From positions 1 to 61,682 of IMG/VR virus record IMGVR_UViG_3300023179_005392: a stretch of 61,682 bases of DNA. One strand, written 5' to 3'. The notes under the pieces are model-generated. The model worked only from the letters and a program-made list of their open reading frames with translations. It searched no databases and was not told the origin of the DNA. Of this stretch, positions 1 to 61,682 are shown piece by piece. A program made the position numbers and the translations under genes. This DNA comes from a virus. Each line of letters opens with the position of its first letter. Within the stretch, counting starts at the first letter, position 1.

Positions 1-799
1 GATCAACGAGACCTATTGTTCCACCGTTAACTCTTTTAGTAACAGCTGTGACTGTAGCTTCATCAGCTCCTTTATCACAGATTGACCACAATTTATTTGA
101 ATCAAAAAAGAATGCTGCTGATGCTAATGGATATTTTGTGGCAACTAAATCTGGATTAGCTACGGTATCCTCACCGATAAACTTAGCAAAGTTGGTATAG
201 TTTTGTTTACCAGTCAATTGAATAAAACCACGACCTCTAAATTTGAAACCTTCCTTTGTCGTTTCATCACCGTTACCCATTCTACCGCCATAAACTTTGG
301 ATGCGATTTTTTCAGGATTACGAGCATACGATTCAGCAAGATTACCAGGAAAATATTTTGGAAATATTTTTTTCAAGCCATCAGCAGAATAGTTCAAATT
401 TTCTTGAATGTGTTTAAATCCTCCAGATTCGTGACCACATTGTGCTAAGAAATGTGCTAATCTAAGAGGTGTTGTAATATTGAATTTTTTCGCGGTATCA
501 GGAATTTGAGCAATTACTGAATCTGGAATGTGACCTTTTAATTTTTCTAATTTAAAAACACCACCTGTTGGTATTACAACATCTTCTTTCACAACTTGTG
601 GTTGTGGTGATGCTGTTGTTGGGAACATTTTCGCCCAAGTACCGTCACCAACAATACCATCGGCTGTTAAACCATTAGCGGTTTGCCATTCCTTAACTTT
701 TTTTTCTGTACCAGCACCAAATACACCATCAGCTGTCAGACCAAGTTTAGTTTGAAGTTTTTTAACATCATCACCTTTTGAGTTTAATTTCAGTAACAT
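1..799 (-). CDS. Endolysin: peptidoglycan-binding domain plus GH19 chitinase/lysozyme-like domain (partial, cut by left edge)
   Basis: Reading the minus strand from the ATG at 799 gives 266 codons open to the window edge, so the C-terminus is missing. Residues about 5-60 form a PG_binding_1 repeat (LNSKGDDVKKLQTKLGLTAD, then DGIVGDGTW). After a Pro/Gln linker, residues about 85-266 match glycoside hydrolase family 19: FLAQCGHESGGF carries the expected catalytic Glu (about residue 124), followed by NYSADGL and the FRGRGFIQLTG block. GH19 enzymes cut the glycan backbone of chitin or peptidoglycan; in a phage this is a lysis enzyme acting on host murein. No signal peptide is seen, so it would need a holin or similar release; a spanin-like pair lies at 13.7-14.3 kb. 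The family assignment is firm; the exact glycosidic bond cut is inferred. Confidence 0.9.
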   Translation of the reverse strand, partial: MLLKLNSKGDDVKKLQTKLGLTADGVFGAGTEKKVKEWQTANGLTADGIVGDGTWAKMFPTTASPQPQVVKEDVVIPTGGVFKLEKLKGHIPDSVIAQIPDTAKKFNITTPLRLAHFLAQCGHESGGFKHIQENLNYSADGLKKIFPKYFPGNLAESYARNPEKIASKVYGGRMGNGDETTKEGFKFRGRGFIQLTGKQNYTNFAKFIGEDTVANPDLVATKYPLASAAFFFDSNKLWSICDKGADEATVTAVTKRVNGGTIGLVD

Positions 800-853
800 A
801 ATTTTGAATTTTTGTATTTAATCCACTCAATTCTAATTTAACATTGAGCTTCA

Positions 854-1522
854 TTAGTAAATATTCGAAACCCCTAAAATTCTTCCTTTAACATTAGGTA
901 TCATTTTTTTTATTTTATCCCTTGAGAGCTTAGATAGTGGTGTACCATACAAAATTAACCTATCATAAACTTCTAAGTCTGGTGGTAATTCATTAATATT
1001 GTTATCAAAAAGATTTAAAGTATTACTAACTTTGAGTCCACTTGGAAGTGATGTGATGTTTTTACAACCTTCAAGATCTAAATCTCCATTAACTGTTAAA
1101 TTATTTGGAAGTTTTTCTATTGGTGTCCTTTCGAGATAAATACCTCTACCAAATTCTAAATCTTGTGGTAATTGATTGATATTGGAACTTGTGAGATAAA
1201 GATGACCTTTTACTTTAAGACCGTTAGGAAGTGATTGTAAATTTTTACATCTAATTAAATAGAGATCACCCTCTATATTGAGACCACTAGGAAGTGATTT
1301 GAGATTTTCACATTCAATTAATCTTAGATCACCATTAACTTGGGTAAGGTTTTTTGGTAAGAATTCTATAGGTGAACCACTGAAATCTAAATCACTTGGT
1401 GAACCATTTTTGATGTAATCACGTATTTTTCTGTAATCTCTAAAAAGTAATTTCTTATCCTTTTCCTCTTTTGTTCTTCGAGGAATAAAGATGTTGTCAT
1501 CACTTTCTTTTAATATGTCCAT
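854..1522 (-). CDS. Leucine-rich-repeat protein
   Basis: 222 residues. After a charged N-terminus (MDILKESDDN) come about seven repeats of roughly 20 residues with the pattern LxxLPxxLxVxGDLxL (for example LKSLPSGLNIEGDLYL, LQSLPNGLKVKGHLYL). This resembles the short bacterial LRR type seen in YopM/IpaH-like proteins, but no E3 ligase domain follows. LRRs bind proteins; the partner here is unknown. I place the start at the ATG at 1522, not the TTG 18 nt upstream, because a TATTTAT promoter element (1540-1548) overlaps the TTG. It is divergent from the next gene. The N-terminal ILKE matches the (I/L)xE consensus cut by T4-type prohead proteases, so packaging into the head is possible but unproven. 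Confidence 0.75.
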   Translation of the reverse strand: MDILKESDDNIFIPRRTKEEKDKKLLFRDYRKIRDYIKNGSPSDLDFSGSPIEFLPKNLTQVNGDLRLIECENLKSLPSGLNIEGDLYLIRCKNLQSLPNGLKVKGHLYLTSSNINQLPQDLEFGRGIYLERTPIEKLPNNLTVNGDLDLEGCKNITSLPSGLKVSNTLNLFDNNINELPPDLEVYDRLILYGTPLSKLSRDKIKKMIPNVKGRILGVSNIY

Positions 1523-1539
1523 AAATTTCAACACAACCA

Positions 1540-1548
1540 ATAAATATT
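1540..1548 (-). promoter_or_regulatory. Phage TATTTAT promoter element
   Basis: AATATTTAT on the minus strand, 17 nt before the ATG of the LRR gene. It forms a divergent pair with the plus-strand copy 12 nt away. No TTG -33 box is visible at the usual distance. Assigned to the proposed gp55-type late promoter class. Confidence 0.55.
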
Positions 1549-1560
1549 CCTACCAATAAT

Positions 1561-1569
1561 AATATTTAT
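1561..1569 (+). promoter_or_regulatory. Phage TATTTAT promoter element
   Basis: AATATTTAT ending 11 nt before the ATG at 1581, with an A-rich spacer. No -33 TTG upstream. Confidence 0.55.
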
Positions 1570-1580
1570 TGAAAAAAATT

Positions 1581-2186
1581 ATGAGAGATCTTATAAAACA
1601 AATTCTTAAAGAAGATTTGGTCAAACGACCAATGCTTCTTAAAGAAAACTGTGAAATTTCTGAGTCTTTGAGACATCACTTAACTAATAAATTGACTCTT
1701 TCTGAGAATGTATACAGACCATTTTCAGATAGTTATTTTGAATTGATAAATGAAGTTCGTGAGTTGTATTCAATGGACATGATCGAATTGAATGAAGATG
1801 ATGAGTGGTTTATAAATACAGACATTGGGAAGACAGCATACTACAACGGTGACATTGTTTGGTTAGACATTCCGTTTAGAGACGGAAATTTTATATCAGA
1901 AGCCGAATATCGAGGTCGTAAAGTAAACTTAAATTCTCCATTCAGAACACCTGGTGGGCCCAAAAAATTTTCAGTTTATGTTAAGAATAAGTCAGGTAAT
2001 GTTATCAAAGTGTCCTTTGGTGACCCAAATCTAAGAGTAAGAAATAATAACCCAAAAGCTGCAAAATCTTTTAGAGCCAGACATAAATGTCACACTAAAA
2101 AAGACAAAACAAAAGCTGGATATTGGTCTTGTAATATTTCAAGATACAGATCTAAACTTGGTATCAAATCATCAAGTCCTTGGTAA
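1581..2186 (+). CDS. Conserved phage-type protein with C-terminal Arg/His/Cys-rich domain
   Basis: 201 residues, started at the ATG at 1581 (a TTG 12 nt earlier overlaps the promoter element). The N-terminus is a short amphipathic helix with two (I/L)xE motifs (ILKE, LLKE). The C-terminal 65 residues begin GGPKKFSVYVKNKSGNV and continue with FGDPNLRVRNNN and then RARHKCHTKKDK...YWSC. From memory, similar Cys/His-containing tails occur in proteins of marine T4-like phages, but I cannot name a function. The next gene starts inside its stop codon (TAATG), so the two are translationally coupled. Capsid targeting by the N-terminal helix is an inference. Confidence 0.6.
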   Translation: MRDLIKQILKEDLVKRPMLLKENCEISESLRHHLTNKLTLSENVYRPFSDSYFELINEVRELYSMDMIELNEDDEWFINTDIGKTAYYNGDIVWLDIPFRDGNFISEAEYRGRKVNLNSPFRTPGGPKKFSVYVKNKSGNVIKVSFGDPNLRVRNNNPKAAKSFRARHKCHTKKDKTKAGYWSCNISRYRSKLGIKSSSPW

Positions 2187-2455
2187 TGTCAAAACTACCT
2201 TTCACTCAAATTTTAGACAATAATTCAATAGTTCGAAAGTTTTCTGAAAAAGTAAAAACCCATGAACTTAAATGGCATTATGATCTAAAACATCGTGAAG
2301 TTGTTTGTGAACACGATACTGATTGGCTATTTCAAAGAGATAATGAATTACCAATTAAAATAGAAAAAGGAAAAGTGATTGAAATCCCATCTTATCAGTA
2401 TCACAGAATTATTAAAGGTAACGGTGATTTAGTAGTGAGAATATGGGAATTTTGA
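2186..2455 (+). CDS. Small cupin-like protein
   Basis: 89 residues. The ATG at 2186 shares a base with the upstream stop codon. The core reads LKWHYDLKHREVVCEHDTDW, then DNELPIKIEKGKVIEIPSYQYHRIIKGNGDLVVRI. The spacing of KGKVIEIP and YHRIIKGNGDL is that of a single-domain cupin barrel, with H (YHR) in a possible metal-binding position. Cupins are functionally diverse, so no reaction is assigned. Coupling to the upstream gene suggests a joint role. Confidence is high that it is a gene and moderate for the fold. Confidence 0.6.
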   Translation: MSKLPFTQILDNNSIVRKFSEKVKTHELKWHYDLKHREVVCEHDTDWLFQRDNELPIKIEKGKVIEIPSYQYHRIIKGNGDLVVRIWEF

Positions 2456-2460
2456 AATAA

Positions 2461-3414
2461 TCAAAAAATATCAACCATAGTTTCTCCTTCATAATTCACG
2501 TTGACATCTGGCTCAATATTAACAATATCGTCCTGATCTACTTGTATATTTCTTGGTTCTCCAATAGCCATAACTTCCTCGATCAGACTTACAGATTTCT
2601 CTTCGATTTCGTATTTTGCATTTATTTCTAGAGTTTTTGCATCACATAATGATTTATTTGATGTTTTTGGTAAATTTCTGATGTGTTTCAAAATGTAAGG
2701 AGGAAGTTCAGTCATCATTGAATCTATTTGATGATCCAACACATTCCAAAATGTGGGTGAACTTTCATCATTTACATCCCAAAAAACAGCCACTTTATAA
2801 CCTGTAATTTTATTAATACAATAAATTAAAATTCCACGAGAATAGTATCTAAAAAAATGATTTGGATTATTTTTAGATGTGGTACACCATTTTGTTCCAG
2901 ACCCATAAGATTTTGAGGATTCAAAAGTCAACGGTCTTATGACAAGCCATTCTTCGTCATCAATGAGTTTGATTACCTCTTTACTTGAACTTTTTACAAT
3001 GAATTTTGAGTGTGCTTTATGATAAACTTCTCTCAATTGGTCTAAATCAGAAATGGTGTTAAGGTCTAAATTTTCAACATAATTTTTCTGGTAAAGATCC
3101 ATAAAATCCAAAATCAGTTCTTTTTCACAATATTCATTTAAGAAATTATTAAAATAGTCAAGCAAAAAATTAATTTCATTTAAATTAACTTTTGATTCTT
3201 CAAATTTATCTGATATTTTATCAATTCGTAAACTACTATACACGTTGTTTCCAAAGATACTAGGTTGAACTCTTTTTTTTAGTTCACTTATAATACATTT
3301 CGTCATCAGTGGGACGAATTTATTTGTATCGGAACTATCCAAAAGTGTTAAATAATCCAAAAAAGAAAAGTTTAATTGAGGATTTCTTTGTTTTATTTCT
3401 GATAATTTTGCCAT
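2461..3414 (-). CDS. Unknown protein with GSGTKWCTT motif
   Basis: 317 residues, not recognised by name. The N-terminal half is helical and acidic. The middle contains WLVIRPLTFESSKSYGSGTK followed by WCTTSKNNPNHFFRYYSRG and an ILIYCINK strand, then VAVFWDV. This block (a Gly-rich turn, an invariant-looking WCT, and aromatic residues) recurs in my memory of phage hypothetical proteins and looks like an enzymatic or ligand-binding core, but I cannot assign activity. The C-terminal 60 residues are acidic and probably disordered. It lies 12 nt downstream of the thioesterase gene on the same strand and is likely co-transcribed with it. Confidence 0.55.
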   Translation of the reverse strand: MAKLSEIKQRNPQLNFSFLDYLTLLDSSDTNKFVPLMTKCIISELKKRVQPSIFGNNVYSSLRIDKISDKFEESKVNLNEINFLLDYFNNFLNEYCEKELILDFMDLYQKNYVENLDLNTISDLDQLREVYHKAHSKFIVKSSSKEVIKLIDDEEWLVIRPLTFESSKSYGSGTKWCTTSKNNPNHFFRYYSRGILIYCINKITGYKVAVFWDVNDESSPTFWNVLDHQIDSMMTELPPYILKHIRNLPKTSNKSLCDAKTLEINAKYEIEEKSVSLIEEVMAIGEPRNIQVDQDDIVNIEPDVNVNYEGETMVDIF

Positions 3415-3426
3415 TTTGAAGTTTTT

Positions 3427-3843
3427 TTATTTTTGAGTTATATTGTTTGTTTCTGAACCAAAACCGTATTTAACTTTTACTCTTTGTGAAATTGGAATTG
3501 GGTTACCGTCCTCATCGATCCTTACAAATGTAATGTAGGTTGATAGTATCGTTGTTTGATTTCCTGTGTATACATTATGAGCTCTTGCTTCAATGTAAAG
3601 TTTTAAAGAAGTATTTCCAATAGTATCAACTTTACCATACACTTTGAGTAAATGACCTTCTCTTGCTGGTTTTTTGAATAGACATTCATCTATTTTAATT
3701 GTAACCACACGAGGTGTATCACACACTTGCATGGCCAAAGAAGCTCCAGCAGAATCCAACCATTTAAGTAATGTTCCACCAAATAGATTTCCGTGAAAAC
3801 CTAAATCTGATTTTTTTACAGGATGTGTAGATATGAGTTCCAT
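3427..3843 (-). CDS. Acyl-CoA thioesterase, hotdog fold (YciA/ACOT type)
   Basis: 138 residues, the normal length of a single hotdog domain. The N-terminal block HPVKKSDLGFHGNLFGGTLL followed by KWLDSAGASLA matches the hallmark helix of YciA/ACOT-type acyl-CoA hydrolases (G-x-LFGG-x-LLxWxD), with D31 near the expected catalytic position. The second half has the conserved IDECLFKKPAREGHLL strand pair. The family hydrolyses acyl-CoA to free fatty acid and CoA in the cytoplasm. A phage copy could redirect host lipid or CoA pools; this is inference. A host-type promoter (TTG-N19-TACATTTG) sits only 5 nt before the ATG. Confidence 0.8.
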   Translation of the reverse strand: MELISTHPVKKSDLGFHGNLFGGTLLKWLDSAGASLAMQVCDTPRVVTIKIDECLFKKPAREGHLLKVYGKVDTIGNTSLKLYIEARAHNVYTGNQTTILSTYITFVRIDEDGNPIPISQRVKVKYGFGSETNNITQK

Positions 3844-3848
3844 ATCAA

Positions 3849-3878
3849 CAAATGTAAATCAAAAAACAATCAAGTCAA
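3849..3878 (-). promoter_or_regulatory. Host-type promoter of the thioesterase gene
   Basis: Minus strand: TTG (3878-3876), 19-nt spacer, TACATTTG (3856-3849), matching the Bacteroidota TTG/TAnnTTTG consensus. Only 5 nt separate the -7 element from the ATG, which would give an essentially leaderless transcript. Confidence 0.55.
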
Positions 3879-3910
3879 ATAACGTGGATAATAGTTTTCC
3901 ACAAAATAGT

Positions 3911-4513
3911 TCACTCTTGTTTGGATTTTTTTGCGACTTTTTGAAGAATTTTTTTGATAAAACTTTGATTTACAGAAATGACACTTAACGCAACAATTCT
4001 TTTAGCCAAGTCATTCAAATCCTGACTTGAAAATGCCCCAGCATTTATTTTTAAAATGTAATCTAGTACTGGTAAAAGAAATATAAAGAAAACAATTTCA
4101 TTTATCATCTTTGCGGACTTTGTTGTATTCGATATGAATATTCGAAACAAATTCATCATTTTTTCCGTACTTTTTTTGATCGAATTGAATTCTTTGGTTA
4201 AATTTTTTTCTCTGATTAATCTAGAAATTTGACGAATTTCACTGGCGTTTTGATTATAATAAACAGAACATACTCCGATTATGAGAAGAATTTTTTCGGA
4301 GTCAGTTAGATTTGGAAATTCGGAACTTAGAGACGCATTTAAAGGTCGTACCAATGCACCTATGATGGCTGAGTATGTAAGTAAAAATTTTGTATTTTCA
4401 ATACCCAAAGTTTTTGCGGTTCTATAAATGGATTTTGTCGCTTTTTCTAAACCAGAGAAAATTTTCAACAAATCTTCATCAAACCCCTCAGATAAAATTA
4501 AATTTTGTGTCAT
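3911..4513 (-). CDS. Predicted membrane protein, unknown
   Basis: 200 residues with at least two hydrophobic segments: KILLIIGVCSVYYNQ in the middle and IVFFIFLLPVLDYIL nearer the C-terminus, plus a weaker one around FLLTYSAIIGALV. The ends are charged and Lys-rich (KKILQKVAKKSKQE). The N-terminus MTQNLILSEGFDEDLL contains an LSE motif of the prohead-protease type. I do not recognise the family. It is started 6 nt after a TATTTAT element, arguing for late expression. Confidence 0.5.
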   Translation of the reverse strand: MTQNLILSEGFDEDLLKIFSGLEKATKSIYRTAKTLGIENTKFLLTYSAIIGALVRPLNASLSSEFPNLTDSEKILLIIGVCSVYYNQNASEIRQISRLIREKNLTKEFNSIKKSTEKMMNLFRIFISNTTKSAKMINEIVFFIFLLPVLDYILKINAGAFSSQDLNDLAKRIVALSVISVNQSFIKKILQKVAKKSKQE

Positions 4514-4519
4514 ACCCCT

Positions 4520-4528
4520 ATAAATACA
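4520..4528 (-). promoter_or_regulatory. Phage TATTTAT promoter element
   Basis: GTATTTAT on the minus strand, 6 nt before the ATG at 4513, directly downstream of the candidate small RNA's U-run. Confidence 0.5.
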
Positions 4529-4545
4529 CGATGAACAAAAAAAAA

Positions 4546-4617
4546 GTCACACGGTAACCCCCAAACTTAACTACCAATCGCCGACCAAGACTATGAAATT
4601 AATTTGACCCGTGTGAC
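4546..4617 (-). ncRNA. Candidate 72-nt structured small RNA
   Basis: Minus strand. The ends form a perfect 9-bp stem: GTCACACGG at 4617-4609 pairs with CCGTGTGAC at 4554-4546, enclosing about 54 nt. A run of nine T follows immediately (4545-4537), as at an intrinsic terminator. Upstream, TTG (4651-4649), a 19-nt spacer and TATATTTC (4629-4622) form a near-consensus host promoter whose start site would fall at the first base of the stem. No open frame of useful length lies inside. It is not a tRNA: no T-arm consensus and no seven-pair acceptor. Function unknown; no known family recognised. Confidence 0.55.
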
Positions 4618-4621
4618 ATTT

Positions 4622-4651
4622 GAAATATAAAATACTTTTTTGGTAAATCAA
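4622..4651 (-). promoter_or_regulatory. Host-type promoter of the candidate small RNA
   Basis: TTG at 4651-4649, 19-nt spacer, TATATTTC at 4629-4622 (consensus TAnnTTTG with one change). It overlaps the opposing TATTTAT element of the next gene. Confidence 0.45.
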
Positions 4652-4659
4652 ATATTTAT
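4651..4659 (+). promoter_or_regulatory. Phage TATTTAT promoter element
   Basis: AATATTTAT ending 13 nt before the ATG at 4673, with an A-rich spacer. Confidence 0.55.
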
Positions 4660-4672
4660 TAGAAAAAAAATT

Positions 4673-5239
4673 ATGAACGCATATTTCGTAGGGATCACTC
4701 AACAAGAAAAAAATAACATCCTGGATCAACATAAGAAAATTTATGATGGGTACAGATTAGTTCAACAAAACAATACTGAACCACAACCTTTGTATGTTCA
4801 AGATTTTGCAAACGACAAGGAGGGTTTTGTTGTAAATAATAAGGGTGATGTAAAAAAATATACAAATATGGGTATCAATGAATCTCAAGAAGATTTTGAA
4901 ACTATTGAGATGGAGGAAGATGATTGTGTTGAATGTGGTATGAAGGAAACTTACGAAGATATGGATATGGAGGATGCTTATGCGTATCGTGATGATATGA
5001 ACCCAGAAGCGGATGAAATCGATTTAGAAGATTTGAATGCAGCATCCGAGTTTTATGATAAGTTAAAATCAGGTGAGGGACAAAAACCAAGTGATCGATT
5101 AAATGAACCTTCGGATGAGGAAGACAACAATTGGATGTTTGTTGAAGATGAGTTTACGGAGAGTGAAGACTTGGATGAATCATTTCACACACAAAGAAAC
5201 AAAATACTTGAAATGTTTCAAAGAACGTCTAGGTTCTGA
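4673..5239 (+). CDS. Acidic virion-type protein, unknown
   Basis: 188 residues from the ATG at 4673. The N-terminus (MNAYFVGITQQEKNNILDQH, then KKIYDGYR) is compact and looks conserved; from memory, this ILDQHKxxYDGY block recurs in small proteins of marine T4-like phages. The middle is strongly acidic (EMEEDDCVECGMKETYEDMD) and the tail is disordered. A CVEC pair is present but no second metal pair. No function assigned. The last 22 nt overlap the convergent gene at 5218-5511. Confidence 0.55.
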   Translation: MNAYFVGITQQEKNNILDQHKKIYDGYRLVQQNNTEPQPLYVQDFANDKEGFVVNNKGDVKKYTNMGINESQEDFETIEMEEDDCVECGMKETYEDMDMEDAYAYRDDMNPEADEIDLEDLNAASEFYDKLKSGEGQKPSDRLNEPSDEEDNNWMFVEDEFTESEDLDESFHTQRNKILEMFQRTSRF

Positions 5240-5310
5240 GAATTTTCCGTAAGTTTTTTGTAGATCAAAAACCCTTCGATGTCTCTAAGAATTTGATCAA
5301 TATAGTCGTA
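5217..5310. repeat. Direct repeat copy 1 (94 nt)
   Basis: Near-identical to 5571-5664: about seven substitutions and two single-base indels over 94 nt. This copy holds the 3' end of the intact gene 5218-5511 and the last bases of the convergent gene. Confidence 0.85.
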
Positions 5311-5511
5311 TTTCCTGTTTCCTCTTGTAATTTTTTTGTTCGAAACTAGATGGTGAATTTTTGTACCTTTGATTTTTTTGATAGTCACGACAAAACCGTT
5401 TGACAGAAATATTTTTTTTTCAGTTCTTTTGATACAAGTGACATTGTCGTACGAATTACCAACTTGTATATCCAAAAGAAATTTGTGAGCGTTTGACCAA
5501 AGATTTTCCAT
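5218..5511 (-). CDS. Small basic protein, unknown
   Basis: 97 residues, Lys-rich, predicted mixed alpha/beta: MENLWSNAHKFLLDIQVGNS at the N-terminus, a VVTIKKIKGTKIHHLV strand pair, then a helical end (YDYIDQILRDIEGFLIYKKL). No family recognised. TATCTTTG, a good host-type -7 element, lies 5 nt before the ATG, suggesting early expression. The coding sequence of its last 28 residues is duplicated 350 nt upstream as a decayed fragment. Confidence 0.5.
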   Translation of the reverse strand: MENLWSNAHKFLLDIQVGNSYDNVTCIKRTEKKIFLSNGFVVTIKKIKGTKIHHLVSNKKITRGNRKYDYIDQILRDIEGFLIYKKLTENSQNLDVL

Positions 5512-5570
5512 ATCACAAAGATAGGGAAAATTATTAAATATGTTTCTTTTTTTTTGGAAATATTGATCTT

Positions 5571-5664
5571 TTCAAAGAACCTCTAGGTTCTGAGAATTTT
5601 CCGTGAGTTTTTTGTAGATCAAAACCCTTCGATGTCTCTGAAAAATTTGATGAATATAATCGTA
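5571..5664 (-). pseudogene. Decayed duplicate of the 3' end of gene 5218-5511
   Basis: Direct-repeat copy 2. Read on the minus strand it corresponds to the final residues of the 97-residue protein (IDQILRDIEGFLIYKKLTEN), but a one-base deletion in the A-run (AAAA against AAAAA) and a compensating insertion break the frame, and it lacks the first two thirds of the gene. It begins a few bases after the stop of the large repeat protein. The simplest explanation is an old tandem duplication or recombination scar. Confidence 0.7.
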
Positions 5665-5669
5665 ATTTA

Positions 5670-8609
5670 TCAACAGGTAGAAGTTATATTACCATTATTA
5701 AATTTAAGAGGGTTTATTGTTCCAGCATTTTCATCTGTATAAGTTGAGTTGTCGTTTGTTAAATCAAATGTAAGTGTGTGAGTTCCACCACTTAAAACCT
5801 TAAATAAGATATTAAAAATAGTACCATCAAACGATACTGGTGTAAGATTAAACCAAACAGCTCTAAATTGTGGTATACCATCAAAGACACCAAAATTTGT
5901 CGTCATAGTTGAAAATTCAGATGTCAACCCTGAAATTCTTGTAGAATTATTAGTATTATTTCCTGATAAAACAGTATTATCATAAGTAATTGCATAATTT
6001 AACGATCCAACTAATGTTGCACCCGACATATCAACAGTAATTGGGACGGCGATTGTTTGTCCACTACATCCAGATACAGATACTATTGTGGTTATAATTA
6101 ATGGTGTTGGTGACGTGGACGTTGGTGTTTTTGTAATTGTAGGTGTTACTGTAGTAGTTGGTGTTTGAGTTTGGGTTCTAGTTGGTGTAGGTGTTGGACT
6201 TGCTGGTAAACAATAACTCTCACCAATACATTGTCCATCATTCATTGGAAAACTTGCTGAACCTGAATTTAGAATTGGTTCGTATCCTACTGGAATACAA
6301 AAACTTAAAAAACCTGCAGGGTAAGTTTCAGTGATTTCAGATTGAGAATAACAATCCAACCAAGTCCAATTGGTTGTTGTTGTACCTTCACTTGTCCAAA
6401 CATCACAACTTACAACATTTGGACAAGAAACTGTTGGTGTTATTGTTGGTGTCCTTGTTGGTGTTTGAGTATTAGTTGGTGTTGTATTTTGTGTCCTTGT
6501 TGGTGTTGATGTGGATGTTTGAGTATTTGTAGGTGTCTGAGTATTTGTGGGAGTTTGAGTATTAGTTGGTGTAGGTGTTTCGGTTGGTGTTTCAGTATTT
6601 GTGGCAGTTTGAGTATTAGTTGGTGTAGGTGTTTCGGTTGGTGTTTCAGTATTTGTGGCAGTTTGAGTATTAGTTGGTGTAGGTGTTTCGGTTGGTGTTT
6701 CAGTATTTGTGGGAGTTTGAGTATTAGTTGGTGTAGGTGTTTCGGTTGGTGTTTCAGTATTTGTGGCAGTTTGAGTATTTGTCTGAGTTATTGATGGTGT
6801 TATTGTTAATGTCAATGTTGGGGTTTGAGTTGGAGTTAAGGTTGGGTCTGGACTTGCCCCATATGATCTACTCACAGTATTTGTGGGTGAGGTTGTTGGA
6901 GTTCTTGTAGGTCTTGCGGTAACACTAGAAGTTGGAGTTTGTGTATTGGTTTTTGTTGGTGTTGAACTTTTTGTTGGTGTTGGTGTTGAAGTTATAGTTG
7001 GGGATTGTGTAACTGTAGGTGTAACTGTAGGTGTAACTGTATTTGTTGGTGTTATAGAATTTGTTGGTGTAATTGTGTTAGTTATTGTTTGAGTTGGTGT
7101 AATAGTAACCGTATTGGTACAAGTGATTGAAGGGGTCATTGTATTTGTTGGTGTTTGAGTTGGTGTTTCTGTTGGAGTTTCAGACACTGTAGGCGTAACT
7201 GTAGGTGTTATAGAACTTGTTGGTGTAATTGAGGGTGTTATAGAATTTGTTGGTGTTTGTGTATTAGTTGTTGTTCGAGTTGGTGTAATAGTAGACGTAT
7301 TAGTACGAGTAATTGTAGGTGTTACTGTAGTTGTTGGTGTTTGAGTTGGTGTAATAGTTGGTGTTCTAGTTGGGGTTGGTGTTTGTGTTAGTAAACAACA
7401 AGCACTCTCCTCCGAACAATTTTCAGCAATAGAGACAACACTACCTTCAAGTATAAACCATACATTACACCCATCAGATAAATAACCAGTCGAAACCAAA
7501 GTTTTTTCATCATTTTCATATATTTTACATCCAATAGACAAATCAGTTAATAGGGTAAGATATGAACAATTTGAATTATAATAATTTCGATAACCCAAAC
7601 CATTTCTAACAAAACTACAACTACTTTCAGGTGAACCATCCAAAATAAGTTGATTTCCAAAACAATCTAAACCACCTATAAAATTATTTTTTTTAAATGG
7701 CGTCGATGTTGGTGTGTTCGTAAAGGTTAAAGTTGGTGTTGGTGTAATAATTTGAGGATCTTCTACAGGAAAATCAGGTAATACTGGTAATTCTGGCGGT
7801 TGGGTTAAAAATTTCGTATTAATCAAAACAGAATATAAATTACCATTACCTGTAGAATTTAAATTTACATTTGTGAAAGAATTTGCACCATTTAAATTTC
7901 CAGTATTAGTCCAACTTATACTGTATTGTGAAGCACCACTTGTTGAGTTAGGTGGAATTATAACCGTACCATTAATTTGAATTGTGTCGCCAGTAATGAC
8001 ACCTAAATTATGAGTAAAATTCAAAGTTAAAAACGTCGGTGTTTGTGTAGTACCAGTAATTAAGTATGTTATGACAATTGATCCAGTGTTTATGTAGGAT
8101 GTTAACAATAAATCATTCGGACAGTTCCATTTATTTGTTTTCAAAACACATGGATTTGTTGAATTTACAAACGTCAATTCATTATAATCTATATTTTGTC
8201 CATTCCAAACCATACTTACTTGACCATCCAATGCACAAAAACTACCATAATCCCCAGAAACTATATCATAACCAAATCCAATATTTTCACAACTTTGCCA
8301 ATATATTGTACCATTCAAAGAAACACCGGGAGCGTAATAAGTATAACACCGACAATTAGGTAAATCTTCAACAATTGGTGGGAAACATTCATCCAATAAA
8401 AACTCATATTGTCCACTTAATGATGAAGTTTCAAATGAGTCAGACAAACATGTGAATGTTTTGACAGTATTTGGTAATAATCGTACATTTAAAATTTGTT
8501 CATTATCACAAGTCACATATGAAAATACAATAACATTAGAACTTATATTTTTAATACGTTTTTTACAACAACGACAATTTTGAACAGAACATTTGATTTT
8601 TTGACTCAT
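5670..8609 (-). CDS. Large Pro/Thr-repeat virion surface protein with cohesin-like C-terminus
   Basis: 979 residues without a signal peptide. The N-terminus is Cys-rich ([13 protein letters not shown]). Residues about 50-400 contain aromatic/Cys-rich beta domains such as [19 protein letters not shown]. From about 415 to 770 the chain is low-complexity TPT/NTxT sequence, including four perfect-length 18-residue units. A Cys-containing domain interrupts it ([18 protein letters not shown]), and the last 130 residues resemble a cohesin fold ([20 protein letters not shown], then YDNTVLSG). Pro/Thr stalks extend domains from a surface and are often glycosylated; the glycosyltransferases at 46-57 kb could act on it (inference). 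Likely a fibre or head decoration. A TATTTAT element lies 4 nt before the ATG. Confidence 0.65.
6561..6776. repeat. Four tandem 54-bp coding repeats
   Basis: Units start at 6561, 6615, 6669 and 6723, exactly 54 bp apart and almost identical; each encodes an 18-residue Thr/Pro/Asn/Glu unit of the surface protein ([18 protein letters not shown]). The in-frame length keeps the protein open whatever the copy number, so copy-number variation is expected. Confidence 0.9.
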
Positions 8610-8613
8610 ACCA

Positions 8614-8622
8614 ATAAATACT
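8614..8622 (-). promoter_or_regulatory. Phage TATTTAT promoter element
   Basis: AGTATTTAT on the minus strand, 4 nt before the ATG at 8609 of the large surface protein. Confidence 0.55.
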
Positions 8623-8687
8623 TAAAAATTAATTTAAAAAATTATGTACTTTTTAATAAAATAAGATATTTGTAATAAAAAAAAACT

Positions 8688-8990
8688 ATGGAAATAAGAG
8701 AAATTTTGGAAACTAACTTGGTCTCAAATAATTTGGAGGTTAAATTTAGAATAGATGAGGACACCGATGAGGTCATTAGAACTTATACATTCGATTTGGA
8801 TACCATTTTGGAATATGGTTACGACATTTTCCCAGAACCATTGGATATGACCGATATGGATGGAGAATATTTGGATGAGGAATATGAGATGGAAGAATTT
8901 GAAACAGAAATCGATGAAAGTGAATTGACATTGTTTATGAATGATTTTTTTTCGATAACTGAGAAACTTCCTGAAGCCGAAAGTTATTAA
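8688..8990 (+). CDS. Small acidic protein, unknown
   Basis: 100 residues, very acidic (about a third Asp/Glu), for example MDGEYLDEEYEMEEFETEID. The N-terminus MEIREILETNLVSNNLEVKF looks folded; the rest may be disordered or helical. No family recognised. It heads a run of four plus-strand genes. Upstream, GATATTTG sits 15 nt before the ATG, a variant intermediate between the two promoter classes. Confidence 0.5.
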   Translation: MEIREILETNLVSNNLEVKFRIDEDTDEVIRTYTFDLDTILEYGYDIFPEPLDMTDMDGEYLDEEYEMEEFETEIDESELTLFMNDFFSITEKLPEAESY

Positions 8991-8993
8991 TCG

Positions 8994-9002
8994 AATATTT
9001 AT
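8994..9002 (+). promoter_or_regulatory. Phage TATTTAT promoter element
   Basis: AATATTTAT ending 5 nt before the ATG at 9008. Confidence 0.55.
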
Positions 9003-9007
9003 AACTT

Positions 9008-9247
9008 ATGAGTGATATTGATATAAATTACTACATAAGAATGTTACGTTCGTTAATAGGTAATAAGGTTGAATTCGAAGAACAAGATACTGGTGGTGCA
9101 GCAACGAGCTCAGGCCCACCACCAGCATACCCGGCTGTCACGAAATGGGAAACTGGGATTAAAAGAGGTTCCGCCAACCAAGTAGGTAATACCAAATGGA
9201 AAGATTCATATACCATAACAAGAGGTAAAGCGAATACTTTACTATAA
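9008..9247 (+). CDS. Small virion-type protein, unknown
   Basis: 79 residues: a helical N-terminus (MSDIDINYYIRMLRSLIGNK) with a Gly/Pro-rich middle (GGAATSSGPPPAYPAVTKWE) and a C-terminal IKRGSANQVGNTKWKDSY segment. From memory, the YPAVTKWExGxxRG pattern occurs in small structural proteins of marine T4-like phages; I cannot give a more specific role. A TATTTAT element 5 nt before the ATG argues for late expression. Confidence 0.5.
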   Translation: MSDIDINYYIRMLRSLIGNKVEFEEQDTGGAATSSGPPPAYPAVTKWETGIKRGSANQVGNTKWKDSYTITRGKANTLL

Positions 9248-9251
9248 ATCA

Positions 9252-9260
9252 GATATTTAT
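9252..9260 (+). promoter_or_regulatory. Phage TATTTAT promoter element
   Basis: GATATTTAT ending 14 nt before the ATG at 9275. Confidence 0.55.
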
Positions 9261-9274
9261 TGAGAAAAAAAATT

Positions 9275-10483
9275 ATGAGTTACACCAAAAACGAAGGTAT
9301 AGAATCTCTAAGGAGAAGTCTATTACTGATGTCTTACGATAGTAAAAAAACGTTGTCTGAAAATGTTGAAGAAATATTGTCGGAACAAACAAACTTAGAG
9401 TCGTTAATGATTGACTTGCGAAATGCAGTACGCGGTGGTGGAACAAATCCAAAATTACTCAGACAAGCCATAAATAAATTGACTTCAAAAGCAGAATATG
9501 ATGCTTTGAATAAAGAGATCAGAAATAATCCTGGTTATTTTGCAATGGGGACAGCCCTTGGCGGTGGGCCTAAAAATCTACAAGATATTTTGAACGACGA
9601 ATTAGAAAGAGATAATCTGTATACCGCCCAAGAAATTAAAAAAAAATTGGCAACTATCGGTATTAATATGACATTTAATTCGTTTGATAGTAAAGATTAC
9701 GCGGGTAATATTAATAAGTACTTACAGTCTAATACAATAATTATTGGTGGTGCCGCTAGTGGAGGAAAAACAGGTGCTGGTGCCGCTAGTGGAGGAAAAA
9801 CAGGTGCTGGTGCCGCTAGTGGAGGAAAAACAGGCGCTGGTGCAGCTAGTGGAGGAAAAACAGGTGCTGGCAGATCTAAGTATATTCCTATAGGAAAAAA
9901 TGATTGTGTAATCAAAATTCAAACGTTCTTGAAAGGTCAAGGTTTCACTCTAGGCCCGAAAGATGTGGATGGTGTCTACGGCCCATTTACTATTAGAGCC
10001 GTACAAGAATACCAAAGAAAAAATGGTTTAACACCCGACGGAATTTGGGGGCCAGCGACAGCAGCAAAAACAGAAAATCAAATTCCACCTTGTGGTGTAG
10101 CTCAAACTGACAATAGTCAAACTGGAACAACTGTAACAACAACTGGAGCAACAACTGACATCAGACCTCAAGACCAGTTCACGCAAATGACACCGAGAAG
10201 CGTCGGGGTAGTACCTGGAGGATCGGGAGAACAACAAATTAAAGCTAGAGAACCACTAGTGATTGAACCCACACAAATTAATCTTACTAGAGAATTTTGT
10301 AGAAATTTATATTCATCTATTGACACAAATGACCAAAAAAGTGGTGGGAAAACAGCAACAACAAAACAATTAGCCGATGTCGAAAGATGTTTACAACAAT
10401 ATAACATTTTCAGAGGAAGTGCCTTAAAAATAAGAAATAGGTATGGTTATACTATGTCTGGTGGCGACAAAGGAATAAGATAA
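9275..10483 (+). CDS. Peptidoglycan-binding-domain protein with annexin-like N-terminus and GAASGGKTGA repeats
   Basis: 402 residues from the ATG at 9275 (a TTG 15 nt earlier overlaps the promoter). Residues about 45-90 (LRNAVRGGGTNPKLLRQAIN, then LTSKAEYDAL) have the spacing of an annexin-like repeat with its GGGTN turn. Four exact 10-residue repeats GAASGGKTGA form a flexible linker. A PG_binding_1 domain follows (KIQTFLKGQGFTLGPKDVDG, then VYGPFTIRAVQEYQ). No catalytic domain is seen, so it may anchor virion or lysis components to murein. LSEN and ILSE near the N-terminus fit the prohead-protease consensus. The following gene lies 15 nt downstream. Confidence 0.65.
   Translation: MSYTKNEGIESLRRSLLLMSYDSKKTLSENVEEILSEQTNLESLMIDLRNAVRGGGTNPKLLRQAINKLTSKAEYDALNKEIRNNPGYFAMGTALGGGPKNLQDILNDELERDNLYTAQEIKKKLATIGINMTFNSFDSKDYAGNINKYLQSNTIIIGGAASGGKTGAGAASGGKTGAGAASGGKTGAGAASGGKTGAGRSKYIPIGKNDCVIKIQTFLKGQGFTLGPKDVDGVYGPFTIRAVQEYQRKNGLTPDGIWGPATAAKTENQIPPCGVAQTDNSQTGTTVTTTGATTDIRPQDQFTQMTPRSVGVVPGGSGEQQIKAREPLVIEPTQINLTREFCRNLYSSIDTNDQKSGGKTATTKQLADVERCLQQYNIFRGSALKIRNRYGYTMSGGDKGIR
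9749..9868. repeat. Four tandem 30-bp coding repeats
   Basis: Units at 9749, 9779, 9809 and 9839, nearly identical, encoding the GAASGGKTGA linker. Near-identity at the DNA level points to recent expansion. Confidence 0.9.
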
Positions 10484-10498
10484 ATAAATAAAAATTAT

Positions 10499-11155
10499 AT
10501 GAAAAATATATCACAAAGTCTAAAACGTAATATTTCTGAAATTAAAGAAAAGAAAAATAACCTTATAATTGAACATAGTATTGTTCAATCAAGATTAGAG
10601 TTTGTTTTAGAACAAGAATATAAAAATGATGACGCTAAATTTATTGCTCTACTTGAAGAAATGATAAATTTAGAGGAACAAGGCTATAATTTATCTCTGA
10701 TAAATGAAGAAGGATTTGATTTTTTTGGAAGTTTAGGGCGTATATTTGGGGGGTCATTTGGATCAATATGGCAAGTTTTAGGTGAAAAAATGGCAGATGC
10801 TATAGCCGAAAAACTTGGGGTCAATACCACTAGTTGGTTTTATAATGTAATTGTTTCGTTTTTTACAACTATGAATTGGAAAGATTATGGTAAATTATTT
10901 ACAGATTGTAAATTTGTGGCTAACGGAATTTCTGACGCAGTAATTGAAGGTACACTTAGACAAATGCAAAAAGAAAATAATTTTGGTGAAGGTGTTAGTG
11001 GTGTTTTACTAGACGCATTAAGAAATTCAATAATGAAAGAGTTTGCCGACAGTAAAGACTCTTTAATACAAAAGTTGGAGGATGTTATTGGTGGAATAAT
11101 TTGTGGTTCGATTTCTAAGTGGAAATCTAATATAGCTAATATTACATCTAAATAA
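10499..11155 (+). CDS. Unknown protein, possible membrane-active
   Basis: 218 residues. Residues 1-70 are a charged helical coil (NISEIKEKKNNLIIEHSIVQ). Then come Gly-rich amphipathic segments (FFGSLGRIFGGSFGSIWQVL) and a C-terminal VIGGIICGSISKWKS stretch. Glycine-spaced helices of this kind occur in membrane-inserting proteins, but no clear transmembrane helix is long enough to be sure. It immediately follows the murein-binding protein and may work with it. No own promoter is seen; it is likely read through from 9.2 kb. Confidence 0.45.
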   Translation: MKNISQSLKRNISEIKEKKNNLIIEHSIVQSRLEFVLEQEYKNDDAKFIALLEEMINLEEQGYNLSLINEEGFDFFGSLGRIFGGSFGSIWQVLGEKMADAIAEKLGVNTTSWFYNVIVSFFTTMNWKDYGKLFTDCKFVANGISDAVIEGTLRQMQKENNFGEGVSGVLLDALRNSIMKEFADSKDSLIQKLEDVIGGIICGSISKWKSNIANITSK

Positions 11156-11161
11156 CAATTT

Positions 11162-11653
11162 TCAAAAAAAATCTCTTTTAAAGTTTTCCCAAGTAGTCTC
11201 CAAATTTTTACCAGCAATTTCAGTAAAAAATTGAGGTTCGTACGGTTGTTTATTTAATCTCATTTTTACTTGTTCTAAACTTTTGTCACCCTTTTTTACA
11301 TTACAACTAGAACAAGATGTCACCATATTTGACCAAGTATTTGGACCACCTTTAGATCTAGGTATGATGTGATCAAGAGTCAAATTTCTTTTTGACCCAC
11401 AATAAACACACTGATGATTATCTCGAGCATAAATTCTATGACGACTAATTTTGATTGCTTTTGGTCTAAATTTAACATAATTAAATAACCTAATGATCAA
11501 AGGTCGAATAAATTCCCCTGAAACTGTTAAAATTTTTTCTAAATCCTCTTTCAAAATTTCCGCTTTACCTTTCAAAATTAACTTCATACTTTTTTGTAAA
11601 GAAGTTATATTCAATGGTGTAAAATCGGCATTTAATACTAATACGTGGCTCAT
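11162..11653 (-). CDS. HNH endonuclease
   Basis: 163 residues from the ATG at 11653. The C-terminal half is a standard HNH module: CVYCG, then LTLDHIIPRSKGG, a conserved Asn (NTWSNMVTSC) and CSSCNVKKGDKS. The two CxxC pairs bind structural zinc and DHI carries the catalytic His. The N-terminal half (MSHVLVLNADFTPLN) is the usual leader of this HNH subfamily, common in phages and cyanobacteria. It is free-standing, not inside an intron or intein, and could be a homing enzyme or a packaging-associated nuclease. Convergent with the upstream plus-strand operon. Confidence 0.85.
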   Translation of the reverse strand: MSHVLVLNADFTPLNITSLQKSMKLILKGKAEILKEDLEKILTVSGEFIRPLIIRLFNYVKFRPKAIKISRHRIYARDNHQCVYCGSKRNLTLDHIIPRSKGGPNTWSNMVTSCSSCNVKKGDKSLEQVKMRLNKQPYEPQFFTEIAGKNLETTWENFKRDFF

Positions 11654-11707
11654 TATTTGACTTTTTATCAAAACATACTAAATTTTGTTCGTAAATCAAA
11701 TATAATT

Positions 11708-11902
11708 ATGTCATACTGTATTATTAAAAATATCAAATTTGAAAATAAAGATACAAACATTCACAAAATACTACCTGTGATTCTTTTGGATAATCAAGAT
11801 GAGGTTTTAGAATTTGAAAATTTTGACGAGGCTGAAAAATTTCGAGTTTTGCTCCAGAAGAATTCTGACTCAAATCACGAATATTTAGTTAAACAGATTT
11901 AA
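11708..11902 (+). CDS. Small protein, unknown
   Basis: 64 residues, started at the ATG at 11708: MSYCIIKNIKFENKDTNIHK, then ILPVILLDNQDEVLEF and a helical end FDEAEKFRVLLQKNS. It looks like a small alpha/beta fold (strand, strand, helix). No family recognised. Two nucleotides separate it from the next gene, so both are probably translated together. Confidence 0.45.
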   Translation: MSYCIIKNIKFENKDTNIHKILPVILLDNQDEVLEFENFDEAEKFRVLLQKNSDSNHEYLVKQI

Positions 11903-11904
11903 GA

Positions 11905-12258
11905 ATGGCACATCCAATTCTTCACGCAAAATCATCTGCAAAAAAATTTGGTGGAAAATGGGAAGATTATATTCACTTACATAATTGGCTTGATGAAACA
12001 AAAGGGTGGGTAGGACACTCTATACACCGAATGTTTCGACATCATAGTGAAGGAATTTTTGAAATGGAAAAAATTTTTGGTACATCATTTCAAAATAGTG
12101 AAGATAAGATTGTTTATACAAGGTATGTGGGTGAACAACATGTATTGGAAGATTGTTATAATTACATTCCTTCAGCAAAAGAATGGATAGACGCGATTAA
12201 ATCCGAAAAAAAACCAATGTGGTTTTTAAGAACAGGTAAAATAGAATTAGAAGATTAG
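11905..12258 (+). CDS. DUF6915-like protein
   Basis: 117 residues. HAKSSAKKFGGKWEDYIHLH near the N-terminus, followed by NWLDETKGWVGHSIHRMFRH and an HHSEGIFEMEKIFG segment, matches what I remember of DUF6915: many conserved His residues (HxxSSxKxFGG, RHHxEGI). C-terminal VGEQHVLEDCYNYIPSAKEW is also typical. The His pattern suggests metal binding, but the family has no assigned reaction. Usually found in phages and environmental bacteria. The name is from memory and not checked. Confidence 0.6.
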   Translation: MAHPILHAKSSAKKFGGKWEDYIHLHNWLDETKGWVGHSIHRMFRHHSEGIFEMEKIFGTSFQNSEDKIVYTRYVGEQHVLEDCYNYIPSAKEWIDAIKSEKKPMWFLRTGKIELED

Positions 12259-12266
12259 ATATTTAT
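12258..12266 (+). promoter_or_regulatory. Phage TATTTAT promoter element
   Basis: GATATTTAT followed by TTTT and the ATG at 12271. With only 4 nt of spacer, a start site at the usual distance would fall on or next to the ATG. Confidence 0.55.
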
Positions 12267-12270
12267 TTTT

Positions 12271-13011
12271 ATGAACCAAACAGCAAAACAACTTGTAGCC
12301 GTAATAAAATACTGGCAAAGAAAATGTTCTAAAGTATATTTTGAAATGGATGAAGAGTTGGGTGGATTTGGATGGGATTACCAAAATTCATGTCAATGTA
12401 CTTCAATAGACAATTCAATGACCAAATTACCATATCCAACCCCAATGCGAGTAGTCATGCAGTATTTGATTGATTTACTAGATTTAGAAGATAGAGCAGT
12501 AAATGATATAGATGCGGGAGACCCCAACATTTATTCATATGAATTTCAGTTTAATTTTTCAGAAAAGAATTTTAAAGTGATTTGTAATTATTCATACATT
12601 ACGGAAGGTGATGAAATAGTTTCAATGAGAAACACCAAAAATAATGAAGTGTTAACTGAAGTATTGAATGATCTTAAAAAAAATGGAAAGAAAGGGAAAT
12701 ACCGAGTTGATTTTAATGGTAGTGGAGACTCTGGATATATTGATGATAACATGAGTAGTTTGGAAAGGTCTGAGGCAGATAAAATTCCAAGTGGATTAAA
12801 GGATGAGTTATATGACTTCTTAGGTGCCAGACACCCTGGGTGGGAAAATAATGAGGGTAGTTTTGGGTTTTTTATTATTGACTTAAATAATAACTCAATT
12901 GAACTAAATTATACCGAAAATTATGAAGAAAGTGACTCCGTAATGATTCATATGAGTTCAATAGACGAATTAATTCAAACTATAACTTCAAGTGACGACA
13001 ATAACTATTAA
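12271..13011 (+). CDS. DUF6878-like acidic protein, paralogue 1
   Basis: 246 residues. The C-terminal part carries GKYRVDFNGSGDSGYIDDNM, then IPSGLKDELYDFLGARHPGW and FGFFIIDLNNNSIELNY. This order (RxDFxGSGDSG, LxxxLYDxLxxxHPGW, a strand with IDL) resembles DUF6878 as I remember it. An N-terminal half of about 100 residues has CQCTSIDNS. Function unknown; the Asp-rich loop could bind a cation. The next gene is a tandem paralogue, implying local duplication. A TATTTAT element 4 nt before the ATG suggests late expression. Confidence 0.55.
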   Translation: MNQTAKQLVAVIKYWQRKCSKVYFEMDEELGGFGWDYQNSCQCTSIDNSMTKLPYPTPMRVVMQYLIDLLDLEDRAVNDIDAGDPNIYSYEFQFNFSEKNFKVICNYSYITEGDEIVSMRNTKNNEVLTEVLNDLKKNGKKGKYRVDFNGSGDSGYIDDNMSSLERSEADKIPSGLKDELYDFLGARHPGWENNEGSFGFFIIDLNNNSIELNYTENYEESDSVMIHMSSIDELIQTITSSDDNNY

Positions 13012-13020
13012 ATTAATAAA

Positions 13021-13764
13021 ATGAATTCACCACTAAAACAACTTATGGCTTTGATTAGCTATTGGAAAAAAAAATGTCATGTAGTTTCTTTTAATGTGGA
13101 CGGAGATCTTTCTAGGATTTACGAGAGACGTGACTACTGTTGGTGTCACCAAGTAGATGGTAATAAATTTAAACAACCATTCCCAATTCCAATGTCTGGT
13201 GTAGTATCTTTCATTGCTGAAAAATTAAATTTGGAAATAATACAGTATCACAATATCGATCAGGATCCAGAACTTGTTCATACTGAATTCTTCGAATATT
13301 CATTTGACTTCCCAAATAATAAATTTACGGTAACTGGAGATTTTTCATATCTTACTGAAGGAGATGGAAAAAGTTACCTTATGAGTACTAAAAAAAATCC
13401 AAAATTAGATGAAGTATTAAATGATCTAATGAATGACGGTAAAAAAGGAAAGTATCGTGTTGATTTTAATGGTGATGGTGATGAGGGTTATATCGATGAC
13501 AAAATGGGTTCGTTGGAAATTAAAGATGAAGTTCGAATTCCAAGTGGACTAGAAGATATATTATATGATTTTTTGGAAGCTACGATCCCAGGTTGGGAAG
13601 AAGAAAATGGCGGCCAAGGGTTTTTCATTATTGATTTAGACAAAAGAACAATTAGGTTAAATTATACACCAACAATCAATGTCAACGAAGAACTTTTAAT
13701 TTATAGTTCTTCTTTGGATGAATTAATTCAAACAATTAGTGTCGATACGGAGAGTGTCGAATGA
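13021..13764 (+). CDS. DUF6878-like acidic protein, paralogue 2
   Basis: 247 residues, collinear with the preceding gene from end to end: QLMALISYWKKKC against QLVAVIKYWQRKC at the start, EVLNDLMNDGKKGKYRVDFN against EVLNDLKKNGKKGKYRVDFN in the middle, and ELIQTIS against ELIQTIT at the end. In the N-terminal part WCHQVDG replaces CQCTSID. Nine nucleotides separate the two genes, so both probably share a transcript. The pair looks like an old tandem duplication with divergence. Its 3' end overlaps the convergent lipoprotein gene by 42 nt. Confidence 0.55.
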   Translation: MNSPLKQLMALISYWKKKCHVVSFNVDGDLSRIYERRDYCWCHQVDGNKFKQPFPIPMSGVVSFIAEKLNLEIIQYHNIDQDPELVHTEFFEYSFDFPNNKFTVTGDFSYLTEGDGKSYLMSTKKNPKLDEVLNDLMNDGKKGKYRVDFNGDGDEGYIDDKMGSLEIKDEVRIPSGLEDILYDFLEATIPGWEEENGGQGFFIIDLDKRTIRLNYTPTINVNEELLIYSSSLDELIQTISVDTESVE

Positions 13765-14091
13765 TTTAGCACTATTGTAGTGTTCACGTGAAAGGTAAAT
13801 TAAACACTCAATTTCTTTTTCTTTTAGTTTTTTTTCTTTGATCTTCATTTCTATATTCACTTTTTTCAAAGAATCAGTTGTTTGAACATACAAAACGTTT
13901 TTTTCTTTAATTTTTGGTATTCGTGATTCAATACTATCCAAAATTTTGTTCAAGCTATCCAAATTAGTTGTAGGTTCTGAAGAAATGGTGTCCAAAAAAA
14001 TAATTGTAGAATCGATGTATGTTTCTTCTTCCTTAGTTTGAATAAAGTTACAAGAACTGAAAATCAAAAAAAACAATAGTGAATATTTCAT
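13723..14091 (-). CDS. Small lipoprotein, probable outer-membrane spanin (Rz1-like)
   Basis: 122 residues. The N-terminus MKYSLLFFLIFSSC is a lipoprotein signal with Cys14 as the acylated residue. The mature chain is mostly charged and helical (IESRIPKIKEKNVLYV, MKIKEKKLKEKEIECL), consistent with a periplasmic coiled coil. Its ATG overlaps the stop codon of the upstream inner-membrane gene (ATGA), the typical order of a two-component spanin. Spanins fuse inner and outer membranes at the last step of lysis of Gram-negative hosts. Assignment rests on topology and order, not on sequence similarity. Other small phage lipoproteins are possible. Confidence 0.55.
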   Translation of the reverse strand: MKYSLLFFLIFSSCNFIQTKEEETYIDSTIIFLDTISSEPTTNLDSLNKILDSIESRIPKIKEKNVLYVQTTDSLKKVNIEMKIKEKKLKEKEIECLIYLSREHYNSAKSFDTLRIDTNCLN

Positions 14092-14342
14092 CTTGTTTGT
14101 TCGTTAAGTACCGATAATATTCCTTGAGTTCTAGCCAAGGTACTATCTGTTTTACGTAATCTTTCTGTTAAATTTTTTACATCTTCTCTTAGTTCAATAA
14201 CATCCGATGAACAACTTTCGATTTGTTTTTGATAGTTCATTTTATTATCTACCCATAAATACCCGACAACTAAAATCAAAATAAATTGAATATACTTCAG
14301 AGGATCTTTCAAATAGTCTTCAAATGATAAAGGAATTCTCAT
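14088..14342 (-). CDS. Small membrane-anchored coiled-coil protein, probable inner-membrane spanin (Rz-like)
   Basis: 84 residues from the ATG at 14342. One N-terminal transmembrane segment (YIQFILILVVGYLWV, residues about 17-31) is followed by a heptad-rich periplasmic stretch (SDVIELREDVKNLTERL). This N-in/C-out single-pass layout is that of i-spanins such as lambda Rz. The lipoprotein gene downstream overlaps its stop codon. A TATTTAT element 5 nt before the ATG indicates late expression, as expected for lysis genes. Confidence 0.55.
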   Translation of the reverse strand: MRIPLSFEDYLKDPLKYIQFILILVVGYLWVDNKMNYQKQIESCSSDVIELREDVKNLTERLRKTDSTLARTQGILSVLNEQTR

Positions 14343-14347
14343 ACTGT

Positions 14348-14356
14348 ATAAATATT
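14348..14356 (-). promoter_or_regulatory. Phage TATTTAT promoter element
   Basis: AATATTTAT on the minus strand, 5 nt before the ATG at 14342 of the spanin-like gene. Confidence 0.55.
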
Positions 14357-14387
14357 CTAAAACATAATTATATTTAAACCAAAAAAA

Positions 14388-15038
14388 ATGGCATATATTG
14401 AACACAATTTTTTTCCGCTCAAAGTTTTCCTTAGAAATGAGTACTTATACCAAGGAAAAAAAGGTCATGGAGAATTTACACCTGGAGTTATTATATCTGT
14501 AAGATGTATGCCGGGACAAGCCACATTATTTCAAGTTCTTTTAGAAAATGGAGTTTTGAGAGATAAATTACCAAGTCACGCTCTTTTGACCGAACCTGAA
14601 TTACCGAATCCAGATTTACCTTTTCATTATTTACAGATTTGGAATTGTTTTTCTTATAATTTTACTTTAATACATTTGTCATACGTATACGATACTCCAG
14701 TAGAAGTTTATATGAAAGATAGAAAATTTTATAAAGGAAATTATTATGCTACAATAAATTGGGGTAGTAATGATTTTAATACTGATCTAACATTATCTGA
14801 AGATCCATTGGAACATAAATCTCATCATATTATTTTACTAGAAAATGGTCAAATAGCTCTACAACCAAACAATCGAATTAAATGGTTTGAACCTAGTTTT
14901 GTTACAAAACCTTTTCCAGAAAAACCAGATTATCTTGTTAATAAAGATTATTATAATTGTGAAGGATATGAAAAATGGAATACTGAGGATAGCGAAAGAA
15001 TGTTTTATGATAATGAATCTGATTTTCCAAAAAAATAA
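14388..15038 (+). CDS. Unknown protein
   Basis: 216 residues, predicted mostly beta. The N-terminus reads MAYIEHNFFPLKVFLRNEYL; a basic turn KKGHGEFTPGVIISVRCMPG and the stretch LENGVLRDKLPSHALL follow. The C-terminus is aromatic and acidic (YDNESDFPKK). The content suggests a protein-binding or structural role, but I do not recognise the family. The upstream sequence TTATATTTAAACC with an A-run is only a weak promoter match. Confidence 0.45.
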   Translation: MAYIEHNFFPLKVFLRNEYLYQGKKGHGEFTPGVIISVRCMPGQATLFQVLLENGVLRDKLPSHALLTEPELPNPDLPFHYLQIWNCFSYNFTLIHLSYVYDTPVEVYMKDRKFYKGNYYATINWGSNDFNTDLTLSEDPLEHKSHHIILLENGQIALQPNNRIKWFEPSFVTKPFPEKPDYLVNKDYYNCEGYEKWNTEDSERMFYDNESDFPKK

Positions 15039-15098
15039 TACAAAATTGTTAATTTAATTAATAGAACGTGATATTTAATTGATAAATCAATTTAACAA

Positions 15099-15725
15099 AT
15101 GAATTGGATTAATATTATTACAACTCTTATAACCTCAACAACATCAATTATTGTAGCACTTATTGCTGCTGGTTTTTTTAAGAGTTGGATGGAGAAATTT
15201 AAAGAAAAAAAATCACAAGGAAAACTTATCAAACAAATTCAAAAAGACGAGGTTGTACATTTTACAATCAGAGAACTAAGACGAAAATATAATGCGGATA
15301 GAATTTATATTATGCAGTTCCACAATGGTGGTATGTTCTACACACAAGCTCCGATGCAAAAAGTATCAATAACCTTTGAAAGGTGTTCTGATGGTCTTGA
15401 AAGAATGTTTGAAAGATTTCAAAATGTATTTGTTTCACATCACACTTGGTTTATTTCAGAAACAATTAATATGGGTATGTTTTCAACAAACCTAGAAGAA
15501 GATGTTAGAGATTTACCAACAAGAAGTTTATTGAAAACATTCGGAAACTACGCACTCAGTTCAGTACCTATCTATGATATAAATAAAAATTTGATTGGAA
15601 TACTTTCTTTAAGCTGGGTGTTTTCTGAAATTCCAGATGAAATTCTAGAAAATAATAATTTTACAGAAAAATTCAAAACTGAATTATTATCTGAATCAAA
15701 TTCGTTAGCAACATATTTATTATAA
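15099..15725 (+). CDS. Membrane-anchored protein with GAF-like domain
   Basis: 208 residues. One N-terminal transmembrane helix (TTSIIVALIAAGFFKSW, residues about 13-30) is followed by a basic linker. A cytoplasmic domain of about 150 residues has the look of a GAF-like sensor: ELRRKYNADRIYIMQFHNGG, then MFYTQAPMQKVSITFE and a closing LSSVPIYDINKNLIGILSLS strand pair. GAF domains bind small ligands or mediate dimers. What it senses or binds is unknown. Its stop overlaps the start of the M23-like gene (TAATG), linking the two. A short palindrome (15077-15092) lies just before it. Confidence 0.5.
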   Translation: MNWINIITTLITSTTSIIVALIAAGFFKSWMEKFKEKKSQGKLIKQIQKDEVVHFTIRELRRKYNADRIYIMQFHNGGMFYTQAPMQKVSITFERCSDGLERMFERFQNVFVSHHTWFISETINMGMFSTNLEEDVRDLPTRSLLKTFGNYALSSVPIYDINKNLIGILSLSWVFSEIPDEILENNNFTEKFKTELLSESNSLATYLL

Positions 15726-16375
15726 TGGCTGCAAAATTATTTGATACTGATAATGTAAATATTGGTGGTGATCCAGCAGCCCACAGAAGTAGACCAAAAT
15801 ATAAGCCAGGTGATTGGTATAGTGGAAAGGGATACGATTTACATGTAAAACCCGGTACAATGGTTTATTCTCTTACTGATGGTAAAGTAGTAGCTAATAA
15901 TTTGGATCCCGATGATTGTGCAAAAGGTGTATATGGAAATAGAGTAACTATTTTAACAGATCAAAATGATGAACTTTATTACACACATATCGAATGTCGA
16001 TTAAATGTTGGTCAAATTATTAAAAAAGGAGATCCAATTGGTAAAGTACGAAGCGGTTGTGGTGTTGGGCCACATTTACACATCGCAAGTAGGAAAAATG
16101 ATGTTAAGGACTACGTTGATTTTAAAACTTGGGCTATTGTTGGAGGCGCTGCTGCAACAACAACTACTACTGATCTTGGAGGTGAAACTGAAGACAACGA
16201 TCCTAATGATACCAAATCCAAGGACAGTAATGTTATTGCCGCAATAATGCGAGACACTCTTCAACCAATTTATTCAAAATTTGCGGTCGGAACTGGATTA
16301 ATAGGGTTAGGCAAGGAAAGTTCTGAAAACCAAAAATTAATAGAACAAATTCAAAGAATTAAAAATTTAATGTAA
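15725..16375 (+). CDS. M23 (LytM-like) peptidase-fold protein, possibly degenerate
   Basis: 216 residues. A single M23 domain spans residues about 28-135: GKGYDLHVKPGTMVYSLTDG, YGNRVTIL, YYTHIE (H88), LNVGQIIKKGDPIGKV and VGPHLHI (H117, H119). The usual first zinc motif HxxxD appears here as GKGYD, so D38 is kept but the first His is replaced by Gly34; the enzyme may use a different ligand (H40) or be inactive. Active M23 enzymes cut peptide cross-links in murein. No signal peptide, so a virion location or lysis-time release is likely. The Thr-rich linker and helical C-terminus are unassigned. Confidence 0.7.
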   Translation: MAAKLFDTDNVNIGGDPAAHRSRPKYKPGDWYSGKGYDLHVKPGTMVYSLTDGKVVANNLDPDDCAKGVYGNRVTILTDQNDELYYTHIECRLNVGQIIKKGDPIGKVRSGCGVGPHLHIASRKNDVKDYVDFKTWAIVGGAAATTTTTDLGGETEDNDPNDTKSKDSNVIAAIMRDTLQPIYSKFAVGTGLIGLGKESSENQKLIEQIQRIKNLM

Positions 16376-16380
16376 AAAAA

Positions 16381-16404
16381 AAAGTCCGAAATAATTCGGA
16401 CTTT
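16381..16404 (-). terminator. Intrinsic terminator
   Basis: Ten-bp perfect stem (AAAGTCCGAA / TTCGGACTTT) with a 4-nt loop. On the minus strand it is followed by a long T run (16380-16373), so it ends the small lipoprotein transcript; it may also slow plus-strand readthrough. Confidence 0.8.
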
Positions 16405-16426
16405 GATGATTCTAAAACTACTAAGA

Positions 16427-16585
16427 TTACTGAATAGTTTGAGTTGAATCGGTTGCTACTGCTGTAGTATCTACAGTTTCAGTAGTTTCTTCAACAACAG
16501 TTTCTTCAACGGTTGTTTCTTCTGTAGCTTCTTGACAAGAAACTAGAGCGGTGGCGATTAGAGCCAAGAAAAGAATGTTTTTCAT
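16427..16585 (-). CDS. Small Thr/Glu-rich lipoprotein
   Basis: 52 residues from the ATG at 16585. MKNILFLALIATALVSC is a lipoprotein signal with lipobox LVSC (Cys17). The mature part is only about 36 residues, all Thr/Glu/Val low complexity (EETTVEETVVEETTETVDTT). Such short acidic lipoproteins coat the periplasmic or outer face of a membrane; a role in superinfection exclusion or surface masking is possible but unproven. It has its own host-type promoter and terminator, so it is expressed alone and perhaps early. Confidence 0.65.
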   Translation of the reverse strand: MKNILFLALIATALVSCQEATEETTVEETVVEETTETVDTTAVATDSTQTIQ

Positions 16586-16618
16586 AAATTTGTTTTGTTT
16601 ATGATGTAAATATACATT

Positions 16619-16647
16619 CAAAGTTATAAATGTCAAATAAATGTCAA
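16619..16647 (-). promoter_or_regulatory. Host-type promoter of the small lipoprotein gene
   Basis: TTG (16647-16645), 18-nt spacer, TAACTTTG (16626-16619). Overlapping direct repeats of ATGTCAAATAA at 16630-16650 surround the -33 box and could bind a regulator. Confidence 0.6.
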
Positions 16648-16742
16648 ATAAATGTACAAAAAATTATTTATTTTTTTTATAGTGTCTATTATATTAGACA
16701 TTTAATATTTTTTTTGATCAAACGAAATATTTACAACTATAC

Positions 16743-16751
16743 GATATTTAT
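16743..16751 (+). promoter_or_regulatory. Phage TATTTAT promoter element
   Basis: GATATTTAT ending 4 nt before the ATG at 16756; the in-frame ATG at 16750 overlaps the element and is therefore unlikely to be the start. Confidence 0.5.
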
Positions 16752-16755
16752 GTTT

Positions 16756-17058
16756 ATGAATGATTTAAAGAGAATTTTAAGAGAGAATCTTAAGAGACAT
16801 ATAAGAGAGGAATCTGCGAAAAAAAAACCAGAAGTCCATGTCCCTGAAAATTGTTTTGGTGGACCAAAGACTTACGCTGGTGGACTTGTAGCTCTTATAC
16901 AGTTATTAATGAAAGATAATGACAGGGATGCAAAATTAGCTGTTGAAGACTTTAAACAATTCCTAAAAGGAAGTTCTAAGATTGACGGTAAAGTAGTGGT
17001 TCAGATTCTCCAAAAACATGGAAAGAACCAGTACATTTCTTTTGCTGGTTGTTTTTAA
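16756..17058 (+). CDS. Small basic protein, unknown
   Basis: 100 residues. The N-terminus is an amphipathic basic helix with (I/L)xE sites (LKRILRENLKRHIREE). A linker KKKPEVHVPENCFGG leads to a helical domain (GGLVALIQLLMKDNDRDAKL) with a VVQILQKHGKNQYI end. No family recognised. The N-terminal helix resembles those of several other small proteins here and could direct packaging into the prohead. Its stop codon is followed directly by the terminator shared with the tmRNA. Confidence 0.5.
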   Translation: MNDLKRILRENLKRHIREESAKKKPEVHVPENCFGGPKTYAGGLVALIQLLMKDNDRDAKLAVEDFKQFLKGSSKIDGKVVVQILQKHGKNQYISFAGCF

Positions 17059-17080
17059 ACCCCTCGAATTCGATGGGTTT
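17057..17080. terminator. Hairpin between gene 16756-17058 and the tmRNA
   Basis: AAACCC(C)TCGA / TCGA(T)GGGTTT, about 10 pairs. It lies 6 nt beyond the tmRNA 3' end and 0 nt after the plus-strand stop codon, so it can serve both convergent transcripts. The T run is short. Confidence 0.6.
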
Positions 17081-17086
17081 AGTTTG

Positions 17087-17487
17087 TGGAGCTAGGTGGA
17101 TTCGAACCACCGTCCTGTGAATTATTTCACGAGAGGCCTACATGATTATTCGATTATTCATAACCGACAAATAGTTGGTTCTTATTTACCATTATTACCA
17201 ACAACCGTGGGAGTTTCACTTAAATCGGTAGAACCCCTAACTTAACCTCCATTCCTTTTTGGGTAGGAACCACACCGTAAGGACTTCTGTTGCAAGGTAC
17301 TTAGTCCGTAACCCCCGGTGATTGTCTCAATTAAGCTACAACCGCGACATCAGACTTCAAGAGTCCGATTGTCTCCATACGTGCGAAAACATCGCCATTT
17401 GATTGTTTGAACCAGTTTTTACGAGGTTAATTCAGCCCCGTCATGCCCTCTCAGATCCATTGAAACCAGTCGATTCCTGTTAGCCCC
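17087..17487 (-). ncRNA. ssrA: Transfer-messenger RNA (tmRNA) with a long tag reading frame
   Basis: tmRNA rescues stalled ribosomes by acting as tRNA-Ala and then as mRNA for a degradation tag. Evidence: the 5' GGGGCUA pairs with 3' UAGCUCC and includes the G3:U wobble recognised by AlaRS; the T-arm GGTGG-TTCGAAT-CCACC follows GGAC; and a PK1-like CCTCGTAAAAA block is present. PK1 stem 2 (TGAATT/GGTTCA) ends 11 nt before a GGC codon at 17396-17394, the same distance as in E. coli. From that Gly codon the frame runs 21 codons to a TAA at 17333-17331 placed in the loop of a 6-bp hairpin (GGTTGT/ACAATC), as in standard helix 5. The tag begins GDVFAR and ends DVAVVA, longer than the usual 8-15 codons. 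CCA is not encoded (ACAA follows). Confidence 0.9.
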
Positions 17488-17495
17488 GAGTGAAT

Positions 17496-17526
17496 ATAAA
17501 TATACTGAAAAATTTTGAAATGTCAA
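17496..17526 (-). promoter_or_regulatory. Probable tmRNA promoter
   Basis: Minus strand: TTG (17526-17524), 19-nt spacer, TATATTTA (17504-17497), continuing as TATATTTAT. It fits both the host-type box (last base changed) and the phage TATTTAT element. The mature tmRNA 5' end is 8 nt downstream of the element. Confidence 0.55.
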
Positions 17527-17544
17527 ATTTTTGAACTATATTTG
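17515..17544 (+). promoter_or_regulatory. Host-type promoter of the M20-type peptidase gene
   Basis: TTG (17515-17517), 19-nt spacer, TATATTTG (17537-17544), a perfect TAnnTTTG. The ATG is 7 nt downstream. It overlaps the divergent tmRNA promoter. Confidence 0.65.
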
Positions 17545-17551
17545 CTTCATT

Positions 17552-18385
17552 ATGGAATATAGAAATTATGACTTGTTGAAAACTATTTTGGCAGTCCCGA
17601 CTAAAACTTATCAAGAGGACTTGATGATCGAGTTTCTTGACAATTATTTGACTGAACAGAATATACCACACTACGTGGATGATTATGGGAATGTTTATGC
17701 CACCAAAACATCGGAGAGATTTCAAAATCAAGTTTTTCCTTGTGTAATAGCACATACTGATACAGTTCACAATTTGGTTGATCAAATTATAGTTGAAGAA
17801 TTTATTGGTAAGGATAGACAACAAAGATCCAAGACTTGTTTAAAAGGTGTAAACTCGAAAGGTAAACCAACTGGTATTGGTGGTGACGATAAATGTGGAA
17901 TTTTTGGAGGACTTACAATATTGATGGATTTACCACACGTAAAGGTGGCATTTTTTGTAAGTGAAGAAACTGGATGTCACGGCTCAAAAAATAGTGATCC
18001 AGAATTTTTCAAGAACGTTGGATATACAATTCAACTTGATGCTCCAGAAAATTATATGATCTCTGAAGTTTGTAGTGGTGTTCGGTTATTTGATAGAGAT
18101 TCAGATTTTTTCTCGAAAGTAAATCCGATTATCACCGAAATGATGATTGATGCCCAGTATATGTATCACCCATATACTGACGTTTCTCAAATGGTACTCA
18201 AACACGGATTGGCCTCAATTAATATTTCTTGTGGGTATTACAATTACCACACCGCAAATGAATACATTGTCTTAGATGATCTTTACAATTCAATTGAGGT
18301 TGCCAAACGAATGATTGAGTCATTGGGTTATGAAGTTCACCGAATGGAATCAAACAAAAGATTGCAAGATTTTCGTTGGAGATAA
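17552..18385 (+). CDS. M20-family metallopeptidase (peptidase T / aminoacylase type)
   Basis: 277 residues from the ATG at 17552. Zinc-peptidase motifs in order: VIAHTDTVH (first His/Asp pair), GIGGDDKCGIFGGL (bridging Asp), FFVSEETGCHGS (catalytic Glu pair), IQLDAPENYM and a C-terminal NISCGYYNYHTANEY with the last His. This order is that of M20 exopeptidases, which trim peptides in the cytoplasm; it is shorter than typical M20 enzymes (350-400 residues) and seems to lack most of the lid domain. It lies between the tmRNA and the Clp unfoldase, so a part in recycling degraded peptides is a reasonable inference. A strong host-type promoter suggests early expression. Confidence 0.75.
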   Translation: MEYRNYDLLKTILAVPTKTYQEDLMIEFLDNYLTEQNIPHYVDDYGNVYATKTSERFQNQVFPCVIAHTDTVHNLVDQIIVEEFIGKDRQQRSKTCLKGVNSKGKPTGIGGDDKCGIFGGLTILMDLPHVKVAFFVSEETGCHGSKNSDPEFFKNVGYTIQLDAPENYMISEVCSGVRLFDRDSDFFSKVNPIITEMMIDAQYMYHPYTDVSQMVLKHGLASINISCGYYNYHTANEYIVLDDLYNSIEVAKRMIESLGYEVHRMESNKRLQDFRWR

Positions 18386-18397
18386 TTGGTGAAAAAG

Positions 18398-18423
18398 AAA
18401 AAGGGGACTTAAGTCCCCTTTTT
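18398..18423. terminator. Bidirectional intrinsic terminator
   Basis: Perfect palindrome AAAAAGGGGACTT / AAGTCCCCTTTTT between the convergent peptidase and clp genes. The clp stop codon (18409-18411) lies inside the stem. Confidence 0.85.
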
Positions 18424-20418
18424 TGTTGATATCTTAATCTCTTCATCTTTGTAGGTGAGGTAATAATTTTTACCTTCCACAATATCACCCGACAGATATT
18501 TTTCGGAGATTACGTCTTCAATTTTTTCTTGAATAGCTCGTTTGATCGGTCGAGCACCATAGGTCTCATCAAATCCAACTTCGGCAATATGTTCAACAAC
18601 TGAATCTTGACAAGTCACATTGATCTTCAATCCTTTGAGACGACTTGTAAGTTTTGCGACTTCAATTTTGACAATTTCTTTAACCTCTTCTTTTCCAAGG
18701 GAATTGAAGACAATAACATCATCAATACGATTGAGAAATTCTGGTTGAAAATATTTTTTCATTTCAGATTGAAGAATTGTTTTTTTCTTTTCTTCTTCAG
18801 CGTACCTACTTGTTGTGAAACCGATACCAGTTCCGAAATCTTGAATTTTTTTGATACCAATGTTTGATGTCATAATAATCAAACAATTTTTAAAACTAAT
18901 TTTTCTACCTAGACCATCCGTAATATGTCCTTCGTCAAGCATTTGAAGAAGTGTATGAAAAATATCCTTGTTGGCTTTTTCAATCTCATCGAATAAAACA
19001 AGTGAGTATGGTTTGGCTTTTACCTGTTCGGTAAGTTGGCCGCCTTGATCATAACCAACGTATCCAGGAGGAGCACCAATCAATCTAGAAACGTTATGTT
19101 TTTCTTGATATTCACTCATATCGACACGAATTAAAGCATCAGGAGATCCAAAAATTTGTTCAGCCAATTGTTTTGCCAAATGTGTTTTTCCTGTTCCAGT
19201 TCCACCCAAGAAAATGTAACTACCGATCGGTTTATTTGGGTCTTTGAATTTCAAACGGTTTCTACGAATTGACTTCGAAATTTTGGTAATCGCTTCGTTT
19301 TGTCCAATTACTTTTTTTGACAATTCATTTTCAAGATTGGACAAATTATTCTTATCATCCAAAGTCAAACGGTTCAAAGGTATTTTCGTCATATTGGACA
19401 CAACATCCAAAACCACATCCACATCAATTGGACGTTTGTTCATTAAGAGTTCTTCTTCAAATTTTTTCTTTTCAATTTCTAGTTTATCCAGAATTTTCTT
19501 TTCAGCATCTCTTAAATCAGCGGCTTTTTCATAGTCTTGTTTTTTGACCACATCCATTTTTTGTTTTTTAATTTCAGAAGCTTTTGTTTTAAGATTTTCA
19601 ATAATTGGTGGTGCCTTGATATCAATTTGTGATTTGGAACCAACCTCATCTAGAATATCAAAAGCTTTGTCTGGGAACTCTCTATCCGTAATATACCTAT
19701 CTGCCAAGTTAACACAGAGTTCTAATACTTCATCTGAATACGTGACTTTATGGAAATCCTCGTATCTTGATTTGGATTGTTTGATGATTTGTAGTGTTTC
19801 CGTTTTTGATGGTGGATCTACAACAACTTTTTGAAATCTTCTTTCAAGGGCACCATCTTTTTCAATATGTTGTCTATATTCATCAAAAGTTGTTGCACCA
19901 ATACAATGAATTTCACCACGAGATAATGCTGGTTTGAAAATATTTGAAGCATCCATAGCTCCCGACGAATTCCCAGCACCAACCATAGTGTGGATTTCGT
20001 CAATGAAAATAATGACATCAGGATTGTCAGCAATTTCTTCAATAATAGCCTTCATTCGTTCCTCAAATTGTCCACGATATTTTGTACCAGCAACAATTGA
20101 AGTAAGATCCAAATTTACAATTCGTTTATCCCTTAGATTTCTCGGACATTTGCCTTCGTGAATTTGAATTGCTAACCCTTCAACGATTGAGGTTTTACCA
20201 GCACCCGGTTCACCAATGATAATTGCGTTATTTTTTTTTCTACGAGATAAAATTTGAGCAATTCGAGTAATTTCTACTTCACGACCAACAACTGGATCCA
20301 ATTTACCTTCAGCGGCTAATTTATTTAAATCCCGACTGAAATTATCCAATACAGGTGTCCCACCACTTTTTTTACGAACATCTTGTTCTTTTTCGTTTTC
20401 GTCCATTGATTCTATCAT
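18409..20418 (-). CDS. ClpC-like AAA+ unfoldase lacking the N-domain
   Basis: 669 residues with two AAA+ modules. D1: GEPGAGKTS (Walker A, residues 69-76) and VIIFIDEIH (Walker B). A UVR motif in the linker (VVKKQDYEKAADLRDAEK, about 290-307) is typical of ClpC rather than ClpB. D2: GGTGTGKTH (about 404-412), LVLFDEIEKA, sensor LNRIDDVIVF and GARPIKRAIQ. The loop GTGIGFTT (IGF near residue 531) matches the ClpP-docking tripeptide of ClpC/ClpX, so the protein is predicted to feed host ClpP; ClpB lacks this. Bacterial ClpC is about 810 residues; the substrate/adaptor N-domain is absent here. The host-type promoter and divergent dnaK suggest joint control. Confidence 0.85.
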   Translation of the reverse strand: MIESMDENEKEQDVRKKSGGTPVLDNFSRDLNKLAAEGKLDPVVGREVEITRIAQILSRRKKNNAIIIGEPGAGKTSIVEGLAIQIHEGKCPRNLRDKRIVNLDLTSIVAGTKYRGQFEERMKAIIEEIADNPDVIIFIDEIHTMVGAGNSSGAMDASNIFKPALSRGEIHCIGATTFDEYRQHIEKDGALERRFQKVVVDPPSKTETLQIIKQSKSRYEDFHKVTYSDEVLELCVNLADRYITDREFPDKAFDILDEVGSKSQIDIKAPPIIENLKTKASEIKKQKMDVVKKQDYEKAADLRDAEKKILDKLEIEKKKFEEELLMNKRPIDVDVVLDVVSNMTKIPLNRLTLDDKNNLSNLENELSKKVIGQNEAITKISKSIRRNRLKFKDPNKPIGSYIFLGGTGTGKTHLAKQLAEQIFGSPDALIRVDMSEYQEKHNVSRLIGAPPGYVGYDQGGQLTEQVKAKPYSLVLFDEIEKANKDIFHTLLQMLDEGHITDGLGRKISFKNCLIIMTSNIGIKKIQDFGTGIGFTTSRYAEEEKKKTILQSEMKKYFQPEFLNRIDDVIVFNSLGKEEVKEIVKIEVAKLTSRLKGLKINVTCQDSVVEHIAEVGFDETYGARPIKRAIQEKIEDVISEKYLSGDIVEGKNYYLTYKDEEIKISTKKGT

Positions 20419-20434
20419 TTTCTTTATTTTTTTA

Positions 20435-20465
20435 CAAATATAGTGAACTATTGATTAAAAAACAA
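20435..20465 (-). promoter_or_regulatory. Host-type promoter of the clpC-like gene
   Basis: TTG (20465-20463), 20-nt spacer, TATATTTG (20442-20435) on the minus strand; 16 nt to the ATG. Confidence 0.65.
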
Positions 20466-20469
20466 TCTT

Positions 20470-20540
20470 TGTCATATTGTCAGAAAAAATAAATTTTTTA
20501 TGTCATATTGACTTATTTTTCTGATTGGTATATTGTTTGT
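20470..20540. promoter_or_regulatory. Divergent clp/dnaK control region with direct and inverted repeats
   Basis: Between the divergent starts lie two direct copies of TGTCATATTG (20470-20479, 20501-20510) and an inverted pair, TCAGAAAAAATAA (20480-20492) and TTATTTTTCTGA (20513-20524). A dnaK promoter is less clear: TTG at 20508-20510 and TATATTGTTTG at 20529-20539. No CIRCE element (TTAGCACTC-N9-GAGTGCTAA) is present. The repeats could be a shared operator; this is inference. Confidence 0.4.
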
Positions 20541-20577
20541 ATATGTTAGGATAAAATAAAACTAAAAAAACAAAGTT

Positions 20578-22449
20578 ATGAATAAAAATGTGATTATCGG
20601 TATCGACTTAGGTACCACAAACTCGGCGGTAGCAATTATTGAAGGTGGCCAACCTATCGTGGTTGCTAATTCAGAAGGTAAAAGAACTACACCATCGATT
20701 GTTGCTTTTACTGATAAAGATCGAAAGGTTGGTGATCCTGCAAAAAGACAGGCGGTAACTAATCCAGAAAAGACAGTCTCTTCAATAAAAAGATTTATAG
20801 GTAAAGATTTTGATAAATGTAAAGCAGAATCAAAAAAAGTTCCTTACAAAACAACCAAAACATCAACTGGTCTAGTTGGTGTAAAAATTGATGATAAGAC
20901 ATATACACCACAAGAAATTTCAGCAACTATTCTACAGAAAATGAAAAAAACAGCTGAAGATTATTTGGGTTATGAAGTAACTAGAGCGGTTATTACGGTA
21001 CCAGCTTATTTCGGCGACCAAGAAAGAAGTGCTACTATTGAGGCTGGTGAAATTGCAGGATTGAAAGTTGAAAGAATTATCAATGAACCGACAGCCGCAG
21101 CATTGGCTTATGGCTTAGATAAAAAATCAAAAGATTCCAAAATATTGGTATTTGACTGTGGTGGTGGAACTCATGACGTATCGGTACTTGAAATTGGTGA
21201 TGGGATTTTTGAAGTAAAATCAACTGATGGTGACACACATTTGGGTGGTGATGATTTTGACAACGCGATTATTAATTGGATGACATCTGAGTTTCAAAAT
21301 GAATATGGTGTTGATCTTACAAAAGATCCAATGGCCCTCCAAAGAGTTAGAGAAGCTGCTGAAAAAGCAAAAATTGAATTGTCGTCATCTTCGAACAGTG
21401 AAATTAATTTACCTTACATTACTGCTCGTGAAGGTGTCCCTGTTCACTTTGTTAAATCATTGTCAAGAAGTAAATTTGAACAACTGACAAAAGAATTGGT
21501 TGACAGAACAATTGCTTGTGCGAAAAAAGCTCTTAAAAATGCTAAATTAAAACCATCCGAAATTGATGAAGTAGTTTTAGTTGGTGGATCTACTCGTATT
21601 CCAGCAATCCAAGAAGCGGTCGAGAATTTCATTGGTAAAAAAGCAAATAAATCAGTTAATCCTGATGAAGTTGTGGCTTTGGGAGCTGCTATACAAGGTG
21701 CGGTTCTTACTGGTGATGTAGATGATGTACTACTTTTAGATGTTATTCCATTGTCATTCGGGATCGAGACTATGGGTGGTGTGATGACAAAAATTATTGA
21801 AGCCAATACAACCATTCCAATCAAAAAACAACAAACATTCTCAACAGCTGTTGATAATCAACCAACTGTGGATATTAATGTACTACAAGGTGAAAGACCA
21901 ATGGCAAATGATAACAGATCCTTGGGTAGATTTTTCTTGGAAGGTATTACACCAGCACCACGAGGTGTACCACAAATTGAAGTTACAATTGATATTGATG
22001 CAAATGGAATTCTTCATGTCACAGCAAAAGATCAGGCGTCTGGTAAGGAAAATAAAATCAGAATTGAAGGTGGTTCTTCATTAACACCAGAAGAAATCGA
22101 AAGAATGAAACGTGAAGCTCAAGAAAATTTGGAACAAGATAAATTGACACAACAAAGGGTTGAATTGTTCAATCAATGTGATAATCAAATTTTTAACACG
22201 AAAAAAAATATGGAAGAGTGGAAAGATAAGTTTACTGAAGAACAATCTACGAAGTTAAATGAATGTTTGGCAAATCTAGAGAAAGCTTATTCTGAACGAA
22301 ATGAAGAAAATTGTAAAGAATATTCGGAAAAACTCAATAAAGTCTTCACTGAAGTTTCAAACGAAATATACTCAACAATGAAACCAGAAGATGATATGAA
22401 TACTACAAATGATATTCAAGACGTTGAATTTACAGAAGTAGAAAAGTAA
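20578..22449 (+). CDS. dnaK: Hsp70 chaperone DnaK
   Basis: 623 residues, full length. The nucleotide-binding domain shows [14 protein letters not shown] (9-16 core), phosphate-2 loop DCGGGTHDV (193-201; most DnaK have DLGGGTFDV), [12 protein letters not shown] and the [11 protein letters not shown] motif. The substrate-binding domain ([20 protein letters not shown]) and helical lid are present, ending [20 protein letters not shown], which resembles Bacteroidota DnaK tails. DnaK refolds or holds nascent and misfolded proteins using ATP with DnaJ and GrpE; neither co-chaperone is seen here, so host partners are presumably used. Likely acquired from a Bacteroidota host. Role in a large phage: capsid or replication protein folding, by inference. 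Confidence 0.97.
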
Positions 22450-22455
22450 TTTTCG

Positions 22456-22464
22456 TATATTTAT
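22456..22464 (+). promoter_or_regulatory. Phage TATTTAT element upstream of a terminator hairpin
   Basis: TATATTTAT just after the dnaK stop, followed immediately by the hairpin at 22467-22497 and then the KTSC gene (ATG 22511). A transcript from here would carry the hairpin in its leader. Confidence 0.4.
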
Positions 22465-22466
22465 GG

Positions 22467-22497
22467 AAAGACCGACCCCTAAAAAAGGTCGGTCTTT
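22467..22497 (+). terminator. Intrinsic terminator after dnaK
   Basis: Stem AAAGACCGACC / GGTCGGTCTTT (11 pairs), loop of 9 nt, followed by TTTTAATTT. It ends dnaK and may attenuate the next gene. Confidence 0.8.
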
Positions 22498-22510
22498 TAA
22501 TTTAAAAATT

Positions 22511-22756
22511 ATGGCAATATCAAAACAAACAATCGAGGGTACTAAAATAATAAATGAAGTACAATCAAGTAATTTAGTCAGGACTGAATATGATACTAGT
22601 GATAGTAGTTTGGTTGTAGAATTTAAAAATGGAACCAAATATTCCTATGAAAATGTTCCTCATAAAATCTATGCTCAATTTAGATTAGCGGAGTCACAAG
22701 GAAATTTTTTTAATACTAACATCGCAAAAGCATTCAAATATAAAAAACTGACTTGA
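22511..22756 (+). CDS. KTSC-domain protein
   Basis: 81 residues from the ATG at 22511; an earlier in-frame ATG would place the terminator hairpin inside the coding region. The sequence SSNLVRTEYDTSDSSLVVEF, then GTKYSYENVPHKIYAQF and a final SQGNFFNTNIAKAFKY, follows the KTSC domain pattern (S-x-I..YD....L.V.F..G..Y.Y..VP...Y..F). In some proteins KTSC is linked to lysyl-tRNA synthetase; alone in phages its role is unknown. A phage element at 22456 and the intervening hairpin suggest regulated readthrough. Confidence 0.75.
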   Translation: MAISKQTIEGTKIINEVQSSNLVRTEYDTSDSSLVVEFKNGTKYSYENVPHKIYAQFRLAESQGNFFNTNIAKAFKYKKLT

Positions 22757-22759
22757 TAA

Positions 22760-22768
22760 TATATTTAT
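22760..22768 (+). promoter_or_regulatory. Phage TATTTAT promoter element
   Basis: TATATTTAT ending 5 nt before the ATG at 22774. Confidence 0.5.
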
Positions 22769-22773
22769 GATGA

Positions 22774-23508
22774 ATGGAAGGTTATCAAGAAATACTCAAA
22801 TCATTTGAAACTAGAGATATTCTCAATGGTGAGATATGGAATGATGTTTTTACCGACAATCCAAGACTCAAACCTCAAATAAGAAAAATTTTATTGAAAA
22901 TTGCTTCTGAGTTTCAAGGATACTTAGGTGATGATATTTTTTTATCGGATGTAAGGTTCACTGGGTCTTTAGCCAATTATAATTGGTCGAAGTTTTCGGA
23001 TATTGATTTGCATTGCATCATAGATTTCGAACAATTCGATCCATCAGAAAGAGAATTGTATAAAGAACTCTTCAATCTGAAAAAAACACTTTTTAATGAA
23101 AACCATAATATCAGAGTAAAGGGTTATGAAGTTGAATTATATGCGGAGGATATTTCAGAAAAACATGTATCATCTGGTGTTTATTCAGTTTTATTTAACG
23201 ATTGGATCAATCAACCGATTAAGAAAAAAGTAAATATAGATAAGAAATTTTTCTTAAAGAAAGCGGATACAATGATGGATAGAATTGATAATTTAATGAT
23301 TGATGTTAAAGATTTAGATATTGATACCGCATTGAAAAAAATAAAAGATTTTACTGACAAACTTAAAAAATATAGAAAATCTGGGTTAGATAAGGGTGGT
23401 GAACTTTCATATGAAAATATGATATTCAAATTTTTACGAAGGAATGGGTATCTAGAAAAACTTCAAACATTTAAAAATGAGTTAATGGATAGGAAACTTT
23501 CGCTTTAA
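22774..23508 (+). CDS. Nucleotidyltransferase-fold protein
   Basis: 244 residues. The NTase core is visible: FTGSLANYNWSKFSDIDLHC has the GS motif followed by the DxD metal pair (D-I-D), and VKGYEVELYAED supplies the third acidic strand. The C-terminal half is helical (DLDIDTALKKIKDFTDKLKK). The family moves a nucleoside monophosphate onto RNA, small molecules or proteins; the substrate is unknown. From memory, similar NTases lie next to head genes in marine T4-like phages. Other options include an AMPylating or antitoxin-like (MNT) role. Confidence 0.7.
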   Translation: MEGYQEILKSFETRDILNGEIWNDVFTDNPRLKPQIRKILLKIASEFQGYLGDDIFLSDVRFTGSLANYNWSKFSDIDLHCIIDFEQFDPSERELYKELFNLKKTLFNENHNIRVKGYEVELYAEDISEKHVSSGVYSVLFNDWINQPIKKKVNIDKKFFLKKADTMMDRIDNLMIDVKDLDIDTALKKIKDFTDKLKKYRKSGLDKGGELSYENMIFKFLRRNGYLEKLQTFKNELMDRKLSL

Positions 23509-23540
23509 CAATCCAATAATTCAATTATTTAACATTTCAG

Positions 23541-23549
23541 TATATTTAT
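23541..23549 (+). promoter_or_regulatory. Phage TATTTAT promoter element
   Basis: TATATTTAT ending 13 nt before the ATG at 23563. Confidence 0.5.
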
Positions 23550-23562
23550 AACATAAAAAACT

Positions 23563-23751
23563 ATGGAAGGAGCATTTAGCGCAGGTACAGAATATTTTGA
23601 GTGTAGAGTTTGTTTCAGTAGTTCAGGTTGTACTTGTACCTCCTCAACTTCACAAACTTTACCACATCCTATTTGGTCAACAAATAGAGAAGTTGCAATT
23701 ATTCAGTTAGGTATGGTGCAATTGGGTGGAATGCACGGACTTAATTCATAA
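23563..23751 (+). CDS. Small Cys-containing protein, unknown
   Basis: 62 residues. Four Cys occur between residues 14 and 25 (FECRVCFSSSGCTC), a spacing that could bind one metal ion. The rest is Ser/Thr-rich then hydrophobic (EVAIIQLGMVQLGGM). No family recognised. It has its own TATTTAT element and is 22 nt before the first head-type gene, suggesting a minor virion role. Confidence 0.45.
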   Translation: MEGAFSAGTEYFECRVCFSSSGCTCTSSTSQTLPHPIWSTNREVAIIQLGMVQLGGMHGLNS

Positions 23752-23772
23752 AAAAAATTAAAAAATAATAAA

Positions 23773-25005
23773 ATGGCAGATCTAAAACCTATTGGGAGTG
23801 AAAAATTAACTGGTGAATCCAAAATACAAAGAATTTTGGAAATTTCTCGTTATAAAGAGAACATCCCAAACAACATCAATGAAACCGCGAGAACTGAATT
23901 CAGTAAGGTTTTATCGGACGGAAAAGAATATGAGATTGTTAAAGAAAAAATGGGATATGTAATCAAAAAAAGAGTTGATGAATCTTATGATTATATTGAA
24001 CCTATGAAAAACAGAAAACACTATGGTTCTTATTCAGCTGCTTTGAAACGTTTGAATTTAATAGCTAAAGAGGTAAATAGATTAGTTGAAAATGAAGAGG
24101 AAACACCTTTATTTAATTTAGGTGAACAAAAAAGATTTACATTAAAAACACCAAAGCCGCCAGTACCACCCTCAGTTCCAGCAACAGATCAACCAGTTGC
24201 ACCCGCTGAAATGCCAGCACCAATGGGAGATGTGACTTCGGCTGATGATATGCCACCTGTTGATATGAGTCAAAATATGGGAGGTGAAGAAACGCCTATG
24301 CCTGATATGGGAGGTGAAGAAACGCCTATGCCTGATATGGGTGGTGAAATGCCTGATATGGGTGGTGGAAAAGAAGAAGTTTCTTTTCGTACAATTCAAA
24401 AATTAACAGGAAAACTAGGTCAAAAACTAAGAATGTTGGATGACACAGTTGGTATGACATCTGAAGATGTAAAATATGTATTAAATTCTATTTTATCTGC
24501 GGTTGATTTATCAAAATTAGAAGACGAAGATCGTGAAGATATTTTAGCTAAGTTCGAAGAAGATTATGATGAAGATATGATGGGATCTGATGATATGGGT
24601 GATCAAATTGATGTCGACACTGAAGTTGATATTCAAGAACCTGAAATGTCAGCACCGAAAGAAGAATTTGGTGAGGAAGATGAGGATGGAATGTTCCGTA
24701 AAAAAATTGGTTCGATTATGGATTCGGTTTTTGCTGAATCTGAGGTTGAAAAACTTTTATCTCAATACTATCGTGTGAATGAAAACGAAAAGAAATTGAA
24801 AGATAAAAAAATAGATGAGTATAAAAAAGTAACATTGAATCAAGTAAATCAATTAGCCGAAACAAAAAAACAAAAGGATAGTGCTGAGTTTATTATAAAA
24901 GAAACCAAGGGATTTAAGTTCAAAGGTAAGACTAATCTTAAAAACCTAGTTTTCGAAAATAATGGTGAAATTTTGAAAATTGATTTAGATGGACAATTTC
25001 TATGA
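23773..25005 (+). CDS. Virion-type protein with acidic PDMGGE repeats, unknown
   Basis: 410 residues. Domains: an N-terminal folded part (GESKIQRILEISRYKENIPN) with a DYIEPMKNRKHYGSY segment; a Pro-rich linker (PKPPVPPSVPATDQPVAP); a Met/Gly/Glu repeat (MGGEETPMPDMGGEETPMPD); a helical part (RTIQKLTGKLGQKLRMLDDT) with a strongly acidic tail; and a basic C-terminus. The arrangement resembles structural proteins that I associate with marine T4-like phages, but no assembly role can be named. It overlaps the next gene by 4 nt (ATGA), so it is the first gene of the head operon. Confidence 0.55.
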   Translation: MADLKPIGSEKLTGESKIQRILEISRYKENIPNNINETARTEFSKVLSDGKEYEIVKEKMGYVIKKRVDESYDYIEPMKNRKHYGSYSAALKRLNLIAKEVNRLVENEEETPLFNLGEQKRFTLKTPKPPVPPSVPATDQPVAPAEMPAPMGDVTSADDMPPVDMSQNMGGEETPMPDMGGEETPMPDMGGEMPDMGGGKEEVSFRTIQKLTGKLGQKLRMLDDTVGMTSEDVKYVLNSILSAVDLSKLEDEDREDILAKFEEDYDEDMMGSDDMGDQIDVDTEVDIQEPEMSAPKEEFGEEDEDGMFRKKIGSIMDSVFAESEVEKLLSQYYRVNENEKKLKDKKIDEYKKVTLNQVNQLAETKKQKDSAEFIIKETKGFKFKGKTNLKNLVFENNGEILKIDLDGQFL

Positions 25006-25397
25006 GCCACTTAATTTATATCAACGGACTAGGCCCGAATTATAAAGGAGATAACATTTACGAATTTATCTTTAGTGACTCTTTTGATGTGTGGGGAGAT
25101 AACTGGGATTCAAAACCAGCTCATGGTCATCCATTACCACCTGAAATGAAATACATAACAAAAGTCGGTATTCTACGTAATACTGAGGTGATACTAGATC
25201 TAGTTCAAAATTCTGACTATATGGGTGTCATTGATGCTATGGAAGACATAATAGCCCTTGGTTGGGAAACAGATGAAAGTTGTGGTGAAAATAAAAGATT
25301 AGTATTCAAGTTTGGTGAACCCGAACAAAGTATAAAAGATAAACTTTACGAAAGAGATGTCGTATTGGAATTTGAAAAACAAATGTCTTATGTCTAA
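25002..25397 (+). CDS. Conserved phage-type protein, unknown
   Basis: 131 residues. MSHLIYINGLGPNYKGDNIY, then EFIFSDSFDVWGDNWDSKPA and a helical DAMEDIIALGWETDE segment. The Trp/Asp-rich core looks well conserved and is familiar from marine T4-like phages, always near the terminase, though without a known role. ATG overlaps the upstream stop; the downstream gene starts 8 nt inside it. The tight coupling (three overlaps in a row) supports a shared assembly role. Confidence 0.5.
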   Translation: MSHLIYINGLGPNYKGDNIYEFIFSDSFDVWGDNWDSKPAHGHPLPPEMKYITKVGILRNTEVILDLVQNSDYMGVIDAMEDIIALGWETDESCGENKRLVFKFGEPEQSIKDKLYERDVVLEFEKQMSYV

Positions 25398-26214
25398 AAT
25401 TAAAATTAATAAGTTAGTAAAAGCTGGACTAAGTAGAAATATGGTTTCACAATTGTCCGAAAGAGCAATGGATGTGTTAATTCAAAAATTTATTTTGGAT
25501 GAACAAACAGGTACAGTTACAGTACCACAAAAAACCGATCCAACCAAAATTCGTGACTTAGCCAGTAAAGGGTTAAACGTTACCGTTGCAAATGAAGTGA
25601 AAGAAGATGAAGAAAACCCTATGAACTTTGAAAAAGGTGCGAGAACTCAAGATCCACACCAAGTTGGCCCATCAACAGACGATGGTTTTGGTAATTACGG
25701 CGATGGTATGGATGAAGGTGAAATGACTGAAAAAAAACAAAAGAAAAATCCTTGGGCTATTTGTACAGCAACTATGGGTAAAAAATTCGGCACAACTGAA
25801 AGAAGTGATTGGTCTAAAAGACAGATGAAAGAATATGAGAGATGTGTAATGGATGTCAAAAAACAGATCAAAGAAAATAAGAACCCCCTACTTCCAATCC
25901 TAGAAAATATAACTAGAAAACAAATTGAAACCAATTTGTTACCTCAGATGGATAAAGCTTCATTAATTGAGATGGTCGCTAAAAACCAATCTATCGTTAA
26001 AAGACCACTTTATAATTCATCCGAAGATAAAACCAAAAAGATGAAAAAACCTATGGGTTCTATGTTTTCAATTACCAAAGAAAAATTCGAGAGTGATCTC
26101 AAAGAAATGGAAAAAACAGAAGGAAAAACACGTGAGTTATCACCCAATCCCGGTAAGACCAAAATTCCTGATTACTTAACTTTTGATCAACTTAATATTA
26201 AATTCAAAGAGTAA
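25390..26214 (+). CDS. Virion-type protein, unknown
   Basis: 274 residues from the ATG at 25390 (an earlier frame start would overlap the upstream gene by 41 nt). Visible parts: a basic helical N-terminus (KINKLVKAGLSRNMVSQLSE), a DPHQVGPSTDDGFGNYGDGM linker, a domain NPWAICTATMGKKFGTTERS followed by DWSKRQMKEYERCVMDVKKQ with two Cys, and a Lys/Glu-rich helical tail. The AICTATMGKK...ERCVMDVK pattern recurs in phage structural proteins I remember. No function assigned. Confidence 0.5.
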   Translation: MSKIKINKLVKAGLSRNMVSQLSERAMDVLIQKFILDEQTGTVTVPQKTDPTKIRDLASKGLNVTVANEVKEDEENPMNFEKGARTQDPHQVGPSTDDGFGNYGDGMDEGEMTEKKQKKNPWAICTATMGKKFGTTERSDWSKRQMKEYERCVMDVKKQIKENKNPLLPILENITRKQIETNLLPQMDKASLIEMVAKNQSIVKRPLYNSSEDKTKKMKKPMGSMFSITKEKFESDLKEMEKTEGKTRELSPNPGKTKIPDYLTFDQLNIKFKE

Positions 26215-27464
26215 TGTTAAAGAAAAAATTTATTAAAGAAGCACCAATCGACTATGGTGATAGACCAGAAAGAATGGATTCAGGCACACAGAGGAAAATA
26301 GAAACTGGGCAAACTCCTATTTCCAAACAACCTTTTATGCCTAAAATCACAGGAGCACAAACATTCGAAGAAGTTATTGCCTCTGAAAGATTTAAACAAG
26401 TAATCGAAAACATTCGTCGATATACTAACATACCTGGTCCTGTCGATATGCGAAACATCGGTCAATTACAAATGTTATTAATGTCAGCACTCCGAGAAAT
26501 AGCAAACATTGAAAGACAACACAAGGAATATTTAGAGAACTTATCAATTGAATTGGTTAGAAAAGAATTAGAAATAGACCCATCTGAGATAGAGTATGAA
26601 TCTTATTTGGTTAGTCCTAGTGACATTTCCAACGAAGGTTTTCAAATGGAACCTGAAGAGAAATCCGTAGAAGAAATAGCAAAATTATTTCAAACTCCAG
26701 AAAAAGAAGAGGATGAAGAAGAAAACCCAGTCGAAAGTTTACTCAGAGCCTTAGAAGAGTTTAATATTGAAAGAAGTAAGAGAAGATTAATTAATATGTT
26801 CATTCAAGGTGCTGGGGCTAAAGCCCAATATATGTACCATTTGATTGAAGAAAAATTAAATGAACTAGATCCAAGGTTATTAAATTTATACGGAACATTA
26901 ATGTCCGTCAATGAAATGTTATATTGGATTTTGAACGAAAATATGTTAGGAAATTTGATGGGAAGTAAAGCTGGTTCGGTTGAAGTCGATACAAATCAAG
27001 ATCCCCCGAAAGTTGTTGCCAAAGGGGTTATTTTTCCAGTGTTACTACACGAGTTGGTGAAAGGAACGTATGAAGTTATTGGAAAATTCGGATTACCATC
27101 AAACCCTGAAAAACAAAAGATGGTTACAGGATACGAGGACACATTACCTGCTGAGGTTTGGGATTTAAGATTTGGCCCAGTGTTTTGGGAAAGATTATTA
27201 AATGCATACCCTAATAGAATTTTTGAATCAGGACAAAGATTTATACAAAATTATTTGTTCCAAAAATTTGTTATGATGAGTGCTGAAGAATTTATTGATC
27301 TAACAAAAATGATTCTTTTGGGTAATCCGAAAGCAAATCAAATTTTGGATAGAATGGTAAAAGAAATATCGGAAAGATTAAGAGAACTAGAAAATGAAGC
27401 TAGTGAAGAAGATGATGATGATGGATTGGGTGATATTAACATTGACGATATTTTCAATCGATAA
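26214..27464 (+). CDS. Virion-assembly-type protein upstream of terminase, unknown
   Basis: 416 residues, helical, acidic (EDEEENPVESLLRALEEFNI). N-terminus MLKKKFIKEAPIDYGDRPER; central IEEKLNELDPRLLNLYGTLM; C-terminal DLRFGPVFWERLLNAYPNRI and a terminal Asp run. Its ATG overlaps the stop of the previous gene, and the terminase follows 10 nt later. Position would suit a small-terminase or neck role, but it is far larger than T4 gp16 and shows no helix-turn-helix I can see, so I leave it unassigned. Confidence 0.5.
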   Translation: MLKKKFIKEAPIDYGDRPERMDSGTQRKIETGQTPISKQPFMPKITGAQTFEEVIASERFKQVIENIRRYTNIPGPVDMRNIGQLQMLLMSALREIANIERQHKEYLENLSIELVRKELEIDPSEIEYESYLVSPSDISNEGFQMEPEEKSVEEIAKLFQTPEKEEDEEENPVESLLRALEEFNIERSKRRLINMFIQGAGAKAQYMYHLIEEKLNELDPRLLNLYGTLMSVNEMLYWILNENMLGNLMGSKAGSVEVDTNQDPPKVVAKGVIFPVLLHELVKGTYEVIGKFGLPSNPEKQKMVTGYEDTLPAEVWDLRFGPVFWERLLNAYPNRIFESGQRFIQNYLFQKFVMMSAEEFIDLTKMILLGNPKANQILDRMVKEISERLRELENEASEEDDDDGLGDINIDDIFNR

Positions 27465-27474
27465 CTGAAATGAA

Positions 27475-29244
27475 ATGGGATTTACTAAAGAACAACTTTT
27501 ACTTGAATATACCAAGTGTGTTAGGAATACAGAATACGCTTTAAAAACATATTTGCAAACTTATGACAATACACAGTCAAAGTATGTTCCTCTAGAACTT
27601 TTTCCAGATCAGGCGACCCTTATTAAAGATTACGAAGAACACAACGAAAACATTGCAAAGAAATATAGACAAGCTGGTGTATCTACAGTTACCGCAGCTT
27701 GGATTAGTAAAAAATTAGCGTTCGCTCTTAAAAACAAACCCGAAAAGGTTTTGTGTATTGCAAATAAGTTGGATACAGCGGTTGAATTTGCAAATAAAGT
27801 GAGGGGGTTTATTGACCAATGGCCAAGTTGGGTGGGTATTACCTACAGTAATGAAAAAAATTCACAAAGACATTTTAAAATTTCTAACGGATGTGAGGTC
27901 AAAGCGGTTGCTACGTCTAAGGATGCGTTGAGGGGTTATACACCAACAATTCTTATTTTTGATGAGGCAGCATATATTGAGGCTGATAGTGATTTTTGGG
28001 CGGCCTGTATGGCCTCATTATCGACAGGGGGTAAAGTGATTGTTATTTCCACACCAAATGGATACGACCCGATATATTATGAGATCTATGACCAATCTTT
28101 AAGGGGGATCAATGATTTTAAAATAACCGAAATGTTTTGGTGGAGAGATCCGAGATACACCAAAGATTTACAGTTTTTGAAAGTAGATGATCTTATTCAT
28201 TTTTATCTTAACAGAGATGAATACCCTGATCTGGAAATTGTTGATTTTTCAGACACACTACCATTCGATCGAGACTATGATGAGATCCAGAAATTATTTG
28301 AAAGTGGATACAAACCAACGTCAAATTGGTTTGAAAAAATGGTCAAGAAATTAAAATATGATAAAAGAAAAGTTGCACAAGAATTAGAATGTAATTTTTT
28401 GGGGTCTGGTGATAATGTGTTTGACTCAAATTTGGTTCAAAAAATATTGGAAAATGATGTGAAGGATCCTGTAAACAAAATGGTGAGTGGTGGTTTGTGG
28501 TTATGGAAAGAACCAGTTTTGGGACATCGATACATTATGGGTGTTGACGTGAGTAGGGGTGATAGTGAAGACTTCTCCACTTTTCAAATTTTCGATTTTG
28601 ACGATAGAGAACAGGTTGTTGAATATTTGGGAAAACTACCACCTGATAATTTGGCAGATATTGTTTATAAGTGGGCAACAATGTATAAAGCATTTGTTGT
28701 CATTGATATTACTGGTGGTATGGGTGTCTCAACCGCAAGAAAACTTCAAGAACTTGGTTACAAAGATTTATATGTTGATGGTATGGATATTGCAAATAAA
28801 TGGAAATTTGATCCCAAAATGCAAGATAAAATACCCGGAATTAATTTTAACAATAAACGAGTACAAATAATTTCCGCACTAGAAGAATATTTTCGTCACG
28901 GATTGAAAATACATTCAATTCGTCTTGTTAATGAAATGAACACATTCGTTTATATTAATGGTCGTCCTGATCATATGAAAGGACAACACGACGATTTAAT
29001 TATGTCTCTTGCTATGGCGGTATATGTTGCCGATTATTCATTTACTCAGTTACAAAAAGTATCACAACAAGCAAAAGTTTTATTGGAATCTTGGGAAGTA
29101 AAAACATACGAACAACCATCATCTCAACATTTTAATCCAGCATTACCAAACACAAATTATAAAGAAAATCCAGCGTTTAGAAATCAACCATCAAGAGCTG
29201 ACTATGAACAATATTCTTGGTTGTTCGGTGGTGGTAAGCGTTGA
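27475..29244 (+). CDS. Terminase large subunit (T4 gp17-like)
   Basis: 589 residues. ATPase: KKYRQAGVSTVTAAW at 63-77 is the Walker A position, without the usual Lys directly before S/T; ILIFDEAAY (Asp163-Glu164) is Walker B with catalytic Glu, followed by an IVISTPNG coupling motif. RNase H-like nuclease: IMGVDVSRGDSED (Asp358), VVIDITGGMG, and QHDDLIMSLAMAV (Asp506/507). The protein packages DNA through the portal using ATP and cuts concatemers. Length and motif order match gp17-type motors. It precedes the portal gene by 30 nt. Confidence 0.95.
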   Translation: MGFTKEQLLLEYTKCVRNTEYALKTYLQTYDNTQSKYVPLELFPDQATLIKDYEEHNENIAKKYRQAGVSTVTAAWISKKLAFALKNKPEKVLCIANKLDTAVEFANKVRGFIDQWPSWVGITYSNEKNSQRHFKISNGCEVKAVATSKDALRGYTPTILIFDEAAYIEADSDFWAACMASLSTGGKVIVISTPNGYDPIYYEIYDQSLRGINDFKITEMFWWRDPRYTKDLQFLKVDDLIHFYLNRDEYPDLEIVDFSDTLPFDRDYDEIQKLFESGYKPTSNWFEKMVKKLKYDKRKVAQELECNFLGSGDNVFDSNLVQKILENDVKDPVNKMVSGGLWLWKEPVLGHRYIMGVDVSRGDSEDFSTFQIFDFDDREQVVEYLGKLPPDNLADIVYKWATMYKAFVVIDITGGMGVSTARKLQELGYKDLYVDGMDIANKWKFDPKMQDKIPGINFNNKRVQIISALEEYFRHGLKIHSIRLVNEMNTFVYINGRPDHMKGQHDDLIMSLAMAVYVADYSFTQLQKVSQQAKVLLESWEVKTYEQPSSQHFNPALPNTNYKENPAFRNQPSRADYEQYSWLFGGGKR

Positions 29245-29274
29245 TTTATAAATTCAAGTATTTACCATTAAAAG

Positions 29275-32076
29275 ATGGAAGATAAAAATTTAACAATATG
29301 GCAAAGACTTTCCCAAAGTTTTGGGCCTAACTCACTTCTAGGTCAGGATTTACCTACATATAAATTTGATAAGAAAGAATTACTCAGAACACAGAGTAAA
29401 GATGAATATGAAAAACAAAAGCTTCAAGCACAACAAACTTACTATCTTGTAAGTCAGTGGGCTAAAGTTGAAAACAATTTATACAACCAAGCGGTCTACT
29501 ATGAACCAACAAGATTAGCATCATACTATGATTTTGAAAGTATGGAATATTCGTTAAGTTCTGAAACACTCATAGCAACACCTGATGGTTTTATAACAAT
29601 AAAAGACCTTGCAGATAAAGGTAGAGACCACGAATTTATTGTATATGCTTACGATCATAACACCGAAAAAGTTGTACCCGCATTAGCAAGGAACGCTCAT
29701 TACACACGTGATGAAATGACTTATAAAATTACATTTGATGATGGATCACACATAATCGCAACATATGGTCACAGATTTTTGAAACGTGATGGCGTTTTTG
29801 AGGTTGTTGAAAACCTAAAACCCGGTGATTCTATGATGCCATTTTATCGTAAATCATTTTTTGATAATCAAAATTATAATTGGGTATATGTGTGTAATTC
29901 TAATGAAGGACATCACGGATGGGTTTCTGAACACAAATTAATTGCTGAATGGTATTACGACAAAAAAGTTAGTGTTGACGAAGAAGTTCATCACAAAGAT
30001 TTTAATGGTAAAAATAATAACCCTGAAAATTTGCAAATTATGAATATTTCAGAGCACAGGGCTTATCACAGAAAATTGAATAATGAAAAACTTTGGGCCA
30101 ATCCAGAATTCAGAGAAAAAATGTCAATTGTTGCCAAAAGAAAAGGAAAATTAAGTTGGAATGGGAGAAGAGTGGGTGTTAAGAACCCGTCTTATTTTCA
30201 CATACCATACGATTTAATAGTTCAAAAAGCTACTGAGTATAAAACTTTAATGGGTACAGCGTCAGCACTTAATATTTCATACAAAAAATTACAAAGAGAA
30301 ATAACATATGCTGGTTATAAAGATTGGAGTACTTTTTGTTTTGCTTATGGTATTGAAAAATCGAAATATTCAACCGCTAAGGTTAAAGGTGATAGTTATG
30401 TTTTTAACCATAAAATTGTAAGTATTGAACCGCACGGAGTTGTACCAGTGTATGACTTGAGTGTACCTGGATATAAAAACTTTGCAACTGACACCATATT
30501 TTCCCATAACACACCAGAAATCGCGTCAGCATTGGATACATATGCTGAAGAGTCAACCACCGTTGATGAAAATGGTTTTATGTTACAGATTTATTCTGAT
30601 TCGCCCAGAATAAAATCTATTCTAGCGGATTTATTTAATAACGCTCTTGACATCAACACAAACTTACCGATGTGGACACGTAATACCGCCAAATATGGTG
30701 ATAATTTTGTGTTTTTGAAATTAGATCCTGAAAAGGGGGTTGTAGGTTGTTTACAACTACCTAACATTGAAATAGAAAGAATTGAGGTAGGAATGAAAGG
30801 TAGAGCAACTTCAGGATTTGGGGCAGCACAAGCATCCAACGCCGATACAAAAAGTTTAACATTTACTTGGAAAAACAAACAATTGGATTTTAATAGTTGG
30901 GAAATTGCCCACTTCCGATTGTTAGGCGATGATCGTAAACTACCTTACGGAACTGCGATGACCGAAAAAGCAAGAAGGATTTGGAAACAATTGGTATTAG
31001 CAGAGGATGCGATGCTTGTTTATCGAACATCTAGAGCCCCTGAAAGAAGGGTATTTAAAGTTTACGTTGGAAATATGGACGACGCGGATGTTTATCCATA
31101 TGTCCAAAGATTTGCACAACAATTTAAAAAAGATCAGATTGCAGACCCTAAAACTGGTAATGTTGACATGAGATTCAATCAGATGGCGGTAGACCAAGAC
31201 TTTTTTATTCCTGTAAGAGATCCTGCAGCACCTACACCAATTGACACATTAGCTGGTGCTCAAAACCTATCAGAAATTGCAGATATCGAGTACATTCAGA
31301 AAAAACTTTTGACAGCACTTAGAATTCCAAAAGCATTTTTAGGATTTGAGGAACCTGTTGGTGATGGTAAAAATTTATCACTACAAGACATTCGTTTTGC
31401 AAGAACAATCAATAGAATTCAAAAGTGTATGATTTCGGAGTTGAATAAAATTGCTATTATACACTTGTTTTTACTTGGTTTTGAAGATGAACTTGGTTCA
31501 TTTCAATTATCACTGACTAATCCATCTAAACAAGCAGATTTACTCGCAGTAGAAGTTTGGAAAGAAAAAATGTTATTGTATAGAGACGCTGTCACCAAAA
31601 TTGAAGGTATTGCACCAGTATCTCAGGCTTGGGCTAAAAAACACGTTCTTGGATTTTCAGATGATGAAATCAAACTTGATTTACAACAACAAAGAATGGA
31701 AATGGCGGTATCTGCAGAACTCACAAATACACCTAATGTTATTAACAGAACAGGTCTCTTTGATAATATCGATAAGTTGTACGGAAAACAAGTTATGAGT
31801 GGAGAAACATCAACCACAGGTACACCACCTATGGGTGGTGCGGAACCATTACCTCCTGCTGGTGGTGGATTTGGTGGTGAAATGGGTGGTGGTGAAATAC
31901 CAGCACCAGCTCCAGAGGAACCTACATTAGCACCAGAAAGTAGGAAAAAAACACCAAACATAATCTTAGAAAGGACGGGAATAGAAAATAGAGAAGAAAT
32001 AGATTTTGATAAAGGTGAAAAAATATTATCATCAATTCAAAATGAGTTGGACAAATTATCGGATAAAACTATTTAA
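29275..32076 (+). CDS. Portal protein (T4 gp20-like) interrupted by an intein
   Basis: 933 residues as translated; removing the 320-residue intein leaves about 613, close to T4 gp20 (524) plus a Gly/Pro-rich tail. The exteins join as DFESMEY + TPEIASALDTYAEES, a conserved portal N-terminal helix. Further portal features: WEIAHFRLLGDDRKLPYGTA, then RAPERRVFKVYVGNMDD and FARTINRIQKCMISEL. The dodecameric portal forms the DNA channel at one head vertex and docks terminase and neck. A Gly/Met-rich segment and helix close the C-terminus. A near-match GTATTTAC lies upstream. Confidence 0.92.
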   Translation: MEDKNLTIWQRLSQSFGPNSLLGQDLPTYKFDKKELLRTQSKDEYEKQKLQAQQTYYLVSQWAKVENNLYNQAVYYEPTRLASYYDFESMEYSLSSETLIATPDGFITIKDLADKGRDHEFIVYAYDHNTEKVVPALARNAHYTRDEMTYKITFDDGSHIIATYGHRFLKRDGVFEVVENLKPGDSMMPFYRKSFFDNQNYNWVYVCNSNEGHHGWVSEHKLIAEWYYDKKVSVDEEVHHKDFNGKNNNPENLQIMNISEHRAYHRKLNNEKLWANPEFREKMSIVAKRKGKLSWNGRRVGVKNPSYFHIPYDLIVQKATEYKTLMGTASALNISYKKLQREITYAGYKDWSTFCFAYGIEKSKYSTAKVKGDSYVFNHKIVSIEPHGVVPVYDLSVPGYKNFATDTIFSHNTPEIASALDTYAEESTTVDENGFMLQIYSDSPRIKSILADLFNNALDINTNLPMWTRNTAKYGDNFVFLKLDPEKGVVGCLQLPNIEIERIEVGMKGRATSGFGAAQASNADTKSLTFTWKNKQLDFNSWEIAHFRLLGDDRKLPYGTAMTEKARRIWKQLVLAEDAMLVYRTSRAPERRVFKVYVGNMDDADVYPYVQRFAQQFKKDQIADPKTGNVDMRFNQMAVDQDFFIPVRDPAAPTPIDTLAGAQNLSEIADIEYIQKKLLTALRIPKAFLGFEEPVGDGKNLSLQDIRFARTINRIQKCMISELNKIAIIHLFLLGFEDELGSFQLSLTNPSKQADLLAVEVWKEKMLLYRDAVTKIEGIAPVSQAWAKKHVLGFSDDEIKLDLQQQRMEMAVSAELTNTPNVINRTGLFDNIDKLYGKQVMSGETSTTGTPPMGGAEPLPPAGGGFGGEMGGGEIPAPAPEEPTLAPESRKKTPNIILERTGIENREEIDFDKGEKILSSIQNELDKLSDKTI
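29551..30510 (+). mobile_element. Intein with HNH homing endonuclease in the portal gene
   Basis: 320 residues (Ser93 to Asn412 of the precursor). Block A SLSSETLIATPDG with Ser1; block B GSHIIATYGHRFLKRDG (TxxH-like); C-terminal blocks GVVPVYDLSVPGYKNFATD and FSHN, with penultimate His and terminal Asn, followed by Thr as +1 extein residue. In the middle, SEHKLIAEWYY and EEVHHKDFNGKNNNPENLQI form an HNH homing endonuclease. Splicing would occur by the standard Ser1/Asn/+1 Thr route. The insertion is in the most conserved N-terminal segment of the portal, as expected for homing. Confidence 0.93.
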
Positions 32077-32089
32077 CAAATAAAAAACT

Positions 32090-32791
32090 ATGAAATTCGG
32101 AGAACTATTTTCAGCAATCGAAAGCCATTTGCTATCCTCTTACGAGAAAGGAATTTTTGAATCACAAATAAATGGTTTCAACAATTTGGTACTTAAAAAT
32201 AAAGAATTATCATCAATATTCTATCTTTACAATCAATTGGACGAAACCAAGTCTTTAGATCGAGAGTCTGCTGAATTATTAATTCAAGAAACGGTTAGAC
32301 AAATTGAAAATATCAAACCTAACGTAAAAAAGAAATTAGTGGAACTATGGGTGAAAGATATAAAAACTGAGAATGTCTACGAAGACATTGATAATTTGAT
32401 TTACACAGATATTACAAATTTAGTAGAAACAGTACAGTCCAAAAAGAAATTGATTTCAACTCTTACAGAAACAGTTCAACCAAAAGAAAAAGTTAATATA
32501 CCAATAACAACTCTTTTCAAAATCGCAAATAGAACAACATCAGAATATGTTCAAAGTTTGGATGAGGACACGAAAAAAGAATTGACAAATATCCTTACCG
32601 AAGATATTGAGGTGTTAGAAAACAAATATACTGAACTCAAAAAAGACACAATAGAAAAATTAAGACAAAAATTGTCTGAGAATTCTGGTGAAGTTTTTAA
32701 TAAAATTGAAGAAGTTCTTTATCAGATCGACAGAGAATCATTTGACAGGATTAACTACGTGAGGTTAAAGTCCTTATCGGACAATTTGTAA
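32090..32791 (+). CDS. Helical head-cluster protein, unknown
   Basis: 233 residues, almost all charged alpha-helix: MKFGELFSAIESHLLSSYEK, then ESAELLIQETVRQIENIKPN and a DTIEKLRQKLSENSGEVFNK coiled-coil end. It lies between portal and protease, where T4 keeps its small prohead core genes (67, 68). The charge pattern would suit a core or chaperone role, but no sequence similarity is evident. Upstream spacer of 13 nt; no own promoter. Confidence 0.5.
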   Translation: MKFGELFSAIESHLLSSYEKGIFESQINGFNNLVLKNKELSSIFYLYNQLDETKSLDRESAELLIQETVRQIENIKPNVKKKLVELWVKDIKTENVYEDIDNLIYTDITNLVETVQSKKKLISTLTETVQPKEKVNIPITTLFKIANRTTSEYVQSLDEDTKKELTNILTEDIEVLENKYTELKKDTIEKLRQKLSENSGEVFNKIEEVLYQIDRESFDRINYVRLKSLSDNL

Positions 32792-32793
32792 TC

Positions 32794-32985
32794 TCAGTTC
32801 TCCGCGTCACGTTTTCTTTGAATGAACTGAGCCTTCAAAACTTCCTTTCTTCTTTTTTGAGCCTTACTCTCAAAAGAAAGTCTTAACAATAATCCTTCAT
32901 TTTGTTTTGTTTTGATAATTTTTCCTTTTAATAATTTCAAGGATTTATCAAGACTAGATGTTCCGTTTACTTTAATTTTAATCAT
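32794..32985 (-). CDS. rpsU: Ribosomal protein bS21 homologue
   Basis: 63 residues from the ATG at 32985. MIKIKVNGTSSLDKSLKLLK has the bS21 N-terminal pattern (I-x-V..N..ldkALk.lK), and FESKAQKRRKEVLKAQFIQR the basic C-terminal helix of Bacteroidota bS21 (K-x-KRR-E-x-KAQ). bS21 sits on the 30S platform beside the anti-Shine-Dalgarno; in Bacteroidota it helps mask it. Phage bS21 copies are known in marine phages and may replace the host protein to bias initiation. It is alone on the minus strand among plus-strand head genes, with its own promoter. Confidence 0.8.
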   Translation of the reverse strand: MIKIKVNGTSSLDKSLKLLKGKIIKTKQNEGLLLRLSFESKAQKRRKEVLKAQFIQRKRDAEN

Positions 32986-33001
32986 GTGTAATAAATAATA
33001 C

Positions 33002-33031
33002 AAAAGTTAAAAAAAATTTGATTTGTATCAA
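33002..33031 (-). promoter_or_regulatory. Host-type promoter of the bS21 gene
   Basis: TTG (33031-33029), 19-nt spacer, TAACTTTT (33009-33002); one change from TAnnTTTG. 16 nt to the ATG. Confidence 0.45.
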
Positions 33032-33080
33032 TAATTGTGTTATTTTTTTGTAAAAATAAACCAGTATACAATATGAATAA

Positions 33081-33530
33081 ATGAAAAAAGGCAAAACCTG
33101 TAAATTAAACGGATTTACAAGATTGAAAAGTACGTATGGAACAGTAGATTCCAAAACATTTAAATCTTTGTATTTAAACATACAAAGTTGGGTGACACCT
33201 CAAAAAAGTGTTGAAAATTGGTCAAGAGTGGTAAACATTCTGAATAGAGAAATAAAAGAGACCATAAACGAAATTTTAGATCTTACATTATTACAACCAA
33301 AATTTATTTTAGACCTAGACCTTAGAACCAGTGGATTAGTTGTCGGGAAAAAAAGTTTTATGAATTTGGAAATAACATTCTTCGTGGCAAAAAATATAGA
33401 ATTCAAATCAACATTACTGAAAACACATCTTCAAAATCTAACATCACTTATAAATTCACACAATTTTACCAAAAACACTTACTTCAAATTTGAAAAAACA
33501 AAGAAACTGAAAACAATTGATATTATCTAA
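33081..33530 (+). CDS. Unknown protein
   Basis: 149 residues, basic, mixed alpha/beta: MKKGKTCKLNGFTRLKSTYG, then WVTPQKSVENWSRVVNILNR and a strand-rich LDLDLRTSGLVVGKKSFMNL. The Lys-rich ends suggest nucleic acid or protein contact, but no family is recognised. It sits between bS21 (divergent) and the prohead protease. Conservation in similar phages is likely but unverified. Confidence 0.45.
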   Translation: MKKGKTCKLNGFTRLKSTYGTVDSKTFKSLYLNIQSWVTPQKSVENWSRVVNILNREIKETINEILDLTLLQPKFILDLDLRTSGLVVGKKSFMNLEITFFVAKNIEFKSTLLKTHLQNLTSLINSHNFTKNTYFKFEKTKKLKTIDII

Positions 33531-33537
33531 TATTTAT
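33529..33537 (+). promoter_or_regulatory. Phage TATTTAT promoter element
   Basis: AATATTTAT overlapping the stop of the upstream gene, 14 nt before the ATG of the prohead protease. Confidence 0.55.
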
Positions 33538-33551
33538 CAATAAATTTTTTT

Positions 33552-34283
33552 ATGAAAATATTAGGGCCAAACGAAGTAGGTAAAGGAATTTTAATTGAAA
33601 TGGATGCTGGATATATCTCAGCAACTGATGAAAGAAATTTAAAAGTAATTCAAGAACAGAAAACTCAATTAGATCATTCTAAACCTTTTGAATTTTATGC
33701 TGTACTTCAAAAGTACAATACACCGAACAGAAATGGTAGAGTATATCCTGAAGAAATTCTCAAAAGAGAAGCTGAGAATTATAGAAAATTAATCAAAAAG
33801 GGAGTGGCTCTTTCAGAACTTAATCACCCAGAATCTTCACTTATTGATTTAGACCGAGTATGTCACGTCATTACTGATTTATGGTGGGAAAACCAAATGC
33901 TTTTAGGAAAGTTAAAACTATTGACATCACCGGGTTTTCACGAGAGAGGTATCGTTTCAACAAAAGGAGACCAAGCAGCTAACTTACTTAGACAAGGAGT
34001 TACTTTAGGTATATCCTCAAGAGGTGTAGGATCCTTGAAAAAAGTAGGTGAACAAAATGAAGTACAGAAAGATTTTGAATTAATTTGTTTTGATTTGGTA
34101 TCATCACCTTCAACACCCGGAGCGTATCTATTTTCGAATATTGATGATAGATATTCGTTTGATGAAAATATTGAAGAAGAAAAAAGAATGAGACAAATAT
34201 CCACAGAATCATCAAATAACGGTAATCCTATGAATCGCTCTATTGACTTAATGAATAAATTGAATAACTTTTTAAGAAAATAA
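33552..34283 (+). CDS. Prohead maturation protease (T4 gp21-like, S78/U9 type)
   Basis: 243 residues. Motifs: YNTPNRNGRVYPEEIL, ALSELNHPE with catalytic His (about residue 92), and VTLGISSRGVGS with catalytic Ser (155 or 156); the third residue is probably an acidic residue shortly after. This fold processes the scaffold and the capsid N-terminus at (I/L)-x-E sites in T4-like phages. The gene lies directly before the scaffold and capsid genes. It has its own TATTTAT element. The C-terminus is Ser/Asn-rich and may itself be trimmed. Confidence 0.92.
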   Translation: MKILGPNEVGKGILIEMDAGYISATDERNLKVIQEQKTQLDHSKPFEFYAVLQKYNTPNRNGRVYPEEILKREAENYRKLIKKGVALSELNHPESSLIDLDRVCHVITDLWWENQMLLGKLKLLTSPGFHERGIVSTKGDQAANLLRQGVTLGISSRGVGSLKKVGEQNEVQKDFELICFDLVSSPSTPGAYLFSNIDDRYSFDENIEEEKRMRQISTESSNNGNPMNRSIDLMNKLNNFLRK

Positions 34284-34286
34284 TTT

Positions 34287-34499
34287 ATGGAAGAATCAAA
34301 GTATTTTGTATCAAAAGTACAATACGATCTACCTGACGAAAATTCAGGTAAGGTCAAAAAGATCACTGAAATGAAACTTGTACGAGCAATTTCAGTTACA
34401 GATGTTGAAGCCAAGGTGACTGAAAAGTACCAAGGTTTCCAACACGATTGGCGAATAACTTCGGTAATTGAAAGTAAAATCGACGAAGTGATCGAGTAA
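34287..34499 (+). CDS. DUF4494-like small protein
   Basis: 70 residues: YFVSKVQYDLPDENSGKVKK, then ITEMKLVRAISVTDVEAKVT and a closing FQHDWRITSVIESK. The order of two strands, a VxAxSxTxxEAxxxE helix and a last strand matches DUF4494, a family I know almost only from Bacteroidota. Function unknown. It is one of the sequence arguments for the host phylum. Ends 6 nt before an intrinsic terminator. Confidence 0.65.
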   Translation: MEESKYFVSKVQYDLPDENSGKVKKITEMKLVRAISVTDVEAKVTEKYQGFQHDWRITSVIESKIDEVIE

Positions 34500-34504
34500 A
34501 AATT

Positions 34505-34532
34505 AACCCCACCAATGAGTGGGGTTTTTTTT
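34505..34532 (+). terminator. Intrinsic terminator
   Basis: Stem AACCCCAC / GTGGGGTT, 6-nt loop, then a run of eight T. Ends the protease/DUF4494 transcript. Confidence 0.88.
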
Positions 34533-34586
34533 GTAAATTTTTTTTACAACAAAAATTGTAAAAATCAATATTTTTTACGTTATGGA

Positions 34587-34595
34587 TATATTTAT
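34587..34595 (+). promoter_or_regulatory. Phage TATTTAT promoter element
   Basis: TATATTTAT directly touching an ATG at 34596 and 21 nt before the ATG at 34617; the latter is the likely start if this is the promoter. Confidence 0.5.
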
Positions 34596-34616
34596 ATGGA
34601 AAAATTTAATATTTCT

Positions 34617-36212
34617 ATGGCAGACAAAAAGTCATTAGTAGAAGAAGCACTTCTTCAGATGAAAAATCTTGAAGATGTTGTTACTGAAAACGCAAAAGGA
34701 ATACTTGCTTCGACTATGAAGGAAGAAATCTCTGAGTTGGTAAAAGAGTCTTTGAAAAACAAGGCTAAAAATAAATTGAAAGAACAAGACGAACCAGATA
34801 CTGATCCTGATGATGACGTGGATATGGATTCTGATGATGACGTGGATATGGATTCTGATGATGAAATGGATATGGATTCTGACAAAGAAATGGATATGGA
34901 TTCTGATGATGACGTGGATATGGATTCTGATGATGAAATGGATATGGATTCTGATGATGAAATTGATATGGAACCTGAGGTCGATATTGACATTGAAGAC
35001 GATGTGGTGGAAATCCCAGACGACGCTTCAATGGAAGACGTTCTTAGTGTATTCAAAAAAATGGGGCCGTCAGATAGAATAATCGTTAAAAAAGAAGGTG
35101 ATAAAATTCACCTTGACGACGAAGATGAAGATGTTGAATATATCATCTCAACTAACGAATCAATTTCAGAAGCTATGTCAGATATGGATTTAGATAAACT
35201 TATGAATGATATCTTCGAAGATGAAGATATGGGTGAAGATGATTACAGTGATCTTGGCGAAGATATGGATTACAGTGATCTTGGTGAAGATATGGATTAC
35301 ACCGATCTTGGTGAAGATGACGAAGTTGTATATGAAATTTCAATGGACGAAGACATGGGCGATGATCTTGATGAAGATGACGAACCTGTACACGAATCAA
35401 AGTTTGGTATGAAACCTATTATGTTTTCTGACTGGAAACCAGGAAAAAAATTGGGTTCCAAAGCTGAAACTAAAGAATCTACTACAACAAAACCTAAAGA
35501 AAAAGTTGAAACTGGTAAGGAAAAATCAAAAAGTCCTTTCCATAGACCAGGTGAAAAAACAGCACCTAAAGCTAAAAAAACCGAAACTAAAGAAGGTATG
35601 GGTAAACTCAAACCGAAGGGTACTGGAATGAATCTTTCTCCAAAGAAATTTGAATACAAAGAAGGAAAAAAACATGACATATCAATGGTTGAAAAAAGAA
35701 TTGCTGGAGCATTCTCCAAAGGTGAAACTAAAGAGGCAGCTAGAACTCTAGGTAATGGAACAAGAAACTTTGGTCCAAGAAAAGGTCTACCAAAAATGAA
35801 AGTAATTCCTAATTCTGCAGTTAGAGAAGAAGTTGAATCTTTGAGACAAAAAAATGTTGAGTATCAAAAAGCATTGAATGTTTTCAGAGAAAAACTTAAT
35901 GAAGTTGCTGTCTTCAATTCAAATTTGGCTTACGCTACAAGGTTATTCACAGAACATTCTACGTCCAAACAAGAAAAGATTAACATCTTAAGAAGATTTG
36001 ATGAAGTTGAGACAATTAAAGAATCTAAAAATTTGTACAACGCAGTCAAAAATGAATTAACAAATTCAAATAAAAATGTGGTTACTGAATCAATGGAAAA
36101 AATCGAAAAAACCCATTCTTCAGGATCATCACAAAATTTAATTGAATCAAAAACTTATGAAAATCCTCAGTTCATGCGAATGAAGGATATCATGCAAAAA
36201 ATAAATAAATAA
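34617..36212 (+). CDS. Prohead core/scaffold-type acidic protein (T4 gp22-like position)
   Basis: 531 residues from the ATG at 34617 (an ATG at 34596 would add seven residues). N-terminal helix LVEEALLQMKNLEDVVTENA; then seven 8-residue acidic repeats (DDDVDMDS type); more acidic sequence; a basic Lys/Pro linker; and a C-terminal coiled coil (REEVESLRQKNVEYQKALNV) ending QFMRMKDIMQKINK. A long acidic/helical protein between protease and capsid genes is the place of T4 gp22 core protein, and its C-terminal helix resembles the gp22 end. Several (I/L)xE sites could be cut during maturation. The repeats are unusual for gp22. Confidence 0.7.
   Translation: MADKKSLVEEALLQMKNLEDVVTENAKGILASTMKEEISELVKESLKNKAKNKLKEQDEPDTDPDDDVDMDSDDDVDMDSDDEMDMDSDKEMDMDSDDDVDMDSDDEMDMDSDDEIDMEPEVDIDIEDDVVEIPDDASMEDVLSVFKKMGPSDRIIVKKEGDKIHLDDEDEDVEYIISTNESISEAMSDMDLDKLMNDIFEDEDMGEDDYSDLGEDMDYSDLGEDMDYTDLGEDDEVVYEISMDEDMGDDLDEDDEPVHESKFGMKPIMFSDWKPGKKLGSKAETKESTTTKPKEKVETGKEKSKSPFHRPGEKTAPKAKKTETKEGMGKLKPKGTGMNLSPKKFEYKEGKKHDISMVEKRIAGAFSKGETKEAARTLGNGTRNFGPRKGLPKMKVIPNSAVREEVESLRQKNVEYQKALNVFREKLNEVAVFNSNLAYATRLFTEHSTSKQEKINILRRFDEVETIKESKNLYNAVKNELTNSNKNVVTESMEKIEKTHSSGSSQNLIESKTYENPQFMRMKDIMQKINK
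34809..34976. repeat. Seven 24-bp coding repeats (acidic)
   Basis: In-frame units encoding DDDVDMDS, DDEMDMDS, DKEMDMDS and similar. Near-identical at the DNA level; probably length-variable. Confidence 0.85.
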
Positions 36213-36233
36213 ACAAAACTAAATAAAACTAAA

Positions 36234-38078
36234 ATGGGTGCATTATTAGAAAGCGGTCTAGTTGGTAATATCGGGTTGAAACACCTTAAAGTTATCAAAG
36301 AAGACACAATTAACAAGTGGGACAGACTTGGGTTCTTAGAAGGACTTAGAGGCCACATGAAAGAAAACGTTGCTCAATTGTATGAGAACCAAGCGTCTTT
36401 CTTGATAAACGAAGCGTCATCAACTTCAGACAGTGGTTCATTTGAAACTGTTGTATTCCCGATCGTAAGAAGGGTTTTCTCCAAACTTTTGGCGAATGAT
36501 ATCGTATCGGTTCAAGCTATGAACTTACCTATTGGTAAATTGTTCTACTTTGTTCCAAAGATCCAAGGTTATTCTGGTGGAACTGGTAATAATGATTTGG
36601 GTTGGAACGGACAGAGTGGTGCCCACTATGCTCCAGTCGGTTCACCAGGAAACTATCCAGGTAATCAAAATGCGGGTTATACCGCGGCTGACAGTAACGG
36701 TACTTACAATCCATACTATAAAAAAGATCTTTACGATCTATTCTATGAAGGTGATGAGGCGACTCTTAACCCTCCAGGTCTTTTTGACTATTCTAAAGGT
36801 CAGTGGACTGCAGTCACAGCAAGTTCTGTAACCTACGCTTGGGATGCTGGTGGATCTTTAATTCCTTCGGCTTATACCGAAAATAATTATCGTAAGGTAA
36901 TCATTATGATGAGTGGTTTCTCAAATGCTGGCGCTGGTCAATTGATTGGGCCAAATGGTAACACAATGGATACTGAAGAATTCCTTTCTGGATTGAATAT
37001 TTTTGGTGTAAATTCCTACGTAAGTGGTAATACTAATCCATATCTATTTAGAGTTGTAACACAAAAATACGGTAAAGGTATTGTACAATACGGTAGTCAA
37101 GTGAGTACTACTTGGCCAACTAATAATAACTCTGGTGGAGCATACAATAATGTATGTGATGCTAATGGGCAAATTTTCTTAGAAGTTGATTTACAAGTAC
37201 CTGTGTGTATTTCTTGTAATGCCACATCTCTAGATGGTTATACTGGTACTTCTTTTTCATCTACAACCGCTGTCAATGAAGCATTTAGACCAGTTTATAG
37301 ACTTTACAAAGAACTTGAATTTGAAGATAAAATTGGTGAAGTTTCTTTTGATTTAGAATCTGTTACAGTTTCTGTTACAGAAAGAAAATTGAGAGCACAA
37401 TGGTCTCCTGAACTTGCTCAAGACGTTTCAGCATTCCACAACATCGATGCAGAAGCTGAGTTAACAGCTCTTCTTTCTGAACAAGTTGCGGCTGAAATCG
37501 ACAGAGAAATTTTGAGAGATTTGAGAAAAGGTGCTGCATGGAACTTGAGATGGGATTACAACGGTTGGAAGAGATTAGCTTCTACTGGTACAACTCCTTA
37601 CACTCAGAAGGATTGGAATCAAACCCTTATCACCGCTATCAACCAGTTGTCTGCTCAAATTCACAAGTCAACTTTGAGAGGTGGTGCTAACTGGATCGTT
37701 TGTTCTTCAGAAATTTCTGCAATCTTCGATGATTTGGAATACTTCCACGTATCGAACGCAGCTCCAGAACAAGATCAGTACAATATGGGTATCGAAAGAA
37801 TTGGTACACTATCTGGTAGATATCAGGTTTATAGGGATCCTTACTTCCCACCAAACCAGTTGATCATCGGACACAAAGGTACGTCATTGTTAGATACAGG
37901 TTACATTTACGCTCCGTATGTACCTCTACAATTGACACCTACAATGTACAATCCATTCAACTTTACACCTATCAAAGGTATAATGACAAGATACGCTAAG
38001 AAAATGGTTAACAACCGTTTCTACGGACGTGTAACTTGCGATGGTATTCGTACTTTCGATTTGAGAGAATTACGCTAA
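36234..38078 (+). CDS. Major capsid protein (T4 gp23-like)
   Basis: 614 residues. The N-terminal propeptide ends FLINE|ASSTSD, aligning with the T4 gp23 cleavage site FLTE|A; Glu60 is the predicted cut. Then FETVVFPIVRRVFSKLLAND and IVSVQAMNLPIGKLFYF match the gp23 start of the HK97 fold (VRRxxPxLIAxDxxxVQPMxxPxG). Later FEDKIGEVSFDLESVTVSVT and RKLRAQWSPELAQDV, and the P-domain end NRFYGRVTCDGIRTFDLREL, are also conserved. About 90 residues longer than gp23, with Gly/Asn-rich insertions (residues about 100-340) that may decorate the surface. Confidence 0.95.
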   Translation: MGALLESGLVGNIGLKHLKVIKEDTINKWDRLGFLEGLRGHMKENVAQLYENQASFLINEASSTSDSGSFETVVFPIVRRVFSKLLANDIVSVQAMNLPIGKLFYFVPKIQGYSGGTGNNDLGWNGQSGAHYAPVGSPGNYPGNQNAGYTAADSNGTYNPYYKKDLYDLFYEGDEATLNPPGLFDYSKGQWTAVTASSVTYAWDAGGSLIPSAYTENNYRKVIIMMSGFSNAGAGQLIGPNGNTMDTEEFLSGLNIFGVNSYVSGNTNPYLFRVVTQKYGKGIVQYGSQVSTTWPTNNNSGGAYNNVCDANGQIFLEVDLQVPVCISCNATSLDGYTGTSFSSTTAVNEAFRPVYRLYKELEFEDKIGEVSFDLESVTVSVTERKLRAQWSPELAQDVSAFHNIDAEAELTALLSEQVAAEIDREILRDLRKGAAWNLRWDYNGWKRLASTGTTPYTQKDWNQTLITAINQLSAQIHKSTLRGGANWIVCSSEISAIFDDLEYFHVSNAAPEQDQYNMGIERIGTLSGRYQVYRDPYFPPNQLIIGHKGTSLLDTGYIYAPYVPLQLTPTMYNPFNFTPIKGIMTRYAKKMVNNRFYGRVTCDGIRTFDLRELR

Positions 38079-38096
38079 TTTTCTCAATGGTAATTG

Positions 38097-38129
38097 AAAA
38101 AAGGGACAAGTAATTGTCCCTTTTTTTTT
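38097..38129 (+). terminator. Intrinsic terminator after the capsid gene
   Basis: Stem AAAAAAGGGACAA / TTGTCCCTTTTTT, 4-nt loop, long T run. Also usable on the minus strand by gene 38139-38387. Confidence 0.88.
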
Positions 38130-38138
38130 GTATAAATT

Positions 38139-38387
38139 TTAAGGTTGGATATCCGTATTTTGATCTGATTTATTTTGAAAAATCATTCTTAAAGATTTGG
38201 ACAAAATTTCAGTTTCTTTTATTGTAAAAATTGATTGTGAGTGAGCATAATTTATTGCTTGGTGTAAACAATACACCGCTTGAGATGAATTCAACTCATC
38301 TATAAATTTATTTAAATTTTCCTCAGAATCGTAATTTATAGTACCAAAAAGAGTACCTAAAATATTTTGATTTGTAAAATTTTCCAT
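38139..38387 (-). CDS. Small helical protein, unknown
   Basis: 82 residues: MENFTNQNILGTLFGTINYD, then NLNKFIDELNSSQAVYCLHQ and a helical KETEILSKSLRMIFQNK. No family recognised. It is divergent from gene 38422-39000; the intergenic TAATATTTAC resembles the phage element on the plus strand. Convergent with the capsid gene across the shared terminator. Confidence 0.45.
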   Translation of the reverse strand: MENFTNQNILGTLFGTINYDSEENLNKFIDELNSSQAVYCLHQAINYAHSQSIFTIKETEILSKSLRMIFQNKSDQNTDIQP

Positions 38388-38421
38388 CTATGTAATATTT
38401 ACAATAAAATAATAAAAAATA

Positions 38422-39000
38422 GTGAATAATCAACTCAGGGAAGATTTGGCCGTTTGGTTTGGAACCAAAAAAAAGAAGAAAGGTAGTAAAGAACCTCAAG
38501 GGCCTTGGGTTAACATTTGCCGTAAAAAAGAAGGTGGTGGACATCCACCATGTGGTAGAGGTGACACGGATAAAGGTGCATATCCGAAATGTAGGGCTAA
38601 GAGTGTTGCATCAAGGATGACAGACGCACAAAAGAAAGCGGCTTGTCAACAAAAAAGAACTGCAGAAAAAAAAGACACACAATCAGGTAAAGGTCAAAAA
38701 CCTGTGTATACATCATATAAACCTAAAAAAACCAAAAAAAACGAGGCTATGAGAGCCATTATTAAAAATCTTCTGCAGGAAACAATTAATCGAAAACAAA
38801 TGCTCGAACTAGGAACATTAGTAGAATTGGAACACACTAAAAATCCAAAAAGGGCAAAAGAAATTGCTAAGGATCATTTAGAACAAAACTCAAAATACTA
38901 TTGTTTAATGTTCAGAATAGGCCTAATCGATGAAAAAGATGCCAAAAAAATGGCAAAAGAGATTTGTCCTACGATTCGAGAAAATGAAGAATACCTCTGA
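38422..39000 (+). CDS. DUF5872-like domain fused to a small helical domain
   Basis: 192 residues starting with GTG. The first 100 residues follow DUF5872 as I remember it: GPWVNICRKKEGGGHPPCGR, then GDTDKGAYPKCRAKSVASRM and TDAQKKAACQQKRTAEKK, a Cys/Lys/Arg-rich module. The linker contains MRAIIKNLLQETINRKQMLE, an internal LLQE-type helix. The last 60 residues (LEHTKNPKRAKEIAKDHLEQ) resemble DUF5661-type helical domains. The basic Cys-rich part may bind nucleic acid. Its last 32 nt overlap the convergent gene 38969-39373. Confidence 0.6.
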   Translation: MNNQLREDLAVWFGTKKKKKGSKEPQGPWVNICRKKEGGGHPPCGRGDTDKGAYPKCRAKSVASRMTDAQKKAACQQKRTAEKKDTQSGKGQKPVYTSYKPKKTKKNEAMRAIIKNLLQETINRKQMLELGTLVELEHTKNPKRAKEIAKDHLEQNSKYYCLMFRIGLIDEKDAKKMAKEICPTIRENEEYL

Positions 39001-39373
39001 GGGAATATTTAATATTCTGTGTAATCTTTTTTTCCATCAGAGATCTTTTTAATTCAATTTTTTGGTTGAATTTTTCAATTAATTTTTGGTGGAGAAATTC
39101 ATTTAAGTAAACATTGTAAGCACAATGGTCATTTACAATGTTTACATTGACTGAGTCAATTGTAATAAACAAGTTTTTATCATCATTTTTGATGTACCGT
39201 TTGTTTGTAATTGGTGCCATTAAAAGTTCACTTGTATCATCTTCAATTAGATTTATACAAATTTTAAATGCAATCATCTCATATCTTGATTGCATTTTTG
39301 GTCTCAAGTACCTAAGAGTTTCGATGTACTTTTTTTTGAAAAATCGTTTGACTTCTGTATAGATTTTTTTCAT
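38969..39373 (-). CDS. Unknown protein
   Basis: 134 residues from the ATG at 39373. A basic N-terminus (KKIYTEVKRFFKKKYIETLR) is followed by a mixed domain RYEMIAFKICINLIEDDTSE and FITIDSVNVNIVNDHCAYNV. No family recognised. A host-type promoter (TTG-N20-TATATTTG, 39421-39391) precedes it, unlike its virion-type neighbours, pointing to early expression. Confidence 0.5.
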   Translation of the reverse strand: MKKIYTEVKRFFKKKYIETLRYLRPKMQSRYEMIAFKICINLIEDDTSELLMAPITNKRYIKNDDKNLFITIDSVNVNIVNDHCAYNVYLNEFLHQKLIEKFNQKIELKRSLMEKKITQNIKYSLRGILHFLES

Positions 39374-39390
39374 GGTCTCAATTTGTTTCA

Positions 39391-39421
39391 CAAATATAAA
39401 GTGAATATTTCAAAAAACCAA
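39391..39421 (-). promoter_or_regulatory. Host-type promoter of gene 38969-39373
   Basis: TTG (39421-39419), 20-nt spacer, perfect TATATTTG (39398-39391) on the minus strand. Confidence 0.6.
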
Positions 39422-39422
39422 A

Positions 39423-40046
39423 TCAACAATAAGGTGGTGAACATCTTTTTTTACCATCCAATCCTTTAATTTTCCCTTTACAAACTTGAACACCGTAACC
39501 CGAACTATAAGCACTGGGATAAACATCAAATTTTGCTTTAGCGGCTGCTTTACCACGAGCACATAATTTAGTTCCAGTTTTTTTACGACCCTCTTGAATT
39601 TGGTCTGTTTTTGATTGTTCCTCTAAGTATTTGATATACATTTCCAGATCAGTCATTCCTAAATACTCAATATTATTTTCATTGAACCAAGCTAATACAT
39701 CTTTCCAATTAATTTTTTGGTTTATATTTTTTAAACATTCAATATCATTTGTAATACTAGAGGATATTGATTGTTCTTGCATCATATTAGTTTGATCATT
39801 CAAATTATTTTTCATAAAATCATAAACTTGATCAATTGACTCGGTTGATGATGCAATATGATCTTGAGCCCAATCATGCCCATTGTCCAATAATTGTTCA
39901 ACTTGGTTTTTATCATATTTCAATAATTCACTGGCTTGGTCTCTAATTTGTTCCAAGTTAGAGAAAAACATATATCTATCCTCTTGTTCAGATAGAATTT
40001 TAGATAGTTTTTCGTATTGTTCTTTAGTTAAAATAAGTTTTTTCAT
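39423..40046 (-). CDS. Protein with C-terminal Cys/Lys-rich phage domain, unknown
   Basis: 207 residues. N-terminus KLILTKEQYEKLSKILSEQE is a helix with ILSE; the middle is acidic and helical. The C-terminal 55 residues (GRKKTGTKLCARGKAAAKAK, then FDVYPSAYSSGYGVQVCKGK and CSPPYC) are a distinct module with four Cys and the YPSAYxSGYxVxVCKG motif. From memory, this module is common in phage proteins of unknown role and may be structural or nucleic-acid binding. Its ATG overlaps the stop of the upstream gene, placing it in the tail operon. Confidence 0.5.
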   Translation of the reverse strand: MKKLILTKEQYEKLSKILSEQEDRYMFFSNLEQIRDQASELLKYDKNQVEQLLDNGHDWAQDHIASSTESIDQVYDFMKNNLNDQTNMMQEQSISSSITNDIECLKNINQKINWKDVLAWFNENNIEYLGMTDLEMYIKYLEEQSKTDQIQEGRKKTGTKLCARGKAAAKAKFDVYPSAYSSGYGVQVCKGKIKGLDGKKRCSPPYC

Positions 40047-41524
40047 TTTTCGTTGACGATTTGAAAAGTTAATTGTCTTTTATAAGTATCTTTTTGTCCA
40101 CTAGTATTCACTTTAATATCAACATAATATTCATTAGGAATTTTATCTCTAGTATCAAAAATAAAATAGTATTCATTTGGTGTTCTGTTAATTGGTGTCC
40201 ATCCTTGAACTTCCACTTCCGTTTGTCCTTCCCTTACATATACTCTGTATTGAGCCTCAATGTTTTGTAAAACAAACGCACTTGTGTAAGCTTGTTTTAT
40301 CACAACCATTACTTTACGAATGTCTGTGTTTACAATTTTTTCATTTTGTTTTATACCACTAAAATCGAAACCATATAAAAGAGGGTCTTTTGAAACACTT
40401 CCGATTTGATAAAATGCTGAAGAAGGTTGTAAAACGAATTGATTTTCAATGTCATCAAGATTATTTCCTTGAGCGATAATATTTGTCCACTTGTCGGTGA
40501 ATTGACACGGTGTATTATATCCTGATAATGGTGGTATTGTGACTTCATAAACTCCCCTACTAATAAGACAAGTTGTAAGCCCTGTGTAACCCGATATTGG
40601 TTCATCATCTGGATCTAAGATATCCACGATTGGGTTTTGATCCAAGTTTAGATAATCACCATTTGCAAAAATGTAGAGATACAATTTATTGGTTCTACCT
40701 TGTACAAATGTAACTCTATTATCTTGAATTAAATCATTAAATGTGGTTTGTAGAAATGGTTGATAGAAAGTTTGCGTGTGTCTTGTGAAAAATCCCACAG
40801 AATACGTTACGGTGAGTCCTGTGATGTTTTCTATTTGGGGGACATACGCAATACCCCATCCTGTAGAACCTGTCGTAGAACCCGTTAAAATCGAATTTAT
40901 TTCGTGGGTCATATCAAAGTTGATATCTTCATTTCCAAATTCGAAATGTTGTGTATCAACGATCGTAAGTGCTGAGTAGTTAAGTCCAGTATTTCCACTG
41001 CTTGTGTTATTATTACTGTATATTCCCGGATATGACCAATTTGTAATGGTTGTTGTTTGATACCAGTTTGATGGTCTTGTAGAGAAGGCTTTATTAAAAC
41101 CCCAACTATCCAGTGCAGGTGTATCAACGTAATCATATCCAACACCTTCGTCCCAAGTTTGTGAATTACCTGTTAAACCCGATGTTTTTGGAATACGGAA
41201 TAATATTAAATCAAAAGATGTTGCTCTAACAAACCCATTAGGATCTTCAGTATTGAGAAGATTTGTGTCAAAACTTGAAGTGTTTGTCATTTTGAGTGTG
41301 TGTGTCATTGCTGACGTACACCCAGTTGATATGACACCAGATATTATATTTTCTATTAATGGTGTCAGATTTAAATCAAAAATAAATCTTGAAAACCCAT
41401 CAGTACTGACAGGTTGTAAATTTTGACCAAAAAAAAGTTGCATAACAGGGTTTCTACCTGAATTTATGAAACTGTCTTTTTGTATTATGTTGTTTTTTGA
41501 AAAATAAGATCTAAAAATTGACAT
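40043..41524 (-). CDS. Virion structural protein, tail or baseplate, unknown
   Basis: 493 residues, beta-rich with many Thr/Asn/Gly: MSIFRSYFSKNNIIQKDSFI, NSGRNPVMQLFFGQ, LVNTSSFDTNLL-like loops, RTNKLYLYIFANGDYLNLDQ and a C-terminal Ig-like YYVDIKVNTSGQKDTYKRQL. The repeated beta motifs and position upstream of baseplate-type genes fit a tail sheath-associated or baseplate wedge protein, but I cannot map it to a T4 gene. A TATTTAT element lies 14 nt before the ATG. Confidence 0.55.
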   Translation of the reverse strand: MSIFRSYFSKNNIIQKDSFINSGRNPVMQLFFGQNLQPVSTDGFSRFIFDLNLTPLIENIISGVISTGCTSAMTHTLKMTNTSSFDTNLLNTEDPNGFVRATSFDLILFRIPKTSGLTGNSQTWDEGVGYDYVDTPALDSWGFNKAFSTRPSNWYQTTTITNWSYPGIYSNNNTSSGNTGLNYSALTIVDTQHFEFGNEDINFDMTHEINSILTGSTTGSTGWGIAYVPQIENITGLTVTYSVGFFTRHTQTFYQPFLQTTFNDLIQDNRVTFVQGRTNKLYLYIFANGDYLNLDQNPIVDILDPDDEPISGYTGLTTCLISRGVYEVTIPPLSGYNTPCQFTDKWTNIIAQGNNLDDIENQFVLQPSSAFYQIGSVSKDPLLYGFDFSGIKQNEKIVNTDIRKVMVVIKQAYTSAFVLQNIEAQYRVYVREGQTEVEVQGWTPINRTPNEYYFIFDTRDKIPNEYYVDIKVNTSGQKDTYKRQLTFQIVNEK

Positions 41525-41538
41525 TAATATGTTTTCAC

Positions 41539-41547
41539 ATAAATATC
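41539..41547 (-). promoter_or_regulatory. Phage TATTTAT promoter element
   Basis: GATATTTAT on the minus strand, 14 nt before the ATG at 41524. Confidence 0.55.
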
Positions 41548-43066
41548 AATTTATTCGAATATTTTCATTCAAAACATTGTATTTTATAATACCTAAGTCA
41601 TCAGCACGACTTTGATCTAACCCAACATCATCTGGTTTATAACCATGATATGTATGAACATGGTTTAATAAGAATCTTTCTAGTCTATTTAAATAGTCAA
41701 CTAATCTTTCACCTCTAACCGTACTAAAAGTACTTGGTAAAACATTTTGTGTAAATTGTTCTTGTGTAATACCCATCATAGTATTTGGATATGGTGATAA
41801 TGTTGGTGAATATGTTATTGGACTATTTGATTTTGGTGATGATAATACTATGCTATTTGCACTTGCCATTATAAATGTACCAAAAATTTCTTCGTTATTT
41901 ACTGGTCTTAATCTATCTAATCCAATTGATTTTGGTTGACCTATAAAATCTTTTGAACTTACCAATCCAAAATAATAACTATCAGTTCCTGATCCAGGAT
42001 TTAATGTTATTTTAGAAATTATGGATGAGATATTTGAAAACGTGGTTGGATCAATATTATTATCTCCAGCTGAAATTTTATTTCTTATATTTAAATTAGG
42101 TCTATAGATAAATGGGAATTGGTTTTTTACTTGAAATCCTTCTATTGAATTCCCTTCATTTACGTCTTTTATAAATTGATTTATTGTAGCGATTGTGTCG
42201 TTAGTGTTTAAAGAAAAAAACTTTTTACTTACAAGTAAAAATTTAGAAGTTTCTAAATCACTATCATAATTAATAACATTAGTTGTTATGAGGTTTGACG
42301 ATCTTAAACTATAAAGTGTTATATCCCCAGTAAATATTTTTTGTGGATTATCAATGTTATAAACATTCCATTCAACCATCATATTAGTATCCAAAACTTT
42401 TGTTTCTAGTTTTACAATAGTTTGTACTGGCCCAGCAACTGGAATTGAATTGTAGCTAGATACTTGAACGTATGCTCTGTCAAGATTTGCAACTGGTATT
42501 TGTCCTTTATCTAAAAATTTAGTTTTTCCTGATCGTATTAAAACAGAATCTAATCCTCCTCGACTAGCCTCTCTTATGATTATATCTGATTTTCCTCTAC
42601 CCAAAAGAGCAATATCGCCTAAATCAGGAAATACTCCGAACGTTGATACTGGATCTATCCATTCACCAGTTGTTTTGTCTTTAAGATTTATTGAAGATTT
42701 TATTCGATATCCCAAAGTGGTGTATGTACCAGCGACAGTTTCATTTTCAAAAGGTAATGCCATCATACTTGTGAACATTCCTTGTATGTAATACCTATCC
42801 TGAAATCTTTCTTGAGGATTTTGAAAAATTAAAGAAACTCTTTCGTTTTCCAATGGTACTTGATTAAAAAACAAAGGAATGAGAGGTAAAAAAACATATG
42901 GGTCTCTTTCACCCCATTCATCGCCTGGTTTAAAATTCCAACCCGCTAATGCATTTGCTTGGTTTTGATCCGAAGGTTGAACTCGCACTCTACCCAAACC
43001 CATAGGATCCCGATTATTAATTACACTTCCAACGAACAATACCTGTCCTAACGATTTATCTGCCAT
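41546..43066 (-). CDS. Baseplate hub OB-fold protein (gp5 N-terminal-like)
   Basis: 506 residues. Residues about 9-130 form the OB fold found at the start of T4 gp5 and VgrG-like spikes: VLFVGSVINNRDPMGLGRVR, then PYVFLPLIPLFFNQVPLENE and RYYIQGMFTS. No lysozyme domain follows, in contrast to T4 gp5; the rest is beta-rich and ends with FLLNHVHTYHGYKPDD, where His residues could bind metal as in spike tips. It likely forms the central hub of the baseplate. The next gene downstream in transcription starts 20 nt later. Confidence 0.7.
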   Translation of the reverse strand: MADKSLGQVLFVGSVINNRDPMGLGRVRVQPSDQNQANALAGWNFKPGDEWGERDPYVFLPLIPLFFNQVPLENERVSLIFQNPQERFQDRYYIQGMFTSMMALPFENETVAGTYTTLGYRIKSSINLKDKTTGEWIDPVSTFGVFPDLGDIALLGRGKSDIIIREASRGGLDSVLIRSGKTKFLDKGQIPVANLDRAYVQVSSYNSIPVAGPVQTIVKLETKVLDTNMMVEWNVYNIDNPQKIFTGDITLYSLRSSNLITTNVINYDSDLETSKFLLVSKKFFSLNTNDTIATINQFIKDVNEGNSIEGFQVKNQFPFIYRPNLNIRNKISAGDNNIDPTTFSNISSIISKITLNPGSGTDSYYFGLVSSKDFIGQPKSIGLDRLRPVNNEEIFGTFIMASANSIVLSSPKSNSPITYSPTLSPYPNTMMGITQEQFTQNVLPSTFSTVRGERLVDYLNRLERFLLNHVHTYHGYKPDDVGLDQSRADDLGIIKYNVLNENIRIN

Positions 43067-43256
43067 TTCTTGTCGTATATTCGTTCCAAACTTTATTATA
43101 CAAATTTTCTACATTATCTAAATGTAAAGATAAATTTATTATCATTTGTTTTGTTTGTTCAAAATCATCGGATAAAAAATCCATAGATTCCATTAAATCT
43201 TTGTTAGAACTCGATTTAATGTCTGAAATAATTTTATTTAAATTTTCAATATCCAT
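43056..43256 (-). CDS. Small coiled-coil protein in the baseplate operon, unknown
   Basis: 66 residues from the ATG at 43256, helical: MDIENLNKIISDIKSSSNKD, then QTKQMIINLSLHLDNVENLY. Overlaps the ends of both neighbours (3' by 11 nt with the hub gene; near-contact with the stop of the gene before it). Size and position would fit a small baseplate or chaperone protein. No family recognised. Confidence 0.5.
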   Translation of the reverse strand: MDIENLNKIISDIKSSSNKDLMESMDFLSDDFEQTKQMIINLSLHLDNVENLYNKVWNEYTTRNGR

Positions 43257-43257
43257 A

Positions 43258-45201
43258 TTAAAACGATTGACCAAAACCTTGAATTGGAAGTACAAATGGG
43301 CCTTGTATGGTTCCTAGATTAGTTGTTATTTGTGTTTTACCATTTGCAATTCTTTCACTTTCTATACCAACAATAGAATTTTTCAATACCAACATTCCTA
43401 TATTTGGTTTCCCACTCGGCATGGGCCCAGTTGGTACTCCTAATTTCTGTAATTGTTTTGTTACATTAAGAAAGGCTCTTACATCTGAAAATCCAGCTTT
43501 AAACCTAGCCAAAGGCATTAATTGTCCCGGTAAATCAATTCTAACCGAAGTAAGAGCTAACCTAATTAAATCTAACATTTCATCAATTACACTTTCACAT
43601 CTTCTATAATCTTGAATTAATTTATTTATTATAAGTCCAGCTTCGATAAGTGTAATAATCATAGCATATTTTTTTGTTGCTGCATTTTTTCTGAGTTCAG
43701 ATACAATAGTTCTTAAAATTATTTTTAATTCTTTAACAATTATATCTCTTAAAATTTGAACATATCTTGCAACTATTTTAGACATAATTTGAATTGCAAA
43801 CCTTCTAAATTTTTTAATAAATTCGAATGAATCTGTTATTTCTGAAATTTCAGATAACATATTATTTCGAGAACTTATAATCATAATGTAAAATGGTAAC
43901 AATACCTTTGGTGTAAGAATAGACATAAAAATTCCTTTAGGAATAGCTGATAAAATATTTAAATCTATATTTGCTTGTATATTGATTGACGGTAATAGAA
44001 GTTTCAAATGTTTTTGAAGTGTATTTTGGGTATTATTAAAAACCTGAGATATTTGTTCAGAATTATTTTCATTTATCTGAAGAGTTCCAAGAACAGACTG
44101 TAAAATTTCTTCGCTATTTACAGGAACTTTTAAATTATCACAATCTTCAAACTCCATAACGCCACTGATGACATTATTCACTATCGTGTTAATTTCCCTT
44201 AAATCAATATCTGTAAATTCAAAAAAACTGTTATCAATTGCATTTGTTGGTGATACTTTTGCATTTCCACTTACATCTATCTCACTTCTATCATCAAAAC
44301 AAAGACCCATAATTCTTTGTAAAATAATTTGAAATCTAGTTTGTACCTCAACTTGTTTACTCGTTAAACCAATCTCTATACTCATAAATCCACTCAGTAA
44401 TTCAAAAATAATAGCAATTATATTTTGAATATTTGTAATTTGAATTGTTTTGAAATAATCAACCAGAAATTCTGAAATTAGATTTTGGGGTTGTCTGTTC
44501 AGAAGAGTTACTTTGAAGTAGTGTCCGGGTTGATTTAAATTATTTATTGTGGTGTATTCAATATCAAATAAATTTTGAGTTGAAAATCCCAAATAGTCAG
44601 TATTGAATTCTTGACTGAACGGTCTATTTGTGTTTTGTAATAAAGTATAGAGTTGTTTATTGAAAGGATTTCTACCTCTGAAATTGACGTTAGTTGCTGG
44701 AGAGTTTTCATATGATATTTTACCAATAGGTGAATTTGGATTTATCTTCAACATTCCAAAAATGTCAACAGATTTCACTGGTATGTAAATACCCAAAGGA
44801 GACCCCAAATAAGTTTGTTCTTGTGAACAACCAACTTCGGAAATCATCTCATCTACTATTATTTGAGGAATTTCAGAAACAATTTGTGTTAGGGATCTTA
44901 CAAAGATACTTTTAATATGATTTAAATTATCATTGTTCGATTTACCTGAAAAACCAAATCCAGGAAGACTTCTTCCTATGTCGGTCAATTTTTCTAGTTG
45001 GTTTTTAATCTTTCTTTGAAATTCTTTGTTTTTTTTTTCTAAATTTTGTAGGTCGGATATTACTTTATTAGCAGATTGTTCTATATTCGAATCTTCTCTG
45101 CTTGTGATTTCGGTTTCCGCCGCTTTGGAATCATTAAAACTCTTGAAAGAGTTAAGTTCTGATTCAAAGAGTGTATACTTATCATCGAATGGGCCAGCCA
45201 T
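43258..45201 (-). CDS. Large helical baseplate/tail-type protein, unknown
   Basis: 647 residues. N-terminal coiled coil (QNLEKKNKEFQRKIKNQLEK), then a mixed region containing SPLGIYIPVKSVDIFGMLKI and FRGRGNPF-like loops, and a long helical part with hydrophobic stretches (IPKGIFMSILTPKVLLPFYI) that could cross or contact a membrane. The C-terminus is Gly/Pro-rich (LPIQGFGQSF). The position between hub and a small coiled-coil gene suggests a baseplate or tape-measure-like role; the length would suit only a short tail if a tape measure. No T4 homologue recognised. Confidence 0.5.
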   Translation of the reverse strand: MAGPFDDKYTLFESELNSFKSFNDSKAAETEITSREDSNIEQSANKVISDLQNLEKKNKEFQRKIKNQLEKLTDIGRSLPGFGFSGKSNNDNLNHIKSIFVRSLTQIVSEIPQIIVDEMISEVGCSQEQTYLGSPLGIYIPVKSVDIFGMLKINPNSPIGKISYENSPATNVNFRGRNPFNKQLYTLLQNTNRPFSQEFNTDYLGFSTQNLFDIEYTTINNLNQPGHYFKVTLLNRQPQNLISEFLVDYFKTIQITNIQNIIAIIFELLSGFMSIEIGLTSKQVEVQTRFQIILQRIMGLCFDDRSEIDVSGNAKVSPTNAIDNSFFEFTDIDLREINTIVNNVISGVMEFEDCDNLKVPVNSEEILQSVLGTLQINENNSEQISQVFNNTQNTLQKHLKLLLPSINIQANIDLNILSAIPKGIFMSILTPKVLLPFYIMIISSRNNMLSEISEITDSFEFIKKFRRFAIQIMSKIVARYVQILRDIIVKELKIILRTIVSELRKNAATKKYAMIITLIEAGLIINKLIQDYRRCESVIDEMLDLIRLALTSVRIDLPGQLMPLARFKAGFSDVRAFLNVTKQLQKLGVPTGPMPSGKPNIGMLVLKNSIVGIESERIANGKTQITTNLGTIQGPFVLPIQGFGQSF

Positions 45202-45204
45202 TAT

Positions 45205-45567
45205 TTATAATTTATACTTAGGATTATCTATTGATTCTACATCTTTAGTAATTAATGCTTGTAACATATCCTCATCAATGTCTGTTAAATTCATATCATC
45301 TTTATTAACATTCTTTTCCCATATAGAAGATTGAAGTTTTGCTAAAGTAAGTTTTTTTTCAACAACATCATTGATTATTTTTTGTTGTTTTTCTAAAACT
45401 GGCCCTATATTTTGCATGTCATCAGGATCTTTTAAAAATGCCAACATTTTGTTCTGAATTCTAATTGCGGTTGACCTCTGTTCTACAAGTTCATTATAAA
45501 TTTCTTGCATGAGAGTTAAAATACTATCTTTGGATAGATTTATTTCTTTTTTCTTAATTTTACTCAT
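45205..45567 (-). CDS. Small helical protein, conserved phage type, unknown
   Basis: 120 residues: SKDSILTLMQEIYNELVEQR, RIQNKMLAFLKDPDDMQNIG and KKLTLAKLQSSIWEKN are helices; the tail is acidic (MNLTDIDEDMLQALI). It lies directly downstream of the sigma factor gene. A late co-activator (gp33-like) role is conceivable from its position and acidic hydrophobic end, but there is no sequence evidence; a virion or tail chaperone role is equally possible. From memory, this pattern is conserved among marine T4-like phages. Confidence 0.5.
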   Translation of the reverse strand: MSKIKKKEINLSKDSILTLMQEIYNELVEQRSTAIRIQNKMLAFLKDPDDMQNIGPVLEKQQKIINDVVEKKLTLAKLQSSIWEKNVNKDDMNLTDIDEDMLQALITKDVESIDNPKYKL

Positions 45568-45596
45568 AATATTAAATATAATCAGTACAAGTATTT

Positions 45597-46307
45597 TTAA
45601 AGTAAATCGTTTAGGACTGACAAGTACAATTTTTTGAATTTTTTCATGGCCGACCTAATTTCCTTTGTGTTTAAATTTGACATTTCCCTTATTGACATCA
45701 AAATAATATTTTTATTAAATTTGTTGTTCCTAGATTCTTGAAAAATGTTATCGTAGTTAGAAAATAACTCTAATAAAGACAATCCCAACTTTTTTTCATT
45801 ATCATTTAAATTATTACTTTCTAAAAATTCATTTAATTTTTTAATAAAATGACGAATTATTTGTTCTGTGTCTTGAACCTCATTATCAATATAATATATC
45901 ATGTCATGTCTTTCTTCTAATGAACTTGAGATGTCTTCATAGGACACATTACGATTTGTATCCTTTTGATCTTTTATTATTTGACCCATCAAGTAGTTTT
46001 TACAAATAGTCCCAAAATATGAATAAGCTTTTTTATTCTTCTCTGGATTAAATTTATCAACTTTGGTTAAAAGAAAGGAATGTGTATCATTATGAATTTC
46101 TTCAAATGACATATCTTTTCTGTATAATTTATATCTTCGTATTATTGAAGATATCATTTTATCTAAAGGCTTTCTTAAAAATAAATTATAAATTTCATTC
46201 CTTTCTTCGGCTGTTTTGGCTTGTAAAAAATTTTTTACAGCTTCTTCCTCTGGAATGTCAAAATAATTATCTTTACTTCCTTTTTTTTTAATAATATTAT
46301 CTGACAT
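45597..46307 (-). CDS. Late-transcription sigma factor (T4 gp55-like)
   Basis: 236 residues from the ATG at 46307, which shares its A with the stop of the upstream gene (TAATG). Region 2 of the sigma70 family is visible at residues 45-115: RKPLDKMISSIIRRYKLYRK, then KFNPEKNKKAYSYFG and ICKNYLMGQIIKDQKD. No region 4 follows; the C-terminus is helical and charged. This is the layout of T4 gp55, which with clamp and gp33 directs late transcription from promoters that lack a -35 box. It is the best candidate for recognising the TATTTAT elements here. Confidence 0.75.
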   Translation of the reverse strand: MSDNIIKKKGSKDNYFDIPEEEAVKNFLQAKTAEERNEIYNLFLRKPLDKMISSIIRRYKLYRKDMSFEEIHNDTHSFLLTKVDKFNPEKNKKAYSYFGTICKNYLMGQIIKDQKDTNRNVSYEDISSSLEERHDMIYYIDNEVQDTEQIIRHFIKKLNEFLESNNLNDNEKKLGLSLLELFSNYDNIFQESRNNKFNKNIILMSIREMSNLNTKEIRSAMKKFKKLYLSVLNDLL

Positions 46308-47110
46308 TAATTTGTTTCTGAAACAAATTTTATATTTCTGTCGATTGTAAAAAAATGTTCCTTCTTGGCTGTAGAAATCCAAAATTTTATTTCATCCTCA
46401 CTCATTATTTTTTGTCCATTTTTATAGTTCCAAAAAATAGAACCTTCTCTGAGTGTGGTATGTTTGTATCCAATTTTTGGAATTGTCATGATAATTAAAT
46501 TGTTATATGTCATTCTCAAAAAGAATTCATAAACAAATGTCAATTTCATAGATTGTTTGAATCCACCGAAATCTAAAAATTTTTCTTTGTTTATGACCAT
46601 ACCAGATGATTGAAAATTTTGATACTGTAATAATGTTTCGTTTGACAAAATACCAATCTCTTGAGAAAAGTTTGCGGCAAATGTTGCTTCGTTTGTGAAA
46701 CCTAAAAACATTCCTTTCTCATCAACGTCTACAACCATAGGTAAGAAACCATCAACATTTGGGTATACTGTTAAATATTTTTTTATATTTCTGAACCAGA
46801 CATTGGAGTACTCGTCATCAAATTCAAGAAAACTTACATAATCTGAACAAGATTTTTCAACGCCAAAATTAATTTGAGATTGAAAATTTGGTTCCTCAGT
46901 CCATTGAACAAGTTTAACATTTAGAGTATCAAAATTATATTCATTAAGAAACTTTACTAAGTTTTCCTCTTCTGTATGTACTACTACTAACTCATTTGGT
47001 AATATTTCTTGGTTTTGAATTGATTTGATAGCTTTATCAAAATATATTTGAAAATCTTTAGCTAATGCTGATTTTATTGGTAAGATTACACTTAAACTTA
47101 TTGTTTCCAT
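46307..47110 (-). CDS. Glycosyltransferase, family 2-like
   Basis: 267 residues. SLSVILPIKSALAKDFQIYF at the start, a NELVVVHTEEE strand, and SDYVSFLEFDDEYSNVWFRN with the DDE-type metal site in place of the usual DxD. The C-terminal half (VINKEKFLDFGGFKQSMKLT) contains the acceptor-side FGGF motif. GT2 enzymes use nucleotide sugars to build glycans; here probably on virion protein or host surface polymer. Last gene of the glycosylation island in transcription order before the sigma gene, with which it overlaps. Confidence 0.75.
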   Translation of the reverse strand: METISLSVILPIKSALAKDFQIYFDKAIKSIQNQEILPNELVVVHTEEENLVKFLNEYNFDTLNVKLVQWTEEPNFQSQINFGVEKSCSDYVSFLEFDDEYSNVWFRNIKKYLTVYPNVDGFLPMVVDVDEKGMFLGFTNEATFAANFSQEIGILSNETLLQYQNFQSSGMVINKEKFLDFGGFKQSMKLTFVYEFFLRMTYNNLIIMTIPKIGYKHTTLREGSIFWNYKNGQKIMSEDEIKFWISTAKKEHFFTIDRNIKFVSETN

Positions 47111-47114
47111 AATT

Positions 47115-48170
47115 TTAACTATTTTGTATTTGGTTTAATTGGGCTTCAAAAAATACTCTTCTTTTATCTTGAAAGTCTTCAACTATTCGTAAAACATCAG
47201 ATTCGAATACATCAAATTTTGTATAGTTTTTCACGGTTTCAAATCCTGAATCATATAATTCTGGTGTCACTGAATCTTCCAACCAAGTTTGTGTAAAATC
47301 AGCAATAACATCAATTATTTGTAGTGGATCTTCAACCCAAATACCATTTTTTTCATTCATCCATTCTGGTTTTATATTTGGAATTTTACCAATTACTGGA
47401 ACTCCTGTTGCCATACATTCAATCGGAAAAGTTCCAAATGACGATGTGGGGTCAATCCAAACACCTAAAAAAGCATCTTGCATAGTACTAGCAAATTCTT
47501 CTTCTGAAATTCCACGTAAATCTCTAAACGTAATAAATCTGAATTGAGGGTATTTTAAATAGAATGATTTGATGAGATTCAATCCATCACGTTGTTCTCT
47601 TGAATGAACGACTACTATAGGTTTTGGTGGTTTTGATTGAGGAACAAAACAATTTGAAATTAAAGGACTTAAAATTTCGAACGAAATATTTTTCATTATT
47701 TTAGAAATTAAATCTTTTTGTGTTTCACTTGTAGTAATACATTTTAAAAATCCAAACTGACTCCAATTAGCACCTGGTTGTAATGTTTCTAATATATGAT
47801 CATATGCTTGACATAATACTATTTTACCACATGGTAAATTTTTTACTTGATCCATTACAAATCCAAAAATTTCAGGTATAATTAGTATATCATCAGGGGC
47901 TACTTGTAAATTGTTTCCCTCTAAGATTGAAAAATTTAGATCTTTGTGTTTTTTATACATCCAAGAGTTAACATCCATATAATCTTTTTTCTCATATAAC
48001 ATAACAACATTATACCCATTGTCCTTTAATACTTGAGCAATGTCGTAAATAACACGTATTGACGCTTTAGCGTTTCCTTTGGTATCTTGTAAGAAGAAAT
48101 AAATCCTATTGGATTTACTGTTTACGTTATTAATTGAATTTTGTAAATTTTGTTTTAAATCTTCACTCAT
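47115..48170 (-). CDS. Glycosyltransferase, GT4-like (GT-B fold)
   Basis: 351 residues. GT-B signs: RIYFFLQDTKGNAKASIRVI and YDIAQVLKDNGYNVVMLYEK in the N-terminal half; RDLRGISEEEFASTMQDAFL and the EX7E-type SSFGTFPIECMATGVPVIGK in the C-terminal half. The Glu of FPIECMA is the expected donor-binding residue. It belongs to the same minus-strand operon as the other sugar genes. Confidence 0.8.
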   Translation of the reverse strand: MSEDLKQNLQNSINNVNSKSNRIYFFLQDTKGNAKASIRVIYDIAQVLKDNGYNVVMLYEKKDYMDVNSWMYKKHKDLNFSILEGNNLQVAPDDILIIPEIFGFVMDQVKNLPCGKIVLCQAYDHILETLQPGANWSQFGFLKCITTSETQKDLISKIMKNISFEILSPLISNCFVPQSKPPKPIVVVHSREQRDGLNLIKSFYLKYPQFRFITFRDLRGISEEEFASTMQDAFLGVWIDPTSSFGTFPIECMATGVPVIGKIPNIKPEWMNEKNGIWVEDPLQIIDVIADFTQTWLEDSVTPELYDSGFETVKNYTKFDVFESDVLRIVEDFQDKRRVFFEAQLNQIQNS

Positions 48171-48172
48171 TT

Positions 48173-48439
48173 TTATAGTTTTTGAATAAATTTATTGAAT
48201 AGCATTGTGTTCCAAGCTAATCGAAATGAAACACTTAAATCCTGTGATTTACTGACCATTTTTTCATCGATTGGTTGCATTTCAGAAAAAACAACTTCAG
48301 TTAATGTTTTTATAACTTCGTATTTTATGACAGAAATATGTTGACTTTCACCAGTTCCTGAAAACTCAGGGCGGTCGACAAAAGAATCAATCGCATTAAT
48401 GTTCAAATAGTATTTTTCACCTAAAACGTCTAACATCAT
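48173..48439 (-). CDS. Small protein, unknown
   Basis: 88 residues: MMLDVLGEKYYLNINAIDSF, then GTGESQHISVIKYEVIKTLT and a helical SFRLAWNTMLFNKFIQKL. No family recognised. It lies between a glycosyltransferase and a HAD-like gene with overlap at the 5' side, so it is co-translated with sugar genes, but it looks more like a virion protein than an enzyme. Confidence 0.45.
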   Translation of the reverse strand: MMLDVLGEKYYLNINAIDSFVDRPEFSGTGESQHISVIKYEVIKTLTEVVFSEMQPIDEKMVSKSQDLSVSFRLAWNTMLFNKFIQKL

Positions 48440-49032
48440 ATCAAATTTTTAATGTAATCATTTAATTCACCAATAGAATTTATAGTAATATTGGTTTTTA
48501 TTTCTGAATTATAAGGTTTTTCAAATTTAATTAAAGTTTTATTTTTATTTTTTTGTAATAATTCAGGTTCCGCCGTGACCAAAATATCAAATTCTTTCCA
48601 GATTTTTCTCTTATTCTTATGATTGTAAAAAATTATTTTTTCAATCTCACATCCAAACTTGGATATAAAAAACAGAGTTGCTGGCTTACTTTTACCAACC
48701 TGTTTGGAAATTAATAAAAACTCAACTTTACCAAAATACTCTCGGTAAATTTCGTTTAAAATATGGAACGTGTTCATTTCTGTTGATGGTGCATGTCCAA
48801 AAATTTGCATAGCAAATTCGTTATACATAAAGTTGTAATACTCCTCATCATTCTTAAAATTGAAATGATTTTTATAGTTAGATGTGTTGTATGGTTTATA
48901 GATTTCAAATTTAAAATCTTCGTCAACCAGTTCTAATTCATCGATGAAAAATTTCTGATAGATCTGTTCTATCTTTTCGAAAGTATCCCTAAGGACACCC
49001 TCAATATCAATTGCTACTCTAAATTTTGGCAT
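48436..49032 (-). CDS. HAD-like (5'-nucleotidase type) protein
   Basis: 198 residues if started at the ATG at 49032 (another in-frame ATG at 49056 would lengthen the overlap to 38 nt). VAIDIEGVLRDTFEKIEQIY sits at the HAD motif 1, but the usual DxD is D-I-E, so the acid/base Asp is replaced by Glu. Later FLLISKQVGKSKPATLFFIS and DILVTAEPELL fit motifs 2-4. HAD enzymes remove phosphate from sugars or nucleotides; here possibly an altered or sugar-phosphate-specific one. Activity is uncertain because of the motif change. Confidence 0.55.
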   Translation of the reverse strand: MPKFRVAIDIEGVLRDTFEKIEQIYQKFFIDELELVDEDFKFEIYKPYNTSNYKNHFNFKNDEEYYNFMYNEFAMQIFGHAPSTEMNTFHILNEIYREYFGKVEFLLISKQVGKSKPATLFFISKFGCEIEKIIFYNHKNKRKIWKEFDILVTAEPELLQKNKNKTLIKFEKPYNSEIKTNITINSIGELNDYIKNLI

Positions 49033-49789
49033 ATATTCTTTGAAATTTTTGGACACTGTTCATTAAATTTTTACATTTCATTACTTCATATGTTATTATT
49101 CCATTGTAGTTATTTTTTTTAAGTAATTCTGAAAATTTTTTATGAAAATCAAACTCAACAATTGGTTTTAAATGTGGTTCAGAAATATGAATATGATTAA
49201 TATGTTTAATGTTTGATTCAAACTCATTTATAGGGTCTAGTTTTTCTAATTTTATATTATGGGTGTCAATCATTGTTTTAATGTTTTTGAATCCATTGAT
49301 TTCAATAAAATTTACTATTTCATTTAAAGTGAAGAAATACCCACCATTATAACCTTTCATATTAGGTTCAATAGATAATTCAATGTTTGTTCCAATTAAA
49401 AGATTATCAACTTGATTTAAAATTGAAGATAATTTATTTTCCCAACCTTCTATATTTTTTCTTAAAGATGGTGAACCTAAAACCATAACTTTTACACCAA
49501 ATATTTTGCAATATTCAATAAGTTTGATATAATGTTTTATAACTATTATTTCATCAGTCAAATCTAGACAATCGACACCGAAAAAAATTGATTGAATAGA
49601 CTCCATTGAAATATTATATTTGTCCATCAATATTTTGAATTCAACTAATTTTTCTTTAGTCAAATTTTTCCAATCGGATATTTTAGTTAACACTCCTTCA
49701 ATATGAGTTATTCCAACAGAATTAAGTTTTTTAAAGATTAACTCATTATCAATTGGATCCCAAGCAAGATTACTTAATGCTAATTTCAC
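49019..49789 (-). CDS. Sugar phosphate isomerase/epimerase-like TIM-barrel protein (AP_endonuc_2 type)
   Basis: 256 residues. MKLALSNLAWDPIDNELIFK starts a xylose-isomerase-like TIM barrel; LSIEPNMKGYNGGYFFTLNE and KTMIDTHNIKLEKLDPINEF provide Glu and Asp/His ligands, and HINHIHISEPHLKPI a further His/Glu site. Members isomerise or epimerise sugars. Together with the reductase and transferases nearby it may make an unusual nucleotide-sugar or sugar decoration. Overlaps both neighbours. Confidence 0.7.
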   Translation of the reverse strand: MKLALSNLAWDPIDNELIFKKLNSVGITHIEGVLTKISDWKNLTKEKLVEFKILMDKYNISMESIQSIFFGVDCLDLTDEIIVIKHYIKLIEYCKIFGVKVMVLGSPSLRKNIEGWENKLSSILNQVDNLLIGTNIELSIEPNMKGYNGGYFFTLNEIVNFIEINGFKNIKTMIDTHNIKLEKLDPINEFESNIKHINHIHISEPHLKPIVEFDFHKKFSELLKKNNYNGIITYEVMKCKNLMNSVQKFQRIYAKI

Positions 49790-50540
49790 AGATAAAATTT
49801 TTTAAATCTTCTAATACCGACTCTTTTGTTTTCAGATAACCAAATTCAGTCAAATTTGTTTTAAAATTATACACAATACTATCTTTATATTGTACTTTAT
49901 CAACGTGTTTTGGGAATAATTTAATAATTTCACTTGTCTCTAAAGGTTCTGGAAATAAATTAAAAATTTTCCTATCTGGGTATTTTTCTGAAAAATAAAG
50001 AATATCTGAAGATAATGAGTTTAAATTGTACCACTGAAACGTTGAATTTAAATTAATTTGATCAATATTACTATTATTAATCAGATCAAAAATAATATTC
50101 TTTTTGATATGTTTATTAAATAATCCTGGTAATCTGAAAATTTTTAAATCATCTGTTTTAATAAAATTATCAATTAACAATTCAAACAAATAACGATTTG
50201 TACCATAAGATAATGATTTAATGTTTGGACTGTATGATTCATCAGATTTTTGTGGAGAATCTACGTATACATCAATAGTAGAAATAATAATTATTTTGGA
50301 ATATGTCTTTTTTGAAATGATATCAATTAGTTTATAAATGTTTTTTAAATCAGAAGTTATATCCTTATTCACTAACCATTTTGTTGCTGGCAAACACGAG
50401 AGGTAAAGTTCAGCATTAACGTAGTCATAATTTATAAATGTATTGATATTTTTTGAATTAAATTCATAGTCAAAATTAATTGACTCCTTTAAAGTTGTCC
50501 CAACCAAACCAGTAGAACCTATTAATATTTTAGCACTCAT
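49770..50540 (-). CDS. NAD(P)-dependent sugar epimerase/dehydratase or reductase (SDR-like)
   Basis: 256 residues. ILIGSTGLVGTTLKESINFD is a Rossmann TGxxGxx motif; KIIIISTIDVYVDSPQKSDE matches the SxxxVY catalytic block, and SYGTNRYLFELLIDNF holds YxxxR/K in the YxxxK position (Y-G-T-N-R), an Arg in place of Lys. It resembles RmlD/GalE-type extended SDRs but is short. It likely modifies a sugar at the nucleotide-sugar level. The changed Lys makes catalysis uncertain. Confidence 0.65.
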   Translation of the reverse strand: MSAKILIGSTGLVGTTLKESINFDYEFNSKNINTFINYDYVNAELYLSCLPATKWLVNKDITSDLKNIYKLIDIISKKTYSKIIIISTIDVYVDSPQKSDESYSPNIKSLSYGTNRYLFELLIDNFIKTDDLKIFRLPGLFNKHIKKNIIFDLINNSNIDQINLNSTFQWYNLNSLSSDILYFSEKYPDRKIFNLFPEPLETSEIIKLFPKHVDKVQYKDSIVYNFKTNLTEFGYLKTKESVLEDLKNFICEISIK

Positions 50541-51580
50541 CGTATGAATTTTAATTTAATTTTTGTAGATTCAATTAACATATAATCATTCAGAAATTTT
50601 TGAAGTAATCTTTCTGGATATGAACAATACAGATAATACAAACTATTAATATGACCATCTATTGTTTTATCAATGTAGTAGGTTTTATTGATAAGTGTGT
50701 ATTTTATTTTGTTTTTTTCTAATGATTTTTTATTAATTTCAACATATTCTTTTAACATATTATCATAATGGTTGTACAAATCACAATAAAATGACATAGA
50801 CTTTAAACTACCATAAGCAAAAACATCACATATGACATTTGTGTGTTCAAATATGTGTACATTTTTTAACCCAAACTTATAATACATATTATCACAAACC
50901 CAACAAGATGTTCCATTATCCAAATGATCATGACCACAATCATGATTAGGAACAAAAATAATATCATTTAAATTTACCTCATTTATCAAATGTTGATCAA
51001 CCATAAAATGTGTTAACTCACAATCAAATCTTAATTTAATAACTAATCGATAATCAATATTTTCTTTTTTTGAATGTTCTAACATTAAATTATAACATGT
51101 ATTAATTGAGTATAATTGAGACTTAATAAATTCTTCAGGTGAAGACCAGTTAAAATATTCTTCACTTCTAGTGATGCTAGTAATAAAATCTTTATTATTC
51201 TCAATAATGTATTCTTTGATGTTTGATATTTTTTGTAATTCTTTTTCCACACTTTCTCTATCAACTTTTGATGATAAATCAGTTTCTGTTCCTTTTAACC
51301 CAAAATTATCCCAAGTGTGGACAAAGATGTCATAATCATAACTACTACACAAATTTTTAATTGTTGGTATAATGTTTAGATTTCTTATATGACCAGTCAG
51401 AAGTATTGCAATTTTCCCATTTACTCTAAGACCATTATTTAATTTTATGTATTCATTACAAGTTGATATTTCTTGTTCAAAATCATCATATTTTTTATGT
51501 CCGTGTATGTTTATTTCGTGTGTTGTACAATCTCGATTTAGGTAGAGATTAAATAAATGTTTTAGTTCCTCAACTCTCAT
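50537..51580 (-). CDS. Putative glycosyltransferase-like protein
   Basis: 347 residues. IAILLTGHIRNLNIIPTIKN, then YDYDIFVHTWDNFGLKGTET and RLVIKLRFDCELTHFMVDQH. The gating motif TGHIRNL, the IFVHTW strand and the KLRFD acidic site resemble a family of polysaccharide-biosynthesis proteins that I associate with surface glycan loci, but I cannot give the CAZy family. Cys/His pairs (DCGHDHLDNGTSCWVC) may bind zinc. Co-directional and overlapping with neighbours. Confidence 0.55.
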   Translation of the reverse strand: MRVEELKHLFNLYLNRDCTTHEINIHGHKKYDDFEQEISTCNEYIKLNNGLRVNGKIAILLTGHIRNLNIIPTIKNLCSSYDYDIFVHTWDNFGLKGTETDLSSKVDRESVEKELQKISNIKEYIIENNKDFITSITRSEEYFNWSSPEEFIKSQLYSINTCYNLMLEHSKKENIDYRLVIKLRFDCELTHFMVDQHLINEVNLNDIIFVPNHDCGHDHLDNGTSCWVCDNMYYKFGLKNVHIFEHTNVICDVFAYGSLKSMSFYCDLYNHYDNMLKEYVEINKKSLEKNKIKYTLINKTYYIDKTIDGHINSLYYLYCSYPERLLQKFLNDYMLIESTKIKLKFIR

Positions 51581-52565
51581 AATTTTTTAATTTATTTTTA
51601 ATAAAATCTTCAATAATGTATATCCCTTGTATTTTACCAGTAAAACAATTTATTAAATTTTTATTAACATTGATCACTGGATATCTTTCATCAGATTCAC
51701 TATTAATTTTTGATTTAATTGATATAAAATAGTCAAAATATTTGAAATTTTTTTTAAATTCTGGATAATAATTTATTATTTTTTTTTCTATTTTTTCAAT
51801 TTTTTCATTAACTAATGATTGGGATATTTTCTTTTTAAATTTTTCTAACGAATTTATGGTTTTAAATTTTTTTATAGGGGTATGTATAACATCAGTAACG
51901 GTAAATTTGTTATCGTAATATGGATATATTGAAAATAAATTACCATCTACCATAGTTAAAGCATCAAATTCTGATTCATATTTGTTTTCGTAAATCAAAG
52001 ATATTGTTAATTCAAAAAAGGAAGTGTCATCATTATTATATTTAATTTGGTTATTTGTGGCGTTGATAACTAAATCAAATTCATTTTGTAAAATTTTTAT
52101 TTTACTAGGTGTTATTTTCTCTTTTACAAAAAAATTACTTAACTGATTAGTAAAAAAAGTTTTTGTAAGATTGAAATCAATATATCTTTCGTCTGTGTTG
52201 ATACAACCTTCAACATTTTTAAATGGGTGTTTTATTTCATTAAATTCAAAATCGTTGAAAATCTTTTTATATGTTTGAAAATCAATAAGTGATTTAAAAT
52301 TTGGTACACAATAAATGTTATTTGTTATTTTTTTTGTTAAAAATTCATAGTCGTTAAGAAAAGATTCAAATGTGTCTATACATAACATCCTTGTTTTATA
52401 ATTCCTAGCATAATGATAACCTAAATGAAGTCTGTTTTGGTTTTTTAATGAGGTCTCCTCAAATAATGAATTATTTTTTTCATATATTGTAATGTCGTGT
52501 TCATTTTTTAATTTGTAACCCAAGTGACAACCAACCCAACCACCACCTATAATTGCTATTTTCAT
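51570..52565 (-). CDS. FAD-dependent oxidoreductase (DAO-like) in sugar island
   Basis: 331 residues. KIAIIGGGWVGCHLGYKLKN is a GxGxxG FAD/NAD motif, followed by DITIYEKNNSLFEETSLKNQ with the acidic end of strand 2, and NQNRLHLGYHYARNYKTR, a conserved substrate-side block in DAO-like enzymes of surface-polysaccharide clusters. C-terminal VNKNLINCFTGKIQGIYIIE matches the second FAD-contact strand. It oxidises an amine or alcohol, perhaps on a sugar precursor; the substrate is unknown. Confidence 0.65.
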   Translation of the reverse strand: MKIAIIGGGWVGCHLGYKLKNEHDITIYEKNNSLFEETSLKNQNRLHLGYHYARNYKTRMLCIDTFESFLNDYEFLTKKITNNIYCVPNFKSLIDFQTYKKIFNDFEFNEIKHPFKNVEGCINTDERYIDFNLTKTFFTNQLSNFFVKEKITPSKIKILQNEFDLVINATNNQIKYNNDDTSFFELTISLIYENKYESEFDALTMVDGNLFSIYPYYDNKFTVTDVIHTPIKKFKTINSLEKFKKKISQSLVNEKIEKIEKKIINYYPEFKKNFKYFDYFISIKSKINSESDERYPVINVNKNLINCFTGKIQGIYIIEDFIKNKLKNYES

Positions 52566-53125
52566 TAATTATGTGTTGTTAATACTTTTTCAATTTTATG
52601 ATATCTTAAGCTTGGGTATTTAAGACAATTCTCAACAAAAATACCATCGCATACCGAAGATTCTGGATTTTGGATACCGATACTCTTAGCAATTTTTGTT
52701 CTTATTACATGACAACCCCAATCAACTCTGTTAATTTTTGGTACTGAATTCAATATTGTATAATTAAAATGATTATGTAAAGAGTTAAATAGTATCAAAT
52801 CATAAGTTGAATTAACATTTAAAACTTCTTTCACAGTTGTTGGTATGTAATAATCTTGAATTGATGTTTGAATCAAAAATTCAGTGTCCACATACTCCAA
52901 TGCTGATTGTCTATTGTAATGGCCCCAAAATCCCATAGTTTTTTCTGATTCATAATATGTAATTCTATCATCATTGAATTGATTAACAACATTTTTTATA
53001 AAATCATTTGGCCCATCATTATAAATTATACATTTCCAATTATTATTGGTTTGTAATTTTAATGACGAAATAAACATATAAGCTTCATATGTCTCATTAT
53101 ATGACGTAGCAATAAATGTTATCAT
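52565..53125 (-). CDS. Short glycosyltransferase family 2-like protein
   Basis: 186 residues. MITFIATSYNETYEAYMFIS is the GT2 start, NWKCIIYNDGPNDFIKNVVN the second strand, and VDTEFLIQTSIQDYYIP sits where DxD normally lies (TSIQD). VDWGCHVIRTKIAKSIGIQN is the acceptor part. It is shorter than usual (no C-terminal extension). ATG overlaps the upstream stop by one base. Confidence 0.65.
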   Translation of the reverse strand: MITFIATSYNETYEAYMFISSLKLQTNNNWKCIIYNDGPNDFIKNVVNQFNDDRITYYESEKTMGFWGHYNRQSALEYVDTEFLIQTSIQDYYIPTTVKEVLNVNSTYDLILFNSLHNHFNYTILNSVPKINRVDWGCHVIRTKIAKSIGIQNPESSVCDGIFVENCLKYPSLRYHKIEKVLTTHN

Positions 53126-54627
53126 TATCTAATATAAGGTGTAATTCTATTTATTTTTGAATAAATAAATGGTAATAATCTAATATTATAGTCATCTATT
53201 AAATTTTTAATTTTATTTTCATTTTCATTTCTTGTTTTAGATTCATAATGGTATGCAACTGATTTAGACGATAAATAATTTTTGAAACCTAAAGTTATAC
53301 ACATTAAATTTAATTCTACATCTTCAAAACACTCAATGTAATTTTCATTAAATAAACCACACTTTTCAAAAATTTGTTTTTTAATCATTAATAAAGCACC
53401 AGTATTACCAACGACCTCGAAATCATATGTATTATAATTATAATATGATGTAATTCCTAAATGAGATACTTGTAATCTGTTTTCTTTATCTCGAAATAAA
53501 ATAATTCCGTTATGTTGAATTGTGTTGTCTTCAAAATGAAGTCTAGCACCAACAGTACCAGTATTTTTATTTTGTTTAAAAACCGACAACATATTATAAA
53601 TGACATCATTCATAACTTTAATATCGTTATTACAAAATAATATGTACTCAAAATCTGAGGTAACATAATTTTTTACAACATCGTTATTTATTTTTGCAAA
53701 ATTATAGTAATCATATTCGATAAATTTGATATTACCAAAGGATAAAATATTATTTCTAATCCACTCTTTTTCTAACTCAGAAGAACCAGTGTCAGCTATG
53801 AAAACTGTAAAAATTTCACTATCACAATTATCATAGAATGATTTAACACAATCTTTCAACATATCAACATTACCCTTAGTTGGTATAATAATTGCAACTT
53901 TACCAATGTTTTTTAACGGTTTTTGTTTAGTTTTTTCTACGTATGGTGTGATAGGTTTAAGATCCAAAGGTAATACAGATTTAAATTTGGCTACAAATTT
54001 CTCTTTAGATTCGAAAAATTCTTGATTTGGTTGTCCAACAGATTGATGTGTAATGTCAAATGATGACGTAACACCAATTTTAACGCCGTCCAAATAATTT
54101 GGTAAACAAAAACAATGATCATAAAAATGAAATTTACCTATTGTTTCATCAAATTTGTGTATAATCTTAGTTTTGTCAAAAGCTATAAATAAACCGTCAA
54201 TCGTGACCACAGGTATTAATTCAGGTAATTTAACTGAGTACTTACTTAACCATTTTTTTTGACCTTCTGGTTGATGATAAACTTGTCCTACCATTGTCTG
54301 ATGCATTTTTTCCCAGTATATGCCTGACTCAGGAAAATAACAAGAACCAGCCTTACCGATTATCGCATAATCTGGATTATTTTCGAAATCTGAAGTTAAT
54401 TTTTTACCCCAACCATTTTCAAGTTTTATATCGTTGTGACAGCACACAACAATATTAAATTGTGATTTTTCAATCCCTTGATTGTAGACTTGTGCTAATG
54501 AAAACTCATTAAAATTTCTATATTTAAGTATTTCATATTCTTTTATTCCGATAGATTTTTTTAAATGATCTTCGAAAATTGAGTTTTTGTTTTCATCATT
54601 ATTTGATGAATATACTATTGTAATCAT
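53125..54627 (-). CDS. Two-module glycosyltransferase family 2 protein
   Basis: 500 residues. Module 1 (1-230): FSLAQVYNQGIEKSQFNIVV with CCHNDIKLENGWGKKL. Module 2 (240-500): KVAIIIPTKGNVDMLKDCVK, EYILFCNNDIKVMNDVIYNM (NND metal site), TGTVGARLHFEDNTIQHNGI and CFEDVELNLMCITLGFKNYL. Both are typical of GT2 rhamnosyl-like transferases (RfbF/WbbL type). The first module may be a non-catalytic or a second transferase. Joint translation with dUTPase (4-nt overlap) is an unusual pairing. Confidence 0.85.
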   Translation of the reverse strand: MITIVYSSNNDENKNSIFEDHLKKSIGIKEYEILKYRNFNEFSLAQVYNQGIEKSQFNIVVCCHNDIKLENGWGKKLTSDFENNPDYAIIGKAGSCYFPESGIYWEKMHQTMVGQVYHQPEGQKKWLSKYSVKLPELIPVVTIDGLFIAFDKTKIIHKFDETIGKFHFYDHCFCLPNYLDGVKIGVTSSFDITHQSVGQPNQEFFESKEKFVAKFKSVLPLDLKPITPYVEKTKQKPLKNIGKVAIIIPTKGNVDMLKDCVKSFYDNCDSEIFTVFIADTGSSELEKEWIRNNILSFGNIKFIEYDYYNFAKINNDVVKNYVTSDFEYILFCNNDIKVMNDVIYNMLSVFKQNKNTGTVGARLHFEDNTIQHNGIILFRDKENRLQVSHLGITSYYNYNTYDFEVVGNTGALLMIKKQIFEKCGLFNENYIECFEDVELNLMCITLGFKNYLSSKSVAYHYESKTRNENENKIKNLIDDYNIRLLPFIYSKINRITPYIR

Positions 54628-55232
54628 AATCCAATTCCTGTTGAACCAAATCCATTATTTCCTCGCTCTTTACTCTCAATCTGGTTTTTTTCTAATAAAT
54701 TTACAAAACTACCAGAACTTATCAATGAAAGACAACATTGACAAATTTTTTGTTTATGATTAATCATTATAGGGTTTGGTGTAGAATTATACATTATAAC
54801 TTTAATTTCACCATCATATCCATAATCAATTGTACCTGGACTATTAAGAACGATCAAACCATAGTTCAAAGCTAATCCACTTTTACTTCTTACTTGTAAT
54901 TCCATACCCTTTGGTATATCAAATTTCAATCCTGTAGGTATAAGAATACGACCAAAACCTTCAAGGACATAATCACCAATCCCAAACAAGTCGAAACACG
55001 AATCTGTTTCATATGCATAGTGAGGATCGGTCGCGTCCTCGTGAATTTTTACATAACCGAGATCTACTTTATAGGTTTGTTCCTCCAACTTTTGGTTAAA
55101 TTGATTTAAATCAAATCCTAAATTTTTTGAAAGTTGATCAATATTCAAAAAATTTTGATCGTTAAAACTGCGTAAAATTTCTTGAAATTCTTCGGATAAA
55201 TTCTCAAACTCTTTGTCGTTTTCTTCTATCAT
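54624..55232 (-). CDS. dut: dUTP pyrophosphatase with N-terminal extension
   Basis: 202 residues. The five dUTPase motifs are present in the last 140 residues: CFDLFGIGD (motif 1), RSKSGLALNYGL (2), GTIDYGYDGEIKVI (3), QKICQCCL (4), RGNNGFGSTG (5, Phe-stacking arm). The trimer hydrolyses dUTP to dUMP and PPi, keeping uracil out of DNA. A 60-residue acidic helical N-terminal extension is additional (IEENDKEFENLSEEFQEILR). It is the only clear nucleotide-metabolism gene in the window. Confidence 0.93.
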   Translation of the reverse strand: MIEENDKEFENLSEEFQEILRSFNDQNFLNIDQLSKNLGFDLNQFNQKLEEQTYKVDLGYVKIHEDATDPHYAYETDSCFDLFGIGDYVLEGFGRILIPTGLKFDIPKGMELQVRSKSGLALNYGLIVLNSPGTIDYGYDGEIKVIMYNSTPNPIMINHKQKICQCCLSLISSGSFVNLLEKNQIESKERGNNGFGSTGIGL

Positions 55233-55933
55233 TATTTTAATTCTTTAAGTTTTTTTATTAAGTCAACTAATACTAAAACATCTCTCTCACAATACTCAAC
55301 AATTAAATTGAGTTGATTATGTTCCCAGTATGCTTCGTGAACTCTGTTACCCGTAATTTCACCTTCTTTAGATGATGGTACACCCATAGCTGCACACATC
55401 AATTCCAAGGACGATAAACCAAAAGGATTACCAAATTTCCAAACATCCATAGTATCTATTGCTCTAATTTCCCAAGGTTTTGTTTCATAACTAGGTAGTA
55501 GTGTTGAAGGTCTAATTCCGTTTATTACCATCCTTTTAAGTAAGTGAGGAATATCAAAATTTTTGACATTGTGACCACACAACCAAAAATCCGATTTTTG
55601 AACCTTATTGAATAACTGATTGATTTCAAATAAAGTTTGTTTCTCATCATCACCTGAGATAGTTTGTTTGTGAACTTTTCCATCAGGTGTTACGAAAGCA
55701 AAACTAGCACAAACTATTTTTGAAAACTCTGGAACAAGTGCGGCTCGGTTTATAAACACTTGCTCTTTTGGTAATTCTTTGTCCTCAGGAAATCTTTTCA
55801 AAAACCAGTCAAAATAGTTGTGAAATTGTTTACACAACATTTCATTGTTCTTTTCAAGTTCCTCATAGTTTCTGAATAAACCTACAGTTTCAATGTCAAA
55901 AAAAAGGATTTTATTTATTGGTTGTGTAATCAT
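55232..55933 (-). CDS. 3'-5' exonuclease, DnaQ-like/DEDDy (PolB-exonuclease-like)
   Basis: 233 residues. Motifs: ILFFDIETVGL (Exo I, D and E), LCGHNVKNFDIPHLLKRM (Exo II, N..FD), and YCERDVLVLVDL (Exo III, YxxxD type). IRAIDTMDVWKFGNPFGLSS and MGVPSSKEGEI lie between, typical of predicted PolB-like exonucleases. It is stand-alone, not fused to a polymerase. Role: proofreading, end trimming or host DNA degradation. Adjacent genes overlap by one base (dut) and four bases (glycosyltransferase). Confidence 0.85.
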   Translation of the reverse strand: MITQPINKILFFDIETVGLFRNYEELEKNNEMLCKQFHNYFDWFLKRFPEDKELPKEQVFINRAALVPEFSKIVCASFAFVTPDGKVHKQTISGDDEKQTLFEINQLFNKVQKSDFWLCGHNVKNFDIPHLLKRMVINGIRPSTLLPSYETKPWEIRAIDTMDVWKFGNPFGLSSLELMCAAMGVPSSKEGEITGNRVHEAYWEHNQLNLIVEYCERDVLVLVDLIKKLKELK

Positions 55934-57185
55934 AGTATGGATCTGTAAAATTCTGCTCTATCTTTTGTAACTTTTTCTAAACTATATGTTTCATGAACTG
56001 TCTCGTATAATTTTTCGCCTAGGTCTTTTGCAAAGTTAGGATTATGTATTAGTTTTTTTGCATAATAAAACCAATCACTATGATTTCTATTTTCATCAAC
56101 TAATAAAGCATTTCCATTCACAAAATTACCTTTATCCATTGCGTGTTTTGTGTCAATCGTATATGGGCCTAAGTTAGATGCAATGAGCGCCTTTTTAAAG
56201 AAACCAGCCTCAATTACTTTTAATTGTGACTTCATTTTGTTAAAAATGTGATTTTTAATCGGTGCCAACGAAATGTCAAATTTTGAATAGTTTACAGCAT
56301 ACGAATTAATAGATTTAGTCCAAACTCTGTTATAAAATTCATTTTCAAACTCTAAATTATTTTCATTTTTATATTTAAGTAGGAAGTCTCTATAAGGATC
56401 TGAAACTAATTTATAATTGTTTGTAAAAACAGATTCATATTGAGCCCAAACAGTTTCGTGCGGTTTAATATCTCTTCTAGTTTCTTTACCAGAATTTTTA
56501 TCTATTTCAGTCACCGTTCCTCTCACATCGAAACCACAAAGATATGCTTGAGTTTGATTTTTAAATTCACTAATCCTAGAAAATAAAGATTCCAAAATTA
56601 AAATATCATATAAATGAGATGAACCTCCTAACCAACCGAATCTCAGTTTATCTGAAGGTATAATATTTGGTTTGAATTGATTTTCGTTTGGATCAATGGC
56701 ATTTGGAAATACAATAGTATTCTTATTAAATTTATTTATCTCACTAGCAAACAACGATGTTGTTGTTGACACATAATTAGCCACTTTTAAATTTGCTATT
56801 ATTTTTTCATGAATTTTATTTTGAAAAACTAACGCATGTATCGGATGATCTTTAGTTGGTAGCCAGTAGTCATCAAGATCCATAATTGTTTTTATTCCAA
56901 GTTGTCCCAACATCTTAATTAGATCAGATGATGTATCATAATTTTGTCCTATAGTTCTGTGAAAATGAACTATTTGATAATTTTTCCAAAAATTAATGTT
57001 GTTGATTTGTGGTTCATACTCGATTTCCACATGAAATTCGTCTGGATATTTATTTTGTAAATAAATGTGTGGGTCTAAAGATCTAAATTTACCTTTAGTT
57101 AACCAACCCCCGTACGGTCAGATGGGACTACAAGAATCCTGATCTTTTCGCGACCATTTGGGGGTGGAATTGAATTTTGTTGCAT
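55930..57185 (-). CDS. Glycosyltransferase (GT4-like) interrupted by an 11-nt stop-containing insert; candidate translational bypass
   Basis: Read from the ATG at 57185, 28 codons give MQQNSIPPPNGREKIRILVV then PSDRTGVG, followed at once by TAA (57101-57099). From 57090 a second frame continues KFRSLDPHIYLQNKYPDEFH and runs 386 residues to 55930. If the 11 nt at 57101-57091 are skipped, the product is an uninterrupted 414-residue protein; from memory, contiguous PSDRTGVGKFRS is what related marine-phage glycosyltransferases carry. The downstream part has HFHRTIGQ, DLDDYWLPTKDHP, FGWLGGSSHLYD, CGFDVRGT and KVIEAGFFKKALIASNLGPY. A GTG at 57030 could start a shortened product but would lose conserved sequence. 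An indel or true loss of function remains possible. Confidence 0.75.
57091..57101 (-). other. 11-nt coding gap with matching GGT take-off and landing codons
   Basis: Minus strand: take-off GGT at 57104-57102, then TAACTAAAGGT (57101-57091), whose last three bases are a second GGT, then AAATTTAGA in the resumed frame. The stop directly after take-off and identical take-off/landing codons are the arrangement of the T4 gene 60 bypass (there GGA, 50 nt). A five-G run six bases before the stop offers a -1 slip or a sequencing indel as rival explanations. Confidence 0.55.
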
Positions 57186-57193
57186 AGTTAGAA

Positions 57194-57248
57194 ATTATAT
57201 TCTAAGAGTTTATTGTACTCGTAAAACGAATAACTCTAGAATTATAAT
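57194..57248 (-). promoter_or_regulatory. Long hairpin in the leader of the bypass gene
   Basis: Arms 57194-57214 and 57229-57248 pair over about 18-20 bp with three single-base bulges (ATTATATTCTAAGAGTTTATT against its complement); the inner TCGTTTTACGA makes a small extra stem. It ends 8 nt before the start codon, so it could control initiation. It is not a terminator (no T run). Confidence 0.5.
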
Positions 57249-57278
57249 CTAAAACACAATGATTTTCAAGGTAGAAAT

Positions 57279-57287
57279 ATAAATATT
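57279..57287 (-). promoter_or_regulatory. Phage TATTTAT promoter element
   Basis: AATATTTAT overlapping the stop of gene 57286-57846, about 93 nt before the ATG at 57185; the hairpin leader lies between. This is the longest leader in the set. Confidence 0.45.
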
Positions 57288-57846
57288 ACTTAATTTTTTT
57301 GATTTTTGTCACAACACCTTCAAATACGTGATTTCCAACTCTGAAGGTTAGTGGTTGTTTTGTCGAAGAACTTTCTTCGTACAATAATCCTTTTTCCGAT
57401 AATACTTCTTCTATTGTTTCTTTCAACATAGATTTTAAAGTATTGTAATCAAAATTAGATTGAACCTTTTTAGGTTCTGCTTTTATATTTCCAGCTGGAT
57501 CTGTTTTCATTAATCTAGTTGCCGCTTCGACTAATTCATTTGATAAAACAGATTGACTTTGTGATTGAGGTTGTTCTATCGGATGTTCCAACATCAATCT
57601 TTTTATTTCATCTGGTAGTTTAGAATTTTGAATTCTCTGTGCCATTGGAACATTCGAATTTTGTTGCGGAACCTGTCTTTGTTCTTGTAAAAATTCTTGT
57701 GGAATGTTATAGTTTGCATTTACAGGTTCAAAAGACTGAACGCTAGGTGATGAAATATTCATAGGTGAATTACCTCTTGGTATTTCAGTTTGTTTATCCA
57801 TAATTTTTTTAGCTACTGCTAATTTTTGTAATAAGTCTTGATTCAT
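57286..57846 (-). CDS. Virion-type protein, unknown
   Basis: 186 residues. Gln/Pro/Asn-rich middle (QEFLQEQRQVPQQNSNVPMA), a short LPDEIKRLMLEHPIEQ helix, and a C-terminal folded end FDYNTLKSMLKETIEEVLSE with LTFRVGNHVFEGVVTKIKKI. The RVGNHVFEGVVTKIKK strand pair looks conserved; from memory, it closes many small structural proteins of marine phages. ATG is 2 nt after the WYL-like gene's stop, so both are co-translated. Confidence 0.5.
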   Translation of the reverse strand: MNQDLLQKLAVAKKIMDKQTEIPRGNSPMNISSPSVQSFEPVNANYNIPQEFLQEQRQVPQQNSNVPMAQRIQNSKLPDEIKRLMLEHPIEQPQSQSQSVLSNELVEAATRLMKTDPAGNIKAEPKKVQSNFDYNTLKSMLKETIEEVLSEKGLLYEESSSTKQPLTFRVGNHVFEGVVTKIKKIK

Positions 57847-57848
57847 AG

Positions 57849-58244
57849 TTATACAGTTTGAGTATTGAACTTTGCATTAATTATAACTCTACTCATACTT
57901 TTGTCACCATTAAAATTATAATTTGGTCGAGGTTCATTAAAATTTGAACGCAAAGGTTTATACATAGTAATTTTATCAACTCTAAATAATCTCCACCCTG
58001 GAAGTGGTTGAGTTCCCAAATAACCCGTATGTGATGCTCCAGTTCTGTCCCAAGCTCTTAATACCAAATTATTTGACTTGGAGTAACCTAAACAGACAGG
58101 TTCAATTTCTCTTAATCCACGACCACCTGGTTCATCTCCAGTGTAATAAATTGTACATACTTGTTTCTTCTCTATCGAATTTTTAATGTCATTGATAGAC
58201 GTAGCCTCTATTATAAGACCAGATAGAGATTCAAGTAGTTTCAT
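57849..58244 (-). CDS. WYL-like domain protein in a virion gene cluster
   Basis: 131 residues. IYYTGDEPGGRGLREIEPVC, LGYSKSNNLVLRAWDRTGAS and GWRLFRVDKITMYKPL follow the WYL-type beta sheet (G-x-R-x-IEP, LGY..N..VLRAW, WRLFRVDKI). WYL domains usually sense ligands in regulators; here no DNA-binding domain is attached and the gene is surrounded by virion-type genes. N-terminal LLESLSGLIIEA holds (I/L)xE sites. A structural reuse of the fold is possible. Confidence 0.55.
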   Translation of the reverse strand: MKLLESLSGLIIEATSINDIKNSIEKKQVCTIYYTGDEPGGRGLREIEPVCLGYSKSNNLVLRAWDRTGASHTGYLGTQPLPGWRLFRVDKITMYKPLRSNFNEPRPNYNFNGDKSMSRVIINAKFNTQTV

Positions 58245-58534
58245 TATTGTTCTACTTTATATGGTTTGTTTGGTTGATACAAATTAAATTTAACGTTCAA
58301 TTTTCTCTCAAGAATATCAACAGATGTGCCTGCAGCTTCGTTGTATACATCCAAGAAAGATCCTGTACCTCTTCCTATTTCATCACCATCTCCAACGGCT
58401 GCGGGATTTGTTGATGAATATTCATTTCCTTGTTGTTTGAAGTCATTTTTAACTAAATTCTTTTTTCTTTCGATATCAGCAATTGCGCTTAATCTGTTTT
58501 CTGGTTGAGAAAAATCTAGTGGTTCTAGTGCCAT
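58244..58534 (-). CDS. Small virion-type protein, unknown
   Basis: 96 residues: MALEPLDFSQPENRLSAIAD, then NEYSSTNPAAVGDGDEIGRG and VDILERKLNVKFNLYQPNKP. A flexible Gly-rich centre between two short folded ends. No family recognised. Its stop overlaps the start of the WYL-like gene by one base, so it belongs to the same operon. Confidence 0.45.
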   Translation of the reverse strand: MALEPLDFSQPENRLSAIADIERKKNLVKNDFKQQGNEYSSTNPAAVGDGDEIGRGTGSFLDVYNEAAGTSVDILERKLNVKFNLYQPNKPYKVEQ

Positions 58535-58539
58535 AATTT

Positions 58540-59007
58540 TTAAATTTTACTGAAAATTTCGTTTATTCTTCTAAGGTTTTCCATAACCTTAAGATCGTAT
58601 TGTTGTATATTTGTTTTTTTGGGTGTAGTATTAGCAATATTAAGATTGATATCAGCTGTCGGTGTTTGAATGTACTCGTTATCCATTCCAGTAGTCCGTT
58701 TAATTTTTTCAGATCCTTGAACAACTTGTCTTGATGTTGAAAGACATGTATTAACAAAATCTTTCATTTTATTTTCACCATTCAAAATAAAAGGTGCGTC
58801 TACATTTCTTCCTTGGAAGTTATCAAAAAAGTTTTTGATTCTTTTTAATTCAGGATATGATAGTTGTTGTGTATTTTGTAAACGGACATTACGATTATAA
58901 CCCTCAGTATTTTGATCGGCACCTTTTACTTTTGCAAAACAAATTTTCATATGATTTCGCATATCTTCTGGAAAATTCCAAGTTCTATGATACAATTGAC
59001 TATTCAT
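58540..59007 (-). CDS. Virion-type protein, conserved phage pattern, unknown
   Basis: 155 residues. MNSQLYHRTWNFPEDMRNHM, ADQNTEGYNRNVRLQNTQQL, and LKRIKNFFDNFQGRNVDAPF with FILNGENKMKDFVNTCLSTS. The NTEGYxR..L...LxYxxLKRIKNFFDxF pattern is familiar to me from marine T4-like phages, with no named role. 8-nt overlap with the upstream gene. Confidence 0.5.
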   Translation of the reverse strand: MNSQLYHRTWNFPEDMRNHMKICFAKVKGADQNTEGYNRNVRLQNTQQLSYPELKRIKNFFDNFQGRNVDAPFILNGENKMKDFVNTCLSTSRQVVQGSEKIKRTTGMDNEYIQTPTADINLNIANTTPKKTNIQQYDLKVMENLRRINEIFSKI

Positions 59008-59812
59008 TTTCCGAGTTTTTTACCATTTTAATAATATCCGTCATTTCCAAATTTTCTTTCTTGGCCATTTTGACTAAAGATTTAATATTTTTTTTCAGAA
59101 CCTCAGATACTTCGATTTCCTTATTTTTGATATCACCATCCGAATGTCTTTTGGCTAAAATATCTTCGACAACATCTTTCATTTTATTTTTTCTTTCTTT
59201 CACGATCATTCGAATATCTGTACCGGGAAGTTTCTTTTTGTTTACTTTAGGAACTTTACCAAACTCTTCAGCCCTCTCTTCAGCATTTTCAACACCCATA
59301 TCTTCAAGAGTGTCTATTGTTTCTTCTGGCGATAAGTCCATAGTCTCTTCCCACCCAAAAGCTTTAGACAAATCCTCTTCTCTTTGAACACTTTCACCCC
59401 AATATACTCTGTACCCCCTCATCACAGGGTTTCCCGGTTGTGCAACTGAGAATACGGTTTGATCCATAGTTTTACGTGGTGACATTTTTGGGTCGTGTAT
59501 TGGTATTTTAGAATTACTCAAACTACCATCAAAATCAACCAATTCGTCTATTTCACCATTCTTATCGGTTTTAATTTTTGACAAGATTTTTTGAATTTGT
59601 TTCTTTGAAAATCTTTTTTTAGATTTTTGAAATTTTTCGAATATTAAATTAAGTAATTTTTCTGATGACTTGGGTATTGACATAATGTCTTCATTAAGTC
59701 TAGACTCAGACAAATTTTTTCCAACCGAATAATAAACATCAATATCGTTGATGTTTTTCTTCAGAAAGAAGTACATATTGTTAAAAAAATATTCTTCCCC
59801 GTATTGAATCAT
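59000..59812 (-). CDS. Virion-type protein, unknown
   Basis: 270 residues, charged. N-terminus MIQYGEEYFFNNMYFFLKKN; central PRKTMDQTVFSVAQPGNPVM with RGYRVYWGES; C-terminal Lys/Glu helices (VSEVLKKNIKSLVKMAKKEN). The TMDQTVFSVAQPGNP..RGYRVYWGES block looks conserved. It leads the minus-strand operon; a TATTTAT element 13 nt before its ATG is back-to-back with the plus-strand element of the next gene. Confidence 0.5.
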   Translation of the reverse strand: MIQYGEEYFFNNMYFFLKKNINDIDVYYSVGKNLSESRLNEDIMSIPKSSEKLLNLIFEKFQKSKKRFSKKQIQKILSKIKTDKNGEIDELVDFDGSLSNSKIPIHDPKMSPRKTMDQTVFSVAQPGNPVMRGYRVYWGESVQREEDLSKAFGWEETMDLSPEETIDTLEDMGVENAEERAEEFGKVPKVNKKKLPGTDIRMIVKERKNKMKDVVEDILAKRHSDGDIKNKEIEVSEVLKKNIKSLVKMAKKENLEMTDIIKMVKNSENE

Positions 59813-59825
59813 AATTTTTTTTAAT

Positions 59826-59834
59826 ATAAATACT
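59826..59834 (-). promoter_or_regulatory. Phage TATTTAT promoter element
   Basis: AGTATTTAT on the minus strand, 13 nt before the ATG at 59812; divergent pair with 59842-59850. Confidence 0.55.
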
Positions 59835-59841
59835 TTCTAAA

Positions 59842-59850
59842 TGTATTTAT
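59842..59850 (+). promoter_or_regulatory. Phage TATTTAT promoter element
   Basis: TGTATTTAT ending 4 nt before the ATG at 59855. Confidence 0.55.
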
Positions 59851-59854
59851 TACT

Positions 59855-61682
59855 ATGGCTTATCAAAACATTAATCAGTATGTCAAATCAAAATTGTATT
59901 TACAACCTGTTTTACAAATTTCTGACATTTCATTGGCAGCTGATGAGAGAGAATACAATGAAGAAGTTGTGTTCTCACCACTTATAATTGGTGCAAATGA
60001 TGGTGATGTTTTACCTGTAAAAATTGATTTAAATTTTTCTGGATCCTCTCAAAAAATCAATTTGACTTTTGGTGATTACAAAAGAGAAAACGTAATCATT
60101 TCTGAAAATTATTATAATCCATACGATTATATTTTGGATTGTTTTTCTGGAAAAAGTATTTGTGATATCGGCTTGACTGGTACGGATAATGGTTTGGTAA
60201 CGGGAATGACGGGACAGAGTATTTCTTACACCGAGGGACTATTGCCAAATAATACAAAATTTGATCGATTGAAATTTGACCGTAGATTGAAATTATTTCA
60301 AGTTACAGGATATACGAGCCATCCAAATCATAGATTTTCAGGAATAACGGCTGAGACCTCGTATGAAATGGTTTCTTATACCGCAAACACCATAGGAACT
60401 TACAACGAATTGTACGGAGGTTTTTACCAAGGGTTTTATGAACTATTTGGATATGGATACAAGATACTACCTGAAAGATATACCAAAGGTTGGACTGTGG
60501 AGATGACATTGAAACCTAGGATATACAATCAATATACAACCCCGTCTGGTAAGACAACATTAAATTCATATTACCCCAATAATTCGGGAATATTTTTTTA
60601 TATGGGAACTCGTGCCGAAAACAAATATTGGCATTTTGCACGAGGTAAAAACCCAACAGATCCAAATTACGATAGAGTAACTAAAAGACTTTTAGATTTA
60701 AGTACTTGTGATTGCAAAACACTTAATCCCGGTTATTCTACAAATTCAACAACTCATTTTGATTTAAGTGTTTCAGGTGCAACAATACAAGTAGGTCAAG
60801 ATTTATTATGGGCATCAGGTGACACTTGTGTTGTTTATCATAACGAAATTGCATTCCTGACCGGGAATGTCATTGGGTATACAGCATCGACTAATTCATT
60901 ACAATTTGTTACAACTTATCGTGTGGGTAAAGGAGATTTCAAATATTGGGTTGTAGATAAATTAAATTTCTTGGAATACAATAATTCCGATTGTTATTTT
61001 GTTTATCCCCCAACAGGTGTAACTGATTATCACTACACGGAAAGTCCTTGTTGCCCAGATGAACCACAAGTACCTGTCCCTGAGCAAGACGCGGCTTACA
61101 ATGGAATGTCTAATGCTTTAGCTATACGATTTAGTGGCGACCCAACTAACCCAAAAATTTGTATACGTACATTAACAATGACAGGTGATTGCATCACAAG
61201 TGGAAGTTGTGAAACTACTGGATATGAATCGCAAACAGGTTACTCAATAAATAACTATTGTACAACTAGGAGAATATACGATGATTGTAGTGGGACAACT
61301 TATTCTTTAGGTGAAAATTGGGTTCTAGTCGATGTTAGCTTTGAAAGGAACACCGCACTTGATGAATGTGATTTGGTCTATCTTGGGGGATTAGGTGTAA
61401 TATCAAATATGGTATTCACAGCATCTACGGATAGTAATTCAGTATCACTTATCTCTCCACCAATAACTCATTACCAACTAAACCCAGAAACAGAAGAACT
61501 TGTACAACTAAACAATGATTGGCTACTTGAAAAAGGGTTTCGGAAAGGTAAATTAAGAATTTTTGTTAATGGTAAGTTATTTGAAACTTTCGATAATGTT
61601 GAAGAAATAATACCTAGAGGTTTGTATGGACACAAAGAAACTCAAGTGGGTGTACCATTCAATATTTCTTGGGGTGGTGGTA
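59855..61682 (+). CDS. Large virion structural protein (partial, cut by right edge)
   Basis: 609 codons to the window edge without a stop. Beta-rich throughout: MAYQNINQYVKSKLYLQPVL, RLKLFQVTGYTSHPNHRFSG, YNELYGGFYQGFYELFGYGY, WTVEMTLKPRIYN, then HFDLSVSGATIQVGQDLLWA, with Cys-rich loops (DCKTLNPG, ESPCCPDEPQ) and EKGFRKGKLRIFVNGKLFET near the edge. The FxGFYxLFGYxYxxLPxRYxxGWTxExxL block is typical, in my memory, of large tail or fibre proteins of marine T4-like phages and their lectin-like modules. It is probably a tail-associated host-contact protein; the C-terminus is not seen. Confidence 0.6.
   Translation, partial: MAYQNINQYVKSKLYLQPVLQISDISLAADEREYNEEVVFSPLIIGANDGDVLPVKIDLNFSGSSQKINLTFGDYKRENVIISENYYNPYDYILDCFSGKSICDIGLTGTDNGLVTGMTGQSISYTEGLLPNNTKFDRLKFDRRLKLFQVTGYTSHPNHRFSGITAETSYEMVSYTANTIGTYNELYGGFYQGFYELFGYGYKILPERYTKGWTVEMTLKPRIYNQYTTPSGKTTLNSYYPNNSGIFFYMGTRAENKYWHFARGKNPTDPNYDRVTKRLLDLSTCDCKTLNPGYSTNSTTHFDLSVSGATIQVGQDLLWASGDTCVVYHNEIAFLTGNVIGYTASTNSLQFVTTYRVGKGDFKYWVVDKLNFLEYNNSDCYFVYPPTGVTDYHYTESPCCPDEPQVPVPEQDAAYNGMSNALAIRFSGDPTNPKICIRTLTMTGDCITSGSCETTGYESQTGYSINNYCTTRRIYDDCSGTTYSLGENWVLVDVSFERNTALDECDLVYLGGLGVISNMVFTASTDSNSVSLISPPITHYQLNPETEELVQLNNDWLLEKGFRKGKLRIFVNGKLFETFDNVEEIIPRGLYGHKETQVGVPFNISWGGG

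Follow-up and report, generated by a model that had tools for sequence, protein, structure and literature searches.

A bS21 homologue in a reverse-strand slot of a phage head gene cluster and its possible place on Bacteroidota ribosomes

A reverse-strand gene within the head cluster

The window, i.e. the whole stretch of DNA analysed here, is a virus fragment of 61,682 bases. In its middle part a T4-like head cluster with terminase, portal, protease and capsid genes, all located on the plus strand, surrounds one small gene of opposite orientation, which encodes a homologue of the ribosomal protein bS21. The following features are found in this region:

27475..29244 (+): large terminase (PF03237, E 4.4e-13; phrog_2, E 4.9e-43)
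29275..32076 (+): portal protein of T4 gp20 type, interrupted by an intein (PF07230, E 7.9e-70; PF14890, E 3e-14)
32090..32791 (+): conserved 233-aa head-cluster protein that converges on bS21; no significant family
32794..32985 (-): bS21 gene with ATG start and 63 codons (63 aa), assigned from its ORF, PDB bS21 matches, aligned residues and profile
32991..32997 (-): promoter-like element TATTTAT, at -12 to -6 of the bS21 start
33018..33031 (no strand): inverted repeat TTGAT-N4-ATCAA, TTGATTTGTATCAA, between the divergent genes for bS21 and CN
33081..33530 (+): 149-aa protein "CN", named after the published bS21_CN to which it corresponds by position; divergent from bS21 and member of a family very common in viruses
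33552..34283 (+): prohead protease (PF03420, E 5.1e-22)
34287..34499 (+): DUF4494 protein (PF14902, E 1e-9)
34515..36212 (+): acidic repetitive protein in the place of the scaffold, labelled by position only; no family match
36234..38078 (+): major capsid protein of T4 gp23 type (PF07068, E 2.2e-72)

An earlier note had described a 63-residue minus-strand protein inside the head operon that should be the sole minus-strand gene between 23 and 38 kb, and this description is borne out. The reading frame itself occupies 32794-32985; the note had let the feature run to 33031, which includes the upstream region. Among 38 minus-strand ORFs of at least 40 aa between 23 and 38.1 kb, bS21 is the only one without overlap on the plus strand: the ORF at 32978-33181 (67 aa) is half overlapped by plus-strand genes and the remaining ones are mostly overlapped. 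The portal intein spans about residues 107-412 and bears an HNH domain.

The same arrangement is found in related phages. In a first set of 75 loci CN is present in 73 and the gene of the 233-aa protein in 74, the latter always on the strand opposite bS21, and the same opposite orientation holds for every head gene found. Where CN (L019, L074) or the 233-aa gene (L022) is absent, bS21 lies less than 200 nt from the contig end. Thus bS21 occupies a fixed reverse-strand slot within the head cluster. A second set was anchored on CN and comprises the best 80 of at least 588 relatives, 76 of them with at least 350 nt upstream of CN; it shares six contigs, by name, with the first set. In 69 of these 76 loci the gene was detected, always on the opposite strand, by a profile built from both phage and host bS21; these loci give 51 distinct proteins. 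The other seven (L265, L273, L281, L296, L297, L298 and L300) have CN without adjacent bS21. In six of them the gap between the end of the 233-aa gene and CN is about 132-136 nt and in the seventh about 63 nt, which is too short for bS21 to fit in. Elsewhere in these seven records, all fragments of 4-51 kb, bS21 was not found with a 28-member profile that does detect the gene of the window as positive control.

These seven loci weaken the view of CN as obligate partner of bS21, and CN is more likely a head-cluster protein. Its predicted structure is confident (pLDDT 90.2), and a comparison with PDB folds gave no match at E 0.001. They also bear on the proposal that a bS21 relative was re-used as a nucleic-acid-binding protein of the virion or its assembly and is made together with the capsid genes. 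Such a role would agree with the constant position of bS21 inside the head cluster, and packaging into the virion was raised as a possibility in PMC9723584. However, the gene lies on the strand opposite the head genes, the protein keeps its ribosome-facing residues (see below), and with 7 of 76 head clusters lacking it bS21 is not needed for heads, so that we consider this role very improbable. The seven head clusters that bear CN and lack bS21 provide a natural comparison group for the contribution of bS21.

Several other genes of the window deserve mention. A phage tmRNA at 17084-17487 (-) was recognised by Rfam RF00023 (90.8 bits, cut-off 47) and missed by ARAGORN; tmRNA scores above the cut-off in 4 of 15 related phage records. 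A reading frame common to the window, L156 and L159 would yield a long tag (GDVFARMETIGLLKSDVAVVA in the window) that ends in VVA, TVA or VGA; the usual tag end is ALAA. The tmRNA is adjoined by genes for a ClpB-like AAA+ ATPase (18409-20418, -) and a full-length HSP70 (20578-22449, +), which together with bS21 would form a translation and proteostasis set. The adjacent genes at 12271-13011 and 13021-13764 (+) both match DUF6878 and apparently result from tandem duplication, and a 979-aa protein encoded at 5670-8609 (-) has a C-terminal cohesin-type domain.

Identity and clade-wide residue changes of the phage protein

Taken as a single sequence the 63-aa protein is a borderline case. It has no match in Pfam, PHROGs or NCBIfam, and the PF01165 profile finds nothing in the 61,682-base record. 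A phmmer search against PDB returned two matches in total, both of them bS21 (one from Flavobacterium johnsoniae), at E 0.03 and colinear over residues 1-62. The identity was settled by the profiles of its relatives, of which 24 were found in viral contigs; tblastn against the INPHARED phage records gave no match. A profile of 12 members of the phage family matches F. johnsoniae bS21 (7jil_z) with 5.9e-13 and a second bS21 chain with 6.4e-12, and nine of the 12 members match PF01165 themselves (best 6.7e-8). The HMM search proposed in the earlier note thus fails for the single sequence and succeeds for its family. With 28 members the profile locates exactly the gene at 32794-32985 in the record (E 1.2e-28) and recovers the host rpsU gene in 151 of 159 Bacteroidia genomes. 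The predicted structure consists of two helices (9-36 and 41-62, pLDDT 91.2), i.e. a small basic two-helix protein as in bS21. In Foldseek the top matches of this model are chains of the small ribosomal subunit at E 3.9 and worse, two bare helices giving little signal. On these profile matches the protein is classified as a bS21 homologue of Bacteroidota type, and it is a divergent new member of an already published phage bS21 group.

That the reading frame is a relic or spurious could be suspected from the failure of the single sequence in all curated models. This suspicion is refuted by the dN/dS values of phage bS21, which amount to 0.04-0.24 in the 10 computable of 21 pairs (the other 11 pairs are saturated at synonymous sites), and by the intactness of the ORF across the 75 loci, one of them truncated by the contig end. 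Phage bS21 is under purifying selection, and the chance of a spurious gene is practically negligible.

For the comparison with the host copy, which the earlier note had proposed as well, the choice of the phage set matters. The first set had been retrieved by means of bS21 peptide patterns that span residues 19-26, and was then cleared of duplicates and of proteins outside 55-75 aa; its residue statistics are biased in the part spanned by the patterns, and the CN-anchored set was therefore relied on. The 51 distinct proteins of the latter were compared in one alignment with 130 distinct proteins of hosts. Two positions are fully distinct between both groups: at position 21 all 51 phage proteins have S or G and all 130 host proteins R or K, and at position 24 I, L or M (51/51) is found vs. 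D or E (130/130). Position 27 is K or R in 51/51 phage proteins vs. G in 124/130 host proteins, position 23 is V or I in 50/51 vs. F in 123/130, and position 28 is Q in 46/51 vs. T or V in 114/130. The end of helix 1 is thus changed clade-wide in phage bS21, and these changes indicate which residues to swap.

Other residues are kept in phage bS21, namely L16, K17, K20, K22, T26, R46 and A52. An aromatic residue at position 54 is present in all 51 distinct proteins (Y in 36, H in 9 and F in 6); F54 of the window aligns with Tyr54 in bS21 of F. johnsoniae. The residues that face the ribosome (K17, K20, K22, T26, L32, R46, A52, aromatic 54 and Q56 or near) are kept. Residue 34 is Leu in the window and Ser in the nearest relatives (L001-L015). 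In a tree of 167 rows, with Flavobacteriales thinned to 30, the 78 phage rows form one side of a branch with support 100/98 that is present in 100% of 200 bootstrap trees, the alignment comprising 64 columns only.

Since the bS21 profile matches Bacteroidota bS21 first (in PDB only Bacteroidota-type chains fall below E 0.01), the host is likely a member of Bacteroidota. The C-terminal 23 residues of bS21 have a mean identity of 0.39 (best 0.57) to the Flavobacteriales set and of 0.27 (best 0.44) to the class sample. Among the Bacteroidia genomes searched the phage HSP70 reaches up to 67% identity to other Bacteroidia vs. 60-61% to the Flavobacterium-like genomes G001, G066 and G102. HSP70 did not point to a specific host, the best identities of 64-67% being spread over many genomes.

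Promoter-like elements and Shine-Dalgarno signals

The earlier note had also assumed that bS21 is transcribed from its own host-type promoter, and this part did not hold. The host-type consensus, which we take to be TTG followed by TAnnTTTG, is absent: within 50 nt upstream of the bS21 ATG there is no TAnnTTTG but TATTTAT instead. Of the 72 upstream 50-mers in the window, 17 contain this element, compared with a mean of 3.45 and a maximum of 8 after shuffling. In the relatives, 11 of 31 distinct bS21 upstream regions contain it (mean 2.68 and maximum 9 after shuffling), and five contain TAnnTTTG (mean 0.95 and maximum 5). TATTTAT (e.g. upstream of 33552, 40043 and 12271) thus looks like a promoter element of the phage itself. 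It often takes the form ATATTTAT, a sequence of which 12 of 18 occurrences in the genome lie at most 50 nt upstream of an ATG-ORF. The T4 late promoter TATAAATA offers an analogy; that sequence is not enriched in the window (2 of 72 upstream regions vs. 1.85 in shuffled ones). A second, host-like class with TTG-N17-21-TAnnTTTG precedes a few genes of the window, namely 4 of the 72 upstream regions, with bS21 not among them.

The inverted repeat at 33018-33031 is conserved upstream of bS21 in the nearest relatives and might be considered a weak operator candidate. An operator shared by bS21 and CN was rejected as the repeat is present with a count near chance: two of this type occur in the window vs. 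0.63 expected, 12 of 100 shuffles reach as many, and the other copy of the type lies at 55101-55114.

Pairing energies were computed between gene upstream regions and the 16S tail, using what we assume to be its sequence. An extended Shine-Dalgarno (SD) sequence, i.e. a value below -13 kcal/mol, is not found for bS21 of the window (+0.2 kcal/mol), nor for any of the 75 phage loci (all at -3.6 kcal/mol or weaker) or the 69 CN-anchored loci (all at -6.4 kcal/mol or weaker). In the 80 host loci nearest to F. johnsoniae bS21, which were chosen by this likeness and over-represent SD-bearing rpsU, the host gene reaches -16.8 kcal/mol or stronger in all 80. The 11-nt SD core is matched over at least 7 nt in 73 of these 80 hosts, in 0.4% of shuffled host upstream regions, and over 4 nt in none of the 75 phages. 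An even sample of the class corrects the selection of hosts: in 60 genomes (every second list row of the 153 Bacteroidia genomes with a match) rpsU is below -13 kcal/mol in 9 and below -6 in 17. Flavobacteriales-type rpsU was also found in MAGs titled Lentimicrobium, Rhizobium, Limnohabitans and Pelagibacter (L089, L092, L111, L124), which are probably mis-binned contigs.

Phage bS21 genes thus are without the strong SD of Flavobacteriales rpsU and consequently without the known feedback element of rpsU. This contrast holds for Flavobacteriales-like hosts, since in the class-wide sample no more than 9 of the 60 rpsU genes lie beyond -13 kcal/mol; the phage HSP70 is closer to other Bacteroidia. 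Escape from autoregulation follows from the absent SD solely in hosts whose rpsU bears one. The absence may also be mere background, all phage genes being SD-less: among 67 ATG-ORFs of the window none has a 5-nt match to AAAGGAGGTGA and 12 have one of 4 nt. In this respect the phage genes do not differ from Bacteroidia genes, so that a preference for mRNAs of the phage by way of the SD is not apparent.

This bears on the model proposed in PMC9723584 (2022), by which phage bS21 in the ribosome selects phage over host mRNAs via its altered first helix; a changed initiation specificity in favour of phage mRNAs had also been put forward in the earlier note. In its favour, positions 18, 21, 23, 24, 27 and 28, which differ almost fully from the 130 host proteins, are located exactly in that part of the protein that is said to overlie the mRNA path. 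Nevertheless, the phage leaders share no SD-like signal, they are A-rich and SD-less like Bacteroidia leaders generally, and aromatic 54, which helps to hide the anti-SD in F. johnsoniae, is kept throughout. A change of specificity through the rewritten end of helix 1 is possible, but as an explanation of the gene this switch appears doubtful to us. The strong conservation of the clade without a visible mRNA signal could also be read as simple supply, in which abundant phage bS21 keeps the 30S subunits complete during a long infection and its residue changes are due to drift or make it immune to a host factor directed against host bS21. Against neutrality, the fixed replacements of R/K21 by S/G and of D/E24 by I/L/M look functional, which makes simple supply an improbable reading.

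Proposed exchange of bS21 on host ribosomes and comparison with known systems

The interpretation draws on two published stories, one on bS21 genes of phages and one on the autoregulation of rpsU in Flavobacteriales by ribosomes without bS21. In the first, a study of 47 genomes of freshwater Bacteroidota phages (Chen 2022, PMC9723584), related bS21 genes were highly transcribed late, and the protein was proposed to substitute into host ribosomes in late infection. In the second (McNutt 2023, PMC9976891), F. johnsoniae bS21 was found to help in sequestering the 16S tail; in ribosomes lacking it the anti-SD is exposed, rpsU with its strong SD is preferred, and SD-less mRNAs are translated less well. 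In this way rpsU is autoregulated. The authors suggested that this loop could be a defence against phages that exchange bS21.

We suggest with a probability only slightly above one half (roughly 0.55) that bS21 of the phage clade replaces or supplements the host protein on 30S subunits in late infection. It would load onto 30S subunits that are made without bS21 or have lost it, and would hold them closed and blind to SD sequences, a state required by the SD-less mRNAs of the phage. Host rpsU, where it has a strong SD, would be throttled when ribosomes are replete. The mRNA of phage bS21 has no SD, so its synthesis would not be throttled and the ribosome pool would drift to the phage form. Both the repression of host rpsU and the late timing are presumed for the phage of the window. 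The residual activity of about 5% of Escherichia coli ribosomes that have taken up bS21 of the pelagiphage HTVC008M (Mizuno 2019, PMC6375957) fits poisoning as well as replacement.

Beyond replacement as such, a more speculative extension, which we put forward tentatively and hold to be rather improbable, describes phage bS21 as one-way override of a host thermostat. The SD-less gene would yield a product that closes the anti-SD and thereby switches off host rpsU but never itself, until the ribosome pool is converted. Through positions 18-28, rewritten across the clade, phage ribosomes would be marked, be it in favour of phage mRNA or as protection from a host factor by which host bS21 is stripped off or cleaved. 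If the phage copy does escape and override the rpsU loop, it would offer a concrete test of viral ribosome reprogramming by the swap of one protein, and F. johnsoniae would allow a simple reporter assay. The accessible text of PMC9723584, PMC9976891 and PMC6375957, supplements aside, contains no statement on an escape of phage bS21 from rpsU autoregulation.

The locus, its reverse orientation and the model of a late replacement of host bS21 have already been published for freshwater Bacteroidota phages (PMC9723584). The myophages described there have a reverse-strand bS21 gene between two hypothetical genes in the same head cluster of TerL, portal, prohead protease and MCP. The aromatic residue 54, the divergence at positions 21, 23 and 28 (besides one numbered '25' in that paper) and the divergent neighbour gene are common to both. 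In contrast, bS21 of the window is more diverged, having no Pfam match alone, and it carries Phe54, which was seen once in PMC9723584. The genomes of that study comprise 293-331 kb, whereas the present phage is known here from a 61.7-kb fragment. Their CN gene was reported as co-expressed with bS21 and as absent from two outgroup phages, whereas here it is also present in phages without bS21 at that place.

Flavobacteriales rpsU (PMC9976891) encodes a homologous protein with the same aromatic residue, but the phage genes are without its autoregulatory strong SD. The bS21 of HTVC008M (PMC6375957) is a phage protein as well, although with proteobacterial host and bS21 type. For paralogues of bS21 in Francisella (PMC9578407, cited in PMC9976891) it is reported that an alternative bS21 alters ribosome composition and gene expression, but they are cellular and not of phage origin. 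The absent strong SD, the clade-wide residue changes and the occurrence of the neighbour gene CN also without bS21 go beyond the accessible text of PMC9723584, PMC9976891 and PMC6375957.
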